From positions 1-44,408 of the forward strand of contig JANJXT010000056.1 of NCBI GenBank assembly GCA_024708885.1: a DNA stretch of 44,408 nucleotides, written 5' to 3'. The DNA comes from Thiobacillus sp. (GTDB lineage: Bacteria; Pseudomonadota; Gammaproteobacteria; Burkholderiales; Thiobacillaceae). Of this stretch, positions 1 through 44,408 are shown in pieces. The position numbers were made by a program, and so were the translations under genes. The number at the start of each line of letters is the position of its first letter. The stretch's first letter is position 1. A model generated the notes under the pieces. The model saw only the letters and a program-made list of their open reading frames with translations. It was not told the origin of the DNA and ran no database searches.

Positions 1-357
1 CATCATCGAGTGGCGCGGCACACCGTCGGTGATCCGCTGCGATAATGGTCCCGAGTACATCAGCGGCGCGTTGCTGGCGTGGGCGGAAACGCGTCGGATA
101 CGCATCGAGCATATCCAGCCCGGCAAGCCGCAGCAGAATGCTTATGTGGAACGCTACAACCGCACGGTGCGCTACGACTGGCTGGGGCAGTATCTGTTCG
201 ACTCGATCGAGGAAGTGCAGGAATCGGCCACCCGCTGGCTATGGTCGTACAATCACGAACGTCCGAACATGGCGCTCGGCGGCATCACCCCCATGCAGAA
301 ATTGATGCTCGCCAACTGACTCCATTTCTGGCTGCTGCTAAAAAGGGGGGGATTACC
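1..357 (+). mobile_element. IS3-family insertion sequence, right end only
   Basis: The window opens inside an IS3-family element. Only the end of its transposase gene and a short tail are present. After the stop codon at 317-319, a G-rich stretch (GGGGGGATTACC, about 345-357) is a plausible right terminal inverted repeat, but the left end lies outside the window so the repeat cannot be verified. The exact outer boundary is uncertain by a few bases. Confidence 0.6.
2..319 (+). CDS. IS3-family transposase (OrfB), C-terminal part
   Basis: This is the C-terminal part of the DDE integrase-core transposase that cuts and joins DNA during IS3-family transposition. The second catalytic Asp is seen in IRCDNGPEY and the catalytic Glu in NAYVERYNRT, followed by the family's usual YNHERPNMALGG segment and a short tail ending at 319. 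The frame is open from base 2, so the gene starts upstream of the window. No frameshift is visible in the part shown. The family assignment is firm; the IS subgroup cannot be set from this fragment. Confidence 0.9.
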   Translation: MIEWRGTPSVIRCDNGPEYISGALLAWAETRRIRIEHIQPGKPQQNAYVERYNRTVRYDWLGQYLFDSIEEVQESATRWLWSYNHERPNMALGGITPMQKLMLAN

Positions 358-736
358 GATGGGCTGGTTTCATTGGATGGGTAATATCAACCTTTATGTC
401 GAAGTTATGAGCTGGGACAAGGTGTATAAGGACGCAAAGATGCGTAACCAAATCTTCTTCCAGACACTCGGTATCAGCTAAGGAAGCCAGGGGGGTCAGC
501 CTCTTCCGAAGCGCGGCTTCGGTCAAGCGACTGCACGAGGACAGCCGGCCAACATCAAGACCTAGCAGATAGGAAAGCTGGCAACCTACATCTACCGGCA
601 TACGGACAAGGTGGCGGCCGTTTAGGAAGCCAGCATTAGCCGTTGGGGAATCAGTCAGAGATCGGTGACGATTTCTAGCCAAAATCGAAAGGGTACATGA
701 CGTATCGAATACCAAAATCTTGTTGATGGAAACTGC
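320..736. other. Gap beside the IS end, no clear gene
   Basis: About 400 bases between the transposase and the next gene. An open frame on the plus strand at 359-481 encodes 40 residues (MGWFHWMGNINLYVEV... ending QIFFQTLGIS) with natural-looking composition. It begins right at the IS boundary and may be the tail of a gene cut by the insertion. The sequence AGGAAGCCAG occurs twice (about 481-490 and 625-634). A minus-strand open frame spans 353-763 but shows no recognisable domain. I see no RNA gene. Confidence 0.4.
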
Positions 737-1249
737 ATGACAACACAGAAGACGAGATCGCAACCTTGGTTCCGAGTAGCGGTCGATCTAAAGAAGGATG
801 GCCCATTCTTTGGCATGGTTGGGCTGATCTGCGGCTTTGTTCAGGTTGTTGGATATAAGTATTTCGACAAAGCAGATTGGGGGAGTGAATTGCTACAGGA
901 GCACATCGCGTTCAATTCATTGTTGTTGATGGCGATGTGCCTGTGGCTGGCAAGAGGATTAATGGAGTGGCTAACCATGCACTGGACGATGCAGCGCACA
1001 AAAGTCCTGATAGAACATGTTGCCGGCAGAGCCGTTGCGTTCGGATCGGTCGCTGCATCGGTCATCATTGGCTTTGCGATTTCAGCGGCAATCTTTGGTG
1101 CATATGCGCACGCAATCAAGTTCGCTCAGGCCGCGCTGTATTTCGTGGGGCTTTCCGAAGTCGTAGCCAATCCTCTTCGGCAAGCCGAGCTGTCGAAGGG
1201 TTACTTTCTGGCGCTGGGTATGATCATCGTTACCCCATTCGCGTTCTAG
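737..1249 (+). CDS. Hypothetical membrane protein
   Basis: I do not recognise this 170-residue protein. Three to four hydrophobic segments are visible at about residues 24-40, 58-74, 100-123 and 156-170, so it should sit in the inner membrane. The chain stops inside the last hydrophobic stretch (VTPFAF), which is unusual and could mean a truncated C-terminus. The region is clearly AT-richer than the core genes to the right, as expected for acquired DNA. It converges with the PHP-domain ATPase gene, whose stop lies 31 bases away. No function can be assigned. Confidence 0.55.
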   Translation: MTTQKTRSQPWFRVAVDLKKDGPFFGMVGLICGFVQVVGYKYFDKADWGSELLQEHIAFNSLLLMAMCLWLARGLMEWLTMHWTMQRTKVLIEHVAGRAVAFGSVAASVIIGFAISAAIFGAYAHAIKFAQAALYFVGLSEVVANPLRQAELSKGYFLALGMIIVTPFAF

Positions 1250-1280
1250 ACGGCCCTGTGCATATCAAGCACAGCGATTG

Positions 1281-4200
1281 TTAGAGACCATACTTTTGTT
1301 TTCGATTCTTGAAGGCAGGTTCTGTACCTTCGAGAATTTCAACAACCCTCGCCTTGATTGCGGGCGACTCGATACCCCCTGAGATGTAGTTGAAGGTGTT
1401 CGTCGCCTTGTCGCATGTGGCGGAGATAATTTGCTCGGCATCGCATACGACGGCGAGGTTGGGGTTGTGGGTCACCATGATGACTTGGCGGCGTTGCTTG
1501 GCCGCTTTGATGCATTTAACTAGCACCTTGAAGATCGTCTGGTTGTCGAGATTCTCCTCCGGTTGGTCGACGATGATCGGGATATCGTCCTTATCAACCA
1601 AGAGGTAAAAAACAAGCAGAAGCAGTCCGCGCTCACCGGGTGAAAGCTGGCTGATTTCCTGTTGGTCAAACGTCAGCGAATATCTTGGCGCGAGGTAACT
1701 CATGCCGAAGAGGTAGTCGAAGATATCCTGGGGCTCGCCGCCACGCCGGAGCTGGTCTGCGATCTTTGTTTCGCGGCCGCCGCCTGATTCGCGACGGTCA
1801 AAATGAAGCATATCGTCGATGGTATCGAGAAATTTCAGGCTGGAATCCACATCCCCAAAATTGGCCTCCTTCAACAGCCCGCGCATGAGCTGGTTGCTTT
1901 CGTCCACGCCAGAAAAGCTGCCACGAGATTGTCGGTTGATTCGCGGGAAAAACTGCTCCTGGAAGTTGGACTCTTCAATGCGCACATCGAAATCTAGAGG
2001 TAGATGCATGTCCATCTGCGCGGCTGACTTGACGAATTCCTGCACGGGTTCATACAGCCGGCGGTATTCCTCAACGGTTTTGACGATCTGCTCGTGGACT
2101 TTCTTGGATAGCTCCACGCGGCTGGCCTTCAGTTTCGCGAGCTTGGCTGGAAGGGTGCCCAGCGACTCGATTTCTGCCTTGAACCATTCGATTGATTGAG
2201 CCTTTTCCTTGCTACCCACGAGTTCCTCCTTGGCTCGTTCCCACTTGGCAACCTGCTCCTTAAAGAGGACGAACAAGCGCTGCTTCTCACCGAGCTTGCT
2301 CTTGATCTCGGCAACGGCAATCTCAGCCGCTTCGCGCCTCTTGTTAAGGCCAGATGGGTCTTGGCTGGCAAGCGCCACGTCAACGCTCGTGATCGAATCT
2401 TTCGTCGCCTTGCTGAGCGCCTCGATTTTTGTGGTGTCGATCTTCAAACCCACCAGATCGCCCGCTTTCAAGTCCCCGCCGACCTCTTCCAGTATCAAAG
2501 TCAACTCGGCGACAAACTGGTCATGGGCTTTCTTGTGGTTGGTGATGGCTTGCGTGATCCGGCTCAGGATGGCTTGCCGCTTCGCTTCTGTAGCCTTCTT
2601 GTCTCGGAGTTGCTTTTCCTCGTCGCGCAGTTTTTTGAGTTCGTCTTCCAGGGTTTGAATCTTCTCTGTCGCAACCTTGGACGCTTCCTTGGCTGTATCC
2701 GATGCTGTGGGATCTTCGACCTGTGCGGGTTTTGCTCCTTCGAGTGCAGTTAATTCGGCTACCTTTGCGTCATGCTGCTCTTGGAGGGACTGCTTGAACT
2801 CCGGCGTAAGGCGGCGCTCAGTCTGCAATATGTCTGCATTGACCTTCGAGATTTCTTTGAGCACTTGTTCGCGCGCACTGTCGATCTCTGCGACTTTGAA
2901 ATTGAGCAGCTCGTCCATGGAGGAATAACCCAGGCGCGCCTCTTCCGGAACGTGCGTGTAAATGATCTTGCGCAGCTCGGTATCGAACGTCGCCGAGCCA
3001 CCATCGCCAAGCTCGTTACATAGCGTTTCAAGATAGCTTTGCGGTAGATACTTGACCCGCTCCACACTGGTCTCTAGCGGGTCTTGACCAAGTTGCCGTT
3101 CGGACTCCGTGCAGTCATGCCAGACAAGTGTTCCGACAAAGTGCGGTGCAAGCTTGTTTCGTGGATTTCGAAAGCGCTTGTCGTTCAGAAACGAAAAGCT
3201 CTTGAAGTTTTTAGTATCGCCCGCCAGCGCCACGATGTCGGCCATGGCGCTCTTCCCGCTGCCCTTGTTGCCGATGATAGCAACCAAGTCGTGATTCAGC
3301 GGCATATCAATATCAAACCAAGTGTCGGTGAGCGAGGAACCGGGCTTGCGGTTGACCCGAATCTTGGACACATATTTCGTGCGATTGGCCTCGACAAGCA
3401 GCCTCTTGTGTGGCGTGTCGCCGATGAAAACTCGGTCTTCGAATTCGGTGATGGCCTGCACCAGTCCGTCAAAGGTTGGATCAGCTTTAATCCAGGTAAA
3501 GCAGTTGCCGATGCGATCCTTGTCCGCGGAACTGCTCAGAGCGTGAGCGTCCGAGCAGTCGAGCAGCGTGGCCTTGACATTTGACTCCAACAGCTTTTTT
3601 CTTGCTGCGTCATAGGCAGCAGGGTTGACTGCGGCGGTGAACACCAAGTCGGCTTGGTTGATGATGTTGCGCTTCTCGGCGATTGATTGGTCATCCCACT
3701 TCAAATTATCCCATTCGGTTTTACCGACCGCGATCAAATATTTGCCGGCGAGATAATGTCGGTCAAGAGCTTCAATCACCTTCTCCAAGCTCACACACAG
3801 GTTGTTAAATCCCTCTTGGAGGGGCTGCGCGTAGTCGGCTTTCTTGTCGGCCGGTGCCGAGTCGATGATCATTTGACCTAGCTCGGCCAGGCTTTCCCTA
3901 GTGATCACGCCTTTCCACTTCCCTTTTAGACTGGTGGTATCGGGGATCAAGTCATAGCTGGGGGCCAGGGAACCAAGGAATTGCTGTCGAATGATTTCGG
4001 GGTCGAGAGCGTCAAAGACGACGTGCAGGTTGATGCGGTTCCAGCCGGACTGCGAATAGGTGCCATCCTTATCCTTCTTGACCACTCCCGCGAACTTGTC
4101 CAGCCGCAGCTCGATCACCGGCAGCACGAGGTCGATGTTCTTGAGCCGGCCTTGTTCGAGTTTTGCTTTGCGTACGCGCTCATAGCCATCAATGAAGATA

Positions 4201-4373
4201 TAGTCGTTGATGCCGATGACCTTGAATTCGGGTGGTAGGGCTTCAAGGTCGAGCAGGAAAGACTCCCAGGCTTCGTTATCCGCTCCGGGGTAGTTGTGGA
4301 CAACTGACGATGGCGTGTGGACATGCAAGTCCCACTTTTTCCAAGTCGAGCCGACTAGGTTGTTGTTGCTCAT
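1281..4373 (-). CDS. PHP-domain SMC-like ATPase (TrlF-like)
   Basis: A 1030-residue fusion of an N-terminal PHP metal-dependent hydrolase domain and an SMC/Rad50-like ATPase. The PHP motif DLHVHTP is at residues 15-21, with a further SDAH motif near residue 270. The Walker A GNKGSGKS lies near residue 366. A long charged coiled coil follows (about 480-770). The signature LSPGERG is near 907 and the Walker B IPIIVDQPEENLDN near 930, followed by the His-switch segment MVTHNPNLAV. This is the arrangement of the TrlF-type AAA-like ATPases. By analogy with Rad50-nuclease pairs it may be an ATP-gated nuclease or phosphoesterase acting on nucleic acid; that role is inference. It lies 68 bases downstream of abiEii on the same strand, so co-transcription is likely. 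Confidence 0.85.
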   Translation of the reverse strand: MSNNNLVGSTWKKWDLHVHTPSSVVHNYPGADNEAWESFLLDLEALPPEFKVIGINDYIFIDGYERVRKAKLEQGRLKNIDLVLPVIELRLDKFAGVVKKDKDGTYSQSGWNRINLHVVFDALDPEIIRQQFLGSLAPSYDLIPDTTSLKGKWKGVITRESLAELGQMIIDSAPADKKADYAQPLQEGFNNLCVSLEKVIEALDRHYLAGKYLIAVGKTEWDNLKWDDQSIAEKRNIINQADLVFTAAVNPAAYDAARKKLLESNVKATLLDCSDAHALSSSADKDRIGNCFTWIKADPTFDGLVQAITEFEDRVFIGDTPHKRLLVEANRTKYVSKIRVNRKPGSSLTDTWFDIDMPLNHDLVAIIGNKGSGKSAMADIVALAGDTKNFKSFSFLNDKRFRNPRNKLAPHFVGTLVWHDCTESERQLGQDPLETSVERVKYLPQSYLETLCNELGDGGSATFDTELRKIIYTHVPEEARLGYSSMDELLNFKVAEIDSAREQVLKEISKVNADILQTERRLTPEFKQSLQEQHDAKVAELTALEGAKPAQVEDPTASDTAKEASKVATEKIQTLEDELKKLRDEEKQLRDKKATEAKRQAILSRITQAITNHKKAHDQFVAELTLILEEVGGDLKAGDLVGLKIDTTKIEALSKATKDSITSVDVALASQDPSGLNKRREAAEIAVAEIKSKLGEKQRLFVLFKEQVAKWERAKEELVGSKEKAQSIEWFKAEIESLGTLPAKLAKLKASRVELSKKVHEQIVKTVEEYRRLYEPVQEFVKSAAQMDMHLPLDFDVRIEESNFQEQFFPRINRQSRGSFSGVDESNQLMRGLLKEANFGDVDSSLKFLDTIDDMLHFDRRESGGGRETKIADQLRRGGEPQDIFDYLFGMSYLAPRYSLTFDQQEISQLSPGERGLLLLVFYLLVDKDDIPIIVDQPEENLDNQTIFKVLVKCIKAAKQRRQVIMVTHNPNLAVVCDAEQIISATCDKATNTFNYISGGIESPAIKARVVEILEGTEPAFKNRKQKYGL

Positions 4374-4441
4374 TGTGTCTCTATCTTCCTTTTTCTTGCT
4401 GCCACAAGTGAACTTTGTTATCTGCGCACGAGTATTTTCAA

Positions 4442-5311
4442 CTACCCGTGTAGCAGCCCCGGATAACTCTTCTGTCGCAACTCTTCAATGGCCTTGTCCG
4501 TCAGCTTCCAAGCATCCCCTTTGATGCGAACAATCAGTTCCGTCCACACACGTTCAAAAGCACGAACCGCATCGTCGTCGCCGAACTGAATTCCTGCGGG
4601 CAATAGTGGCGCGATGTCTTCGGTGAGACTGCGTGTTAGCTTTTCCAGCATCCGCTGTTCTGCCACTGCACGGCTGATAGGTTTTCCTTCCAGCGACAAA
4701 TAGTGATCGAAGCAGGCGATGAGCTTGTCCGCGTCCAGTGCAAGCTGATCAAGTCCATGATGCAGGTCGAACAGATCACGGTTCTTGCGGCGTTGGAGCA
4801 AGGCTCGCAGCTTGGTGCCAAACAGTTCTTCGGGCTCGAAGGAAACAATCTTGGCTTCACCCTGATACCAGTCGTTCTCCACGGCAAAGGGATACGACTT
4901 GAGTCCGAAAAAGCTTTCGTGTTCGCGCGTGTTGATTTCGATCTTGAGCTTTAACGTTGCTTGCGTGTCGGCTTCTGGCGCGAACTTGAAGACCAGATGC
5001 ATCGAATGCCCCGCTTGCTCGCGGTTGCACTTACCCAGCCACGACAAAGCATCTCGAATCGCATCGACCGTTGCGCCGATCGGTTCCGTTGGGGTCTGCA
5101 CCAGATCGATGTCTTCGGAGTAGCGCATGGGCTGCGTGAAGAGCAGCTTGTTGATGGCGGTGCCGCCACGAAACGCGATCTTGTCTTTCAAGGCCGGTGC
5201 ATTGAACAAGTCGCACAAGGCACGGCAGATGATGAGGTCTTGTTCGACCTGGCGTGGATCGGGCCAAGGCGCTGTTGCGCTCCAGGCTTGGGTATAGGCG
5301 TTGGGAATCAA
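4442..5311 (-). CDS. abiEii: AbiEii-type nucleotidyltransferase toxin
   Basis: Toxin of a type IV AbiE toxin-antitoxin system, 289 residues. The nucleotidyltransferase core is visible: FRGGT at residues 47-51 (Gly-Gly of the nucleotide-binding turn) and RYSEDIDL at 63-70, whose two Asp residues bind the metal. Family members transfer nucleotides to RNA (tRNA in the best studied cases) and stop growth, in some systems after phage infection. The start codon overlaps the stop of the antitoxin gene by four bases (ATGA), a standard translational coupling for this pair. The length is close to the family norm and no catalytic residue seems missing. Confidence 0.9.
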   Translation of the reverse strand: MIPNAYTQAWSATAPWPDPRQVEQDLIICRALCDLFNAPALKDKIAFRGGTAINKLLFTQPMRYSEDIDLVQTPTEPIGATVDAIRDALSWLGKCNREQAGHSMHLVFKFAPEADTQATLKLKIEINTREHESFFGLKSYPFAVENDWYQGEAKIVSFEPEELFGTKLRALLQRRKNRDLFDLHHGLDQLALDADKLIACFDHYLSLEGKPISRAVAEQRMLEKLTRSLTEDIAPLLPAGIQFGDDDAVRAFERVWTELIVRIKGDAWKLTDKAIEELRQKSYPGLLHG

Positions 5312-6126
5312 AAATCGGTCTCCACGGATTCATTGATGACGAGTTTCCACTTGGCGTCTTTCTCGTGGAGTTCAGCCAGTGATTCCAGAAGCGGTTTGAC
5401 GGAAGGGTCGAGCGGCTTCATGGATTTGGCTTGGCGAGCGAAGGGTTCCAGCGCGCTGGCCTGGCGGACGTGGTTGGTTTGATCCAGTAGGTACCCGAGA
5501 CGACGCACCGAGGCGTTTTCGTAGTGCTCGGCCGCCTTGGCCAGTTTGCGCGGGTCGGCCTTTGCACCGAGGTCTTTCACGATCTGCGCCACGCCGTTGA
5601 TGCCTGCGGCCTTGTGAAAGTAGCGCGCGGCGTCGAGCAAAGTCAGTTCCACCCCGGCGACCTTGGCGAAACCGGCTTCGCTCTTGATCTGCCCGAGCCA
5701 GTCCGGTTGGTTGAGTTGGGCGAATGCAGCCGGGGCCTGATAGACGAACTGGAGGCGGTGGCGGCCGATGTCGAAACCCCGGAGCTGCCGGGGAGCAATC
5801 ACCTGAAAAACCATCGCCGCCTGATGTGTGGAACCATAGAAGGCTGCGGCTCGCAGCAACGAGATTCGATAGTCGATTCCCAGGTACTTCATCAGCGGGT
5901 CGATCCAACGCACCGGATCGGGCGCACCGGCTACCTGATCCTCCGGTCGAAGGATCAGGAAGAAACCTCGCCGGGGGCTGGCGAGCCGTCGTTTCTTGGT
6001 CAACCGCGTGGCGGCTGCTGAAAAGGCTTCAGGGCTTGAACCAAGCGCCTGCAACCCATCCTCGCGGCTGAAGTAAGCTCGGCCACGGGAGAGTTGTTCG
6101 TCCAAGTATCGATCCAAGGCACCCAT
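5308..6126 (-). CDS. abiEi: AbiEi-type antitoxin
   Basis: Antitoxin and autorepressor of the AbiE pair, 272 residues. The N-terminal 80 residues fit the family winged-helix region (SREDGLQALGSS... then TRLTKKRRLASPRRGFFLIL), and the rest fits the C-terminal antitoxin domain. It precedes abiEii with a four-base overlap. Known AbiEi proteins bind inverted repeats before their own gene; the 56 bases between this start and the integrase stop are where such sites would lie, but I see no convincing repeat. The three genes abiEi, abiEii and the PHP-SMC ATPase read as one operon. Confidence 0.88.
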   Translation of the reverse strand: MGALDRYLDEQLSRGRAYFSREDGLQALGSSPEAFSAAATRLTKKRRLASPRRGFFLILRPEDQVAGAPDPVRWIDPLMKYLGIDYRISLLRAAAFYGSTHQAAMVFQVIAPRQLRGFDIGRHRLQFVYQAPAAFAQLNQPDWLGQIKSEAGFAKVAGVELTLLDAARYFHKAAGINGVAQIVKDLGAKADPRKLAKAAEHYENASVRRLGYLLDQTNHVRQASALEPFARQAKSMKPLDPSVKPLLESLAELHEKDAKWKLVINESVETDF

Positions 6127-6182
6127 TCCCCGTTTGTACTCAAAAACTGACAGAAAGGCAACGTTCTTGCATATGGTTGGGG

Positions 6183-7317
6183 CTACGTCAACCGCTTCGC
6201 TAAGTCCTTCGCCCTCGGGTGGTAGTACCGCATCAGCATGCGCGGGTCCTTGTGGCCGGTGATCTTGGTCAGTTCGTGCATCGGGAAGATGGCGGCCAGG
6301 CGCGACGTGGCTTCATGCCGAAGATCGTGGAACCGCAGATCGAGCAGATACTTCGGGTCTGGCCGAACCTTGGCCGCCTTGCATTCATCCTCGTATGCCT
6401 TCCTGGCACGCTCCACGGCGCGCTCGAACGCGCGCGTCACCGCATCACCGCGAATTTTGAACACGCGGCTGTCGTTTTCTTCGGCTTCGTCACCTTCCTG
6501 CTCATCGTCGTTCTCTTCCGGTATCAGGACTTCGAGCACGGCCACGGCCTTTGAAGAAAGTGGCACGTCGCGCGGCTCTCCGTTCTTCGTCTTGGATAGG
6601 TGAGCCACGCGATCCTGGAGGTCGATATGCTCCCAGCGGAGGCCAACGATCTCGCCGTGGCGCATCGCGGTCTCCACGGCCAACCGAATGATGGCCGGGA
6701 GAAAGCTGGAGCCAGTGGCAGCGATCACACGCGCCAATTCGTCGTCAGGTGTATCCCGACTGGACTTCTGATCCGCCGCTTCCTCGCCGGCCTCCGGCGT
6801 GTCGGCTGGCTTGGCCACCGCGATCCGCCGGGTGCGTGCATTGTTGGGTTGCGGCTTGCGCACCAGTTCCAGGGGGTTCGACAAGCTCTCCATGCCCCAT
6901 TCCTTGCGAGCATGTTGAAGACGTGGGACAGTAGTTGCAGCCGCCGCAAAACGGTGGCCGGCTTCAGGGTCTTCAGCCATTCATCGCGCAGCTTGGCGAT
7001 ATCGGCGCTGCGAATCGCCGGCATGGTTCGCAAGGCAAGCTCAGTGCCTTTCCAGATCCGCAGGACGGATTTCTCGGCTTCCTCGCCGTTCTTGTGAACT
7101 GTCACCTCGTGCTCGTACCGGCCCAGTGCCTCGTAGAGGGTCGTTGCCTCGGCCTCTGCCCGGCTGACGAATGCGCCTCAGTCGATCTGATGCTCGATGG
7201 CTCTGGCCCATTCCTCAGCCTCGGCGCGGGTGTTGAAGGTCTTGACCTGATCGGGGTAGCCCTTGCGGCGAATCCGTGCCTGCCATTGCAGTTCGCCACG
7301 CTTGCGGAAATTGGCCA
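6183..7317 (-). pseudogene. Tyrosine integrase, broken
   Basis: Site-specific recombinase of the tyrosine (phage/ICE) family that once moved the left-hand element. The catalytic region is readable: Arg in MRHGEIVGL, HDLRH in RFHDLRHEA, and ITGHKD followed by the Tyr in MRYYHP. Translation from ATG 7317 gives MANFRKRGELQWQARIRRK, the usual N-terminal domain, but meets an in-frame TGA at 7180-7178. A second defect, a one- or two-base frameshift at about 6901-6912, separates the core-binding part (...HVFNMLA) from the catalytic part (RKEWGMESLSNP). An acidic insert (EENDDEQEGDEAEEND) lies in the catalytic domain. Two independent lesions make the gene almost certainly inactive. Either could in principle be a read error. 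Confidence 0.85.
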
Positions 7318-7466
7318 TTTTTCGTGTTCTTCACCTGTCAGCACCGGCAGTCAGTGGGACAGGATTGGGACAAAAAAGCCAATCACCATGCCGAGAGAAT
7401 GCCGCCTATGCCTATAAACTGTTGATACGCATAGACTACAGCATTCCCGATGGAAGTCGAGTTCAG

Positions 7467-7514
7467 GCATTCGCAATGCGAAGGTCGGGAGTTCGATCCT
7501 CCTCCGCTCCACCA
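7467..7514 (+). other. Attachment site: 3' part of tRNA-Ala(CGC)
   Basis: The bases match a tRNA from the anticodon arm to the CCA end. GCATT-CGC-AATGC (7467-7479) gives a CGC anticodon with T before it and AA after it. The T arm is GGGAG/CTCCT around TTCGATC, the acceptor 3' strand is CCGCTCC (7504-7510), then A and CCA. The matching acceptor 5' strand (GGAGCGG) and D arm are absent upstream, so this is not a whole tRNA. The match begins at the symmetric anticodon stem-loop, a known crossover site for tyrosine integrases. I infer it is an attachment-site scar, with the intact tRNA expected at the other end of the element, left of the window. Confidence 0.75.
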
Positions 7515-7522
7515 CCATTCAG

Positions 7523-7550
7523 CGCCCAACCGTTCTCGGTTGGGCGTTTT
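7523..7550 (+). terminator. Rho-independent terminator of the former tRNA gene
   Basis: A perfect 10-base stem (CGCCCAACCG / CGGTTGGGCG, 7523-7532 and 7537-7546) with a TTCT loop, followed by TTTT and a T-rich tail. It lies nine bases after the tRNA CCA end, so it is probably the original terminator of the tRNA-Ala gene left behind by integration. Confidence 0.85.
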
Positions 7551-7559
7551 CATTTTTAG

Positions 7560-7825
7560 TGTTGTTCATCAAACACTTGTGCGTGTGCCATCGGGAGTGG
7601 TTTGCCTGCGTGTTTGCACGGGCAGGGTCGTGCATCAACCCGTAAGTTGGCAATACCAGCCCCAGAGTCATCCTTTGGGCGGGCAGCACCGCTTGCGCTC
7701 CGTCAGTTCAGCCTCGATCTGGTCAAGCGAATTGACCTAGGGAAAGCGGGATGTCGATTTGTCATTATGGCGCCAAAATGGCGACAGTGATACACTGAAA
7801 ACTCAAGTGATTGTTGGAGGTGAAA
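7560..7825. promoter_or_regulatory. Non-coding stretch before the first TA pair, possible operator
   Basis: No gene is visible between the terminator and the toxin-antitoxin pair. A short inverted repeat CGCCA-AAA-TGGCG (7771-7783) lies 42 bases before the antitoxin start and may be its autoregulatory operator; TACACT at 7791-7796 could be a -10 box. Both are guesses from position and symmetry. A ribosome site GGAGG is at 7816-7820. Confidence 0.35.
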
Positions 7826-8137
7826 ATGACTGCCGCTATTGCCAAACAAGATCGTATTGGTGCTCGGGTTCCGCATGAGGTCTATGAGACGCTGTGCCGT
7901 GCCGCCGAACTGACGGGGGCCACGGTCAACCAGTTCCTGGTGCAGGCTGCGTTGAAAGAAGCCCAGGAAGTCATCGAGCGGGAAGAGGTCATCCGCCTCA
8001 GCCCGCGCGACTGGAACTGGCTGCTCGACTTGATGGAAAACCCGCCCAAGCCGAACGCCAAGTTGAAGGCTGCCATGAAGCGTTATCAGAAAGCCAAGCG
8101 AGACGATGCAGGTACTGCCTTTAGCTGGGAACCATGA
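7826..8137 (+). CDS. DUF1778-family antitoxin (TacA-like)
   Basis: A 103-residue antitoxin with a ribbon-helix-helix N-terminus and a C-terminal segment that covers its GNAT toxin. Visible family signs are RIGARVPHEVYETLCRAAEL followed by TVNQFLVQAALKEA and the conserved ..IRLSPRDWNWLLDLMENPP. I chose ATG 7826 because GGAGG lies five bases before it; a TTG at 7811 in the same frame has no such site. The toxin gene overlaps its end by 32 bases. As a RHH protein it should repress its own promoter. A second DUF1778 gene at 17097 is a clear paralogue. Confidence 0.85.
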   Translation: MTAAIAKQDRIGARVPHEVYETLCRAAELTGATVNQFLVQAALKEAQEVIEREEVIRLSPRDWNWLLDLMENPPKPNAKLKAAMKRYQKAKRDDAGTAFSWEP

Positions 8138-8594
8138 CCGGCAGGGTTTCGACTGTGGCCGCCAGGAACTGAACGACTGGCTGCGGCAGGTCGCTCGCCA
8201 GCATCAGGACAAGGGGCTGTCGAAAACCTTCGTCGCCATCCGTGAGGACGAACCGGCCCGCATTTGCGCCTACTATGCGCTGACCTTGGCCGAACTCGAA
8301 ATCCGGTATCTGCCGGATGCCTGGCGGAAGAAACTGCCGCGCCGTATCCCCGGCGTGCGGCTCGGCCGGCTGGCAGTCGACCGGCAATACCAGGGCAAAG
8401 GGCTGGGAGGGCTGCTGTTGATCGACGCCTTGACGCGGGCGCGTCGCATCTATGCCGAGGCGGGCGGGATTGGCTTGTTCGTCGACGCACTCGATGAACA
8501 GGCAGCCGGGTACTATCGCCGTTTCGGTTTCGAAGTCGCGCCGGATAATCCGCTATTGCTGTTCCTGTCGGCAAAGGTCGCGGAACAAGAATGA
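8106..8594 (+). CDS. GNAT acetyltransferase toxin (TacT-like)
   Basis: A 162-residue GNAT-fold N-acetyltransferase. Family members paired with DUF1778 antitoxins acetylate aminoacyl-tRNA and block translation. The acetyl-CoA loop is seen as RLAVDRQYQGKGLGGLLL, and the C-terminal GFEVAPDNPLLLFL with YYRRFG carries the usual catalytic Tyr region. The start overlaps the antitoxin gene. The hsdM start codon follows only 13 bases after the stop, so this pair probably leads one transcript with the restriction genes and may help keep the locus in place. Confidence 0.87.
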   Translation: MQVLPLAGNHDRQGFDCGRQELNDWLRQVARQHQDKGLSKTFVAIREDEPARICAYYALTLAELEIRYLPDAWRKKLPRRIPGVRLGRLAVDRQYQGKGLGGLLLIDALTRARRIYAEAGGIGLFVDALDEQAAGYYRRFGFEVAPDNPLLLFLSAKVAEQE

Positions 8595-8607
8595 TTTGAA
8601 GGGTGAG

Positions 8608-10184
8608 ATGGCCAACAACAAAGAATCCGAACGGGCGGAACTGCACAAGACCATCTGGCGCATCGCCAACGACCTGCGCGGCAGCGTGGACGGCTGGGAC
8701 TTCAAGACCTACGTGCTCGGCATGCTGTTCTACCGCTTCATCTCGGAAAACCTGACCAGCTATCTCAACGAACAGGAGCGCAAGGCTGGGATGCCCGATT
8801 TCGACTATGCCCTCCTGAGCGATGCCGATGCCGAATTCGGCCGCGCTGAGACGGTGAAGGAAAAGGGCTTCTACATCCTGCCTTCCGAACTCTTCGCCAA
8901 TATGCGCAGTCGCGCCCGGCATGATGCCAACCTCAACGAAACGCTCTCCCGCATCTTTGCCGACATCGAAGGCTCGGCCACAGGCAGTGACTCAGAAAAC
9001 GACATCAAGGGGCTGTTCGACGACCTCGACGTGAACAGTTCGAAATTGGGTCCCACCGTGGCCAAGCGCAACGAAAAACTGGTCAAGCTGCTCGACGCCA
9101 TCGGCGACCTGCCGCTCTCAAGCGACACCGGCAATTTCTCCGACAACAGCATTGACCTGTTCGGCGACGCCTACGAATACCTGATGCAGATGTACGCATC
9201 CACCGCCGGCAAGTCCGGCGGCGAATTCTATACGCCACAGGAAGTCTCCGAACTGCTGGCCCGCATCACCGTCGTCGGCAAGACCGAGGTGAACAAGGTC
9301 TACGACCCGGCCTGCGGCTCAGGTTCGCTGCTGCTCAAGTTCGTCAAGGTGCTCGGCCACGACAAGGTGCGTCAGGGGTTCTTCGGCCAGGAAATCAACC
9401 TGACCACCTACAACCTATGCCGGATCAACATGTTCCTGCACGACGTCAATTTCGAGAAGTTCGACATCGCCCACGGCGACACCCTCACCGATCCGGCCCA
9501 CTGGGACGATGAGCCTTTCGAAGCCATCGTTTCCAATCCGCCGTACTCGATCAAATGGGACGGCGATGCCAATCCGCTGCTGATCAACGACCCGCGTTTC
9601 GCCCCGGCCGGCGTGCTCGCCCCCAAGAGCAAGGCCGACCTGGCCTTTACGATGCACATCCTGAGCTGGCTGGCGGTCAACGGCACGGCGGCCATCGTCG
9701 AATTCCCCGGCGTGCTCTATCGCGGCGGTGCGGAACAGAAGATCCGCCAGTACCTGATCGACAACAACTACGTCGATGCCGTCATCCAGTTGCCACCCGA
9801 CCTGTTCTTCGGCACGACCATCGCCACCTGCATCATCGTGCTGAAGAAGTCCAAGCACGACAACGCCACCCTGTTCATCGATGCCTCGGCCGAATTCGTG
9901 CGCAGCGGCAACAAGAACAAGCTGCTGCCGGAGCACCAGCAAAAGATCCTCGATGCCTATACCGGGCGCAGGAACATCGCCCACTTCGCACGGCTGGTGG
10001 AGAACGGCGACATTGCCGCCAACGGCTACAACATCGCCGTTTCCAGCTATGTCGAGCAGGCCAATACCAGCGAAGCCATCGACATCACCGCGCTCAACGC
10101 GGAGATCGCCCGCATCGTGACGCGGCAGGCGGAACTGCGTACCGCCATTGATGCCATCGTGGCCGACCTGGAAGGAGAGCAGGC

Positions 10185-10188
<4 letters not shown>
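8608..10188 (+). CDS. hsdM: Type I restriction-modification methyltransferase subunit
   Basis: HsdM, 526 residues, adenine-N6 methyltransferase that pairs with HsdS and HsdR. The SAM-binding motif DPACGSGSLLL is near residue 232 and the catalytic SNPPYS near 309, after the N-terminal helical HsdM domain (EKGFYILPSELF and following). ATG 8608 gives the usual N-terminus MANNKESERAELHKTIWRIAND; the frame is open further upstream but only by overlapping the GNAT gene. hsdS starts within its last codons (ATGA, 10185-10188), the normal coupling of these genes. The protein appears complete, so methylation capacity depends mainly on the S subunit. Confidence 0.95.
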
Positions 10189-10922
<734 letters not shown>

Positions 10923-10948
10923 CGACCCTCGGTGAGATTGGAAGTTTC

Positions 10949-11509
10949 ATGCGCGGCGCTGGAATACAAAAATCTGACTTCACCGAAACCGGCGTGGGCT
11001 GTATCCACTACGGCCAGATTCACACGCACTACGGCACATGGGCTGATGAAACCCTTTCGTTCGTCAACCCGGAATTTGCAGCGCGCTTGCGGAAGGCTCA
11101 TTCGGGCGATCTGGTCATTGCCACCACGAGCGAGGACGATGAAGCCGTGGCAAAGGCCGTCGCCTGGTTGGGCGATGAAGATGTAGCCATCAGCACCGAC
11201 GCCTACATCTTCCGACATACGATCAATCCGAAATACGTTTCCTACTTCTTCCAGACGGAATATTTCCAGTCACAGAAGAAGCCGCACATCACCGGAACCA
11301 AAGTGCGCCGCATCTCCGGCGAGAGCCTTGCGAAGATTCGCATTCCTGTCCCATCGGACGAAGAACAGGAGCGCATCGTTTCGATCCTCGACAAGTTCGA
11401 CGCGCTGGTGAATGACCTCTCCTCTGGCCTGCCCGCCGAAATCCGGGCACGCCGGCAGCAGTACGAACACTATCGCGACCGTCTGCTCACCTTTCGGGAG
11501 GCGGCATAA
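10949..11509 (+). CDS. hsdS: HsdS second half, out of frame at present
   Basis: Second recognition domain and C-terminal conserved region of the type I S subunit. The frame is open upstream through TTLGEIGSFMRGAGIQKSDF, the standard start of a second recognition domain, and back into the GCAA tract, so ATG 10949 is probably not the native start. The end, RARRQQYEHYRDRLLTF, repeats the helix that closes the first half. A weak GGAAG before ATG 10949 could allow separate translation as a 186-residue fragment, but this would lack the first strand of the domain. The sequence shows no damage apart from the frame offset, which supports a reversible off state and not decay. Confidence 0.88.
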   Translation: MRGAGIQKSDFTETGVGCIHYGQIHTHYGTWADETLSFVNPEFAARLRKAHSGDLVIATTSEDDEAVAKAVAWLGDEDVAISTDAYIFRHTINPKYVSYFFQTEYFQSQKKPHITGTKVRRISGESLAKIRIPVPSDEEQERIVSILDKFDALVNDLSSGLPAEIRARRQQYEHYRDRLLTFREAA

Positions 11510-11518
11510 ACATGGCAG

Positions 11519-11599
11519 CGTCATTCTGCGCGGAGCGAAGCGGAGTCGCAGAATCCATGAATGCTGTACATGGACCCTGCGACTTCGCGCAGGGTGACG
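11519..11599. repeat. REP-like double hairpin between hsdS and hsdR
   Basis: A palindromic element of about 81 bases. Hairpin one pairs ATTCTGCG (11523-11530) with CGCAGAAT (11547-11554); hairpin two pairs ACCCTGCG (11574-11581) with CGCAGGGT (11588-11595). The outer ends (CGTCA ... TGACG) and the middle (TCCATG ... CATGGA) are also inverted, so the whole forms a large cruciform. It has the look of dispersed REP/BIME elements. It separates hsdS from hsdR and could affect mRNA stability or hsdR expression. Confidence 0.7.
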
Positions 11600-11633
11600 G
11601 CGATTCAGCACTGGGTGACAAGGAGGGAGCGGC

Positions 11634-14600
11634 ATGAGCGAAGACTTCAAGTCTTGCCGCTACGAACCGATTGCGCTATCCAACGAGAGCACCGTCGTCG
11701 CCGAGTTTCTGCCCGAATTCCTTGGCGTTCGGGAGGCTGTCTATCAATCCGAGGCCGAACTGGAAAAGGCCTTCATCAAGCAGTTGCAGGTGCAGGCCTA
11801 TGAGTACCTGCCCATTGCCTCGGAAGCGGAGCTGATCGCCAACCTGCGCTGGGAGTTGGAGAAACTGAACAAGATTCAGTTCTCCGACGCCGAGTGGGAC
11901 CGTTTCTTCGGCACCTGCATTGCCGGCAGCAACGACGGCATCATCGAAAAGACCGCGCGCATCCAGGAAGACCACATCCAGGTACTCAAGCGCGACGACG
12001 GCAGCATCAAGAACATCTACCTGATCGACAAGCAGCACATCCACAACAACAGCCTGCAAGTCATCAACCAATATGAAGTCGAGGGTGCGCGGTCTAACCG
12101 CTACGACGTCACGGTGCTGGTCAATGGTCTGCCGATGGTGCACATCGAGTTGAAGCGACGGGGCGTGGACATCCGCGAGGCCTTCAACCAGATCAACCGC
12201 TACCAGCGCGACAGTTTCTGGGCGGGCTGCGGCCTGTTCGAGTATGTGCAGTTGTTCGTCATCAGCAACGGTACGCTGACCAAGTATTACAGCAACACCG
12301 TGCGCGATGGCCATCTGGCGGAACAACGCAGGCGAAGTGGCACCGGCGGCAGCAAGAGCAAGTCCTCGAACAGCTTTTCCTTCACCAGTTGGTGGGCCGA
12401 CGCGAAGAATCAGCCGATCACCGAGTTGACCGGCTTCACCAAGACCTTTTTCGCCAAGCACTCGCTGCTCAACGTCCTGACCCGTTACTGCGTTTTCGAC
12501 GTGGATCGCAAACTGCTGGTGATGCGGCCCTATCAGATCGTCGCGGCGGAACGCATCCTGCAACGCATCGGCACGGCCACCAACCACAAGCAGTTGGGCA
12601 GCGTCGCAGCGGGTGGCTACATCTGGCACACCACCGGCAGCGGCAAGACGCTGACCAGCTTCAAGGCGGCGCAACTAGCGCGGGGCCTGCCGGAGATCGA
12701 CAAGGTGCTGTTCGTGGTGGATCGCAAGGATCTGGATTACCAGACCATGAAGGAGTACGAACGCTTCGAGAAAGGGGCGGCCAACTCCAATACCTCGACG
12801 GCGGTGCTGCAGCGGCAACTGGAAGACCCGAACGCTCGCATCATCATCACCACCATCCAGAAGCTTTCCCGCTTCGTGACCAAGAACAAGAAGCATCCGG
12901 TCTATGACCAGCATGTGGTGGTGATTTTCGACGAATGCCATCGCAGCCAGTTCGGCGACATGCATGCCGAAATCACCCGAGTGTTCAAGCGCTATCACCT
13001 GTTCGGTTTCACCGGCACGCCGATCTTCGCTGAGAATGCCGGCACCACCGGCAACCCGCTACGGCGCACCACCGAACAGGCATTCGGCGACAAGCTGCAT
13101 ACCTACACGATTGTCGATGCCATCAACGACAAGAACGTGCTGCCGTTCCGTATCGACTACATCAACACGATCAAGGCTTCGCCCGCTATCCGGGACAAGA
13201 AAGTGTCGGCCATCGATACCGAGCGGGCGCTGTTGGCACCGGAGCGCATCACGCAGATCGTGGGCTATATCCGCGAGCACTTCGACCAGAAGACCAAGCG
13301 CAGTGCCAGCTATCGTCACGATGGCAAGCGGCTGGCCGGATTCAATTCGCTGTTTGCCACGGCGAGCATCGAGGCGGCCAAGCGCTACTACGCCGAATTT
13401 GCCGAGCAGCAAAACCCACTGCCACCGGCGCAGCGCCTCAAGGTGGGCTTGATCTACAGCTTCGCCGTCAACGAGGAAGAATCCGACGGCCTATTGAGCG
13501 AGGAAGAGTTCGAGACTGAGGGGCTGGATCAAAGCTCACGTGACTTTCTGGATGCGGCCATCGGCGACTACAACGGCCTGTTCGGTACCAGTTTCGACAC
13601 GTCCGCCGACAAGTTCCAGAACTACTACAAGGATTTGTCGCAGCGCCTGAAGAAGCGTGAGCTCGACTTGGCGATCGTGGTCAACATGTTCCTGACCGGC
13701 TTCGACGCCACCACACTGAACACGCTGTGGGTGGACAAGAACCTGCGCGCGCACGGGCTGATTCAGGCGTATTCGCGCACCAACCGCATCCTCAACTCGG
13801 TCAAGACCTACGGCAACATCGTTTCCTTCCGCGATCTGGAGCAGGCCACCAACGACGCGCTGGCGCTGTTCGGCAACAAGGACGCCAAGGGCATCGTGCT
13901 GCTCAAGCCCTACGCGGACTACTACGCCGAATACCAGAAGAAGCTCGCAGAGCTGATGGCGCTGTTCCCGCTGGGCGTGGCCATCACCAGCGAGGCGGCG
14001 CAGAAGGCGTTCATCAAGCTGTTCGGCGCCATCCTGCGGCTGAAGAACATCCTCACAGCCTTCGATGACTTCGCGGGCAATGAAATCCTGAGCGACCGGG
14101 ATTTTCAGGACTACCAGAGCCTGTATCTGAACCTGTACGCCGAATTCCGCAGCGCGTCCGACGCCGAGAAGGAGACGATCAACGACGACGTGGTGTTCGA
14201 GATCGAGCTCATCAAGCAGGTCGAGATCAACGTCGATTACATCCTGATGCTGGTCGAGCGCTACATCAGGGCCAAAGGCACCGGCCAGGACAAGGAAATT
14301 CGCGCCACCATCGAGCGCGCGATCAATTCCAGCCCCAGCTTGCGCAACAAGAAAGACCTCATCGAAGCGTTCGTGGATTCCGTTTCCCCGAAAGCCAAGG
14401 TGGATGCGGAATGGCAGGCGTTCGTTGCCAGGAAGAAGGTCGAGGAGCTTGACCAGATCATCGCCGACGAGGGCTTGAACGCCGACGAGACGAAGACTTT
14501 CGTGGACAACGCCTTCCGCGACGGCGCGATTCCGGCCACCGGCACGGCCATCACGAAGATTCTGCCGCCAGTGTCGCGGTTCTCGAAGAACAACAACCAT

Positions 14601-14669
14601 TCGGCGAAGAAGCAGTCGGTGCTGGACAAGCTGGCGGCGTTCTTCGAGCGGTATTTTGGGTTGGGGTGA
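11634..14669 (+). CDS. hsdR: Type I restriction endonuclease motor subunit
   Basis: HsdR, 1011 residues, the ATP-driven translocase and nuclease of the type I complex. The PD-(D/E)xK nuclease core is seen at about residues 155-175 (NRYDVTVLVNGLPMVHIELKRR, with Asp and ELK). Helicase motif I HTTGSGKT is near 332, motif II DECHR near 433, and motif III as FTGTP near 460. Motif VI follows as LIQAYSRTNRIL near 710. A helical C-terminal region for binding the methyltransferase follows. A strong ribosome site (AGGAGGGAG) precedes ATG 11634. The gene is intact, so restriction activity should depend on which S subunit is made. The next gene starts four bases after the stop. Confidence 0.95.
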   Translation: MSEDFKSCRYEPIALSNESTVVAEFLPEFLGVREAVYQSEAELEKAFIKQLQVQAYEYLPIASEAELIANLRWELEKLNKIQFSDAEWDRFFGTCIAGSNDGIIEKTARIQEDHIQVLKRDDGSIKNIYLIDKQHIHNNSLQVINQYEVEGARSNRYDVTVLVNGLPMVHIELKRRGVDIREAFNQINRYQRDSFWAGCGLFEYVQLFVISNGTLTKYYSNTVRDGHLAEQRRRSGTGGSKSKSSNSFSFTSWWADAKNQPITELTGFTKTFFAKHSLLNVLTRYCVFDVDRKLLVMRPYQIVAAERILQRIGTATNHKQLGSVAAGGYIWHTTGSGKTLTSFKAAQLARGLPEIDKVLFVVDRKDLDYQTMKEYERFEKGAANSNTSTAVLQRQLEDPNARIIITTIQKLSRFVTKNKKHPVYDQHVVVIFDECHRSQFGDMHAEITRVFKRYHLFGFTGTPIFAENAGTTGNPLRRTTEQAFGDKLHTYTIVDAINDKNVLPFRIDYINTIKASPAIRDKKVSAIDTERALLAPERITQIVGYIREHFDQKTKRSASYRHDGKRLAGFNSLFATASIEAAKRYYAEFAEQQNPLPPAQRLKVGLIYSFAVNEEESDGLLSEEEFETEGLDQSSRDFLDAAIGDYNGLFGTSFDTSADKFQNYYKDLSQRLKKRELDLAIVVNMFLTGFDATTLNTLWVDKNLRAHGLIQAYSRTNRILNSVKTYGNIVSFRDLEQATNDALALFGNKDAKGIVLLKPYADYYAEYQKKLAELMALFPLGVAITSEAAQKAFIKLFGAILRLKNILTAFDDFAGNEILSDRDFQDYQSLYLNLYAEFRSASDAEKETINDDVVFEIELIKQVEINVDYILMLVERYIRAKGTGQDKEIRATIERAINSSPSLRNKKDLIEAFVDSVSPKAKVDAEWQAFVARKKVEELDQIIADEGLNADETKTFVDNAFRDGAIPATGTAITKILPPVSRFSKNNNHSAKKQSVLDKLAAFFERYFGLG

Positions 14670-14673
14670 GACG

Positions 14674-17043
14674 ATGGCCGAAACGGCTGTGGCGCTTGAT
14701 GCCGATGAGCTGGCCACGCTGCGCGCGGAGAACGCGCGCCTGACCGCGCTGCTGGACGCACACGGCATCGCGTGGCGCGTACCGCCCGAGACGGAAACGC
14801 CGACGGTTGCGGAACCACCCTCGCGCCTCAACACCGACGAGAAGGTTGCGCTGTTCCGCACGCTGTTTCGTGGCCGAACGGATGTGTACCCGATCCGCTG
14901 GGAAGGCAAGACCAGCGGCAAATCCGGCTACGCCCCGGCCTGCGCCAACGAGTGGCGTGCCGATGTCTGCGAGAAGCCGCGCATCAAGTGCAGCGAGTGC
15001 GCCCACCGCGCCTTGCTGCCGCTGACCGATGCGGTGATCTACGACCATCTGGCCGGTGAACACACGGTCGGTGTCTATCCGCTGCTGGAAGGCGACACCT
15101 GCCATTTCCTCGCGGTCGATTTCGACGAGGCCGACTGGCGCGAGGATGCCAAGGCCTTCATCCAGTCTTGCACTGAACTGGGCGTATCGGCGGCGCTGGA
15201 GATTTCCCGCTCCGGCCAGGGCGCGCACGCCTGGGTGTTCTTCGCCGGTGCGGTATCGGCCCGGGATGCGCGTCGTCTGGGCACCGCCATCATCAGCCAT
15301 GCCTGCACGCGAACGCGACAACTGAAGCTGACGTCCTATGACCGCCTCTTTCCCAACCAGGACACGATGCCCAAGGGTGGCTTCGGCAACCTGATCGCCT
15401 TGCCCTTGCAGAAGAGGCCGCGCGAGCTGGGCTTCAGCGTGTTCGTGGATGCCGACCTCCAGCCGTATTCCGACCAGTGGGCGTTTCTCGCATCCGTCGC
15501 GCGGATGCTCGCACACGACATCGAGCCGACCATCCTGCGCGCGACGGGCAGCGTGCATCCGCTGGACGTGACCTTCATCGACGACGAGGATCTGGCCACG
15601 CCGTGGAAGCGGCAAAGCAAGCCGGCCAAGCTGGCCGGGCTGATGCCCCAATCGCTGACCGTGACCCTGGCCAATCAGGTCTATTTCGAGAAGGCGCAAC
15701 TGCCGCAAGCGCTGGCCAATCGTCTGATCCGGCTGGCGGCCTTCCAGAACCCGGAGTTCTACCGGGCGCAGGCAATGCGGATGTCGGTGTGGGACAAGCC
15801 GCGCATTATCGGCTGCGCCGAAAACTTTCCGCAGCACATCGCGCTGCCGCGCGGGTGTTTCGACGCCGCGTGCGACCTGTTGGCGGATAACGGCATTCGT
15901 CTTGACTTGCGCGACGAGCGCCACGCCGGAGCACCTATCGCCGTCGGCTTCAGCGGCATGCTTCGCCCAGACCAGGAAGCCGCCGTGGCGGCGATGCTCG
16001 GGCACGATGACGGTGTACTTTGCGCGCCAACGGCCTTCGGCAAAACGGTGACGGCGGCGGCCATGATCGCCCGACGCGGCGTGAACACCCTGGTACTGGT
16101 GCATCGCACGGAATTGCTCAAGCAGTGGCAGGCGCGGCTCGCCACATTCCTCAGCGCAGACAAGGGCGTGATCGGTGCTATCGGCGGCGGCAAGAACAAG
16201 CCCAGCGGCCAGATCGACATCGCGGTGATGCAATCGCTTTCGCGTCAAGGCGAAGTCGATGCGCGGGTCGAGAACTACGGGCAGGTGATCGTGGACGAAT
16301 GCCACCACGTCGGCGCGGCGTCCTTCGATGCCATCCTGCGGCGCACGAAGGCGAAATACGTGCTCGGCCTGACGGCAACGCCGATTCGCCGCGACGGGCA
16401 ACAGCCCATCATCTTCATGCAGTGCGGGCCGATCCGTCACAAAGCGGCGCAGCCGCTTGACGCGCCGCACGATCTGGCGGTGGTGCCATGGTTCATCGAG
16501 TCGCCGATTGCCCTGCCGCCGGAGGCGGGCATCCAGGATGTGTTCCGGCATCTCGCCCAAAACCAAGCCCGCACCGACGCAATCGCCAGCGCCATCACCG
16601 AGGCCTTCCGGCAAGGCCGCAAGGTTCTGGCGTTGACCGAACGGACCGAGCACATTGACGCCATTCGCGCCGCGTTGGCCGACGAAATTCCCGAGCCCTT
16701 CGTATTACATGGGCGGATGTCGAAGAAACAACGCGCCACACTGATCACGGCGCTCGATGCCCTGCCGCCCGATGGGCCGCGCGTGTTGCTGGCCACCGGC
16801 AAGCTGGTCGGCGAAGGCTTCGATCATCCGCCACTGGACACCTTGGTGCTGGCGATGCCCGTCTCGTGGAAGGGCACGCTCCAGCAGTACGCCGGTCGCC
16901 TGCACCGGGAGCACGCCAGCAAGATCGACGTGCGCATCATCGACTTTGTGGACACCGGGCATCCGGCGCTGCTGCGGATGTGGGACAAGCGCCAGCGTGG
17001 CTACCGGGCGATGGGGTATCGGGTTGAAACGGCAGAGTGGTGA
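14674..17043 (+). CDS. TOTE-type primase-helicase fusion protein
   Basis: A 789-residue two-part protein. The N-terminal half resembles the archaeo-eukaryotic primase domain of the TOTE conflict systems: a Cys cluster (APACANEW, ADVCEKP, IKCSECAHR), then the LAVDFDEADW motif with two metal-binding Asp near 149 and 151, and SRSGQGAHAWVFF. The C-terminal half is a superfamily 2 helicase: CAPTAFGKT near 448, VDECHH near 540, LTATPIRRDG near 568, and QYAGRLHRE near 740. ATG 14674 lies four bases after hsdR, in the same orientation, so it is likely co-expressed with the restriction genes. It may add a nucleic-acid-dependent defence step or a repair role; this is inferred from domains and location. 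The upstream in-frame ATG at 14656 overlaps hsdR and is less likely. Confidence 0.85.
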   Translation: MAETAVALDADELATLRAENARLTALLDAHGIAWRVPPETETPTVAEPPSRLNTDEKVALFRTLFRGRTDVYPIRWEGKTSGKSGYAPACANEWRADVCEKPRIKCSECAHRALLPLTDAVIYDHLAGEHTVGVYPLLEGDTCHFLAVDFDEADWREDAKAFIQSCTELGVSAALEISRSGQGAHAWVFFAGAVSARDARRLGTAIISHACTRTRQLKLTSYDRLFPNQDTMPKGGFGNLIALPLQKRPRELGFSVFVDADLQPYSDQWAFLASVARMLAHDIEPTILRATGSVHPLDVTFIDDEDLATPWKRQSKPAKLAGLMPQSLTVTLANQVYFEKAQLPQALANRLIRLAAFQNPEFYRAQAMRMSVWDKPRIIGCAENFPQHIALPRGCFDAACDLLADNGIRLDLRDERHAGAPIAVGFSGMLRPDQEAAVAAMLGHDDGVLCAPTAFGKTVTAAAMIARRGVNTLVLVHRTELLKQWQARLATFLSADKGVIGAIGGGKNKPSGQIDIAVMQSLSRQGEVDARVENYGQVIVDECHHVGAASFDAILRRTKAKYVLGLTATPIRRDGQQPIIFMQCGPIRHKAAQPLDAPHDLAVVPWFIESPIALPPEAGIQDVFRHLAQNQARTDAIASAITEAFRQGRKVLALTERTEHIDAIRAALADEIPEPFVLHGRMSKKQRATLITALDALPPDGPRVLLATGKLVGEGFDHPPLDTLVLAMPVSWKGTLQQYAGRLHREHASKIDVRIIDFVDTGHPALLRMWDKRQRGYRAMGYRVETAEW

Positions 17044-17062
17044 CAATTTGCCACCACTCTGC
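17032..17062. promoter_or_regulatory. Perfect 11-base inverted repeat before second TA pair
   Basis: GCAGAGTGGTG (17032-17042) and CACCACTCTGC (17052-17062) form a perfect inverted repeat around nine bases. It overlaps the helicase stop codon and ends 34 bases before the antitoxin ATG. There is no T-run after it, so it looks less like a terminator than an operator for the ribbon-helix-helix antitoxin. Confidence 0.6.
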
Positions 17063-17096
17063 TAGACTTCGCTCGTCGAATCTCCGGAGCCCGAAC

Positions 17097-17420
17097 ATGA
17101 CCACCACGACGCTTGACCGTGGCCGCATCACGGCACGTGTACCGATGGCCGTGCAGGAAACCTTGGAAATGGCCGCCAGCCTGACGGGTGCGACCCTGAA
17201 CCAGTTCGTCGTCCAGACCGCCTTGCGCGAGGCCGAACGCATCATCGAGCAGGAGCGCGTCATCCGCCTTTCCGCCCGTGATACCGAGGCATTCCTCGCG
17301 GCGCTGGACAACCCATTGCCACCCAACGCCGCGTTGAAGGCGGCCCTCGAAGACTACGCGGCGCGACGCAATGATCAGACTGGAACCCTTGACTGGGCAC
17401 CACGACCGAAACGGGTTTGA
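17097..17420 (+). CDS. DUF1778-family antitoxin, second copy
   Basis: A 107-residue paralogue of the antitoxin at 7826. The shared segments are GRITARVPMAVQETLEMAASL, ATLNQFVVQTALREAERII and VIRLSARDTEAFLAALDNPLPP. ATG 17097 is chosen because a GGAG site lies about nine bases upstream and because it aligns with the first copy; the frame is open further upstream into the inverted repeat. The toxin gene overlaps its 3' end by 50 bases. The neighbouring perfect inverted repeat is a good candidate binding site for this protein. Confidence 0.87.
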   Translation: MTTTTLDRGRITARVPMAVQETLEMAASLTGATLNQFVVQTALREAERIIEQERVIRLSARDTEAFLAALDNPLPPNAALKAALEDYAARRNDQTGTLDWAPRPKRV

Positions 17421-17889
17421 TTGCGGCGTCGAGGTTCTCAACGTCTGGCTGAAGCAGACCGCGCTCCAGCATCAGGGCAAGGGAATCTCGCGCACCTTCG
17501 TCGCCGTGCCTGCCGATGAAGCGGCGGTGCAAGCGTGGACGCGGTCCGGCTACGCGTTGGAGGCCAACGGCATCCTCGGCTTCTATGCCCTGACCTCGGC
17601 GTTCGTGTTGACCAACGACTTGCCCGCCAAGCAGGCCAAACGCTATCCGCGCCAGATTCCAGTCACGCGCCTCGGCGGTTTGGCCACGCGATCAGATATG
17701 CAAGGGCAAGGCTTGGGTCAGTTGTTGTTGGCCGACGCCGTGAATCGCGCCCGCATGGCGGCGCAGGCCGTGGGCAGTGCGGGCTTGTTCGTGGACGCGA
17801 AGAACGAAGCTGCGGCGCGGTTCTACCAACGCTACGGATTCACGCCTTCCACCGACCAGCCGCTGAAACTGTTCCTGTCGTTGTGGTGA
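17371..17889 (+). CDS. GNAT acetyltransferase toxin, second copy
   Basis: A 172-residue GNAT toxin homologous to the one at 8106: LTGHHDRNGFDCGVEVLNVWLKQ matches its N-terminus, and the acetyl-CoA loop is RSDMQGQGLGQLLL. The end FYQRYGFTPSTDQPLKLFLSLW matches the family. It has an insert near residues 50-65 (AVQAWTRSGYALEANG) compared with the first copy. Together with the antitoxin it closes the defence cluster on the right, as the first pair opens it on the left. Confidence 0.87.
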   Translation: MIRLEPLTGHHDRNGFDCGVEVLNVWLKQTALQHQGKGISRTFVAVPADEAAVQAWTRSGYALEANGILGFYALTSAFVLTNDLPAKQAKRYPRQIPVTRLGGLATRSDMQGQGLGQLLLADAVNRARMAAQAVGSAGLFVDAKNEAAARFYQRYGFTPSTDQPLKLFLSLW

Positions 17890-17969
17890 GCGGTTTCCCG
17901 CCCGTTCTGCGGGTGCCACCAGCCGGTCGCCCGACCGCCACCACGCGCCCGGTTCGCCCCTGTTCCGCC

Positions 17970-18344
17970 CTATCTTCTCTCGAAACCTGCGCCAACTTCT
18001 TCGCCGTGGCACACGCAGACGGCGTTGTTCATCAACCACCTGCGCGCGTGCTGATGGGAATGGTTGGCGCTGTCCAGCCCCGCGCGCTGCATGGTTCGCT
18101 CCGCCGTCGTGGCCTCGCCCTTGAACGACCACAGCGCGCCGAACACCTTCGACTGACCATCGGTGAACTGGATCGGCGTGGCCTGAACATCCGGCAGCGT
18201 CGCCCACTTGAAATCTGCCGAGAACGGCCCGTTCACCGGCGTGGCCGGATCGGCAACTACTGGCGTCGCGGGCGGCGACGTGGCGATGAACGAAATCGCA
18301 CCGCCATAGAGCGTGAACGTTCTTCCAGCGCCAGCCACTCGACG
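17970..18344 (-). pseudogene. Protein fragment of unknown family
   Basis: The minus-strand frame reads as natural protein (FTLYGGAISFIATSPP, then FSADFKWATLPDV, FGALWSFKGEATTAER, RRWLMNNAVCVCHGEE) and ends at TAG 17972-17970. There is no start codon with a ribosome site nearby and the upstream DNA belongs to a different fragment, so I take it as a remnant. I do not recognise the family. Confidence 0.4.
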
Positions 18345-18387
18345 CCCGCGCCGAAGGGCGATCAGTGAACCCAACTGCATCGTTACC

Positions 18388-18498
18388 ATGTGGCTGGACT
18401 TCGCCGAGAACCAGGCCTGCCGCCGCAAGGACGTGTTCCTGAAGGACTGGGCAGAACGGCTTGATGCCTTCCTGACCTTCAACAAAGATCGTGGATAA
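18388..18498 (+). pseudogene. RhuM-family C-terminal fragment
   Basis: A 36-residue stretch, MWLDFAENQACRRKDVFLKD then WAERLDAFLTFNKDRG, closely resembles the C-terminal part of RhuM/virulence-type proteins often found beside type I restriction genes. The rest of such a protein is missing on both sides. It is a remnant, perhaps of an older restriction-linked cargo. Confidence 0.55.
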
Positions 18499-18572
18499 CG
18501 CGATAGATCGATTGCAGGCGAACTGACCTGTCTGCGTGTGATTTCGTGTGCAGGTAGCATTGTCGGACCAGT

Positions 18573-18593
18573 GTGGCGCAAAATATGAGCCAC
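18573..18593. promoter_or_regulatory. WYL-regulon palindrome, copy 1
   Basis: GTGGC, then GCAAAATATGA, then GCCAC: a 21-base imperfect palindrome ending 29 bases before the start of the WYL regulator gene. It is the most divergent of four copies in the 11-base centre. Its place before the regulator suggests autoregulation. Confidence 0.8.
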
Positions 18594-18622
18594 CACAATT
18601 CCAGGTTTTGGCCCGAGACCCC

Positions 18623-19615
18623 ATGAACCGCACCGAGCGCTTCTACAAAATCGACCAGATGCTCCACGAACGGCGCGTGGTGCCGATCGAGGTGTTTCTG
18701 GAAGAGCTCGATGTGTCGAGGGCAACCTTCAAGCGCGACATGGAGTACCTGCGTGACCGGCTCCATGCGCCGATTGTCTGGGACCGCGATGCCGGCGGCT
18801 ATCGTTTTGAGAGCGTCAAGGCTACGGGCCCTGCCTACGCGCTGCCAGGGTTATGGTTCTCGTCCGGTGAACTGTACGCGCTTCTGGCCGCCCACAAGCT
18901 GTTGGGCGATATCGAGCCGGGAATTCTGGCATCCCACGTTGCGCCCTTGCAGGCCCGCTTGGCGGCCTTGCTGGAGGCCTCGGGCCATTCGGCCTCGGAA
19001 ATCACCCAGCGAGTGCGGCTGTTGTCGATGGCCAAGCGCACGGTGGAGCTGCGGTTTTTCACTGACATCACGATTGCTCTGCTGGAGCGCAAGCGCATCG
19101 AGATCGATGCCTGGAATCGCGGGCGGAATGAGACCAATACCCGAACCATCTCGCCGCAACGCCTCGTCCATTACCGCGACAACTGGTATCTGGATGCCTG
19201 GTGCCATCTGCGCAACGACCTGCGCAGTTTTTCTGTGGATGCCATTCAGCGGGTGAAGGTGCTGCGTGAGAAGGCGCGCAACGTGGCGACGGCCAAGCTG
19301 GATGATCACTACTCCTCGGCCTACGGCATTTTTGCCGGCCAGCCCAAAGACTGGGCTGTGCTGCGCTTTTCGCCGGAGCGTGCCCGATGGGTACAGTCGG
19401 AACGCTGGCATCGGGAACAGCAGGCTGAAGTGTTGGCGGACGGCAGCTATCGCCTGCGTGTGCCCTATGCCGACGAGCGCGAGTTACTGATGGACATCTT
19501 GCGCCACGGGCGGCATGTGGACGTTGAAGCACCGGCGTCGCTGCGCCAGGCGGTGGCCGACGAGGTGTCGGCCATGACCGGGATGTACCACGGCTGTTAT
19601 TTGATCAATTCATGA
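18623..19615 (+). CDS. WYL-domain transcriptional regulator
   Basis: A 330-residue regulator of the YafY/WYL class. The N-terminal winged helix is seen at residues 1-60 (RTERFYKIDQMLHERRVVPI, VSRATFKRDMEYLRDRL). The WYL domain (about 150-210) contains the family motif in NWYLDAWCHLRND near residue 187, and a C-terminal WCX-type region follows. Related proteins (CapW, BrxR) repress defence loci and sense nucleic acid or nucleotide ligands. ATG 18623 aligns with the family N-terminus; the upstream extension reads through the palindrome. The gene is the first of a four-unit cluster in which every unit carries the same palindrome. Its stop codon lies inside copy 2. Confidence 0.9.
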   Translation: MNRTERFYKIDQMLHERRVVPIEVFLEELDVSRATFKRDMEYLRDRLHAPIVWDRDAGGYRFESVKATGPAYALPGLWFSSGELYALLAAHKLLGDIEPGILASHVAPLQARLAALLEASGHSASEITQRVRLLSMAKRTVELRFFTDITIALLERKRIEIDAWNRGRNETNTRTISPQRLVHYRDNWYLDAWCHLRNDLRSFSVDAIQRVKVLREKARNVATAKLDDHYSSAYGIFAGQPKDWAVLRFSPERARWVQSERWHREQQAEVLADGSYRLRVPYADERELLMDILRHGRHVDVEAPASLRQAVADEVSAMTGMYHGCYLINS

Positions 19616-19634
19616 GGCGCAGTATTTGAGCCAC
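19614..19634. promoter_or_regulatory. WYL-regulon palindrome, copy 2
   Basis: GAGGC, then GCAGTATTTGA, then GCCAC. It overlaps the last bases of the regulator's stop codon and ends 39 bases before the small membrane protein gene. A TAGGCT at 19643-19648, at the same distance as in copy 4, may be a -10 element. Confidence 0.85.
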
Positions 19635-19673
19635 TTGGCCAGTAGGCTTGTCCCACCTGAAGGGAGACTGGCC

Positions 19674-19883
19674 ATGATCATCGACTTTATCCTCGCCGTG
19701 TCAGCCGGCGTCGTCACGCAGAGCTTCTTCATATTCCTGATTCTCATCGTCTTCGCCGCCTTGTTCATCCGACCCGATCGGCCGTTTTCGAGCGGCCTGG
19801 TGAAATTGGCGTTGATGGCCTTGGGCATCTCGGCGCTGTTCTCGCTCTTTGGTGGCGGGGGCGACTGCGATTGCGATTTGTGA
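19674..19883 (+). CDS. Small membrane protein
   Basis: A 69-residue protein, not recognised. Two hydrophobic segments are visible (about residues 4-32, IIDFILAVSAGVV and FFIFLILIVFAALFI, and 43-58, VKLALMALGISALFSLF), followed by a short Gly-rich tail with alternating Asp and Cys (GGGGDCDCDL). ATG 19674 has an AGGGAG site six bases upstream. It is the first gene after palindrome copy 2 and lies four bases before the nuclease-like gene, so the two form one unit. The DCDC tail might bind metal, which is speculation. Confidence 0.75.
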   Translation: MIIDFILAVSAGVVTQSFFIFLILIVFAALFIRPDRPFSSGLVKLALMALGISALFSLFGGGGDCDCDL

Positions 19884-19887
19884 CGCC

Positions 19888-21945
19888 ATGACACTGCGGC
19901 AGACAACCGAGGTGGTCAAGGCCGCCGAACGATCGCCCCGAGCACCGTCGGCAAGCGATCTGGTCATGGCCTGGGCAGTCGACCAGGATACGGGGCAACC
20001 CCGGTACATCCTTCAACTGGATGCCGCCCATCGTGGCAGTAAGTCAAACTGCAAATGCCCGAGTTGCGACTTGCCTCTTGTCGCGGTCAATGCGGCGAAA
20101 GTGGCATTTCAAAAGCGACCGCACTTTCGCCACCCCGAAGGTGCCGCACGGGAGAAATGCGTCATTGTCGCTGCGCGCAAGGCCCTGACGGAAATGTTCG
20201 GGCAGCAGGAGCGTATTGTTTTGCCCCGCCGCCGCCGCTCGCGGAACGTCGAAGGGTTGAGCGGCCGCTATTTCGATGCCTGGGTCGAACGGCCGTCGGA
20301 ATCTGTTGGCATCAACGAATGCACGTTCCGGGATGAGGCGACGGCCATTCTGACCCTTGATGACGGACGCCGGTTGGTGGTGCAGCTCGTCGGGCATGGT
20401 GAGGTTTCCCACCTGGAAGGCGATGAGGCATTGCTGGCGCGGATCGAGCTCGAAGTCGATGATCCGGCGATTGCAATGATGTCGCCCGAGGAAATCTTCG
20501 AGCGCTTGGAGCTGGCCTGGTCTGGCGCGTGTTGGGCACAGCATTGGGCGGACGCCGATCTGGATCGCGATGCGGAAGCGAAAGCACGTGCCAGCGCGGC
20601 GGATGCACTCGACTGGCTTGAGCAGACAGATTTGCCAAGTGACCTGGGGCCGGCGGAACGACGTGAGACCCTGCTGCATCGGGAGCTGAAAGCGATTCTG
20701 GAGCGCGAAAAGCGGATTTGCTTACCGGGTCTGCATGTCGAAGCGCAGTGGCGACGCAGTAATGGTTTCGTTGATCGGAGGACGTGGTTTGAGCCGGCAT
20801 CCGAAGTGGAGCTGACCTCTGTTGAACTCGAGGTGCATCTCGGCTGCTCGGTACCGGACGTGATCGCGACCTGGTTAGATGACGACCGCTGGACACATTC
20901 CATCTTGATCGAGGTAACGGTGACGAACCCGATTGGAGAGGAGCGGATTGATCGCCTGTCGTCGTTCGGTTTTCCCGTCCTTGAGATCGACATCGGCCGC
21001 ATGGGAGGCATCGTGACGCGTGAGGAGTTCTCGCGTCTGGTCGTCGATGAGATTGCCGGCAAGCGTTGGCTCTATCACCCGACCCTGAATGAGGAAGAGG
21101 GCCACCTGCTTGCGGTCATGAAGCGCGAGTCAGAGGAGCTGGACACGGCGGCGCGCAGGCGGCAAGAAATCTTGGATATTCCAGCGGCAGATTGGGGGCA
21201 ACGATATCTCCGGGCATTACGCCAGCGTTGGCAGGAACAATTGGCTGCCGGCGACGGCACAACTGGCGGTGAAGCATGGCAGAAAGCGCAGCATGCGCTA
21301 TTGGGGGCGGTAAGCGCCCTTGAGGCCCACGGGTATCCCATTGCCCCCTTGGTGGACGAAAACCCCCTGCGCACCATCATCGCAAGACTCTTGTCGATTC
21401 GCTGTGGTACCGGCGTGGAGTACAAGTTCGACAACGCGTGGGCCGTCATCAACGCCATTCGCTGCGACCGGGGCGAGTCCTCGTTGAAGTGGCACACCTT
21501 GTACCTGATTGCCGTGCGTACTTACCAGCCGACAATAACCTCTGAGCAGGAGCAGAAAGTTGCTAAATGGCGGGAGACGGTGAAGTCCAGCATCGAGAAT
21601 GAAGAACCGATGTATGTGCGCGACACCGTCTATGACCGATTGCTCGGACTGCTGTTTCCTGAGATGCGGTCTGCGCTGAACAATCCCTTCGGCACGCCAC
21701 TGCAGATTCTCGAAAAGGACTACGACGCAACTGAGGATTTGCCGGAGCCGCCGCCAGCCCGGTTCGTGACATCGAATGACGCATTCTTGCGCGGCAAGGC
21801 GTTTTCAGAATGGGCTCAACGCCATCCAGATGCGGCCAAAGCGTGGCTGAACAGTCCGGCCGGAAAGAACCACCAGGAGCAGCGTGGCGGTCAAGGCCGT
21901 GACGGAAGTCAGCAATATGGCCAATGGAAAAGGAAGCATACGTAG
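19888..21945 (+). CDS. CoiA-like putative nuclease
   Basis: A 685-residue protein, not matched to a named family. Near residues 55-95 a Cys/His pattern (CKCPSCDLPL ... KRPHFRHPEG) resembles the N-terminal zinc-binding part of CoiA competence proteins. Around residues 318-370 a segment with PDVIATW, then ILIEVTVTNPIGEERIDRLS and VLEIDI, has the spacing of a PD-(D/E)xK nuclease core (Asp, then Glu-x-Thr instead of Glu-x-Lys, then a hydrophobic strand). The C-terminal third is helical and the tail is rich in Gln, Gly and Lys. I infer nucleic-acid cleavage or binding; the missing Lys weakens a nuclease claim. It follows the small membrane protein after four bases. Confidence 0.7.
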   Translation: MTLRQTTEVVKAAERSPRAPSASDLVMAWAVDQDTGQPRYILQLDAAHRGSKSNCKCPSCDLPLVAVNAAKVAFQKRPHFRHPEGAAREKCVIVAARKALTEMFGQQERIVLPRRRRSRNVEGLSGRYFDAWVERPSESVGINECTFRDEATAILTLDDGRRLVVQLVGHGEVSHLEGDEALLARIELEVDDPAIAMMSPEEIFERLELAWSGACWAQHWADADLDRDAEAKARASAADALDWLEQTDLPSDLGPAERRETLLHRELKAILEREKRICLPGLHVEAQWRRSNGFVDRRTWFEPASEVELTSVELEVHLGCSVPDVIATWLDDDRWTHSILIEVTVTNPIGEERIDRLSSFGFPVLEIDIGRMGGIVTREEFSRLVVDEIAGKRWLYHPTLNEEEGHLLAVMKRESEELDTAARRRQEILDIPAADWGQRYLRALRQRWQEQLAAGDGTTGGEAWQKAQHALLGAVSALEAHGYPIAPLVDENPLRTIIARLLSIRCGTGVEYKFDNAWAVINAIRCDRGESSLKWHTLYLIAVRTYQPTITSEQEQKVAKWRETVKSSIENEEPMYVRDTVYDRLLGLLFPEMRSALNNPFGTPLQILEKDYDATEDLPEPPPARFVTSNDAFLRGKAFSEWAQRHPDAAKAWLNSPAGKNHQEQRGGQGRDGSQQYGQWKRKHT

Positions 21946-21980
21946 CAGGCCGCCATATCCATCAAGCAAAATAGTTATCG

Positions 21981-22001
21981 GTGGCGCAGCATTTGAGCCA
22001 C
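21981..22001. promoter_or_regulatory. WYL-regulon palindrome, copy 3
   Basis: GTGGC, then GCAGCATTTGA, then GCCAC, ending 54 bases before the rtcB start and 35 bases after the nuclease-like gene. GACAAT at 22011-22016 is a possible -10 element at nearly the same offset as in copies 2 and 4. Confidence 0.87.
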
Positions 22002-22055
22002 TTGCTCCTCGACAATGCTCGCACTGGTGAATGGAGCGACGAAGGGGAGTGACAT

Positions 22056-23252
22056 ATGCCGATCAAGCAAGTTCTGACCGACCAGAGGATACCGGTCAAA
22101 ATCTGGACCGATGAGGTCGACGACAACTCGAAAAAGCAGCTGACCAATATCGCCAGCCTGCCTTTCATTCATCACCACGTCGCCGCCATGCCAGACGTGC
22201 ATCTGGGCATCGGCGCGACCATCGGTTCGGTGATCGCCACCCACAAGGCCATCATTCCTGCCGCTGTCGGCGTCGATATTGGCTGCGGCATGGTGGCCTG
22301 CCGGCTTTCCGTCACGGCCAATGATCTAGACGAAAAATCCTTGAAGGGGGTCTTCGACCAGATCAGCCGGGACGTTCCCGTTGGTCGAGGCATGCACAAC
22401 AACCGAAGGTCATTCGAGGATCAAGCGCGACCGTTCGCGACTGGCCTTAACCGGATTCTGGAAAAGCATCCGGTACTGGAAAAGACCATCTGCGGCACGA
22501 CCAAGTGGGTCAAGCAACTCGGCACCCTCGGCGGTGGCAACCACTTCATCGAGGTTTGCCTGGATGAGTCCAACCAGGTGTGGGTCATGCTGCACTCGGG
22601 GAGTCGCGGCATCGGCAATGCGATGGCCGAATACTTCATCGGGCTGGCCCGCAAGGACATGGAACGCTGGATGATCCAGTTGCCAGATCGCGATCTCGCC
22701 TACTTCCCTGAAGGCACCGAACATTTCGACGACTACGTCGAGGCGGTGCATTGGGCGCAGGAATATGCGCTGCAGAATCGGCAGTGCATGGTCGATCTGG
22801 TGCTGGCCGCGCTCAAGCGCCACCTGCCGCCCTTCGATGTCACCAGTGAGGTGGTGAACTGCCATCACAATTATGTGGCTCGGGAGCATCACTTCGGCGC
22901 GGACGTGTGGGTGACGCGCAAGGGCGCCATCCGGGCGCGCGAGGGCGACCTGGGGATCATCCCGGGCAGCATGGGGGCGCGCAGTTACATCGTTCGCGGC
23001 CTGGGCAACCCGGAGAGTTTCACGTCCAGCGCCCATGGCGCCGGCCGCCGGATGAGCCGCACTGCGGCCGAAAAGCAGTTCACCGAAGCCGATCTCGCGC
23101 GGCAGACCGATGGGGTGATCTGTCGCAAGGACAGTGGCGTCATCGACGAAATTCCCGGCGCCTACAAGGATATCGATGCGGTGATGGAGAACCAGAAGGA
23201 TCTCACCGAAACGCTGCATACCCTGAAGCAAGTGGTTTGCGTGAAGGGGTAG
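22056..23252 (+). CDS. rtcB: RtcB-family RNA ligase
   Basis: A 398-residue RtcB ligase, which uses GTP and Mn2+ to join RNA 2',3'-cyclic phosphate or 3'-phosphate ends to 5'-OH ends. The metal and nucleotide motifs are all present: GVDIGCGM near residue 73, GGGNHF near 158, HSGSRG near 179, NCHHNYV near 268, GSMGARSYIV near 307, and SSAHGAGRRMSR near 325, in which the His is guanylylated. It is the short bacterial form. There is no rtcA cyclase and no RtcR-type activator beside it, unlike the E. coli operon. A GGGGAG site precedes ATG 22056. It shares a unit with the 355-residue gene and carries palindrome copy 3. Confidence 0.95.
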   Translation: MPIKQVLTDQRIPVKIWTDEVDDNSKKQLTNIASLPFIHHHVAAMPDVHLGIGATIGSVIATHKAIIPAAVGVDIGCGMVACRLSVTANDLDEKSLKGVFDQISRDVPVGRGMHNNRRSFEDQARPFATGLNRILEKHPVLEKTICGTTKWVKQLGTLGGGNHFIEVCLDESNQVWVMLHSGSRGIGNAMAEYFIGLARKDMERWMIQLPDRDLAYFPEGTEHFDDYVEAVHWAQEYALQNRQCMVDLVLAALKRHLPPFDVTSEVVNCHHNYVAREHHFGADVWVTRKGAIRAREGDLGIIPGSMGARSYIVRGLGNPESFTSSAHGAGRRMSRTAAEKQFTEADLARQTDGVICRKDSGVIDEIPGAYKDIDAVMENQKDLTETLHTLKQVVCVKG

Positions 23253-23277
23253 TGCGACGAAAGGGCAGGGAGAAATA

Positions 23278-24345
23278 ATGGATACGCGAAATTTGGTGGT
23301 CGGCAGCCGTATCGAACACGGGCTGCACGGATCGGGAACCGTCACCTTTGTCGGCACGGATTATCTCGGCATCGCATTTGATGGCACCGGGGAGGCATTG
23401 ATTCGCCGCGAATCCCTGGAAAAGGATGTGCCCGTTGTCGTTGAGCCGCAGGAGCCTGCTCGCGATACGCTTCCCTGGCCGGCATCGACTTTCATCCCCG
23501 AGGGAGAGAGCGCTCAACATTACCTGGGTTCGCACTGGGATCCGTTTGTTGAAGACTCGAAGGAGCTGATGGGTCGCCTGCCGGAAATCCTGCCGAATGC
23601 GCTGGTGCAGACGGGGTACGGTGAAAGTCGCAAACCGGCCCGATCGTTGCCGGATGACTGGCCCAAGGGGTTTCAGCTGGTCTGGCCACTGCGCGTGCAA
23701 GGGATGGCGCTGATTCTCCGTGTCGAGAAGGAGGCGAACATGCTCGTCAGCCTCTTCCCCTTCTTTGCAACCGGCAGCCAGCACACCCTGACCGTGCGCG
23801 AGGTCAGCGTCTGGGAGGGCGGACTGGAAGCTCAAATCACCGCAAGCTGGGGCGAAGGTGAAGTGACGTTCTTCGATACGCAGTACCTGATCAATCGGGC
23901 CTGGTACGAAACGGGCAAGGAGTACGACTTCATCTTCTCCGGCATCGCCTACAACGCTGGCCCCGCCGAGAAACACGAGTGGAAGATCAACCGCCATCCC
24001 GATGAGGTGGCTTGGATGAACCAGCGGTTGAAAGAGGGCGAGGAGCCCCATGAGACCGCTTGCACCGTAAGCATGGACGGCGCCGCAATGTTTCTGCCAG
24101 TCAGTGGCTGGGACGTGGATGACTACAGCTTCCACGCGCCAGTGAAATCGGTGACCGAGTTCAAGGATTGGCTGGGCCAGGATGGCTGGCGGGTGCGCGC
24201 CACGGTAATGCGCTTCGGCGACGAGGATGCCGATCTGGACATTCTGATCACCCGGCGTGCCTGGTCGGGAGAAGCACCGCCGCAAGTCGGCCAGGATATC
24301 GAGGGACGGTTATGGTTGCAGGGCTATCTCTGGATGCCGAGGTGA
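23278..24345 (+). CDS. Unknown protein in the rtcB unit
   Basis: A 355-residue soluble protein that I do not recognise. The first 45 residues (VVGSRIEHGLHGSGTVTFVG, YLGIAFDGTGEALIRR) look like a small beta-barrel of the tudor/KOW kind often used to bind nucleic acid or protein. The rest is rich in Trp, Glu and Asp, without membrane segments or clear catalytic motifs; the end has a beta-rich OB-like feel (RVRATVMRFGDEDADLDILI ... EGRLWLQGYLW). It starts 25 bases after rtcB with an AGGGAGA site, so it is probably co-translated with the ligase and may act as its partner. Confidence 0.7.
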   Translation: MDTRNLVVGSRIEHGLHGSGTVTFVGTDYLGIAFDGTGEALIRRESLEKDVPVVVEPQEPARDTLPWPASTFIPEGESAQHYLGSHWDPFVEDSKELMGRLPEILPNALVQTGYGESRKPARSLPDDWPKGFQLVWPLRVQGMALILRVEKEANMLVSLFPFFATGSQHTLTVREVSVWEGGLEAQITASWGEGEVTFFDTQYLINRAWYETGKEYDFIFSGIAYNAGPAEKHEWKINRHPDEVAWMNQRLKEGEEPHETACTVSMDGAAMFLPVSGWDVDDYSFHAPVKSVTEFKDWLGQDGWRVRATVMRFGDEDADLDILITRRAWSGEAPPQVGQDIEGRLWLQGYLWMPR

Positions 24346-24357
24346 AATGACCGGTGG

Positions 24358-24378
24358 GTGGCGCAATCTTTGAGCCAC
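24358..24378. promoter_or_regulatory. WYL-regulon palindrome, copy 4
   Basis: GTGGC, then GCAATCTTTGA, then GCCAC, ending 41 bases before the HIRAN gene. TAGGCT at 24387-24392 has exactly the same offset (29 bases from the motif start) as in copy 2, which suggests a fixed promoter layout. Confidence 0.87.
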
Positions 24379-24419
24379 TCGCACGCTAGGCTGGTGTCGT
24401 ATTTGAACTGGGAGGCACC

Positions 24420-24830
24420 ATGAGCAGACGATTGTTCCTTGAGCGGATTGCCGCGCTGATCGGCATCAGTGTTGCTGCGCCGGTGGCCCGTGCAGCGGCG
24501 CCCAGAAAGGTGGAGCTGCAACGATCACCCGTGGCGGGATTTCAGTACCACCAGGGGGAAGCCATCTGGCCATTGTTGATGGTGGGGGCTTCCTTGAGCC
24601 TGGTGCGCGAGCCCGGCAATGCCCATGATCCGCGGGCGGTCCGTGTCGATTGGCAGGGGCAGAAACTGGGCTACGTCCCACGCATTGATAACGCGGCGGC
24701 GAGCCACCTGCTGGATGCCGGTCACGTGCTGCACGCCGAGATCGTCACGCTCCGGGATTCCGACAATCCCTGGGACCGTGTCGAATTCGCGATCTTCCTG
24801 GCCGATGGGGGAGACGACAATGGCGGATGA
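24420..24830 (+). CDS. HIRAN-domain protein with Tat-like signal
   Basis: A 136-residue protein. The N-terminus SRRLFLERIAALIGISVAAP ends in ARAAA and looks like a twin-arginine signal peptide (RR followed by a hydrophobic stretch). The rest is a HIRAN domain: VAGFQYHQGE, LSLVREPGNAHDPRAVRVD, LGYVPRIDNAAASHLLDAG. HIRAN domains usually bind 3' ends of single-stranded DNA or act within repair helicases, so export would be odd; the signal may instead be a membrane anchor. It heads the last unit of the cluster, with a GGGAGG site before ATG 24420, and overlaps the next gene by 11 bases. Confidence 0.82.
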   Translation: MSRRLFLERIAALIGISVAAPVARAAAPRKVELQRSPVAGFQYHQGEAIWPLLMVGASLSLVREPGNAHDPRAVRVDWQGQKLGYVPRIDNAAASHLLDAGHVLHAEIVTLRDSDNPWDRVEFAIFLADGGDDNGG

Positions 24831-25494
24831 GCCGCTCCTGCCGCACCGGATCACCTCGCTGGGCGAGGCCATGCGGCCGCTCTGGCGAAAGATCGAGACT
24901 CAGCTCGGCCACCACGTCCTTCCAGCCAGTGCGGCGTATGGGATGGCCGAGATCGTCTCCAGCCATCTGGATGCGCTGCAGGCGCTCACGCACCGGCTCA
25001 CCGACCGTATCGACAGCCTGATGTCCGATGTGGTGACGAACGAGAGCGCGACCGACGGTGAGGTTTATCGTGCCGTCGGCCGCATCGAAGCATGTGTGGA
25101 TGACCTGCTTGCCGGCTATCGCGAGGTGCGCGCCCTCAATGCCTACGGCCGCGACGCCGAGGCGCGCGATCTGTTGGCAGGCGTATACCGGCACATGCTG
25201 GTGGAGATCAGGGACTGGCTCGAAGATCTGGTCGAAACGCTGGCGGATCCGACGGCCGTGGTCAGGCGGCGCGGCTTGCCGACGACCGGGTACGTCGAGC
25301 TCCCTCTTACCCTGACGCTGACGGCCGCCCTCGAGCTGGCTGCCTTGTCGCGCTGGATCGAGGGGAACGCAGGTGGTACCGCCAGAAGGAAATCTGGGCT
25401 TGGTTTTTGGGGTACCGTAGGGGCAGCGGTTCTTGTCTGGGGAATCGCCGATGCGCTGTTGGGCGATGACGACTGCGGAACGGGAGGTGCATAG
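24820..25494 (+). CDS. Unknown helical protein with C-terminal membrane anchor
   Basis: A 224-residue protein, not recognised. Residues 1-170 are mostly helical (LWRKIETQLGHHVLPASAAY, SSHLDALQALTHRL, and DLLAGVYRHMLVEIRDWLED), a proline-containing stretch follows, and residues 198-217 form one hydrophobic helix (FWGTVGAAVLVWGIADALLG). The tail GDDDCGTGGA resembles the acidic Cys tail of the 69-residue protein earlier in the cluster. ATG 24820 lies inside the HIRAN gene, so translation is coupled. It may hold the HIRAN protein or other products at the membrane; this is inference. The next gene (kup) converges 69 bases away. Confidence 0.7.
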   Translation: MADEPLLPHRITSLGEAMRPLWRKIETQLGHHVLPASAAYGMAEIVSSHLDALQALTHRLTDRIDSLMSDVVTNESATDGEVYRAVGRIEACVDDLLAGYREVRALNAYGRDAEARDLLAGVYRHMLVEIRDWLEDLVETLADPTAVVRRRGLPTTGYVELPLTLTLTAALELAALSRWIEGNAGGTARRKSGLGFWGTVGAAVLVWGIADALLGDDDCGTGGA

Positions 25495-25563
25495 GGATGG
25501 TGCTTTCTCAAGGCCGGCTTCGTCGATGAAGTGCTGGCACCGCGGCCAACCCGGCCGGCCGCT

Positions 25564-27435
25564 TCAGATCTCGAGCTGGGCACCGAGTTCGACCACGCGG
25601 TTGGCGGGAATCCGGAAGAAGGTCATGGGGCTGGCCGCGTTGCGCGCCATGCCGGCGAAGAGATGCTCGCGCCAGAGCATCATGCCTTCGCCGCGGGTGG
25701 GAATGAGGTTTTCCCGGCTCAGGAAGAAGGTGGTCTCCATCATGTCGAACGGCATGCCGCACGAACACTCCGCCATGGCCTTGGGGATGTCAACGTCATC
25801 CATGAAGCCGTAGCGGAGGGTGACCTGGTAGAAATCGTCGGCCAGCCGCGCCCGTTCGAGTCGCCGCTCGAGCGCCACGTAAGGCACTTCGGCGTGGCGC
25901 ACGTTCAGGATCACCACGCGCTCGTGCAGCACTTTGTTGTGCTTGAGGTTGTGCAGCAAGGCCAGCGGCACCGCGTTCGCATCGGCAGTCATGAACACCG
26001 CGGTACCCGCCACACGGATCGGCGGATGGGCGAGCAGGCTCTCCACGAACGGAGTGAGAGGCAGGGCCTTCTCGCGCAGGCGCAGCGTCACCATGTCCCG
26101 GCCGCGCTTCCACGTCACCAGCAGGGTGAACAGCACCAGCGCCACGACCAGGGGAAACCAGCCGCCCTCCGGAATCTTCGCCAGATTCGCACCGAAGAAG
26201 GCCGAATCGATGACAAGGAAGAATGCCATCGCCACCCCCGCAAGTACGGGGTGAAGGCCCCACTGCACGCGCATGAGCAAGCCGAGCAGCAGCGTGTCGA
26301 TGGCAAACGTCGCAGTCACCGCAATGCCGTAGGCGGCGGCGAGATTGCTCGAACTCTGGAAGCCGAGAATCAGCATGGCCACGCCACACGCCAGAGTCCA
26401 GTTGACGAAGGGGATGTAGATCTGGCCTGCCTCGGCCGCCGAGGTATGGCGGATGATCAGGCGCGGCGCGTAGCCCATCTGGATCACTTGGCGGGTCACC
26501 GAGAACGCACCCGAAATGACTGCCTGTGAAGCAATCACGGTTGCCGCAGTGGCTAGTCCGATCATCGGATAGAGCGCCCAATCCGGGGCGAGCAGGTAGA
26601 AGGGATTGCGCACGGCTTCGGGATTGGCGAGCAGCAGCGCCCCCTGGCCGAAGTAGTTGAGCGTGAGGGCGGGCAGGGCATAGGCGAACCACACCAGCTG
26701 GATGGGGCGGCGACCGAAATGTCCCATGTCGGCGTACAGGGCCTCCGCGCCAGTGATCGCCAGCACCACCGCACCGAGAATGAAAAAGCTCGCCATGCCG
26801 TGCGCGGCAAAAAAATTCAGGGCTTGCGTGGGCAGCAGCGCCGCGAGGATGCCGGGGTTCCGAAGAATGCCGAGCACGCCAAGCAGGCCCAGCACCCCGA
26901 ACCACGCCAGCATGACCGGTCCGAACAGCGTGCCGATGGATGCGGTGCCGTGCTGCTGGATGACGAACAGTCCCAGCAGGATACCGAGCGCAAGCGGCAC
27001 GACGAAGGGATGCAGAAACGGCGCGCCCATTTCCAGTCCCTCGACCGCGGACAACACGGAAATAGCCGGCGTGATCAGGGTGTCGCCGAAGAACAGCGAG
27101 GCACCCAGAAAGCCCAGCGACATCAGAAACCAGCGGCTGCGTGACGCCAGCGGCGCGTGCCCCTGCAGCAACGAGAGCAGGGCGAGGACGCCGCCCTCGC
27201 CCTTGTTGTCGGCACGCATCATTACGCCGACATACTTAAGCGACACCACGAACACGAGCGACCAGAAGATCAGCGAAAGGATGCCCAGCACGTTGTCCGG
27301 CGTGAGCGGCAGGTGGTGCCCGCCGAACACCTCCTTCATCGTGTAGAGGGGGCTGGTGCCGATGTCGCCGAAGACCACACCCAGCGCCCCCAGCGCAAGC
27401 GCGGGCGTGCCGTGAGATCGGTGGGACGGGTTCAT
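25564..27435 (-). CDS. kup: Low-affinity potassium uptake protein
   Basis: Kup, a proton-coupled potassium transporter of the inner membrane, 623 residues, the usual length. It shows the family start LGALGVVFGDIGTSPLYTMK, about twelve hydrophobic segments in the first 430 residues, and the soluble C-terminal region ending with LIPTRGEGMMLWREHLFAGM, then PANRVVELGAQLEI. ATG 27435 is chosen because MNPSHRSHGTPAL runs straight into the conserved domain; the frame continues upstream to 27549 without family similarity. It marks the return to core chromosome. Together with trkA/trkH at the right end, the window encodes two potassium uptake routes. Confidence 0.95.
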   Translation of the reverse strand: MNPSHRSHGTPALALGALGVVFGDIGTSPLYTMKEVFGGHHLPLTPDNVLGILSLIFWSLVFVVSLKYVGVMMRADNKGEGGVLALLSLLQGHAPLASRSRWFLMSLGFLGASLFFGDTLITPAISVLSAVEGLEMGAPFLHPFVVPLALGILLGLFVIQQHGTASIGTLFGPVMLAWFGVLGLLGVLGILRNPGILAALLPTQALNFFAAHGMASFFILGAVVLAITGAEALYADMGHFGRRPIQLVWFAYALPALTLNYFGQGALLLANPEAVRNPFYLLAPDWALYPMIGLATAATVIASQAVISGAFSVTRQVIQMGYAPRLIIRHTSAAEAGQIYIPFVNWTLACGVAMLILGFQSSSNLAAAYGIAVTATFAIDTLLLGLLMRVQWGLHPVLAGVAMAFFLVIDSAFFGANLAKIPEGGWFPLVVALVLFTLLVTWKRGRDMVTLRLREKALPLTPFVESLLAHPPIRVAGTAVFMTADANAVPLALLHNLKHNKVLHERVVILNVRHAEVPYVALERRLERARLADDFYQVTLRYGFMDDVDIPKAMAECSCGMPFDMMETTFFLSRENLIPTRGEGMMLWREHLFAGMARNAASPMTFFRIPANRVVELGAQLEI

Positions 27436-27633
27436 TGTGCGGACACCATGCTTCGGAAGCTTTGACAACGCGAGTTCGGACGCGGTCGTTTCCGGGTTCA
27501 GCCTGCCGGCGGATGATACGGCACGACCGGCGTTTGCGATAGCCGCCAACCAGGCTGCGCCACTACAGCCACGGACGCCAGTACCCGACGCGGCGGACTA
27601 ATCGGCTCCCGGCGAACGCAGGCTTGCACCCAC

Positions 27634-27657
27634 AAAAAATCCCGGCTGAACCGGGCT
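27634..27657 (-). terminator. Terminator after the rhodanese-like gene
   Basis: On the minus strand GCCCGG-TTCA-GCCGGG is followed by ATTTTTT. It sits 22 bases after the stop of the rhodanese-like gene and ends the minus-strand run from the LysM gene downward. Confidence 0.75.
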
Positions 27658-27678
27658 TTCGCAGCGATGCGGACGTCT

Positions 27679-28059
27679 TCAGTCCTTCTTCGCGATGGCG
27701 AATTCCGCTTCCTTCCATTCCGGGTAGCCGCCGCGGAACCCGTAGATGTTTTTCCAGCCAGCCTTCATTGCCATGATCGCGGATTTGTAGCTCTTCCAGC
27801 AGAAGCTGCCGTCGCAATACATGATGAGGGGGACGTTCTTGTCCTTGGGCAGGCGGTTGAGCGGGAACGGGTCATCCGCCGGGTCGAAGTCGACCTTGCT
27901 GGCGGTGGCCAGCGCAAGCTTGAGGCGTTGCCGCTGCGCAGGCTGCGCGCCAGTTTTTGCTGGGCGGGCGCGCCCACGCTTTGGGTTTTCACCGACAGCG
28001 CCCGCACGGGCACGGCACTGCTGGTGTAAAAGCAGGGGCAGAACCGCGACTTGGCGCAT
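27679..28059 (-). CDS. Rhodanese-like protein, N-terminus damaged
   Basis: The C-terminal 75 residues are a rhodanese domain half: SKVDFDPADDPFPLNRLPKD, then PLIMYCDGSFCWKSYKSAI with the active-site Cys loop, and NIYGFRGGYPEWKEAEF. The N-terminal 50 residues do not fit: they read as Arg/Gln-rich (HQQCRARAGAVGENPKRGR), while the alternative frame gives a signal-like TSSAVPVRALSVKTQSVGA. This suggests compensating frameshifts or loss of the first half of the rhodanese domain. If exported and intact it would be a periplasmic sulfurtransferase-like protein; as read here it is probably partial. Confidence 0.6.
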   Translation of the reverse strand: MRQVAVLPLLLHQQCRARAGAVGENPKRGRARPAKTGAQPAQRQRLKLALATASKVDFDPADDPFPLNRLPKDKNVPLIMYCDGSFCWKSYKSAIMAMKAGWKNIYGFRGGYPEWKEAEFAIAKKD

Positions 28060-28128
28060 GACGATCTCCGGAAATGCTGAACAGGCCTCTGGAGTATCGG
28101 CACAAGCAGGGGGAGATTCAGGGACGGA

Positions 28129-28518
28129 TCAGGTGTCGGCCGGCTGCCATGCAAGCAGGATTTCGCGCAGGCGTGCGACGTCGGCTGGAAGCGCAAGCGC
28201 GGCGTCGATGCGCAAGCGTGCGCTCACTTTGTCGAGTGCAGACTGGTGTGACGGATCATAAAATACGAGCACGCGCGTCTCGGGCAGGCGCTGTACCGCG
28301 GCGAGCACGGATTCGAGATTGGACAAGCGATCGCGAAAATCCGCCTGGTGATAGAAATCGGCGACGACCACCGTGGGCGGTGCTTTTTTCAGCGTGCCGA
28401 GCGCGCGACGCTCGGACCCCTCGACGGTGACGGCGTAACCGAGCTCCTGATAGAGCTTCTTGTAGCCTGCGGTACCGAGAAAGGTATTGACCATGAGCAG
28501 GCCGGGTGGCGCGCTCAT
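28129..28518 (-). CDS. Receiver-like hypothetical protein after topA
   Basis: A 129-residue protein of unknown function. The pattern of alternating strands and helices (TVVVADFYHQADFRDRLSNL, TRVLVFYDPSHQSAL, DAALALPADVARLREILL) resembles a response-regulator receiver fold, but the acidic pocket is incomplete, so phosphorylation is doubtful. ATG 28518 overlaps the stop of topA (ATGA), which indicates co-translation with the topoisomerase. A longer open frame upstream is only antisense-like reading of topA and is not used. Confidence 0.7.
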   Translation of the reverse strand: MSAPPGLLMVNTFLGTAGYKKLYQELGYAVTVEGSERRALGTLKKAPPTVVVADFYHQADFRDRLSNLESVLAAVQRLPETRVLVFYDPSHQSALDKVSARLRIDAALALPADVARLREILLAWQPADT

Positions 28519-31079
28519 GCGGCGGGTTTGCGTGTGGCGGCCTTCTTGCCCGCCGGTTTCGCCGCGGTCTTCGCCGCAGCGGGCTTTTTCGCGGCAGGTT
28601 TTCTTGCTTCCGCCTTCTCGCCCGCCGCGGCTTTCTTCGTCGTGGCGGCCTTGCGTGCGGGTTTCTTCACCGGCCCCTTGGCGATGCGCGCGGCAATGAG
28701 ATCGAGCGCCTCCGCAAGGGTGATCTCTTCCGGGGTGATGTCCTTCGGCAGCGTGGCATTGGTCGTGCCGTGTTTCACATACGGTCCGTAGCGCCCGCTG
28801 CGCACGGTGATGTCCTTGCCGTCGTCCGGATGCGGACCCAGATTCTTCAGCACCGAAGCGGCCGAATCGGCACCGCGCGGTGCGCGTTCCATGGCGAGCA
28901 CTTCGAGCGCGCGCGGCAGGTCGATTTCGTAGACGCTGTCGCTTTTGGGGATCGACTTGAACTTGCCGTCGTGCAGCAGGTAGGGGCCGAAGCGGCCGTT
29001 GTTGGCGACGATGGGCAGGCCGGTGACGGGGTGGTGGCCCACCTCGCGCGGCAGCGAAAGAAATTTCAGCGCCAGTTCGAGCGTGGCGTTTTCCAATGGT
29101 ATGTCTTTGGGCCACGAGGCGCGGCGCGGCTTTGGCGCCTTCTTGTCCTCGGGCATCTCGCCAATCTGCACATAGGGGCCGAAGCGGCCGGACAGGAGCT
29201 TGACGTCGAGTCCACTCGCCGGATCCTTGCCGAGGATGTTGTCGCCCTCGGCCGTGGCGGGATGCAGCGGGCGGGTGTAGTCGCATTCGGGATAACCCGA
29301 GCAGCCGATGAACAGGCCGCGCTTGCTCGCCTGCATGAAGAGCGGCTTGCCGCACTTCGGACACGCCTCGGCGATGGGACAGCCGCGCTCGACGTCCTGC
29401 TTGGCTTTCAGTTCGCCGTCGAACGCCTTCCAGAACTCACCCAGGAGCCGCGTCCACTGGTGCTTGCCGTTGGAGACGTCATCGAGCTTGTCTTCCAGTC
29501 TGGCGGTGAAGTCGTAGTCGACGTAATGGGTGAAGTGGCGGGTGAGAAAGCAGTTGACCAGGCGGCCGACGTCGGTGGGCTGGAAGCGCTTCTTCTCCAG
29601 CACCACGTATTCGCGGTCCTGCAGGGTGGAAATGATGCTGGCGTAGGTCGAGGGGCGGCCGATGCCGTACTCTTCCAGCGCCTTCACCAGGCTCGCCTCG
29701 GTGTAGCGCGGCGGCGGCTGGGTGAAATGCTGCTCGCCGTAGAGTTTGTCGACCGGCAGGGTTTCGCCCTCGGCGAGCGTCGGCAACTTCGATTCTTCCT
29801 CGTCCTCGTCGTCCTGGTACACCGCAAGGAAACCGGGAAACGCCAGCGTCTGTCCGGTGGCGCGGAAGGTGCCGTCGCCCACGGTGATGTCGGCGGCGAC
29901 GGTGTCGAACTGCGCGGCAGTCATCTGACAGGCGACGGTGCGTTTCCAGATCAGCTCGTACAGGCGCGCCTGGTCGTGGGTGAGAAAGGCTTTCACCGCA
30001 TCGGGCGTGCGCGCGACCGCGGTCGGGCGCACCGCCTCGTGCGCTTCCTGCGCGTTCTTGGTCTTGGCCTTGTAGGCGATCGCCGAGGGCGGCAGATAAT
30101 CCTTGTCGAAGTTGGCGCCCACATACTTGCGGATATCCGTGATCGCTTCCTGTGCGAGGTTGACCGAGTCGGTCCGCATGTAGGTGATGAGGCCGACCGG
30201 ACCTTCGCCGAGGTCGATGCCCTCGTACAGCGCCTGCGCGGTGCGCATCACGCGGTCGGTCGTCATGCCGAGGTTGCGCACGCCGGCCTGCTGGAGGGTG
30301 GAGGTGGTGAAGGGCGCGGCGGGGTTGCGCGCGCGGCGCTTCTTCTCGATGCGCATGACGCGGGCGTCGCGGCCCTCCAGCATCGCCAGCCATTCCTTGC
30401 TGCGCGCCTCGTGCTCGACCGAGAACTGCTCGAGCTTCTCGCCCCTGAAGTGCGTGAGTCTGGCGGTGAACGGCTGGGCACCCTTGTGGGTGTCGAGGTG
30501 CAGCGTCCAGTACTCGCGCGGCACGAAGGCTTCGATCTCCAGCTCACGCTCGACGATCATGCGCAACGCGGGCGACTGCACGCGGCCGGCGGACAGCCCC
30601 GGGCTGATCTTCTTCCACAGCAGCGGCGAGAGGTTGAAGCCGACCAGATAATCGAGCGCGCGCCGCGCCTGCTGGGCGTCGACCAAGTCGGAGGCGATCT
30701 CGCGCGGATGGCGCACCGCGTCCTGGATCGCCGACTCGGTGATTTCGTAGAAGGCGACGCGCTTCATCGGCGTCTTGACCTTCTTCTCTTTGAGAATTTC
30801 GCTGATGTGCCAGGAAATCGCCTCACCCTCGCGGTCCGGGTCGGTGGCGAGCAGCACTTCGTCGGCCTTCTTGGCGGCCTTGACGATGGCGTCGACGTGC
30901 TTGGCGTTGCGCTCGATGATCTGGTACTTCATCGAGAAGGTTTCGGTGTCGACCGCGCCGGTTTTCGGCTCGAGGTCGCGCACGTGGCCGTAGCTGGCGA
31001 GGATGTCGTAGCCGGCGCCGAGGTATTTCTTCAGCGACTTGGATTTTGACGGTGACTCGACGATGACGAGTTTGGACAT
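28515..31079 (-). CDS. topA: DNA topoisomerase I
   Basis: Type IA topoisomerase that relaxes negative supercoils, 854 residues. The TOPRIM domain starts at once ([20 protein letters not shown], then [16 protein letters not shown] with the metal-binding Asp residues). The active-site Tyr is in [13 protein letters not shown] near residue 300. A zinc-ribbon motif follows ([26 protein letters not shown]), then repeated topoisomerase C-terminal modules ([33 protein letters not shown]). The tail of about 50 residues is Lys/Ala-rich, common in this class and probably DNA-binding. ATG 31079 is the family start; the open frame extends further but overlaps smg. Confidence 0.97.
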
Positions 31080-31525
31080 CAGTGCAGGCGTCCCGGCTCG
31101 TGGTTCAGCAGCATGTCTTCCAGATGGGTGAAATGCTCGATGCGGCCGCGGCTCCACAGCACGATCAGGGTCATCCAGCGCACGTGATCGGGCTCGATCT
31201 CCTCGCCCGCCAGTTGCATCAGGCCCGAGATGACCCATTCGCGCGACTCGGGGTCGAGTACCTCGGCGCCGACGAGAAAGGCGATTTCGGCGCGGCACGC
31301 CGCGTCAAGCCGTTCCAGTTCCTCCGGGGCGTAATGGCGCTCGAAGGCGTGCGCCAGGCGTTCGTGCGTGGCGCTCTCCGACAGATGTCCGAACCAGTCC
31401 AGCGTCGCATTGATGTGGGCTTCCTCGAAGCCGGCGGCGAACAGGCGCTTTTCCAGCGCGTCGCGGTTGGGCGCGAGTTCCGCCATGCGGAAGCTTTCGT
31501 AAAGGTAGACCAGGATGTCGAGCAT
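31079..31525 (-). CDS. smg: Smg family protein (DUF494)
   Basis: A 148-residue Smg protein, commonly found between dprA and topA in proteobacteria; its exact role is unknown. It matches the family start MLDILVYLYESF and end RGRIEHFTHLEDMLL. ATG 31525 is chosen on this basis; upstream in-frame residues are not conserved. Its stop shares one base with the topA start (TGATG), and dprA ends four bases before it, so all three genes are probably on one transcript. Confidence 0.93.
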   Translation of the reverse strand: MLDILVYLYESFRMAELAPNRDALEKRLFAAGFEEAHINATLDWFGHLSESATHERLAHAFERHYAPEELERLDAACRAEIAFLVGAEVLDPESREWVISGLMQLAGEEIEPDHVRWMTLIVLWSRGRIEHFTHLEDMLLNHEPGRLH

Positions 31526-31529
31526 GATG

Positions 31530-32600
31530 TCAATGGAGTCTTTGGTAGCGCCCGCCCGGCAGGGTCGCCACGCGGCCCTCGAGTTCAAGCGTCAACAGCT
31601 TCGCCGAAAGCGCATCCAGCGTCAACCCGGTTCGCTGTACCAGCGTGTCGAGCGTGACCGGGGCGCCGTCGAGCGCGCCAAGCAGCGGGTCGGCCTCGGC
31701 CTCGGCCGGGCTGGGCGGGGCGAGACGTCCGGGCCAGGCGAGCTCCTCCAGGATGTCGGCGGCGGATTCGACCAGCTTGGCGCCCTGCTTGATGAGTGCA
31801 TGGCAGCCGCGCGCCAGCGGCGAATGGATCGAGCCGGGGATGGCGAACACCTCGCGCCCCTGTTCGGTGGCGACGCGCGCGGTGATGAGCGAGCCGCTGC
31901 CGGGCGCGGCTTCGACCACCAGCACGCCGCGCGCGAGCCCGCTGATGAGGCGGTTGCGGCGCGGGACGTTGCCGGGCAGCGGCGGCGTGCCCAGTGCAAA
32001 TTCCGAGACGATGAGGCCGTTTTCGGCGAGATCGCGGGCGAGCGCCTGGTTGCGTGCGGGGTAGATGCGATCGAGCCCGGTGCCGATGACGGCAACGCTG
32101 GAGCCGGCGCCAGCGAGTCCGCCGCGGTGGGCGGCGGCGTCGATGCCGAGCGCCAGCCCGCTGACGACGACGAGCCCGGCGTCCGACAGGGCGTGCGCGA
32201 ACGCTTGGGCGTCGCGCACGCCCTGCGGCGTGGCGTTGCGGCTGCCGACGATGCCGAGCGCGGGTCCGCCGAGCAGTTCGCGCCGGCCCTTGCAGTAGAG
32301 CAGGGCCGGCGGATCGGGGATTTCGAGCAATTGTCGCGGATAGTCCGCATCGGCAAGGGTCAGGACGCTGTTGCCGGGCTGCTCGAGCCAGGCCTGTGCG
32401 GCGTCACGCTGCGCCGCGTCGGGTCCGGCGAGGAGGGCATCGCATTGCGCGGCGGACAGATGCGCCGACAGGGCGCCGCGGCCGCATGCCAAAACGGCCT
32501 CCGGAGAACCGAAGGCCGTCAGCAGACGCAGCAGGCTGGTGTTGCCGATGCCCGGCACCAGGGCCAGGCGCAGCCAGGGGTCGAGTCCGGATGCGCTCAG
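31530..32600 (-). CDS. dprA: DNA processing protein, start uncertain
   Basis: DprA loads RecA on incoming single-stranded DNA during natural transformation. The Rossmann-like core is clear: ALGIVGSRNATPQGV, VVVSGLALGIDAAAHRGGL, AVIGTGLDRIYPARN, VSEFALGTPPLPGNVPRRNR and AAPGSGSLITARVATEQGRE. A C-terminal winged helix follows (LVQRTGLTLDALSAKLLTLE). The start is unclear: no ATG, GTG or TTG lies just before the conserved GLDPWLRLALVPGIG. A CTG at 32600 fits a start overlapping the LysM gene stop. The only upstream ATG (32870) would add about 90 residues antisense-like in composition. The coordinates assume the CTG. Confidence 0.85.
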   Translation of the reverse strand: MSASGLDPWLRLALVPGIGNTSLLRLLTAFGSPEAVLACGRGALSAHLSAAQCDALLAGPDAAQRDAAQAWLEQPGNSVLTLADADYPRQLLEIPDPPALLYCKGRRELLGGPALGIVGSRNATPQGVRDAQAFAHALSDAGLVVVSGLALGIDAAAHRGGLAGAGSSVAVIGTGLDRIYPARNQALARDLAENGLIVSEFALGTPPLPGNVPRRNRLISGLARGVLVVEAAPGSGSLITARVATEQGREVFAIPGSIHSPLARGCHALIKQGAKLVESAADILEELAWPGRLAPPSPAEAEADPLLGALDGAPVTLDTLVQRTGLTLDALSAKLLTLELEGRVATLPGGRYQRLH

Positions 32601-33871
32601 GGGTTCTTGACCGTATCCAGCAGGTACACCGGGCGCTCGGACTGCATGACGAGCGCGTAGGCGACGCGGTCGAACACGCGATACACCATCAGCAGGCCGG
32701 TGCGGCTGTCGGGCAGTTGCACGCTGTCGGCGCGTTTTTTCTCGACGCAGTCGCGGTCGTATACGTCCTTCGGGTCGAAGAACTGGTCGAAGCTCACCTT
32801 CTTGCCGGGCTTGAGACACCCGACATCCATGTAGGCCCAGGGACCCGACTGCACCTCGGCCTGCTTGCACTCCTGCATCGTCTGGCGAACGTCGTGGAAC
32901 TGGTCGTAGCTGACCTTCTCGCCCGGCTTGATGCAGCCGGAATCCATGAACACCCAGCGCTGGCGACCGCCGCTGACGGCTTCGGTCTTCACCAGCCGGC
33001 CGGCGCGATGCACGGCCAGTACGTGGCCGGGCTCGAGGCCGTCGCGCGCGCCGCGGTTGATGACCACGGTCTGATAGCGGCCGGTGTTGGAGACGCTTTC
33101 GCCGCCATAGGCCGAAATGACCTTGGCGGACACCGGCTTGTCCGGCGCGTGCGGCACGAACTCGAACACCGAGTCCTGGCGCGCCGGCAGGATGCGGTCC
33201 TTCGCCAGCACCTCCTGGGCGGTGCGGGTGATGCGCAGCTTCTGGGGATCGCCCGGCAGCGTGGTTTCCGCGTCGCCCAGGTAGAGCGCCTCGTGGCCGA
33301 GCGACTCGCCGTTGTCAGGGTTGGTCAGCGCCTGGCCCTGGCGGTAGATCTGCCAGCTGCGTGTGCCCGAGCCGTCGCTGGTCGCCCAGGCGCTGTCACC
33401 GGCGGCGAGAATGACCCGCTCTTCAGCGCTGCCAAGGATCTGCGGCGACTGGTCCAGCTGGCCGGCCTCGACCACCAGCGGCTGTTGCAGGAAGGCCTGC
33501 ACCGCACCGATGGGAATGGGCGGGATCGATTCGTCGCTGATTTCGGTGACGCGCGCGCCGGGCGACATGCGCACCGTCGGCAGGCCGTGCGCATCGCCCT
33601 TGACCAGCGTCAGGCGGGGCGTGGCGCCGCTGCGGTCGAGCACCACGCGGTCGCCCGGATAGATCCAGTGCGGATCCTTGATTTCCTTGCGGTTCAGATT
33701 CCAGATTTCCGGCCAGCGCCACGGGTCCTTGAGAAAACGTCCGGAAATGTCCCACAGCGTGTCGCCCTTGACCACGACGTAGTGGTCCGGTGCGTTGTCC
33801 TGCAGGGCAAGGGTGTCGGCCATGGCCGGCAGGGCCAGCAGCATGGCAAGGGAGACTACGAGTCGGCGCAC
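32597..33871 (-). CDS. LysM-domain envelope protein
   Basis: A 424-residue secreted protein with a signal peptide (MRRLVVSLAMLLALPAMA) and an N-terminal LysM domain (DHYVVVKGDTLWDIS, FLKDPWRWPEIWNLNR, IYPGDRVVL) that binds peptidoglycan. The remainder is a less-known domain common beside dprA in Betaproteobacteria. It contains two similar Cys-containing segments, DSGCIKPGEKVSYDQF and DVGCLKPGKKVSFDQF, a duplicated motif. I chose GTG 33871, since GGAGGG lies seven bases upstream and the signal peptide starts there; ATGs at 33886 and 33901 give an unlikely extension. It is divergent from def. Confidence 0.88.
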   Translation of the reverse strand: MRRLVVSLAMLLALPAMADTLALQDNAPDHYVVVKGDTLWDISGRFLKDPWRWPEIWNLNRKEIKDPHWIYPGDRVVLDRSGATPRLTLVKGDAHGLPTVRMSPGARVTEISDESIPPIPIGAVQAFLQQPLVVEAGQLDQSPQILGSAEERVILAAGDSAWATSDGSGTRSWQIYRQGQALTNPDNGESLGHEALYLGDAETTLPGDPQKLRITRTAQEVLAKDRILPARQDSVFEFVPHAPDKPVSAKVISAYGGESVSNTGRYQTVVINRGARDGLEPGHVLAVHRAGRLVKTEAVSGGRQRWVFMDSGCIKPGEKVSYDQFHDVRQTMQECKQAEVQSGPWAYMDVGCLKPGKKVSFDQFFDPKDVYDRDCVEKKRADSVQLPDSRTGLLMVYRVFDRVAYALVMQSERPVYLLDTVKNP

Positions 33872-34031
33872 AGGGGAACCCTCCATCTGAACTTTGTCCA
33901 ATTTGCGTTGAATTTATTGAAGGTGCGCATAGCTTACGGTCATTCCGTCCCGTATATTTAGGATTTCGTGCACGCCGACGCAGATTTTTCGTCAAATTTT
34001 GCGCCCAGACCTTTAATTCGTAAAGCTTTTT
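33872..34031. promoter_or_regulatory. Divergent LysM/def intergenic region
   Basis: 160 bases between two divergently read genes, AT-richer than the flanks, so promoters for both should lie here. A TTTAAT at about 34013 is a possible -10 box for def. No strong -35 match or repeat is seen. Confidence 0.4.
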
Positions 34032-34565
34032 ATGGCCAAACTGTCCATCCTGCACTATCCCGACCCGCGCCTGCACACCGTCGCCAAGCCGGTCGAGGTG
34101 GTCGACGCACGCATCCGCACCCTGGTCGACGACATGGCGGAAACCATGTACGCGGCACCCGGTATCGGGCTGGCCGCCACGCAGGTCGATGTCCACGAGC
34201 GCGTGGTGGTGATCGACATCTCGGAGACGCACAAGGAGCTCAAGGTGTTCATCAACCCGGAAATCGTCGCCCAGTCGGGGCGCGCCGAAGGGGAAGAGGG
34301 GTGCCTGTCGGTGCCGGGCGTATTCGACCGCGTGACGCGCGCCGAGCGCATCACCGTGCGCGCGCTGGACCGCGACGGCGCGCCGTTCGAACTGGAAGCC
34401 GAGGGGCTCCTTGCGGTGTGCATCCAGCACGAACTCGACCACCTGCAGGGCAAGGTGTTCGTCGATTACCTGTCGATGCTCAAGCGCAAGCGCATCCGCA
34501 CCCGGCTGCAAAAACAGGCGCGCGAACACCGCCCCGACCCGGCGCCGGTGCGCGCCTCGCTCTGA
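34032..34565 (+). CDS. def: Peptide deformylase
   Basis: Removes the formyl group from the N-terminal Met of new proteins. 177 residues. All three motifs are present: GIGLAATQ near residue 44, EGCLS near 91 (metal-binding Cys), and QHELDHL near 134 (two metal-binding His and the catalytic Glu). ATG 34032 begins [14 protein letters not shown], the family start. fmt follows after 11 bases, the usual pair. Confidence 0.97.
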
Positions 34566-34576
34566 GCACGCCGCGC

Positions 34577-35494
34577 ATGCGTCTCGTCTTTGCCGGCACG
34601 CCGCCGTTCGCGGCGACCGCGCTCGATGCGCTGGCCGACGCCGGCCACGACATCGCGCTGGTGCTGACCCAGCCGGACCGCCCCGCCGGACGCGGCATGA
34701 AACTCGTCCCCGGCGCAGTGAAGCAGACGGCGCTGGCGCGTGGCCTGCAGGTATCGCAGCCGGCCAGCCTGAAGACGCCCGAGGCGCAGGCCGAACTGCG
34801 CGCCGTCGACCCCGACGTCATGGTGGTCGCGGCGTACGGGCTCATCCTGCCGCAGGCGGTGCTCGACCTGCCGCGCCTCGGCTGCCTCAACATCCACGCC
34901 TCGCTCCTGCCGCGCTGGCGCGGCGCGGCCCCGATCCAGCGCGCGATCCTCGCCGGCGACGCGGAAACCGGCATCACCATCATGCAGATGGACGCCGGGC
35001 TCGACACCGGCGCGATGTTGACGAAGACCGTCGTGCCGATCCGCGCGACCGACACCGCGGCGAGCCTGCACGACCGACTGGCCGTGGCCGGCGCGGAGGC
35101 GATCGTCGCTGCGCTGGCGAACTACTCGGCGCTGGTGCCCGAAAAACAGGACGACGCGCAGGCGACCTACGCGGCGAAGCTGAGCAAGGAGGAAGCGAAG
35201 CTGGACTGGCACCTGCCCGCCGAGGCGCTCGCACGCGCGGTGCGCGCCTTCAATCCGGCGCCGGGCGCCTGGACGCTGCTCGAGCGCGCGCCGCTGAAGA
35301 TCTGGGCGGCGCTGCCCGTCGCGGGGACCGGGCTGCCTGGCGAGGTCCTGCGCGCCGAGGCGGACCTGCTGGTCGTCGCCTGCGGCAGCGGGGCGCTGGC
35401 GCTGCAGGAGGTGCAGCCGGCGGGCGGCAAGCGGATGTCCGCCGCCGCGTTCCTGGCCGGCCGGCCGCCTGCGCGCGGCACCCGCCTTGGCTGA
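34577..35494 (+). CDS. fmt: Methionyl-tRNA formyltransferase
   Basis: Formylates initiator Met-tRNA, using 10-formyltetrahydrofolate. 305 residues. It starts [19 protein letters not shown] and shows the folate-site segment [20 protein letters not shown] with the catalytic Asn and His, then [14 protein letters not shown] with the catalytic Asp. The C-terminal tRNA-binding OB domain is shorter and Ala-rich. ATG 34577 is used; the frame is open upstream only over def. It is paired with def, whose product reverses the reaction on proteins. Confidence 0.96.
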
Positions 35495-35582
35495 GGCCGC
35501 CGGGTCGGGCGCCTGCTATCATCCGCGCTTCCTTTCGCCGCAAGCCCGATGAATCGGTCGATCGTCCCGGTCATGTCCCCCC

Positions 35583-36839
35583 ATGCGTAAGCTGCAGAAA
35601 CTGGCCGCCGCCGTGCTCGAGGAGGTGTTCGACGGCGCCGCGCTGCACCAGGCGCTGCCGCGGCGGCTCCAGCAGCTCGGCACGCCGGGCGAGCGCGGCG
35701 CCCTGCAGGACATCGTGTATGGCAGCCTGCGCCAGTTCGGCCGCCTGGACGCCTGGCTCGCGGCCCTGCTCGAGCGCCCGCTGACCGACCCGCAGCTCGG
35801 CTGGCTGCTGCGCGTGGCGCTGTATCAGCTGGCCTACACGCGCGCGCCGGCGCATGCCGTGGTGCACAACGCCGTCAGCGCCGCCGGCCAGGGCTGGCGC
35901 CGCGGGCTCGCCAACGCGGTGCTGCGCAGCTTCCAGCGCCGCCGCGCCGAGCTCGACGCCCTCGCCGACACGCAGCCCGGCGCGCGCTGGTCGCACCCCG
36001 ACTGGTGGATCGCCCGCCTGCAGGCCGACTATCCCGATCGCTGGGAGGGCATCCTCGAGGCGAGCCTGCTGCACCCTCCGTTCACCCTGCGCGTCAATTG
36101 CCGCCACGGCGACGTCGCGGGCTATCTGCGACGCCTCAACGAGGCCGGGCTGCCGGCCCATCGCACGGGGCCGGACGCCGTCACCCTCGAGCGCGCGCTG
36201 CCCGTGCACGAGCTGCCCGGTTTCGACGCTGGCGACGTCTCGGTGCAGGACGCCGGCGCGCAGTGGGCGGCGCGCCTGCTCGACGCGCAGCCCGGTGAGC
36301 GCGTCCTCGATGCCTGCGCCGCCCCCGGCGGCAAGACCGGGCATATCCTGGAGCGGGCGGACGTCGACCTGGTTGCGCTCGACGCCGACGCCACGCGACT
36401 GGCGCGGGTGCAGGAGAACCTCGACCGGCTGGGGCTCGCCGCGACCCTGATCGAGGGCGACGCGGCGCAGCCCGACGGCTGGTGGGACGGCCGCCCCTTC
36501 GACCGCATCCTCGCCGACGTCCCCTGCAGCGCGTCCGGCGTGGTGCGCCGCAACCCCGACATCAAGTGGTTGCGCCGGCCGGACGACATCATTCAATTTT
36601 CCGCCCAGCAGGCCGTTATGCTGGAGGCGCTCTGGCGGCTGCTGGCCCCGGGTGGTACATTGCTTTACGCCACCTGCTCGATCTTCCACGAGGAAAACGA
36701 GGGGCAGGTGCGGGCGTTCCTGGCGCGCCACACGCGGGACGCCGAGCGCTGTCCGCTTCCTGAACCTTTGTCCGACGGGCAGCTGCTGCCCAGTGCCGAG
36801 CATGATGGTTTCTTTTACGCCCTGCTGCGCAAGACCTGA
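35583..36839 (+). CDS. rsmB: 16S rRNA m5C967 methyltransferase
   Basis: RsmB (Sun/Fmu) methylates C967 of 16S rRNA. 418 residues. The N-terminal NusB-like domain (about 1-135, LQDIVYGSLRQFGRLDAWLA) binds RNA. The SAM site is LDACAAPGGKTGHILE near residue 240, and the catalytic Cys motif is VPCSASGVVRRNPDIKW near 313; a second Cys is in LLYATCSIF. ATG 35583 gives the normal N-terminus MRKLQKLAAAVLEEV. Its 3' end overlaps the DUF4390 gene by about 38 bases. Confidence 0.96.
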   Translation: MRKLQKLAAAVLEEVFDGAALHQALPRRLQQLGTPGERGALQDIVYGSLRQFGRLDAWLAALLERPLTDPQLGWLLRVALYQLAYTRAPAHAVVHNAVSAAGQGWRRGLANAVLRSFQRRRAELDALADTQPGARWSHPDWWIARLQADYPDRWEGILEASLLHPPFTLRVNCRHGDVAGYLRRLNEAGLPAHRTGPDAVTLERALPVHELPGFDAGDVSVQDAGAQWAARLLDAQPGERVLDACAAPGGKTGHILERADVDLVALDADATRLARVQENLDRLGLAATLIEGDAAQPDGWWDGRPFDRILADVPCSASGVVRRNPDIKWLRRPDDIIQFSAQQAVMLEALWRLLAPGGTLLYATCSIFHEENEGQVRAFLARHTRDAERCPLPEPLSDGQLLPSAEHDGFFYALLRKT

Positions 36840-37428
36840 ACCGGCCCTGCGCTGGCTGGTCGCGCTGCTGCTGGGCTGCTGGCTGGCCGTCGCCGGCAGC
36901 GCGCTGGCGAGCGACAGAAGCACCGTCAGGGACGCCGGAATCCGTGCCACGCCCCAGGGCTACCTGCTGGACGCCGACATCGACGTGGTGCTCAACCCGA
37001 CCCTGGAGGACGCGCTCCTCAAGGGGATCAACCTGCATTTCCTGGTCGAGCTGGAGCTGACCCGGCCGCGCAACTGGTGGTTCGACGAGGACATCGCCGA
37101 GCCGGTGCGCAAGCTGCGGATTTACTACCACCTGCTGCTGCGGCGCTACGTCGTCGAGACCGGCTATACGACGCACACGGTCGCCACGCTGGAAGAGGCG
37201 CTGGTGCGGCTCGGACGGGTGGAGGACTGGCAGGTGCTCGAGCGCGGCGCGCTCAGGACCGGCAAGCGCTACGAGGGGCGGCTGCGCCTGCGCCTCGACA
37301 CCGCCCAGCTGCCCAAGCCGCTGTCGATCGGCGCGGTCGCCAGCGACCACTGGGAACTCGCCACCCCCTGGCATGAATGGGCGTTCGACGCCCCTGCAGT
37401 CCCCGCGCCCGCCCAGACTCCCCCCTGA
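36802..37428 (+). CDS. DUF4390-family exported protein
   Basis: A 208-residue protein of unknown role, conserved between rsmB and ntrY in Betaproteobacteria. A signal-like segment is at residues 17-36 (LRWLVALLLGCWLAVAGSAL). The body matches the family with DADIDVVLNPTLEDALLKGI, FLVELELTRPRNWWFDE and RKLRIYYHLLLRRYVV. The start is ATG 36802 or 36805, within the end of rsmB; either implies translational coupling. Its stop shares a base with the ntrY start (TGATG). It is likely periplasmic and may affect NtrY sensing; that is inference from order only. Confidence 0.85.
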   Translation: MMVSFTPCCARPEPALRWLVALLLGCWLAVAGSALASDRSTVRDAGIRATPQGYLLDADIDVVLNPTLEDALLKGINLHFLVELELTRPRNWWFDEDIAEPVRKLRIYYHLLLRRYVVETGYTTHTVATLEEALVRLGRVEDWQVLERGALRTGKRYEGRLRLRLDTAQLPKPLSIGAVASDHWELATPWHEWAFDAPAVPAPAQTPP

Positions 37429-39560
37429 TGCGCAGTCTGATCGCCGCCGCCCTGGTCGTGGGCATCCTGCTGCTGGCGCTCCTTTTCTACGCCAGCGGCG
37501 ACAGCGCCATGTTCTCCGACAGCCTGCCGACGCTCTTCTTCGGCGGCGGCGTGTTCGGCCTCGCGCTGTTGGCGCTGCTGGGCTGGCGGCTGTGGTGGCT
37601 GCAGAAGCGCATCCGCCGCGGCGTGTTCGGCGCCAAGCTCACCTTCAAGCTGCTGCTGATGTTCGGCGCGGTCGCCACCCTGCCGGGGCTCGTGGTGTAC
37701 GGCGCCTCGGTGTTCTTCCTCAACCGCTCGATCGAGACCTGGTTCGACGTGCGGGTCGACAACGCGCTGACCTCGGGCGTCAACCTCGGCCAGCAGGCGC
37801 TCGACGATCTGCTGCGCGAACTCGACAGGAAGGCGGAGCGGATGGCGCTGTCGCTCGCCGACGAAGGCGTCGGCTCCATCATCACCAGCCTGTCGACGCT
37901 GCGCGAGCAGAGCGCGGTACAGGAAATGACGCTGTTCGACGAGCGTGGCGGCGTGATCGCGCACGTCAGCGGCGAGCGCGGAACGCTGCTGCCGGTGCTG
38001 CCCGACCGCAGCGTGCTGTGGCAGGTGCGGCAGCAGCAGCCGTACAGCCGCATCGAGGAGGTCGCCGAGCGCGGCCTCATCATGCGGGTGATCGTCCCGG
38101 TGTACGCCAGCGCGCTCGCCGGCGAGACCCGGGTGCTGCAGCTGGTGCAGCCGGTACCGGCGCGGCTGGCGCGCGACGCGCAGGCGGTGCAGCTGGCGTA
38201 CCAGGAATACCAGCAGATCGCGGTGGCGCGGGTGGGCCTCAAGCGCATCTACGGGGTCGCGCTGACGCTCACCCTGATGCTGGCGCTGCTGATGACCTTC
38301 GTGATCGCCTACCTGCTGTCGGAGCGCCTCGGCGCGCCGCTGCGGACTTTGGCGCGCGGCACCCGCGCCGTCGCCAAGGGCGACTTCTCGCAGATGCCGC
38401 AGCTGAAGAGCCGGGACGAGCTTGGCGTGCTGATCCAGTCGTTCAACCGCATGACGCGGCAGCTGTCGGAGGCGCGCGAGCAGCTCGCGCGCAATCACCA
38501 GCAGACCGAGCAGGCGAAGGCCTTCCTCGAGCGCGTGCTGGCCAACCTGTCGTCGGGCGTGATCGTGCTCGACGACGCCCTGCAGGTCCGCAACCTCAAC
38601 GCCGCGGCGGCGCAGATCCGCGGTGTCGCCGCGGCGGCGCTGGACGCGCAGCCGCTCGCCGCGCTCGGCCAGCCGGGCGAGGCGCTGCACGAGTTCGGCA
38701 CGCGGGTCGCTGCGCGCTTCGCCGAGCACGAAGGCGAGTGGCAGGAGCAGGTCGACTACACGGGACACGGTGGCAGCCAGTCGCTGCTCCTGCGCGGCAC
38801 GCGCCTGCCGCCGGGGGTCGAGCGCGGCTACGTGCTCGTGTTCGACGACGTCACCAAGCTCATCAATGCCGAGCGTAACGCCGCGTGGAGCGAGGTGGCG
38901 CGCCGGCTGGCGCACGAGATCAAGAATCCGCTCACCCCGATCCAGCTGTCGGCCGAGCGCATCGCGCGCAAGCTCGACGGCCGGCTCGCACCGGCCGACG
39001 CCGAATTCGTGGCGCGCGCCACGCAGACGATCATCAGCCAGGTCGGCGCGATGAAGAGCATGGTCGATGCGTTCGCCGGCTATGCGCGGATGCCGCGCGC
39101 CAAGCTCGAGGCGCTCGATCTCAATGCACTGGTGGGCGAGGTGCTGGCGCTGTACGACGCCCGCGCGCTCGGGCTGCGCCTGAACCTCGAGCCCGGGCTG
39201 CCGCGCATCGCCGGGGATTCCACATTATTGCGCCAGGTGATACATAATCTGATGCAGAATGCGCAGGATGCCCTGGCCAGCCACCCTTCACCGAGCGTCG
39301 AGGTCAGCACGCGCCTCAGCAACAATGCGGCATGTTTGTCCGTTACAGACAATGGAGCGGGATTCCCGGAACACCTGATGACGCGGCTGTTCGAGCCATA
39401 CGCGACGACCAAGGCCAAGGGCACGGGTCTGGGACTGGCCATCGTCAAGAAGATCGTGGAAGAGCATCACGGTAAAATTCAAATCGAGAACCTCAAAACG
39501 GGCGGCGCAGTCATCCGCATCGCGCTGCCCGTTTTTGCGGCAGGCGGAGAACACAGGTGA
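37428..39560 (+). CDS. ntrY: NtrY-type sensor histidine kinase
   Basis: A 710-residue membrane kinase. Hydrophobic segments at about residues 4-22, 36-54 and 75-100 are followed by an extracytoplasmic region, then a fourth segment near 285-305, a HAMP linker (LGAPLRTLARGTRAVAKGDF), a PAS region and the HisKA motif RRLAHEIKNPLTPIQLSAER with the phosphorylated His near residue 495. The ATPase motifs are NLMQNAQDAL, DNGAGFP and GTGLGLAIVKKI. ATG 37428 overlaps the upstream stop. It ends overlapping ntrX by four bases. The pair is related to the nitrogen/redox-linked NtrYX systems; the signal here cannot be told from sequence. Confidence 0.93.
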   Translation: MRSLIAAALVVGILLLALLFYASGDSAMFSDSLPTLFFGGGVFGLALLALLGWRLWWLQKRIRRGVFGAKLTFKLLLMFGAVATLPGLVVYGASVFFLNRSIETWFDVRVDNALTSGVNLGQQALDDLLRELDRKAERMALSLADEGVGSIITSLSTLREQSAVQEMTLFDERGGVIAHVSGERGTLLPVLPDRSVLWQVRQQQPYSRIEEVAERGLIMRVIVPVYASALAGETRVLQLVQPVPARLARDAQAVQLAYQEYQQIAVARVGLKRIYGVALTLTLMLALLMTFVIAYLLSERLGAPLRTLARGTRAVAKGDFSQMPQLKSRDELGVLIQSFNRMTRQLSEAREQLARNHQQTEQAKAFLERVLANLSSGVIVLDDALQVRNLNAAAAQIRGVAAAALDAQPLAALGQPGEALHEFGTRVAARFAEHEGEWQEQVDYTGHGGSQSLLLRGTRLPPGVERGYVLVFDDVTKLINAERNAAWSEVARRLAHEIKNPLTPIQLSAERIARKLDGRLAPADAEFVARATQTIISQVGAMKSMVDAFAGYARMPRAKLEALDLNALVGEVLALYDARALGLRLNLEPGLPRIAGDSTLLRQVIHNLMQNAQDALASHPSPSVEVSTRLSNNAACLSVTDNGAGFPEHLMTRLFEPYATTKAKGTGLGLAIVKKIVEEHHGKIQIENLKTGGAVIRIALPVFAAGGEHR

Positions 39561-40831
39561 GCGGGCATATTCTCGTTGTCGATGACGAAGTGGGCATTCG
39601 TGAACTGCTGTCGGAGATCCTCACCGACGAAGGCTACGACGTACACCTGGCGGAAAACGCCGAGGCGGCGCGGCAGTTCAGGGCGATGCGCCGGCCGGAC
39701 CTGGTCCTGCTCGACATCTGGATGCCCGACACCGACGGCGTCACCCTGCTGAAGGAATGGGCGGGCGGCGGCCAGCTCACCATGCCGGTGGTGATGATGT
39801 CCGGCCACGGCACGATCGACACCGCGGTCGAGGCGACCAAGCTCGGCGCCGCCGACTTCCTGGAAAAGCCGGTTGCGCTCGCCAAGCTGATCGACACCGT
39901 GAGCAAGGCGATCAGCCGCGGCATGGTCATGCCGCGCCGCGCGCCGAGCATGGACCTGTCGGCGCTCGGCAAGAGCCAGATCATCCTCGACCTCAAGAAG
40001 CGCCTCACCCAGATCGCCGGCAACACCGCGCCGGTGCTGCTGCTCGGCGAGCCCGGCTGCGGCTTCGAGGTCTGCGCCCAGTTCCTGCACCAGCCCTCGA
40101 CGCCCTGGGTCGAGATCAAGGACCGCCCGCGCCTGGTGACCGACCCGCTGAGCCTGGTCGAGACGCTCGGCAACGGCACCGTCTACCTGCCGGATGTGTG
40201 CGAGCTCGGGCGCCTCGAACAGAAGGGCCTCGGCCTCCTGCTCGACCGCATCGAACACAGCGGGGCACGCCTGGTGTGCGCCAGCAGCCGCAGCCTGGTT
40301 TCGATGGTCGCCGCCGGCGAGTTCGACAGCCGCCTGTTCTACCGCCTGTCGAGCCTGACGATCCAGGTGCCGCCGCTGCGCGAGCATCGCGAGGACGTGC
40401 CCGACATCGCCAACTTCATGCTGGCGCAGCTGATCGAGTCCGGCGTCTGCCCGGTGCGGCGGCTCACCACGCCGGCGCTGAACCAGCTGCGCAACTTCGA
40501 CTGGCCGGGCAACCTGCCGCAGCTCAACAACGTCGTCCGCACGCTCGCCGTCACCGCGCTGGCGAGCGAGATCGACGCCGCCGAAGTCAACCGCGTGCTC
40601 GCGCCGATGAAGCAGGAGGCACCCGCGGAGGCGCACGGCATCCCGCTCGACATCCCGCTGCGCGAGGCACGCGACGCCTTCGAGCGCATGTACTTCGAGC
40701 ACCTGATCCAGAAGGAAGGTGGCAGCATGACGCGGGTCGCCGACAAGTCCGGACTCGAGCGCACCCACCTCTACCGCAAGCTGAAGCAGCTCAACATCCG
40801 CCACGGACGGCGCCTGGACGACGACCTCTAG
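39557..40831 (+). CDS. ntrX: NtrX-type response regulator with degraded ATPase
   Basis: A 424-residue regulator starting at GTG 39557. The receiver domain is intact: VVDDEVG, the phosphorylated Asp in LVLLDIWMPDTDG near residue 55, VVMMSGHG, and the Lys in LEKPV. The central AAA+ region is altered: the Walker A reads GEPGCGFEV where active enhancer-binding proteins have GxxGxGKE, and no GAFTGA loop for sigma-54 contact is present. SRLFYRLSSLTIQVPPLREH remains. The C-terminal Fis-type helix-turn-helix is good (GSMTRVADKSGLERTHLYRK). I expect DNA binding without ATP-driven sigma-54 activation. Confidence 0.92.
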   Translation: MSGHILVVDDEVGIRELLSEILTDEGYDVHLAENAEAARQFRAMRRPDLVLLDIWMPDTDGVTLLKEWAGGGQLTMPVVMMSGHGTIDTAVEATKLGAADFLEKPVALAKLIDTVSKAISRGMVMPRRAPSMDLSALGKSQIILDLKKRLTQIAGNTAPVLLLGEPGCGFEVCAQFLHQPSTPWVEIKDRPRLVTDPLSLVETLGNGTVYLPDVCELGRLEQKGLGLLLDRIEHSGARLVCASSRSLVSMVAAGEFDSRLFYRLSSLTIQVPPLREHREDVPDIANFMLAQLIESGVCPVRRLTTPALNQLRNFDWPGNLPQLNNVVRTLAVTALASEIDAAEVNRVLAPMKQEAPAEAHGIPLDIPLREARDAFERMYFEHLIQKEGGSMTRVADKSGLERTHLYRKLKQLNIRHGRRLDDDL

Positions 40832-40843
40832 CCCGGGGCCCAC

Positions 40844-42217
40844 GTGAAGATCATCATCCTCGGCGCCGGCCAGGTCGGCGCCAACCTGGCGGCAAGCCTG
40901 GTCGCCGAAAACAACGACATCACCGTCGTCGATCTCGACGCCTCGCGGCTCGCGCTGCTGCTGGACCGCTTCGACCTGCGCACCGTGCGCGGTCACGCGG
41001 CGAATCCCTCGATCCTCAAGCAGGCCGGCGCCGAGGACGCCGACATGCTGGTCGCGGTCACGCAGAGCGACGAGACCAACCTGGTCGCGTGCCGCATCGC
41101 GTCCTCGCTGTTCAACGTGCCGACGCGCATCGCGCGCATCCGCTCCAACGATTTCCTCGGACAGGAGGCGGAGTTCCTGCGCGAGCATTTCGGCGTCGAC
41201 GACGTGATCAGCCCCGAGCAGGAGGTGACCGACACGCTGCGGCGGCTGATCGAGCATCCCGAGGCGCTGCAGGTCCTCGACTTCGCCGAGGGCAAGGTGC
41301 GCCTGGTGGCGGTGCGCGCCTACCACGGCGGCCCGCTGGTCGGGCACGAGCTGCAGGACATCAAGCGCCACATGCCGGACGTCGACTGCCGCATCCCGGC
41401 GATCTACCGCCGCGACCGTGGCATCGTGCCGAAGGGGATCACGGTGATCGAGCCGGGCGACGAGGTGTTCTTCCTCGCGCGCCGCCAGGACATCCCTTCG
41501 GTGATGCGCGAGCTGCGCCGGATGGAGCGGCGGGTCAAGCGCGTGATGATCGCCGGCGGCGGCAACATCGGGCGCCGGCTGGCGGCCGGGCTCGAGCGCA
41601 ACTACGAGGTCAAGCTGATCGACCACAACAAGGCGACCTGCAAGCTGCTCGCCGAGCAACTGCACCGGACCCTCGTGCTGCAGGGCGACGCCACCGACGA
41701 GGAGCTCCTCGAGCAAGAGAACATCGAGACCATCGACGTCTTCTGCGCGCTCACCAACGACGACGAGGACAACATCATGTCCGCACTCCTGGCCAAGCGC
41801 ATGGGGGCGCAGCGGGTGATCGCGCTGATCAACCGCTCGGCGTACGTCAACCTGGTCCAGGGCGGCGAGATCGACATCGCGATCTCGCCGGCGCAGGCGA
41901 CCGTCGGTCCGCTGCTGTCGAAGATCCGCCGTGGCGACATGGCGGCCGTGCACAGCCTGCGGCGCGGTGCGGCCGAGGTCCTCGAGATCGTCGTCCACGG
42001 CGACCTCAAGACGTCCAAGGTGGTCGGGCGGCGCATCGGCGATGTCGCCCTCCCCGAAGGCGCGGCGATCGCGGCGATCATCCGGGGCGACGAGGTCGTC
42101 ATCGCGCACCACGACACCCTGGTCGAGGCCGAGGACCACCTCATCCTGTTCGCGCTCAACAAGCGCATCATCCCCAAGGTGGAAAAGCTTTTCCAGGTCG
42201 GCTTCGGATTCTTCTGA
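40844..42217 (+). CDS. trkA: Trk potassium uptake regulatory subunit
   Basis: A 457-residue cytoplasmic NAD(H)-binding subunit that gates TrkH. Two RCK modules are seen: KIIILGAGQVGANLAASL at the start and RVMIAGGGNIGRRLAAGLE near residue 230, each followed by a TrkA-C domain. The start is GTG 40844, twelve bases after ntrX; the sequence begins at the nucleotide-binding fold with no residues to spare. trkH follows after eight bases, which supports an operon. Confidence 0.95.
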   Translation: MKIIILGAGQVGANLAASLVAENNDITVVDLDASRLALLLDRFDLRTVRGHAANPSILKQAGAEDADMLVAVTQSDETNLVACRIASSLFNVPTRIARIRSNDFLGQEAEFLREHFGVDDVISPEQEVTDTLRRLIEHPEALQVLDFAEGKVRLVAVRAYHGGPLVGHELQDIKRHMPDVDCRIPAIYRRDRGIVPKGITVIEPGDEVFFLARRQDIPSVMRELRRMERRVKRVMIAGGGNIGRRLAAGLERNYEVKLIDHNKATCKLLAEQLHRTLVLQGDATDEELLEQENIETIDVFCALTNDDEDNIMSALLAKRMGAQRVIALINRSAYVNLVQGGEIDIAISPAQATVGPLLSKIRRGDMAAVHSLRRGAAEVLEIVVHGDLKTSKVVGRRIGDVALPEGAAIAAIIRGDEVVIAHHDTLVEAEDHLILFALNKRIIPKVEKLFQVGFGFF

Positions 42218-42225
42218 GCCTCTCC

Positions 42226-43683
42226 ATGCGTCGCCTTGCACCCGTCCTGCACGTGCTCGGCCTGGTGATCCTGATCTTCTCGTTCACCATGCTGGCGCCG
42301 CTGCTGACGGCGTTCTTCGCGCACGATGCGGCGCAGCACGCGTTCGACGAGGCATTCGCGGTGACACTCGCCGCGGGCTTCGCGCTGTGGCTGGGTGGAC
42401 GGCGCTGGAAGCGCGAACTCAAGGTGCGTGACGGCTTCCTGCTGGTGCTGCTGGTGTGGACCGGGCTGCCGGCGTTCGCCACGCTTCCCTTCCTCATCTA
42501 CGCACCGGGCATGGGCTTCACCGACGCCTATTTCGAGACCATCTCGGCGCTCACCACGACCGGCGCGACCGTGATGAGCGGACTCGACACGCTGCCGCCC
42601 TCGCTCAACCTGTGGCGGCATCTCCTCAACTGGCTGGGCGGCATGGGCATCATCGTGCTGGCGGTGGCGATCCTGCCGCTCCTCGGCATCGGCGGGCGCC
42701 AACTGCTGAAGGCCGAGTTGCCCGGCCCGATCAAGGACACCAAGCTGACGCCGCGCATTGCCGACACCGCCAAGCTGCTGTGGGCGATGTACGCGGCGCT
42801 CACGGCGCTCTGCGCGGTGGCGCTGAAGCTCGCCGGGATGAGCTGGTTCGACGCGATCTGCCACGCCTTCGCGACGCTGAGCCTGGGCGGCTTCTCGACC
42901 CACGACGCCAGCGTCGGTCACTTCGATTCGCCGCTGATCGAGGCGGTGCTGATCTTTTTCATGCTGGCCGCAGCGCTCAACTTCGTCACCCATTTCCTCG
43001 CCTTCCGCCAGAAGAGCCTCGCGCCCTACCGCCACGACCCCGAGGTGTTCGGCGTGCTCGGCCTCGTGATCGCAAGCTGTCTCGGCATCGCCCTCTACGT
43101 CTGGCAGGCGGGGTCCTATCCGGAGTTCCTGACGGCACTGCGCCACGTCAGCTTCAACCTGGTGTCGATCGCCACCGACTGCGGCTTCGCCAGCACCGAC
43201 TTCGGCGCCTGGCCGATGTTCGCGCCGATGTGGATGCTGTTCCTCTCCTGCGTCACCGCGAGCTCCGGCTCGACCGGCGGCGGCCTCAAGATGATCCGCG
43301 CGGTGCTGATGTTCCGCCAGGGCGTGCGCGAACTCGAGCATCAGCTCCATCCGGCCGCGCGGCTGCCGGTCAAGATCGGCGGCCACGCCGTGCCCAACCA
43401 GATCGTGTTCGCGGTACAGGCCTTCGTCATGATGTACATCGCCACCATCGTGACGATGACGCTGGTGCTGCTGGCGAGCGGGCTCGACTTCGTCAGCGCG
43501 TTCTCCGCCGTCATCGCCTGCATCAACAACGCCGGCCCCGGCCTCGGGGAGGTCGGGCCCGCAGGCAACTATGCGGGGCTCACCGACTTCCAGACCTGGG
43601 TTCTGGCCTTCACCATGCTGCTCGGCCGCCTCGAGCTCTTCACCGTCTTCGTGCTGTTCACCCGGGCGTTCTGGCGTACCTGA
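42226..43683 (+). CDS. trkH: Trk potassium transporter, first copy
   Basis: A 485-residue membrane transporter that forms the K+ pore. The four filter loops are visible: ALTTTGATVMSG, FATLSLGGFSTHD, ATDCGFASTDFG and NNAGPGLGEVGP, each between paired helices. ATG 42226 lies eight bases after trkA. The length is standard and no damage is seen. A second trkH starts 56 bases after its stop. Confidence 0.95.
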   Translation: MRRLAPVLHVLGLVILIFSFTMLAPLLTAFFAHDAAQHAFDEAFAVTLAAGFALWLGGRRWKRELKVRDGFLLVLLVWTGLPAFATLPFLIYAPGMGFTDAYFETISALTTTGATVMSGLDTLPPSLNLWRHLLNWLGGMGIIVLAVAILPLLGIGGRQLLKAELPGPIKDTKLTPRIADTAKLLWAMYAALTALCAVALKLAGMSWFDAICHAFATLSLGGFSTHDASVGHFDSPLIEAVLIFFMLAAALNFVTHFLAFRQKSLAPYRHDPEVFGVLGLVIASCLGIALYVWQAGSYPEFLTALRHVSFNLVSIATDCGFASTDFGAWPMFAPMWMLFLSCVTASSGSTGGGLKMIRAVLMFRQGVRELEHQLHPAARLPVKIGGHAVPNQIVFAVQAFVMMYIATIVTMTLVLLASGLDFVSAFSAVIACINNAGPGLGEVGPAGNYAGLTDFQTWVLAFTMLLGRLELFTVFVLFTRAFWRT

Positions 43684-43739
43684 CGGCGCGCGCTGGTAAC
43701 ATCGCGCTCATGCCGGTTCCGGCCATGACGGAAGCTTAG

Positions 43740-44408
43740 ATGTCGCAAATCCTGCCTGTCGTCCACATCCTGTCGAAGGTGCTGATGCTGTTCGCATTCG
43801 CCTTCCTGCTGCCGCTCGGCGTGTCGCTTGCGCTCGCGGACGGCGCGCAGCTGGCGTACGACGAGGCCTTCCTGGCCACCTTCACGAGCGGCGCGGTGCT
43901 GTGGCTGCTGTCGCGGCGCGGCAAGCGCGAACTGCAGACGCGCGACGGCTTCCTGCTGGTGGTGATGATCTGGGCGGTGCTGCCGGTGTTCTCGGCGATC
44001 CCGCTGCTGGTCCACCTGCCGGAGATGAGCTTCACCGACGCGTACTTCGAGGCCGTCTCCGGCCTGACCGCGACGGGTTCCACCGTGTTGTCCGGGCTCG
44101 ACAGTCTGCCGCCCTCGATCAACATCTGGCGTGCGCAGATGCACTGGATCGGAGGCATGGGGGTGATCGTGCTGGTCGTCGCGGTGCTGCCGATGCTGGG
44201 CGTCGGCGGCCGCCAGCTGTTCAAGGCCGAGACGCCGACACCGATGAAGGACAGCAAGCTCACGCCGCGCATGGCCGAGACCGCCAAGGGCCTGTGGCAG
44301 GTCTACGCCCTCTTTACCGTCGCCTGCATGGCGGCGCTGTGGGCCGGCGGCATGAGCTGGATCGACGCGGTGGTGCACGGCTTCAGCGTGATGGGGCTGG
44401 GTGGCATG
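43740..44408 (+). CDS. trkH: Trk potassium transporter, second copy, partial
   Basis: N-terminal 223 residues of a second TrkH, cut by the window end. It is clearly homologous to the first copy but diverged: SFTDAYFEAVSGLTATGSTV against the GFTDAYFETISALTTTGATV of the first, with the same first filter loop; it runs out in the second (FSVMGLGGM). The two copies share one trkA and probably one transcript. Confidence 0.93.
   Translation, partial: MSQILPVVHILSKVLMLFAFAFLLPLGVSLALADGAQLAYDEAFLATFTSGAVLWLLSRRGKRELQTRDGFLLVVMIWAVLPVFSAIPLLVHLPEMSFTDAYFEAVSGLTATGSTVLSGLDSLPPSINIWRAQMHWIGGMGVIVLVVAVLPMLGVGGRQLFKAETPTPMKDSKLTPRMAETAKGLWQVYALFTVACMAALWAGGMSWIDAVVHGFSVMGLGGM

Follow-up and report, generated by a model that had tools for sequence, protein, structure and literature searches.

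According to the reports cited here, the WYL protein DriD of Caulobacter crescentus is the activator of a LexA-independent damage response. Its pseudo-palindromic site of about 20 bp covers the -35 position and stands at a fixed distance from a weak -10 with a poor -35, the domain order of the protein is wHTH-helices-WYL-WCX, its targets are involved in DNA repair, and the site at its own gene drives a divergent operon (PMC12340889). In mycobacteria, the WYL activator PafBC works through a -26 site instead of the -35 (PMC11804915, PMC6789036), and recA belongs to its regulon (PMC8223512). SiwR of M. smegmatis is a homodimeric WYL activator of adjacent genes, which acts through the -26 region and binds ssDNA (PMC10693628). 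CapW and BrxR are repressors; the palindromes of CapW overlap the -10, and the repeats of BrxR lie downstream of the predicted -10 (PMC9122588, PMC9122601). WYL factors adjacent to ARG genes were also predicted to be negative regulators (Iyer et al. 2022).

Four palindromes around the WYL gene

The window, the whole stretch of Thiobacillus DNA analysed here, is 44,408 nucleotides long. The earlier note had claimed four copies of a palindrome at 18573, 19614, 21981 and 24358, with GAGGC in the second copy, and all of them were found at these coordinates with the centres it described. Palindrome 1 (GTGGCGCAAAATATGAGCCAC, 18573..18593, minus strand) had the WYL gene on one side and a leftward promoter core on the other, and palindrome 2 (GAGGCGCAGTATTTGAGCCAC, 19614..19634, plus strand) overlapped the stop codon of the WYL gene. 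Palindromes 3 (GTGGCGCAGCATTTGAGCCAC, 21981..22001) and 4 (GTGGCGCAATCTTTGAGCCAC, 24358..24378) were both on the plus strand. The four copies ended 29, 39, 54 and 41 bp 5' of the start codons at 18623, 19674, 22056 and 24420, in agreement with the earlier description, and 7, 6, 7 and 7 of their 8 arm positions were paired. A search of the window with the four-site motif and up to 3 mismatches returned the four sites and three reverse readings of them, against a mean of 0.49 and a maximum of 3 matches in 100 dinucleotide shuffles of the window. The four palindromes are real and beyond chance. That no other copy occurred in the window held for the full motif, but the bare pattern GTGGC-N11-GCCAC had one extra exact match at 16125, within the ORF 14656-17043.

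Genome-wide, the bare pattern was found at 16 places, compared with 4 for a reversed control, and GGCKCA-N5-TGAGCC at 5 exact places, counts that are limited by the 84% completeness of the genome. Four of these 5 places were the window sites, and the fifth, on a different contig, was inside a 756-aa ORF and lacked a -10, which leaves the window palindromes as the only exact intergenic copies found. None of the inspected one-mismatch places (L184-L201 except L196 and L198, about half of those listed) was both outside ORFs and accompanied by a -10 at offset 8/9: L201 had a hexamer at this offset but was inside a 707-aa ORF, and L199 was outside called ORFs without such a hexamer. Among the inspected loci, the genome of the window showed no further target between genes. 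The genome-wide search, which the earlier note had called for, did not bear out a scattered repeat, and a mobile repeat was rejected because no further exact intergenic copy was found.

Promoter geometry

The spacing to the promoter core is the point that the earlier note missed. A -10-like hexamer accompanied each palindrome: GACAAT at 18559..18564 (minus strand), 8 bp to the left of palindrome 1 and reading leftward; TAGGCT at 19643..19648, at offset 8 from palindrome 2; GACAAT at 22011..22016, at offset 9 from palindrome 3; and TAGGCT at 24387..24392, at offset 8 from palindrome 4, the last three on the plus strand. In all 31 hand-listed target sites, 5 of them from loci fetched afterwards, the hexamer began 8 or 9 bp past the palindrome, which covered the -35 position. 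Each of these gene-oriented sites scored at least 1.4 bits at offset 8/9, whereas 7.7% of shuffled flanks did. When both sides of 76 sites were analysed (152 sides), hexamers of at least 4 bits numbered 33 at offset 8, 20 at offset 9 and 1-9 at each other offset. No 4-bit hexamer was present at offset 8/9 in 27 of the 76 sites, window sites 2 and 4 included, where TAGGCT reached only 3.2 bits; palindrome 2 also had a second -10-like hexamer of 3.7 bits on its opposite side. The best match to TTGACA at a spacer of 16-18 was only 1-3 of 6 positions in all 31 sites, not above random DNA.

Because the target palindromes lay 8-9 bp 5' of the -10 and over the -35 position, the layout is that of DriD and not that of CapW or BrxR. 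A 21-bp pseudo-palindromic site, a fixed distance to a weak -10 and a degenerate -35 are shared with DriD, as are the domain order of the regulator and DNA-repair targets (PMC12340889). This fixed distance from the promoter core points to a WYL protein that turns the genes on, in the manner of known damage-sensing activators, rather than keeping them off.

The earlier note had taken CapW and BrxR as its models, and this analogy did not survive the comparison. A repressor of their type, a WYL dimer that sits at the palindromes and would block RNA polymerase until phage infection frees it, is an unlikely explanation. CapW and BrxR are indeed WYL proteins of defence loci, with imperfect palindromes or inverted repeats as their sites (PMC9122588, PMC9122601), the prediction of Iyer et al. 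2022 for ARG-linked WYL factors points the same way, and polymerase could also be shut out by a dimer that covers the -35 position. However, an operator overlapping or downstream of the -10 was found in none of the 31 listed sites, a freed polymerase would meet no -35, and a strict palindrome-to--10 spacing across unrelated genes is hard to obtain from steric blocking alone. The similarity of the regulator to CapW and BrxR in profile and fold was also lower than that to PafBC and DriD.

It is extremely improbable that the palindromes act as RNA hairpins, either attenuators or terminators, or belong to a mobile repeat, instead of being operators. Two of the four palindromes had a more stable fold than shuffled RNA, with z about -2.9, but palindrome 2 folded like the shuffles (z 0.04), palindrome 3 was moderate (z -1.7), and the palindromes were not followed by a T run. 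Since the -10 lies downstream, the palindrome would not be transcribed from the proposed promoter. The hairpin or terminator was rejected on account of this position and the folding of palindrome 2.

The WYL regulator

The gene at 18623..19615 (plus strand) encodes a protein of 330 aa with a winged HTH, a WYL and a WCX domain, assigned from Pfam and an AF2 model. The WYL (1.3e-19) and WCX (2.6e-18) matches were over the cut-off, and HTH_11 was below it (21.8 of 25 bits). The model placed helices at residues 3-16, 22-29 and 33-45 followed by a wing, a block with pLDDT 77-92, and the protein is, as modelled, a class A WYL-domain transcription factor with an N-terminal winged helix-turn-helix. 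Only the order of the Foldseek matches was used, because the whole model had a mean pLDDT of 71 and a pTM of 0.36. By profile and fold, the nearest solved structures were those of the activators PafBC and DriD, before BrxR and CapW. PafBC scored above DriD in the profile comparison, and the best Foldseek matches were to DriD (17-19% identity, full-length-chain TM at most 0.41, model mean pLDDT 71).

The PafBC motif has the layout TTGTCRGTG-N8-TANNNT, which resembles TTGAGCCAC-N8-TAGGCT here. PafBC is described as a heterodimer on a non-palindromic motif (PMC6789036), whereas the locus, where two WYL subunits and such a motif were not found, contained a single WYL gene and palindromic sites. 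SiwR would be similar as a WYL activator of neighbouring genes and differs in its DinB/YfiT-like targets (PMC10693628).

Linkage of the operator to the WYL family

The operator, with the symmetric form GTGGCTCA-N5-TGAGCCAC, recurred with many WYL relatives at identities as low as about 50%. Their operators carried symmetric double changes (GTAGC/GCTAC, GTGTC/GACAC and GAGGC/GCCTC), and all 8 arm pairs were present in L022, L023, L027, L029, L031 and L036 among others, compared with 6-7 of 8 in the window. The operator is far from universal among the relatives. Any operator match, some of them within ORFs, was found in 34 of 66 loci at 47-57% identity, and no site at threshold in L099 and L012. 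Of 149 relatives, 65 had a WYL relative and 3 had the strict form GTGGCKCA-N5-TGAGCCAC. WYL relatives of about 50% identity were located on four Variovorax plasmids, and one viral contig contained a 93%-identical WYL start of 113 aa, ended by the contig edge.

In 399 genomes of the order, the palindrome with a -10 at the found spacing was matched 67 times, in 48 genomes; the reversed pattern was matched 2 times and a wrong spacing 9 times. A WYL relative (E<=1e-60) was present in 44 of these 48 genomes and in 90 of the 351 others (Fisher p 3.5e-19, odds ratio 32), in a count whose genomes are not independent samples. The conservation in relatives and this co-occurrence back the claim of the earlier note that one operator family, 5' of linked units, is tied to the WYL regulator.

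It is very unlikely that a different transcription factor binds the palindrome and that the WYL linkage merely reflects a defence-island neighbourhood. Four of the 48 site genomes lacked a WYL match at the cut-off, and 90 of the 134 WYL genomes lacked the palindrome-plus-TANNNT form. One of the four, however, had a truncated WYL gene adjoining the site, many loci had operator sites adjacent to the WYL gene, and the odds ratio is hard to reconcile with such a factor. In addition, an alignment of 31 sequences from a family with a common half-site showed 5 invariant and 4 nearly invariant residues among the 15 positions S32-R46, in the region of the recognition helix.

Orientation of palindrome 1

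The -10 of palindrome 1, at the conserved spacing, was on its left side and pointed away from the WYL gene. Of 17 WYL-proximal sites, 11 likewise faced only away from this gene, 2 faced both ways, 2 toward it and 2 neither way, and only 4 of the 67 palindrome-plus--10 sites preceded a WYL gene. The own-gene site of DriD, which drives a divergent operon (PMC12340889), may be comparable. The core AAAATAT of palindrome 1 also occurred in loci L007 and L011, and in L007 the hexamer equivalent to GACAAT was GATAAT and faced the hsdM gene. In the window, no intact leftward gene was left at palindrome 1. Palindrome 1 is probably what remains of the promoter for a divergent operon since lost, which is hsdM in the closest relative, and by overlap it may restrain the WYL promoter. 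Because of this orientation, here and in 11 of the 17 sites, the supported targets are the three downstream units with six genes. The earlier proposal of seven genes in four units under one regulator was supported for these units, and the WYL gene itself may or may not be under the same control.

Genes of the three units

All six genes were on the plus strand. Unit A encoded a small protein of 69 aa (19674..19883) and a protein of 685 aa (19888..21945), both without a Pfam family. Relatives of the small protein were behind a similar site in L010, L019, L101/L131 and L165, and the 685-aa protein had 388 relatives at E<=1e-3 among 8000 candidates scored. By eye, its N-terminus gave a CoiA-like impression. 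Unit B encoded an RtcB RNA ligase of 398 aa (22056..23252; Pfam RtcB, 1e-132) and a protein of 355 aa without a Pfam match (23278..24345). The latter had 248 relatives at E<=1e-3; at E<=1e-40 it was found in only 1 of the 399 genomes, the window's own, in a search for the RtcB unit elsewhere in the order. The rtcBA RNA repair genes are controlled by RtcR, a sigma-54 activator with a CARF domain whose gene lies next to them. RtcB would be stress-controlled in both cases, but here it is paired with the 355-aa protein under a WYL-type site. Unit C encoded a HIRAN-domain protein of 136 aa (24420..24830; Pfam HIRAN, 1.9e-17) and a protein of 224 aa without a Pfam match (24820..25494). A HIRAN match, the commonest partner of this WYL clade, was present in 12 of the 14 loci L007-L020, and a relative of the 224-aa protein in 7 of them.

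In the order, the genes 3' of the sites included type I-C cas3 (six times), RecC (three), SNF2 (three), RecA (two), N6/N4 methylase (two), RmuC and ribonucleotide reductase; the sites preceded SNF2 helicases, type I-C CRISPR operons and restriction genes. Some downstream genes had no evident damage link (ZIP transporter, 5'-nucleotidase, HDAC). Locus L007 carried Wadjet-like cargo, with DUF3584, MksE and DUF7281 over the Pfam cut-off and marginal PADLOC scores. Since the same operator preceded recA, recC, CRISPR and restriction genes, the island appears to belong to a larger regulon for damage and defence, as one of its branches. Unlike those of DriD, the targets here include many exchangeable defence and repair cassettes. 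LexA was found in 7 of 10 genomes checked, with no match in G060, G135 and G178, so its absence is not a general condition.

Discussion

The likely role of the palindromes is that of operators for the product of the WYL gene at 18623, a putative DriD-like activator of the three units. A WYL homodimer would bind the palindrome, spanning roughly -41 to -21, over the missing -35 position, and recruit sigma-70 RNA polymerase to the weak -10 located 8-9 bp downstream. The signal for the WYL domain would most likely be ssDNA or another nucleic-acid fragment from phage attack or genome damage, and its binding would jointly switch on the 69-aa and 685-aa proteins, RtcB with the 355-aa protein, and the HIRAN protein with the 224-aa protein.

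On a broader reading, for which the balance is even, Burkholderiales may have a damage and immunity regulon that is activated by a WYL protein and operates alongside LexA or in its place. A single promoter module, the palindrome with its -10, would drive RNA repair, a Wadjet-like system, restriction systems and type I-C CRISPR-Cas as well as helicases, recA and recC. Further defence cassettes would join by gaining this module of about 40 bp, and the window would be a compact form of the regulon on one island, with its RtcB and HIRAN units. Among the matches listed in the open-access literature, no title concerned a WYL activator regulon in Betaproteobacteria or WYL control of RtcB.

The activator reading contradicts the published prediction of negative regulation by ARG-linked WYL factors. 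If it is true, the WYL protein of the island would be an activator, whereas CapW and BrxR, the defence-island regulators of this kind described in the papers cited, are repressors, and the geometry would provide a simple test to sort activating from repressing WYL proteins. RtcB would gain a regulator other than RtcR, and the regulon of each genome could be listed from promoter sequence. Genome damage and phage replication would then be linked to innate and CRISPR immunity and to RNA repair.

Palindromes in the window and in the genome

Pattern search of the window located all four palindromes described in the earlier note, at 18573-18593, 19614-19634, 21981-22001 and 24358-24378. With up to three mismatches allowed, a search of the window with the full motif, written from these four sites, gave nothing beyond the sites themselves and their reverse readings. 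The genome to which the window belongs, as contig C13, is 84% complete and measures 2.56 Mb, and a search of it returned the core GGCKCA-N5-TGAGCC at only five exact places, the four palindromes and one copy on another contig, which lay within a long ORF and had no -10. The gene for the WYL regulator (18623-19615) encoded WYL and WCX domains and a winged HTH, as judged from Pfam and a structure model. Downstream of it were the genes for a 69-aa and a 685-aa protein, RtcB and a 355-aa protein, and a HIRAN protein and a 224-aa protein; RtcB and HIRAN were recognized by Pfam, and the other four matched no Pfam family. The surroundings are a defence-island setting. HsdR of a type I restriction system and then a PrimPol-helicase protein of 795 aa occupied 11634-17043 in the upstream part of the window, and a TacA-like antitoxin overlapping a GNAT acetyltransferase formed a toxin-antitoxin pair (17037-17889, Pfam) directly left of the island. 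The PrimPol-helicase protein matched CRISPR-associated PrimPol models. In the window search, neither the HsdR gene nor the PrimPol-helicase gene had a full-motif WYL palindrome before it.

Promoter geometry

Across the 152 sides of 76 sites, -10-like hexamers of at least 4 bits were counted at offsets 0 to 30 (bp between palindrome end and hexamer): there were 33 at 8 bp, 20 at 9 bp and 1-9 at any of the others. Hexamers of the strict form TANNNT numbered 22 and 7 at these two offsets, versus 0-4 elsewhere. No 4-bit hexamer was present at offset 8 or 9 in 27 of the 76 sites, including window sites 2 and 4, where TAGGCT scored 3.2 bits. When 31 target sites were listed by hand and oriented by their gene, offset 8 or 9 scored at least 1.4 bits in every one, versus 7.7% of shuffled flanks, and in 28 of them it outscored the rest of the 24 offsets. 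Five of these sites came from four of five check loci fetched afterwards (L098-L102); L099 had no site at threshold, and L100 had a coding match without a -10. In each of the 31 target sites, the putative -35 hexamer agreed with TTGACA at 1-3 of 6 positions, no better than random DNA. Because the -10 stood at a fixed offset and the -35 was not matched, the palindrome is predicted to span about -41 to -21, in place of the -35.

The first palindrome precedes the WYL gene, as the earlier note had said; its putative -10 at the conserved spacing, GACAAT (18564-18559), was directed left, away from the WYL gene, and the right side scored -0.6. In L007, a locus from a close relative, the same palindrome faced hsdM. 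No recognizable intact leftward gene was found in 17890-18573, left of the palindrome. A 209-aa open minus-strand stretch and a fragment at 18388-18498 occupied the space of the divergent operon of L007; by eye, the fragment is presumably a C-terminal piece of a RhuM-like protein. Among 17 WYL-proximal sites of the whole family, 11 were directed solely away from the WYL gene, 2 toward it, 2 both ways and 2 neither way. Across the family, -10-like hexamers had a minor second peak at offset 0, on 9 of 152 sides. In five loci (L023, L024, L027, L029 and L031), a TATAGT hexamer abutted the palindrome on the side upstream of the WYL gene, so the predicted WYL dimer may add a restraint on the WYL promoter there. 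CACAAT (18594-18599) in the window and TACAAT (9973-9978) in L007 abutted the first palindrome on the WYL side and are a possible -10 of the WYL gene.

Conservation of the operator and its neighbours

Genome contigs were searched for the WYL protein with a 27-sequence alignment, and the best 80 of at least 580 confirmed loci were analysed, 14 of them at 68% identity or more (L007-L020) and 66 at 47-57%. A position matrix trained on 19 of the sites found a site in 13 of the 14 close loci and none in L012, whose contig ends right after the WYL gene. Under a looser rule, 34 of the 66 distant loci had any match, part of them within ORFs. In 9 of the 66, a matching palindrome stood no more than 150 bp ahead of the WYL start, mostly at 13-48 bp and once at 120. 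These palindromes were symmetric, for example GTGGCTCA-N5-TGAGCCAC and GTAGCTCA-N5-TGAGCTAC, and changes in one arm were often mirrored in the other (GTAGC/GCTAC, GTGTC/GACAC, GAGGC/GCCTC). In the clade of the window, the gene-near half was better conserved (13.6 versus 11.4 bits; 8 positions, 31 oriented sites).

In the close group, several of whose contigs are short, a HIRAN match was the commonest neighbour (12 of 14 loci), the 224-aa protein was present in 7, and RtcB with the 355-aa protein in L007 alone; the remaining gene content varied by locus. The small HIRAN protein was replaced in L014 (2090-4129), L016 (2896-4944) and L019 (3372-5402) by proteins of about 680 aa with HIRAN at the C-terminus and a weak PcfJ-like match. 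Palindromes preceded a Wadjet-like set in L007 (DUF3584, MksE and DUF7281 genes between the WYL gene and RtcB, with marginal PADLOC support), a type I restriction operon with a GmrSD-like gene in L009, and type III restriction genes in L087, a contig filed as viral (IMG/VR, 1-10339). There the palindrome lay with a WYL start of 93% identity and with the restriction genes, which are divergent; the contig may represent a mobile island or may be host DNA filed wrongly. Among the site-adjacent genes in the distant relatives were three for ARPP-1 and others for an ADP-ribosylglycohydrolase, for VWA and HD proteins and for a response regulator, and 2 of 10 such proteins had no family.

Distribution in the order

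The strict form GTGGCKCA-N5-TGAGCCAC was found in 3 of 149 relatives, the genome of the window included. The pattern GGCTCA-N5-TGAGCC-N10/11-TANNNT gave 67 matches in 48 of 399 genomes of the order, one palindrome being counted once per direction. The reversed control had 2 matches, and N14/15 spacing gave 9 in 7 genomes, three of the 9 being one repeated sequence. The window's own sites fall outside this form because their left arm is GGCGCA. A WYL relative at E<=1e-60 was found in 134 of the 399 genomes, comprising 44 of the 48 with sites versus 90 of the 351 others (odds ratio 32, p 3.5e-19, shared ancestry ignored), and G115, one of the four site genomes without a WYL match, had a truncated WYL gene beside the site. 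A listed WYL relative lay no more than 6 kb from at least 16 of the 67 sites; since the other 51 were not seen near one, the regulon seems to extend past the neighbourhood of its regulator. A LexA DNA-binding domain was not found in three genomes with the WYL operator (G060, G135 and G178) and was found in seven others checked.

A simple ORF caller gave a downstream ORF for 63 of the 67 sites, some of them short and possibly spurious. BLAST clusters of the proteins were Cas3 (6 sites), the WYL gene itself (4), SNF2 helicase and RecC (3 each), and RecA, N6/N4 methylase, VWA protein, the 69-aa protein and two unknown families (2 each). For 8 of 30 downstream proteins Pfam gave no family at E<=0.01, and for 3, including the SprT-like protein of L107, it gave only matches below the cut-off. 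Among the single cases were RmuC, ribonucleotide reductase, SIR2, Nudix, HDAC, a metallo-beta-lactamase fold, Bro-N, a ZIP transporter and 5'-nucleotidase. Both RecA genes were confirmed by translation; in L132 and L133 (G435 and G099, one genus) the palindrome and -10 stood about 122 bp before the recA start codon, and a loose pattern found no LexA box near either start. Cas3 downstream of the sites was of the type I-C form. In L202 (928-11113) the site was followed by cas3c-cas5c-cas8c-cas7c-cas4c-cas1c-cas2c and a repeat array with CRISPR spacing; the called cas3 ORF began before the site, and the Cas3 match started at residue 50, past it. In L203 (468-13011), from the window's own genus, where cas3c, cas8c and WYL were checked, the site lay at the WYL stop codon, before cas3c. 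The N-terminal part of a PADLOC Cas3c model matched the WYL regulator, which suggests that natural WYL-Cas3 fusions exist.

Activation or repression

The earlier note had read the palindromes as marks of a single regulon under the WYL protein and had named CapW and BrxR as analogues. This reading was partly right: one operator family tied to the WYL protein was supported by conservation and co-occurrence; the CapW/BrxR analogy was not supported. As described for these repressors, CapW palindromes overlap the -10 (PMC9122588) and BrxR repeats lie between promoter and gene, past the predicted -10 (PMC9122601), whereas the palindromes of the window lie upstream of the -10. Their layout is that of DriD promoters, for which a 20-bp pseudo-palindrome over the -35 position, a constant distance to weak -10s, -35 matches of 1-2 of 6, and a site at driD that drives the divergent operon instead of driD are described (PMC12340889). 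PafBC (PMC11804915, PMC6789036) and SiwR (PMC10693628) are described as acting from the -26 region. By sequence profile and by fold comparison with a model of mediocre quality, the WYL protein was nearer to PafBC and DriD than to BrxR and CapW. Given this layout and this nearness, activation is favoured, and the WYL protein, as far as sign alone is concerned, probably activates its predicted targets. By analogy with DriD, PafBC and SiwR, its signal may be ssDNA; ssDNA binding alone cannot separate an activator from a repressor, since the fold search also listed a CapW structure bound to ssDNA.

No description of this WYL regulon stood among the matches listed by searches of open-access papers. 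Iyer et al. 2022 predicted, in a statement on WYL factors of ARG systems, that these are negative regulators (PMC9503650); for this WYL subfamily, the predicted promoter geometry speaks against negative regulation. The most likely reading of the four sites is that they are activator-type promoters under a DriD-like WYL regulator and belong to a broader regulon for damage and defence in the order.
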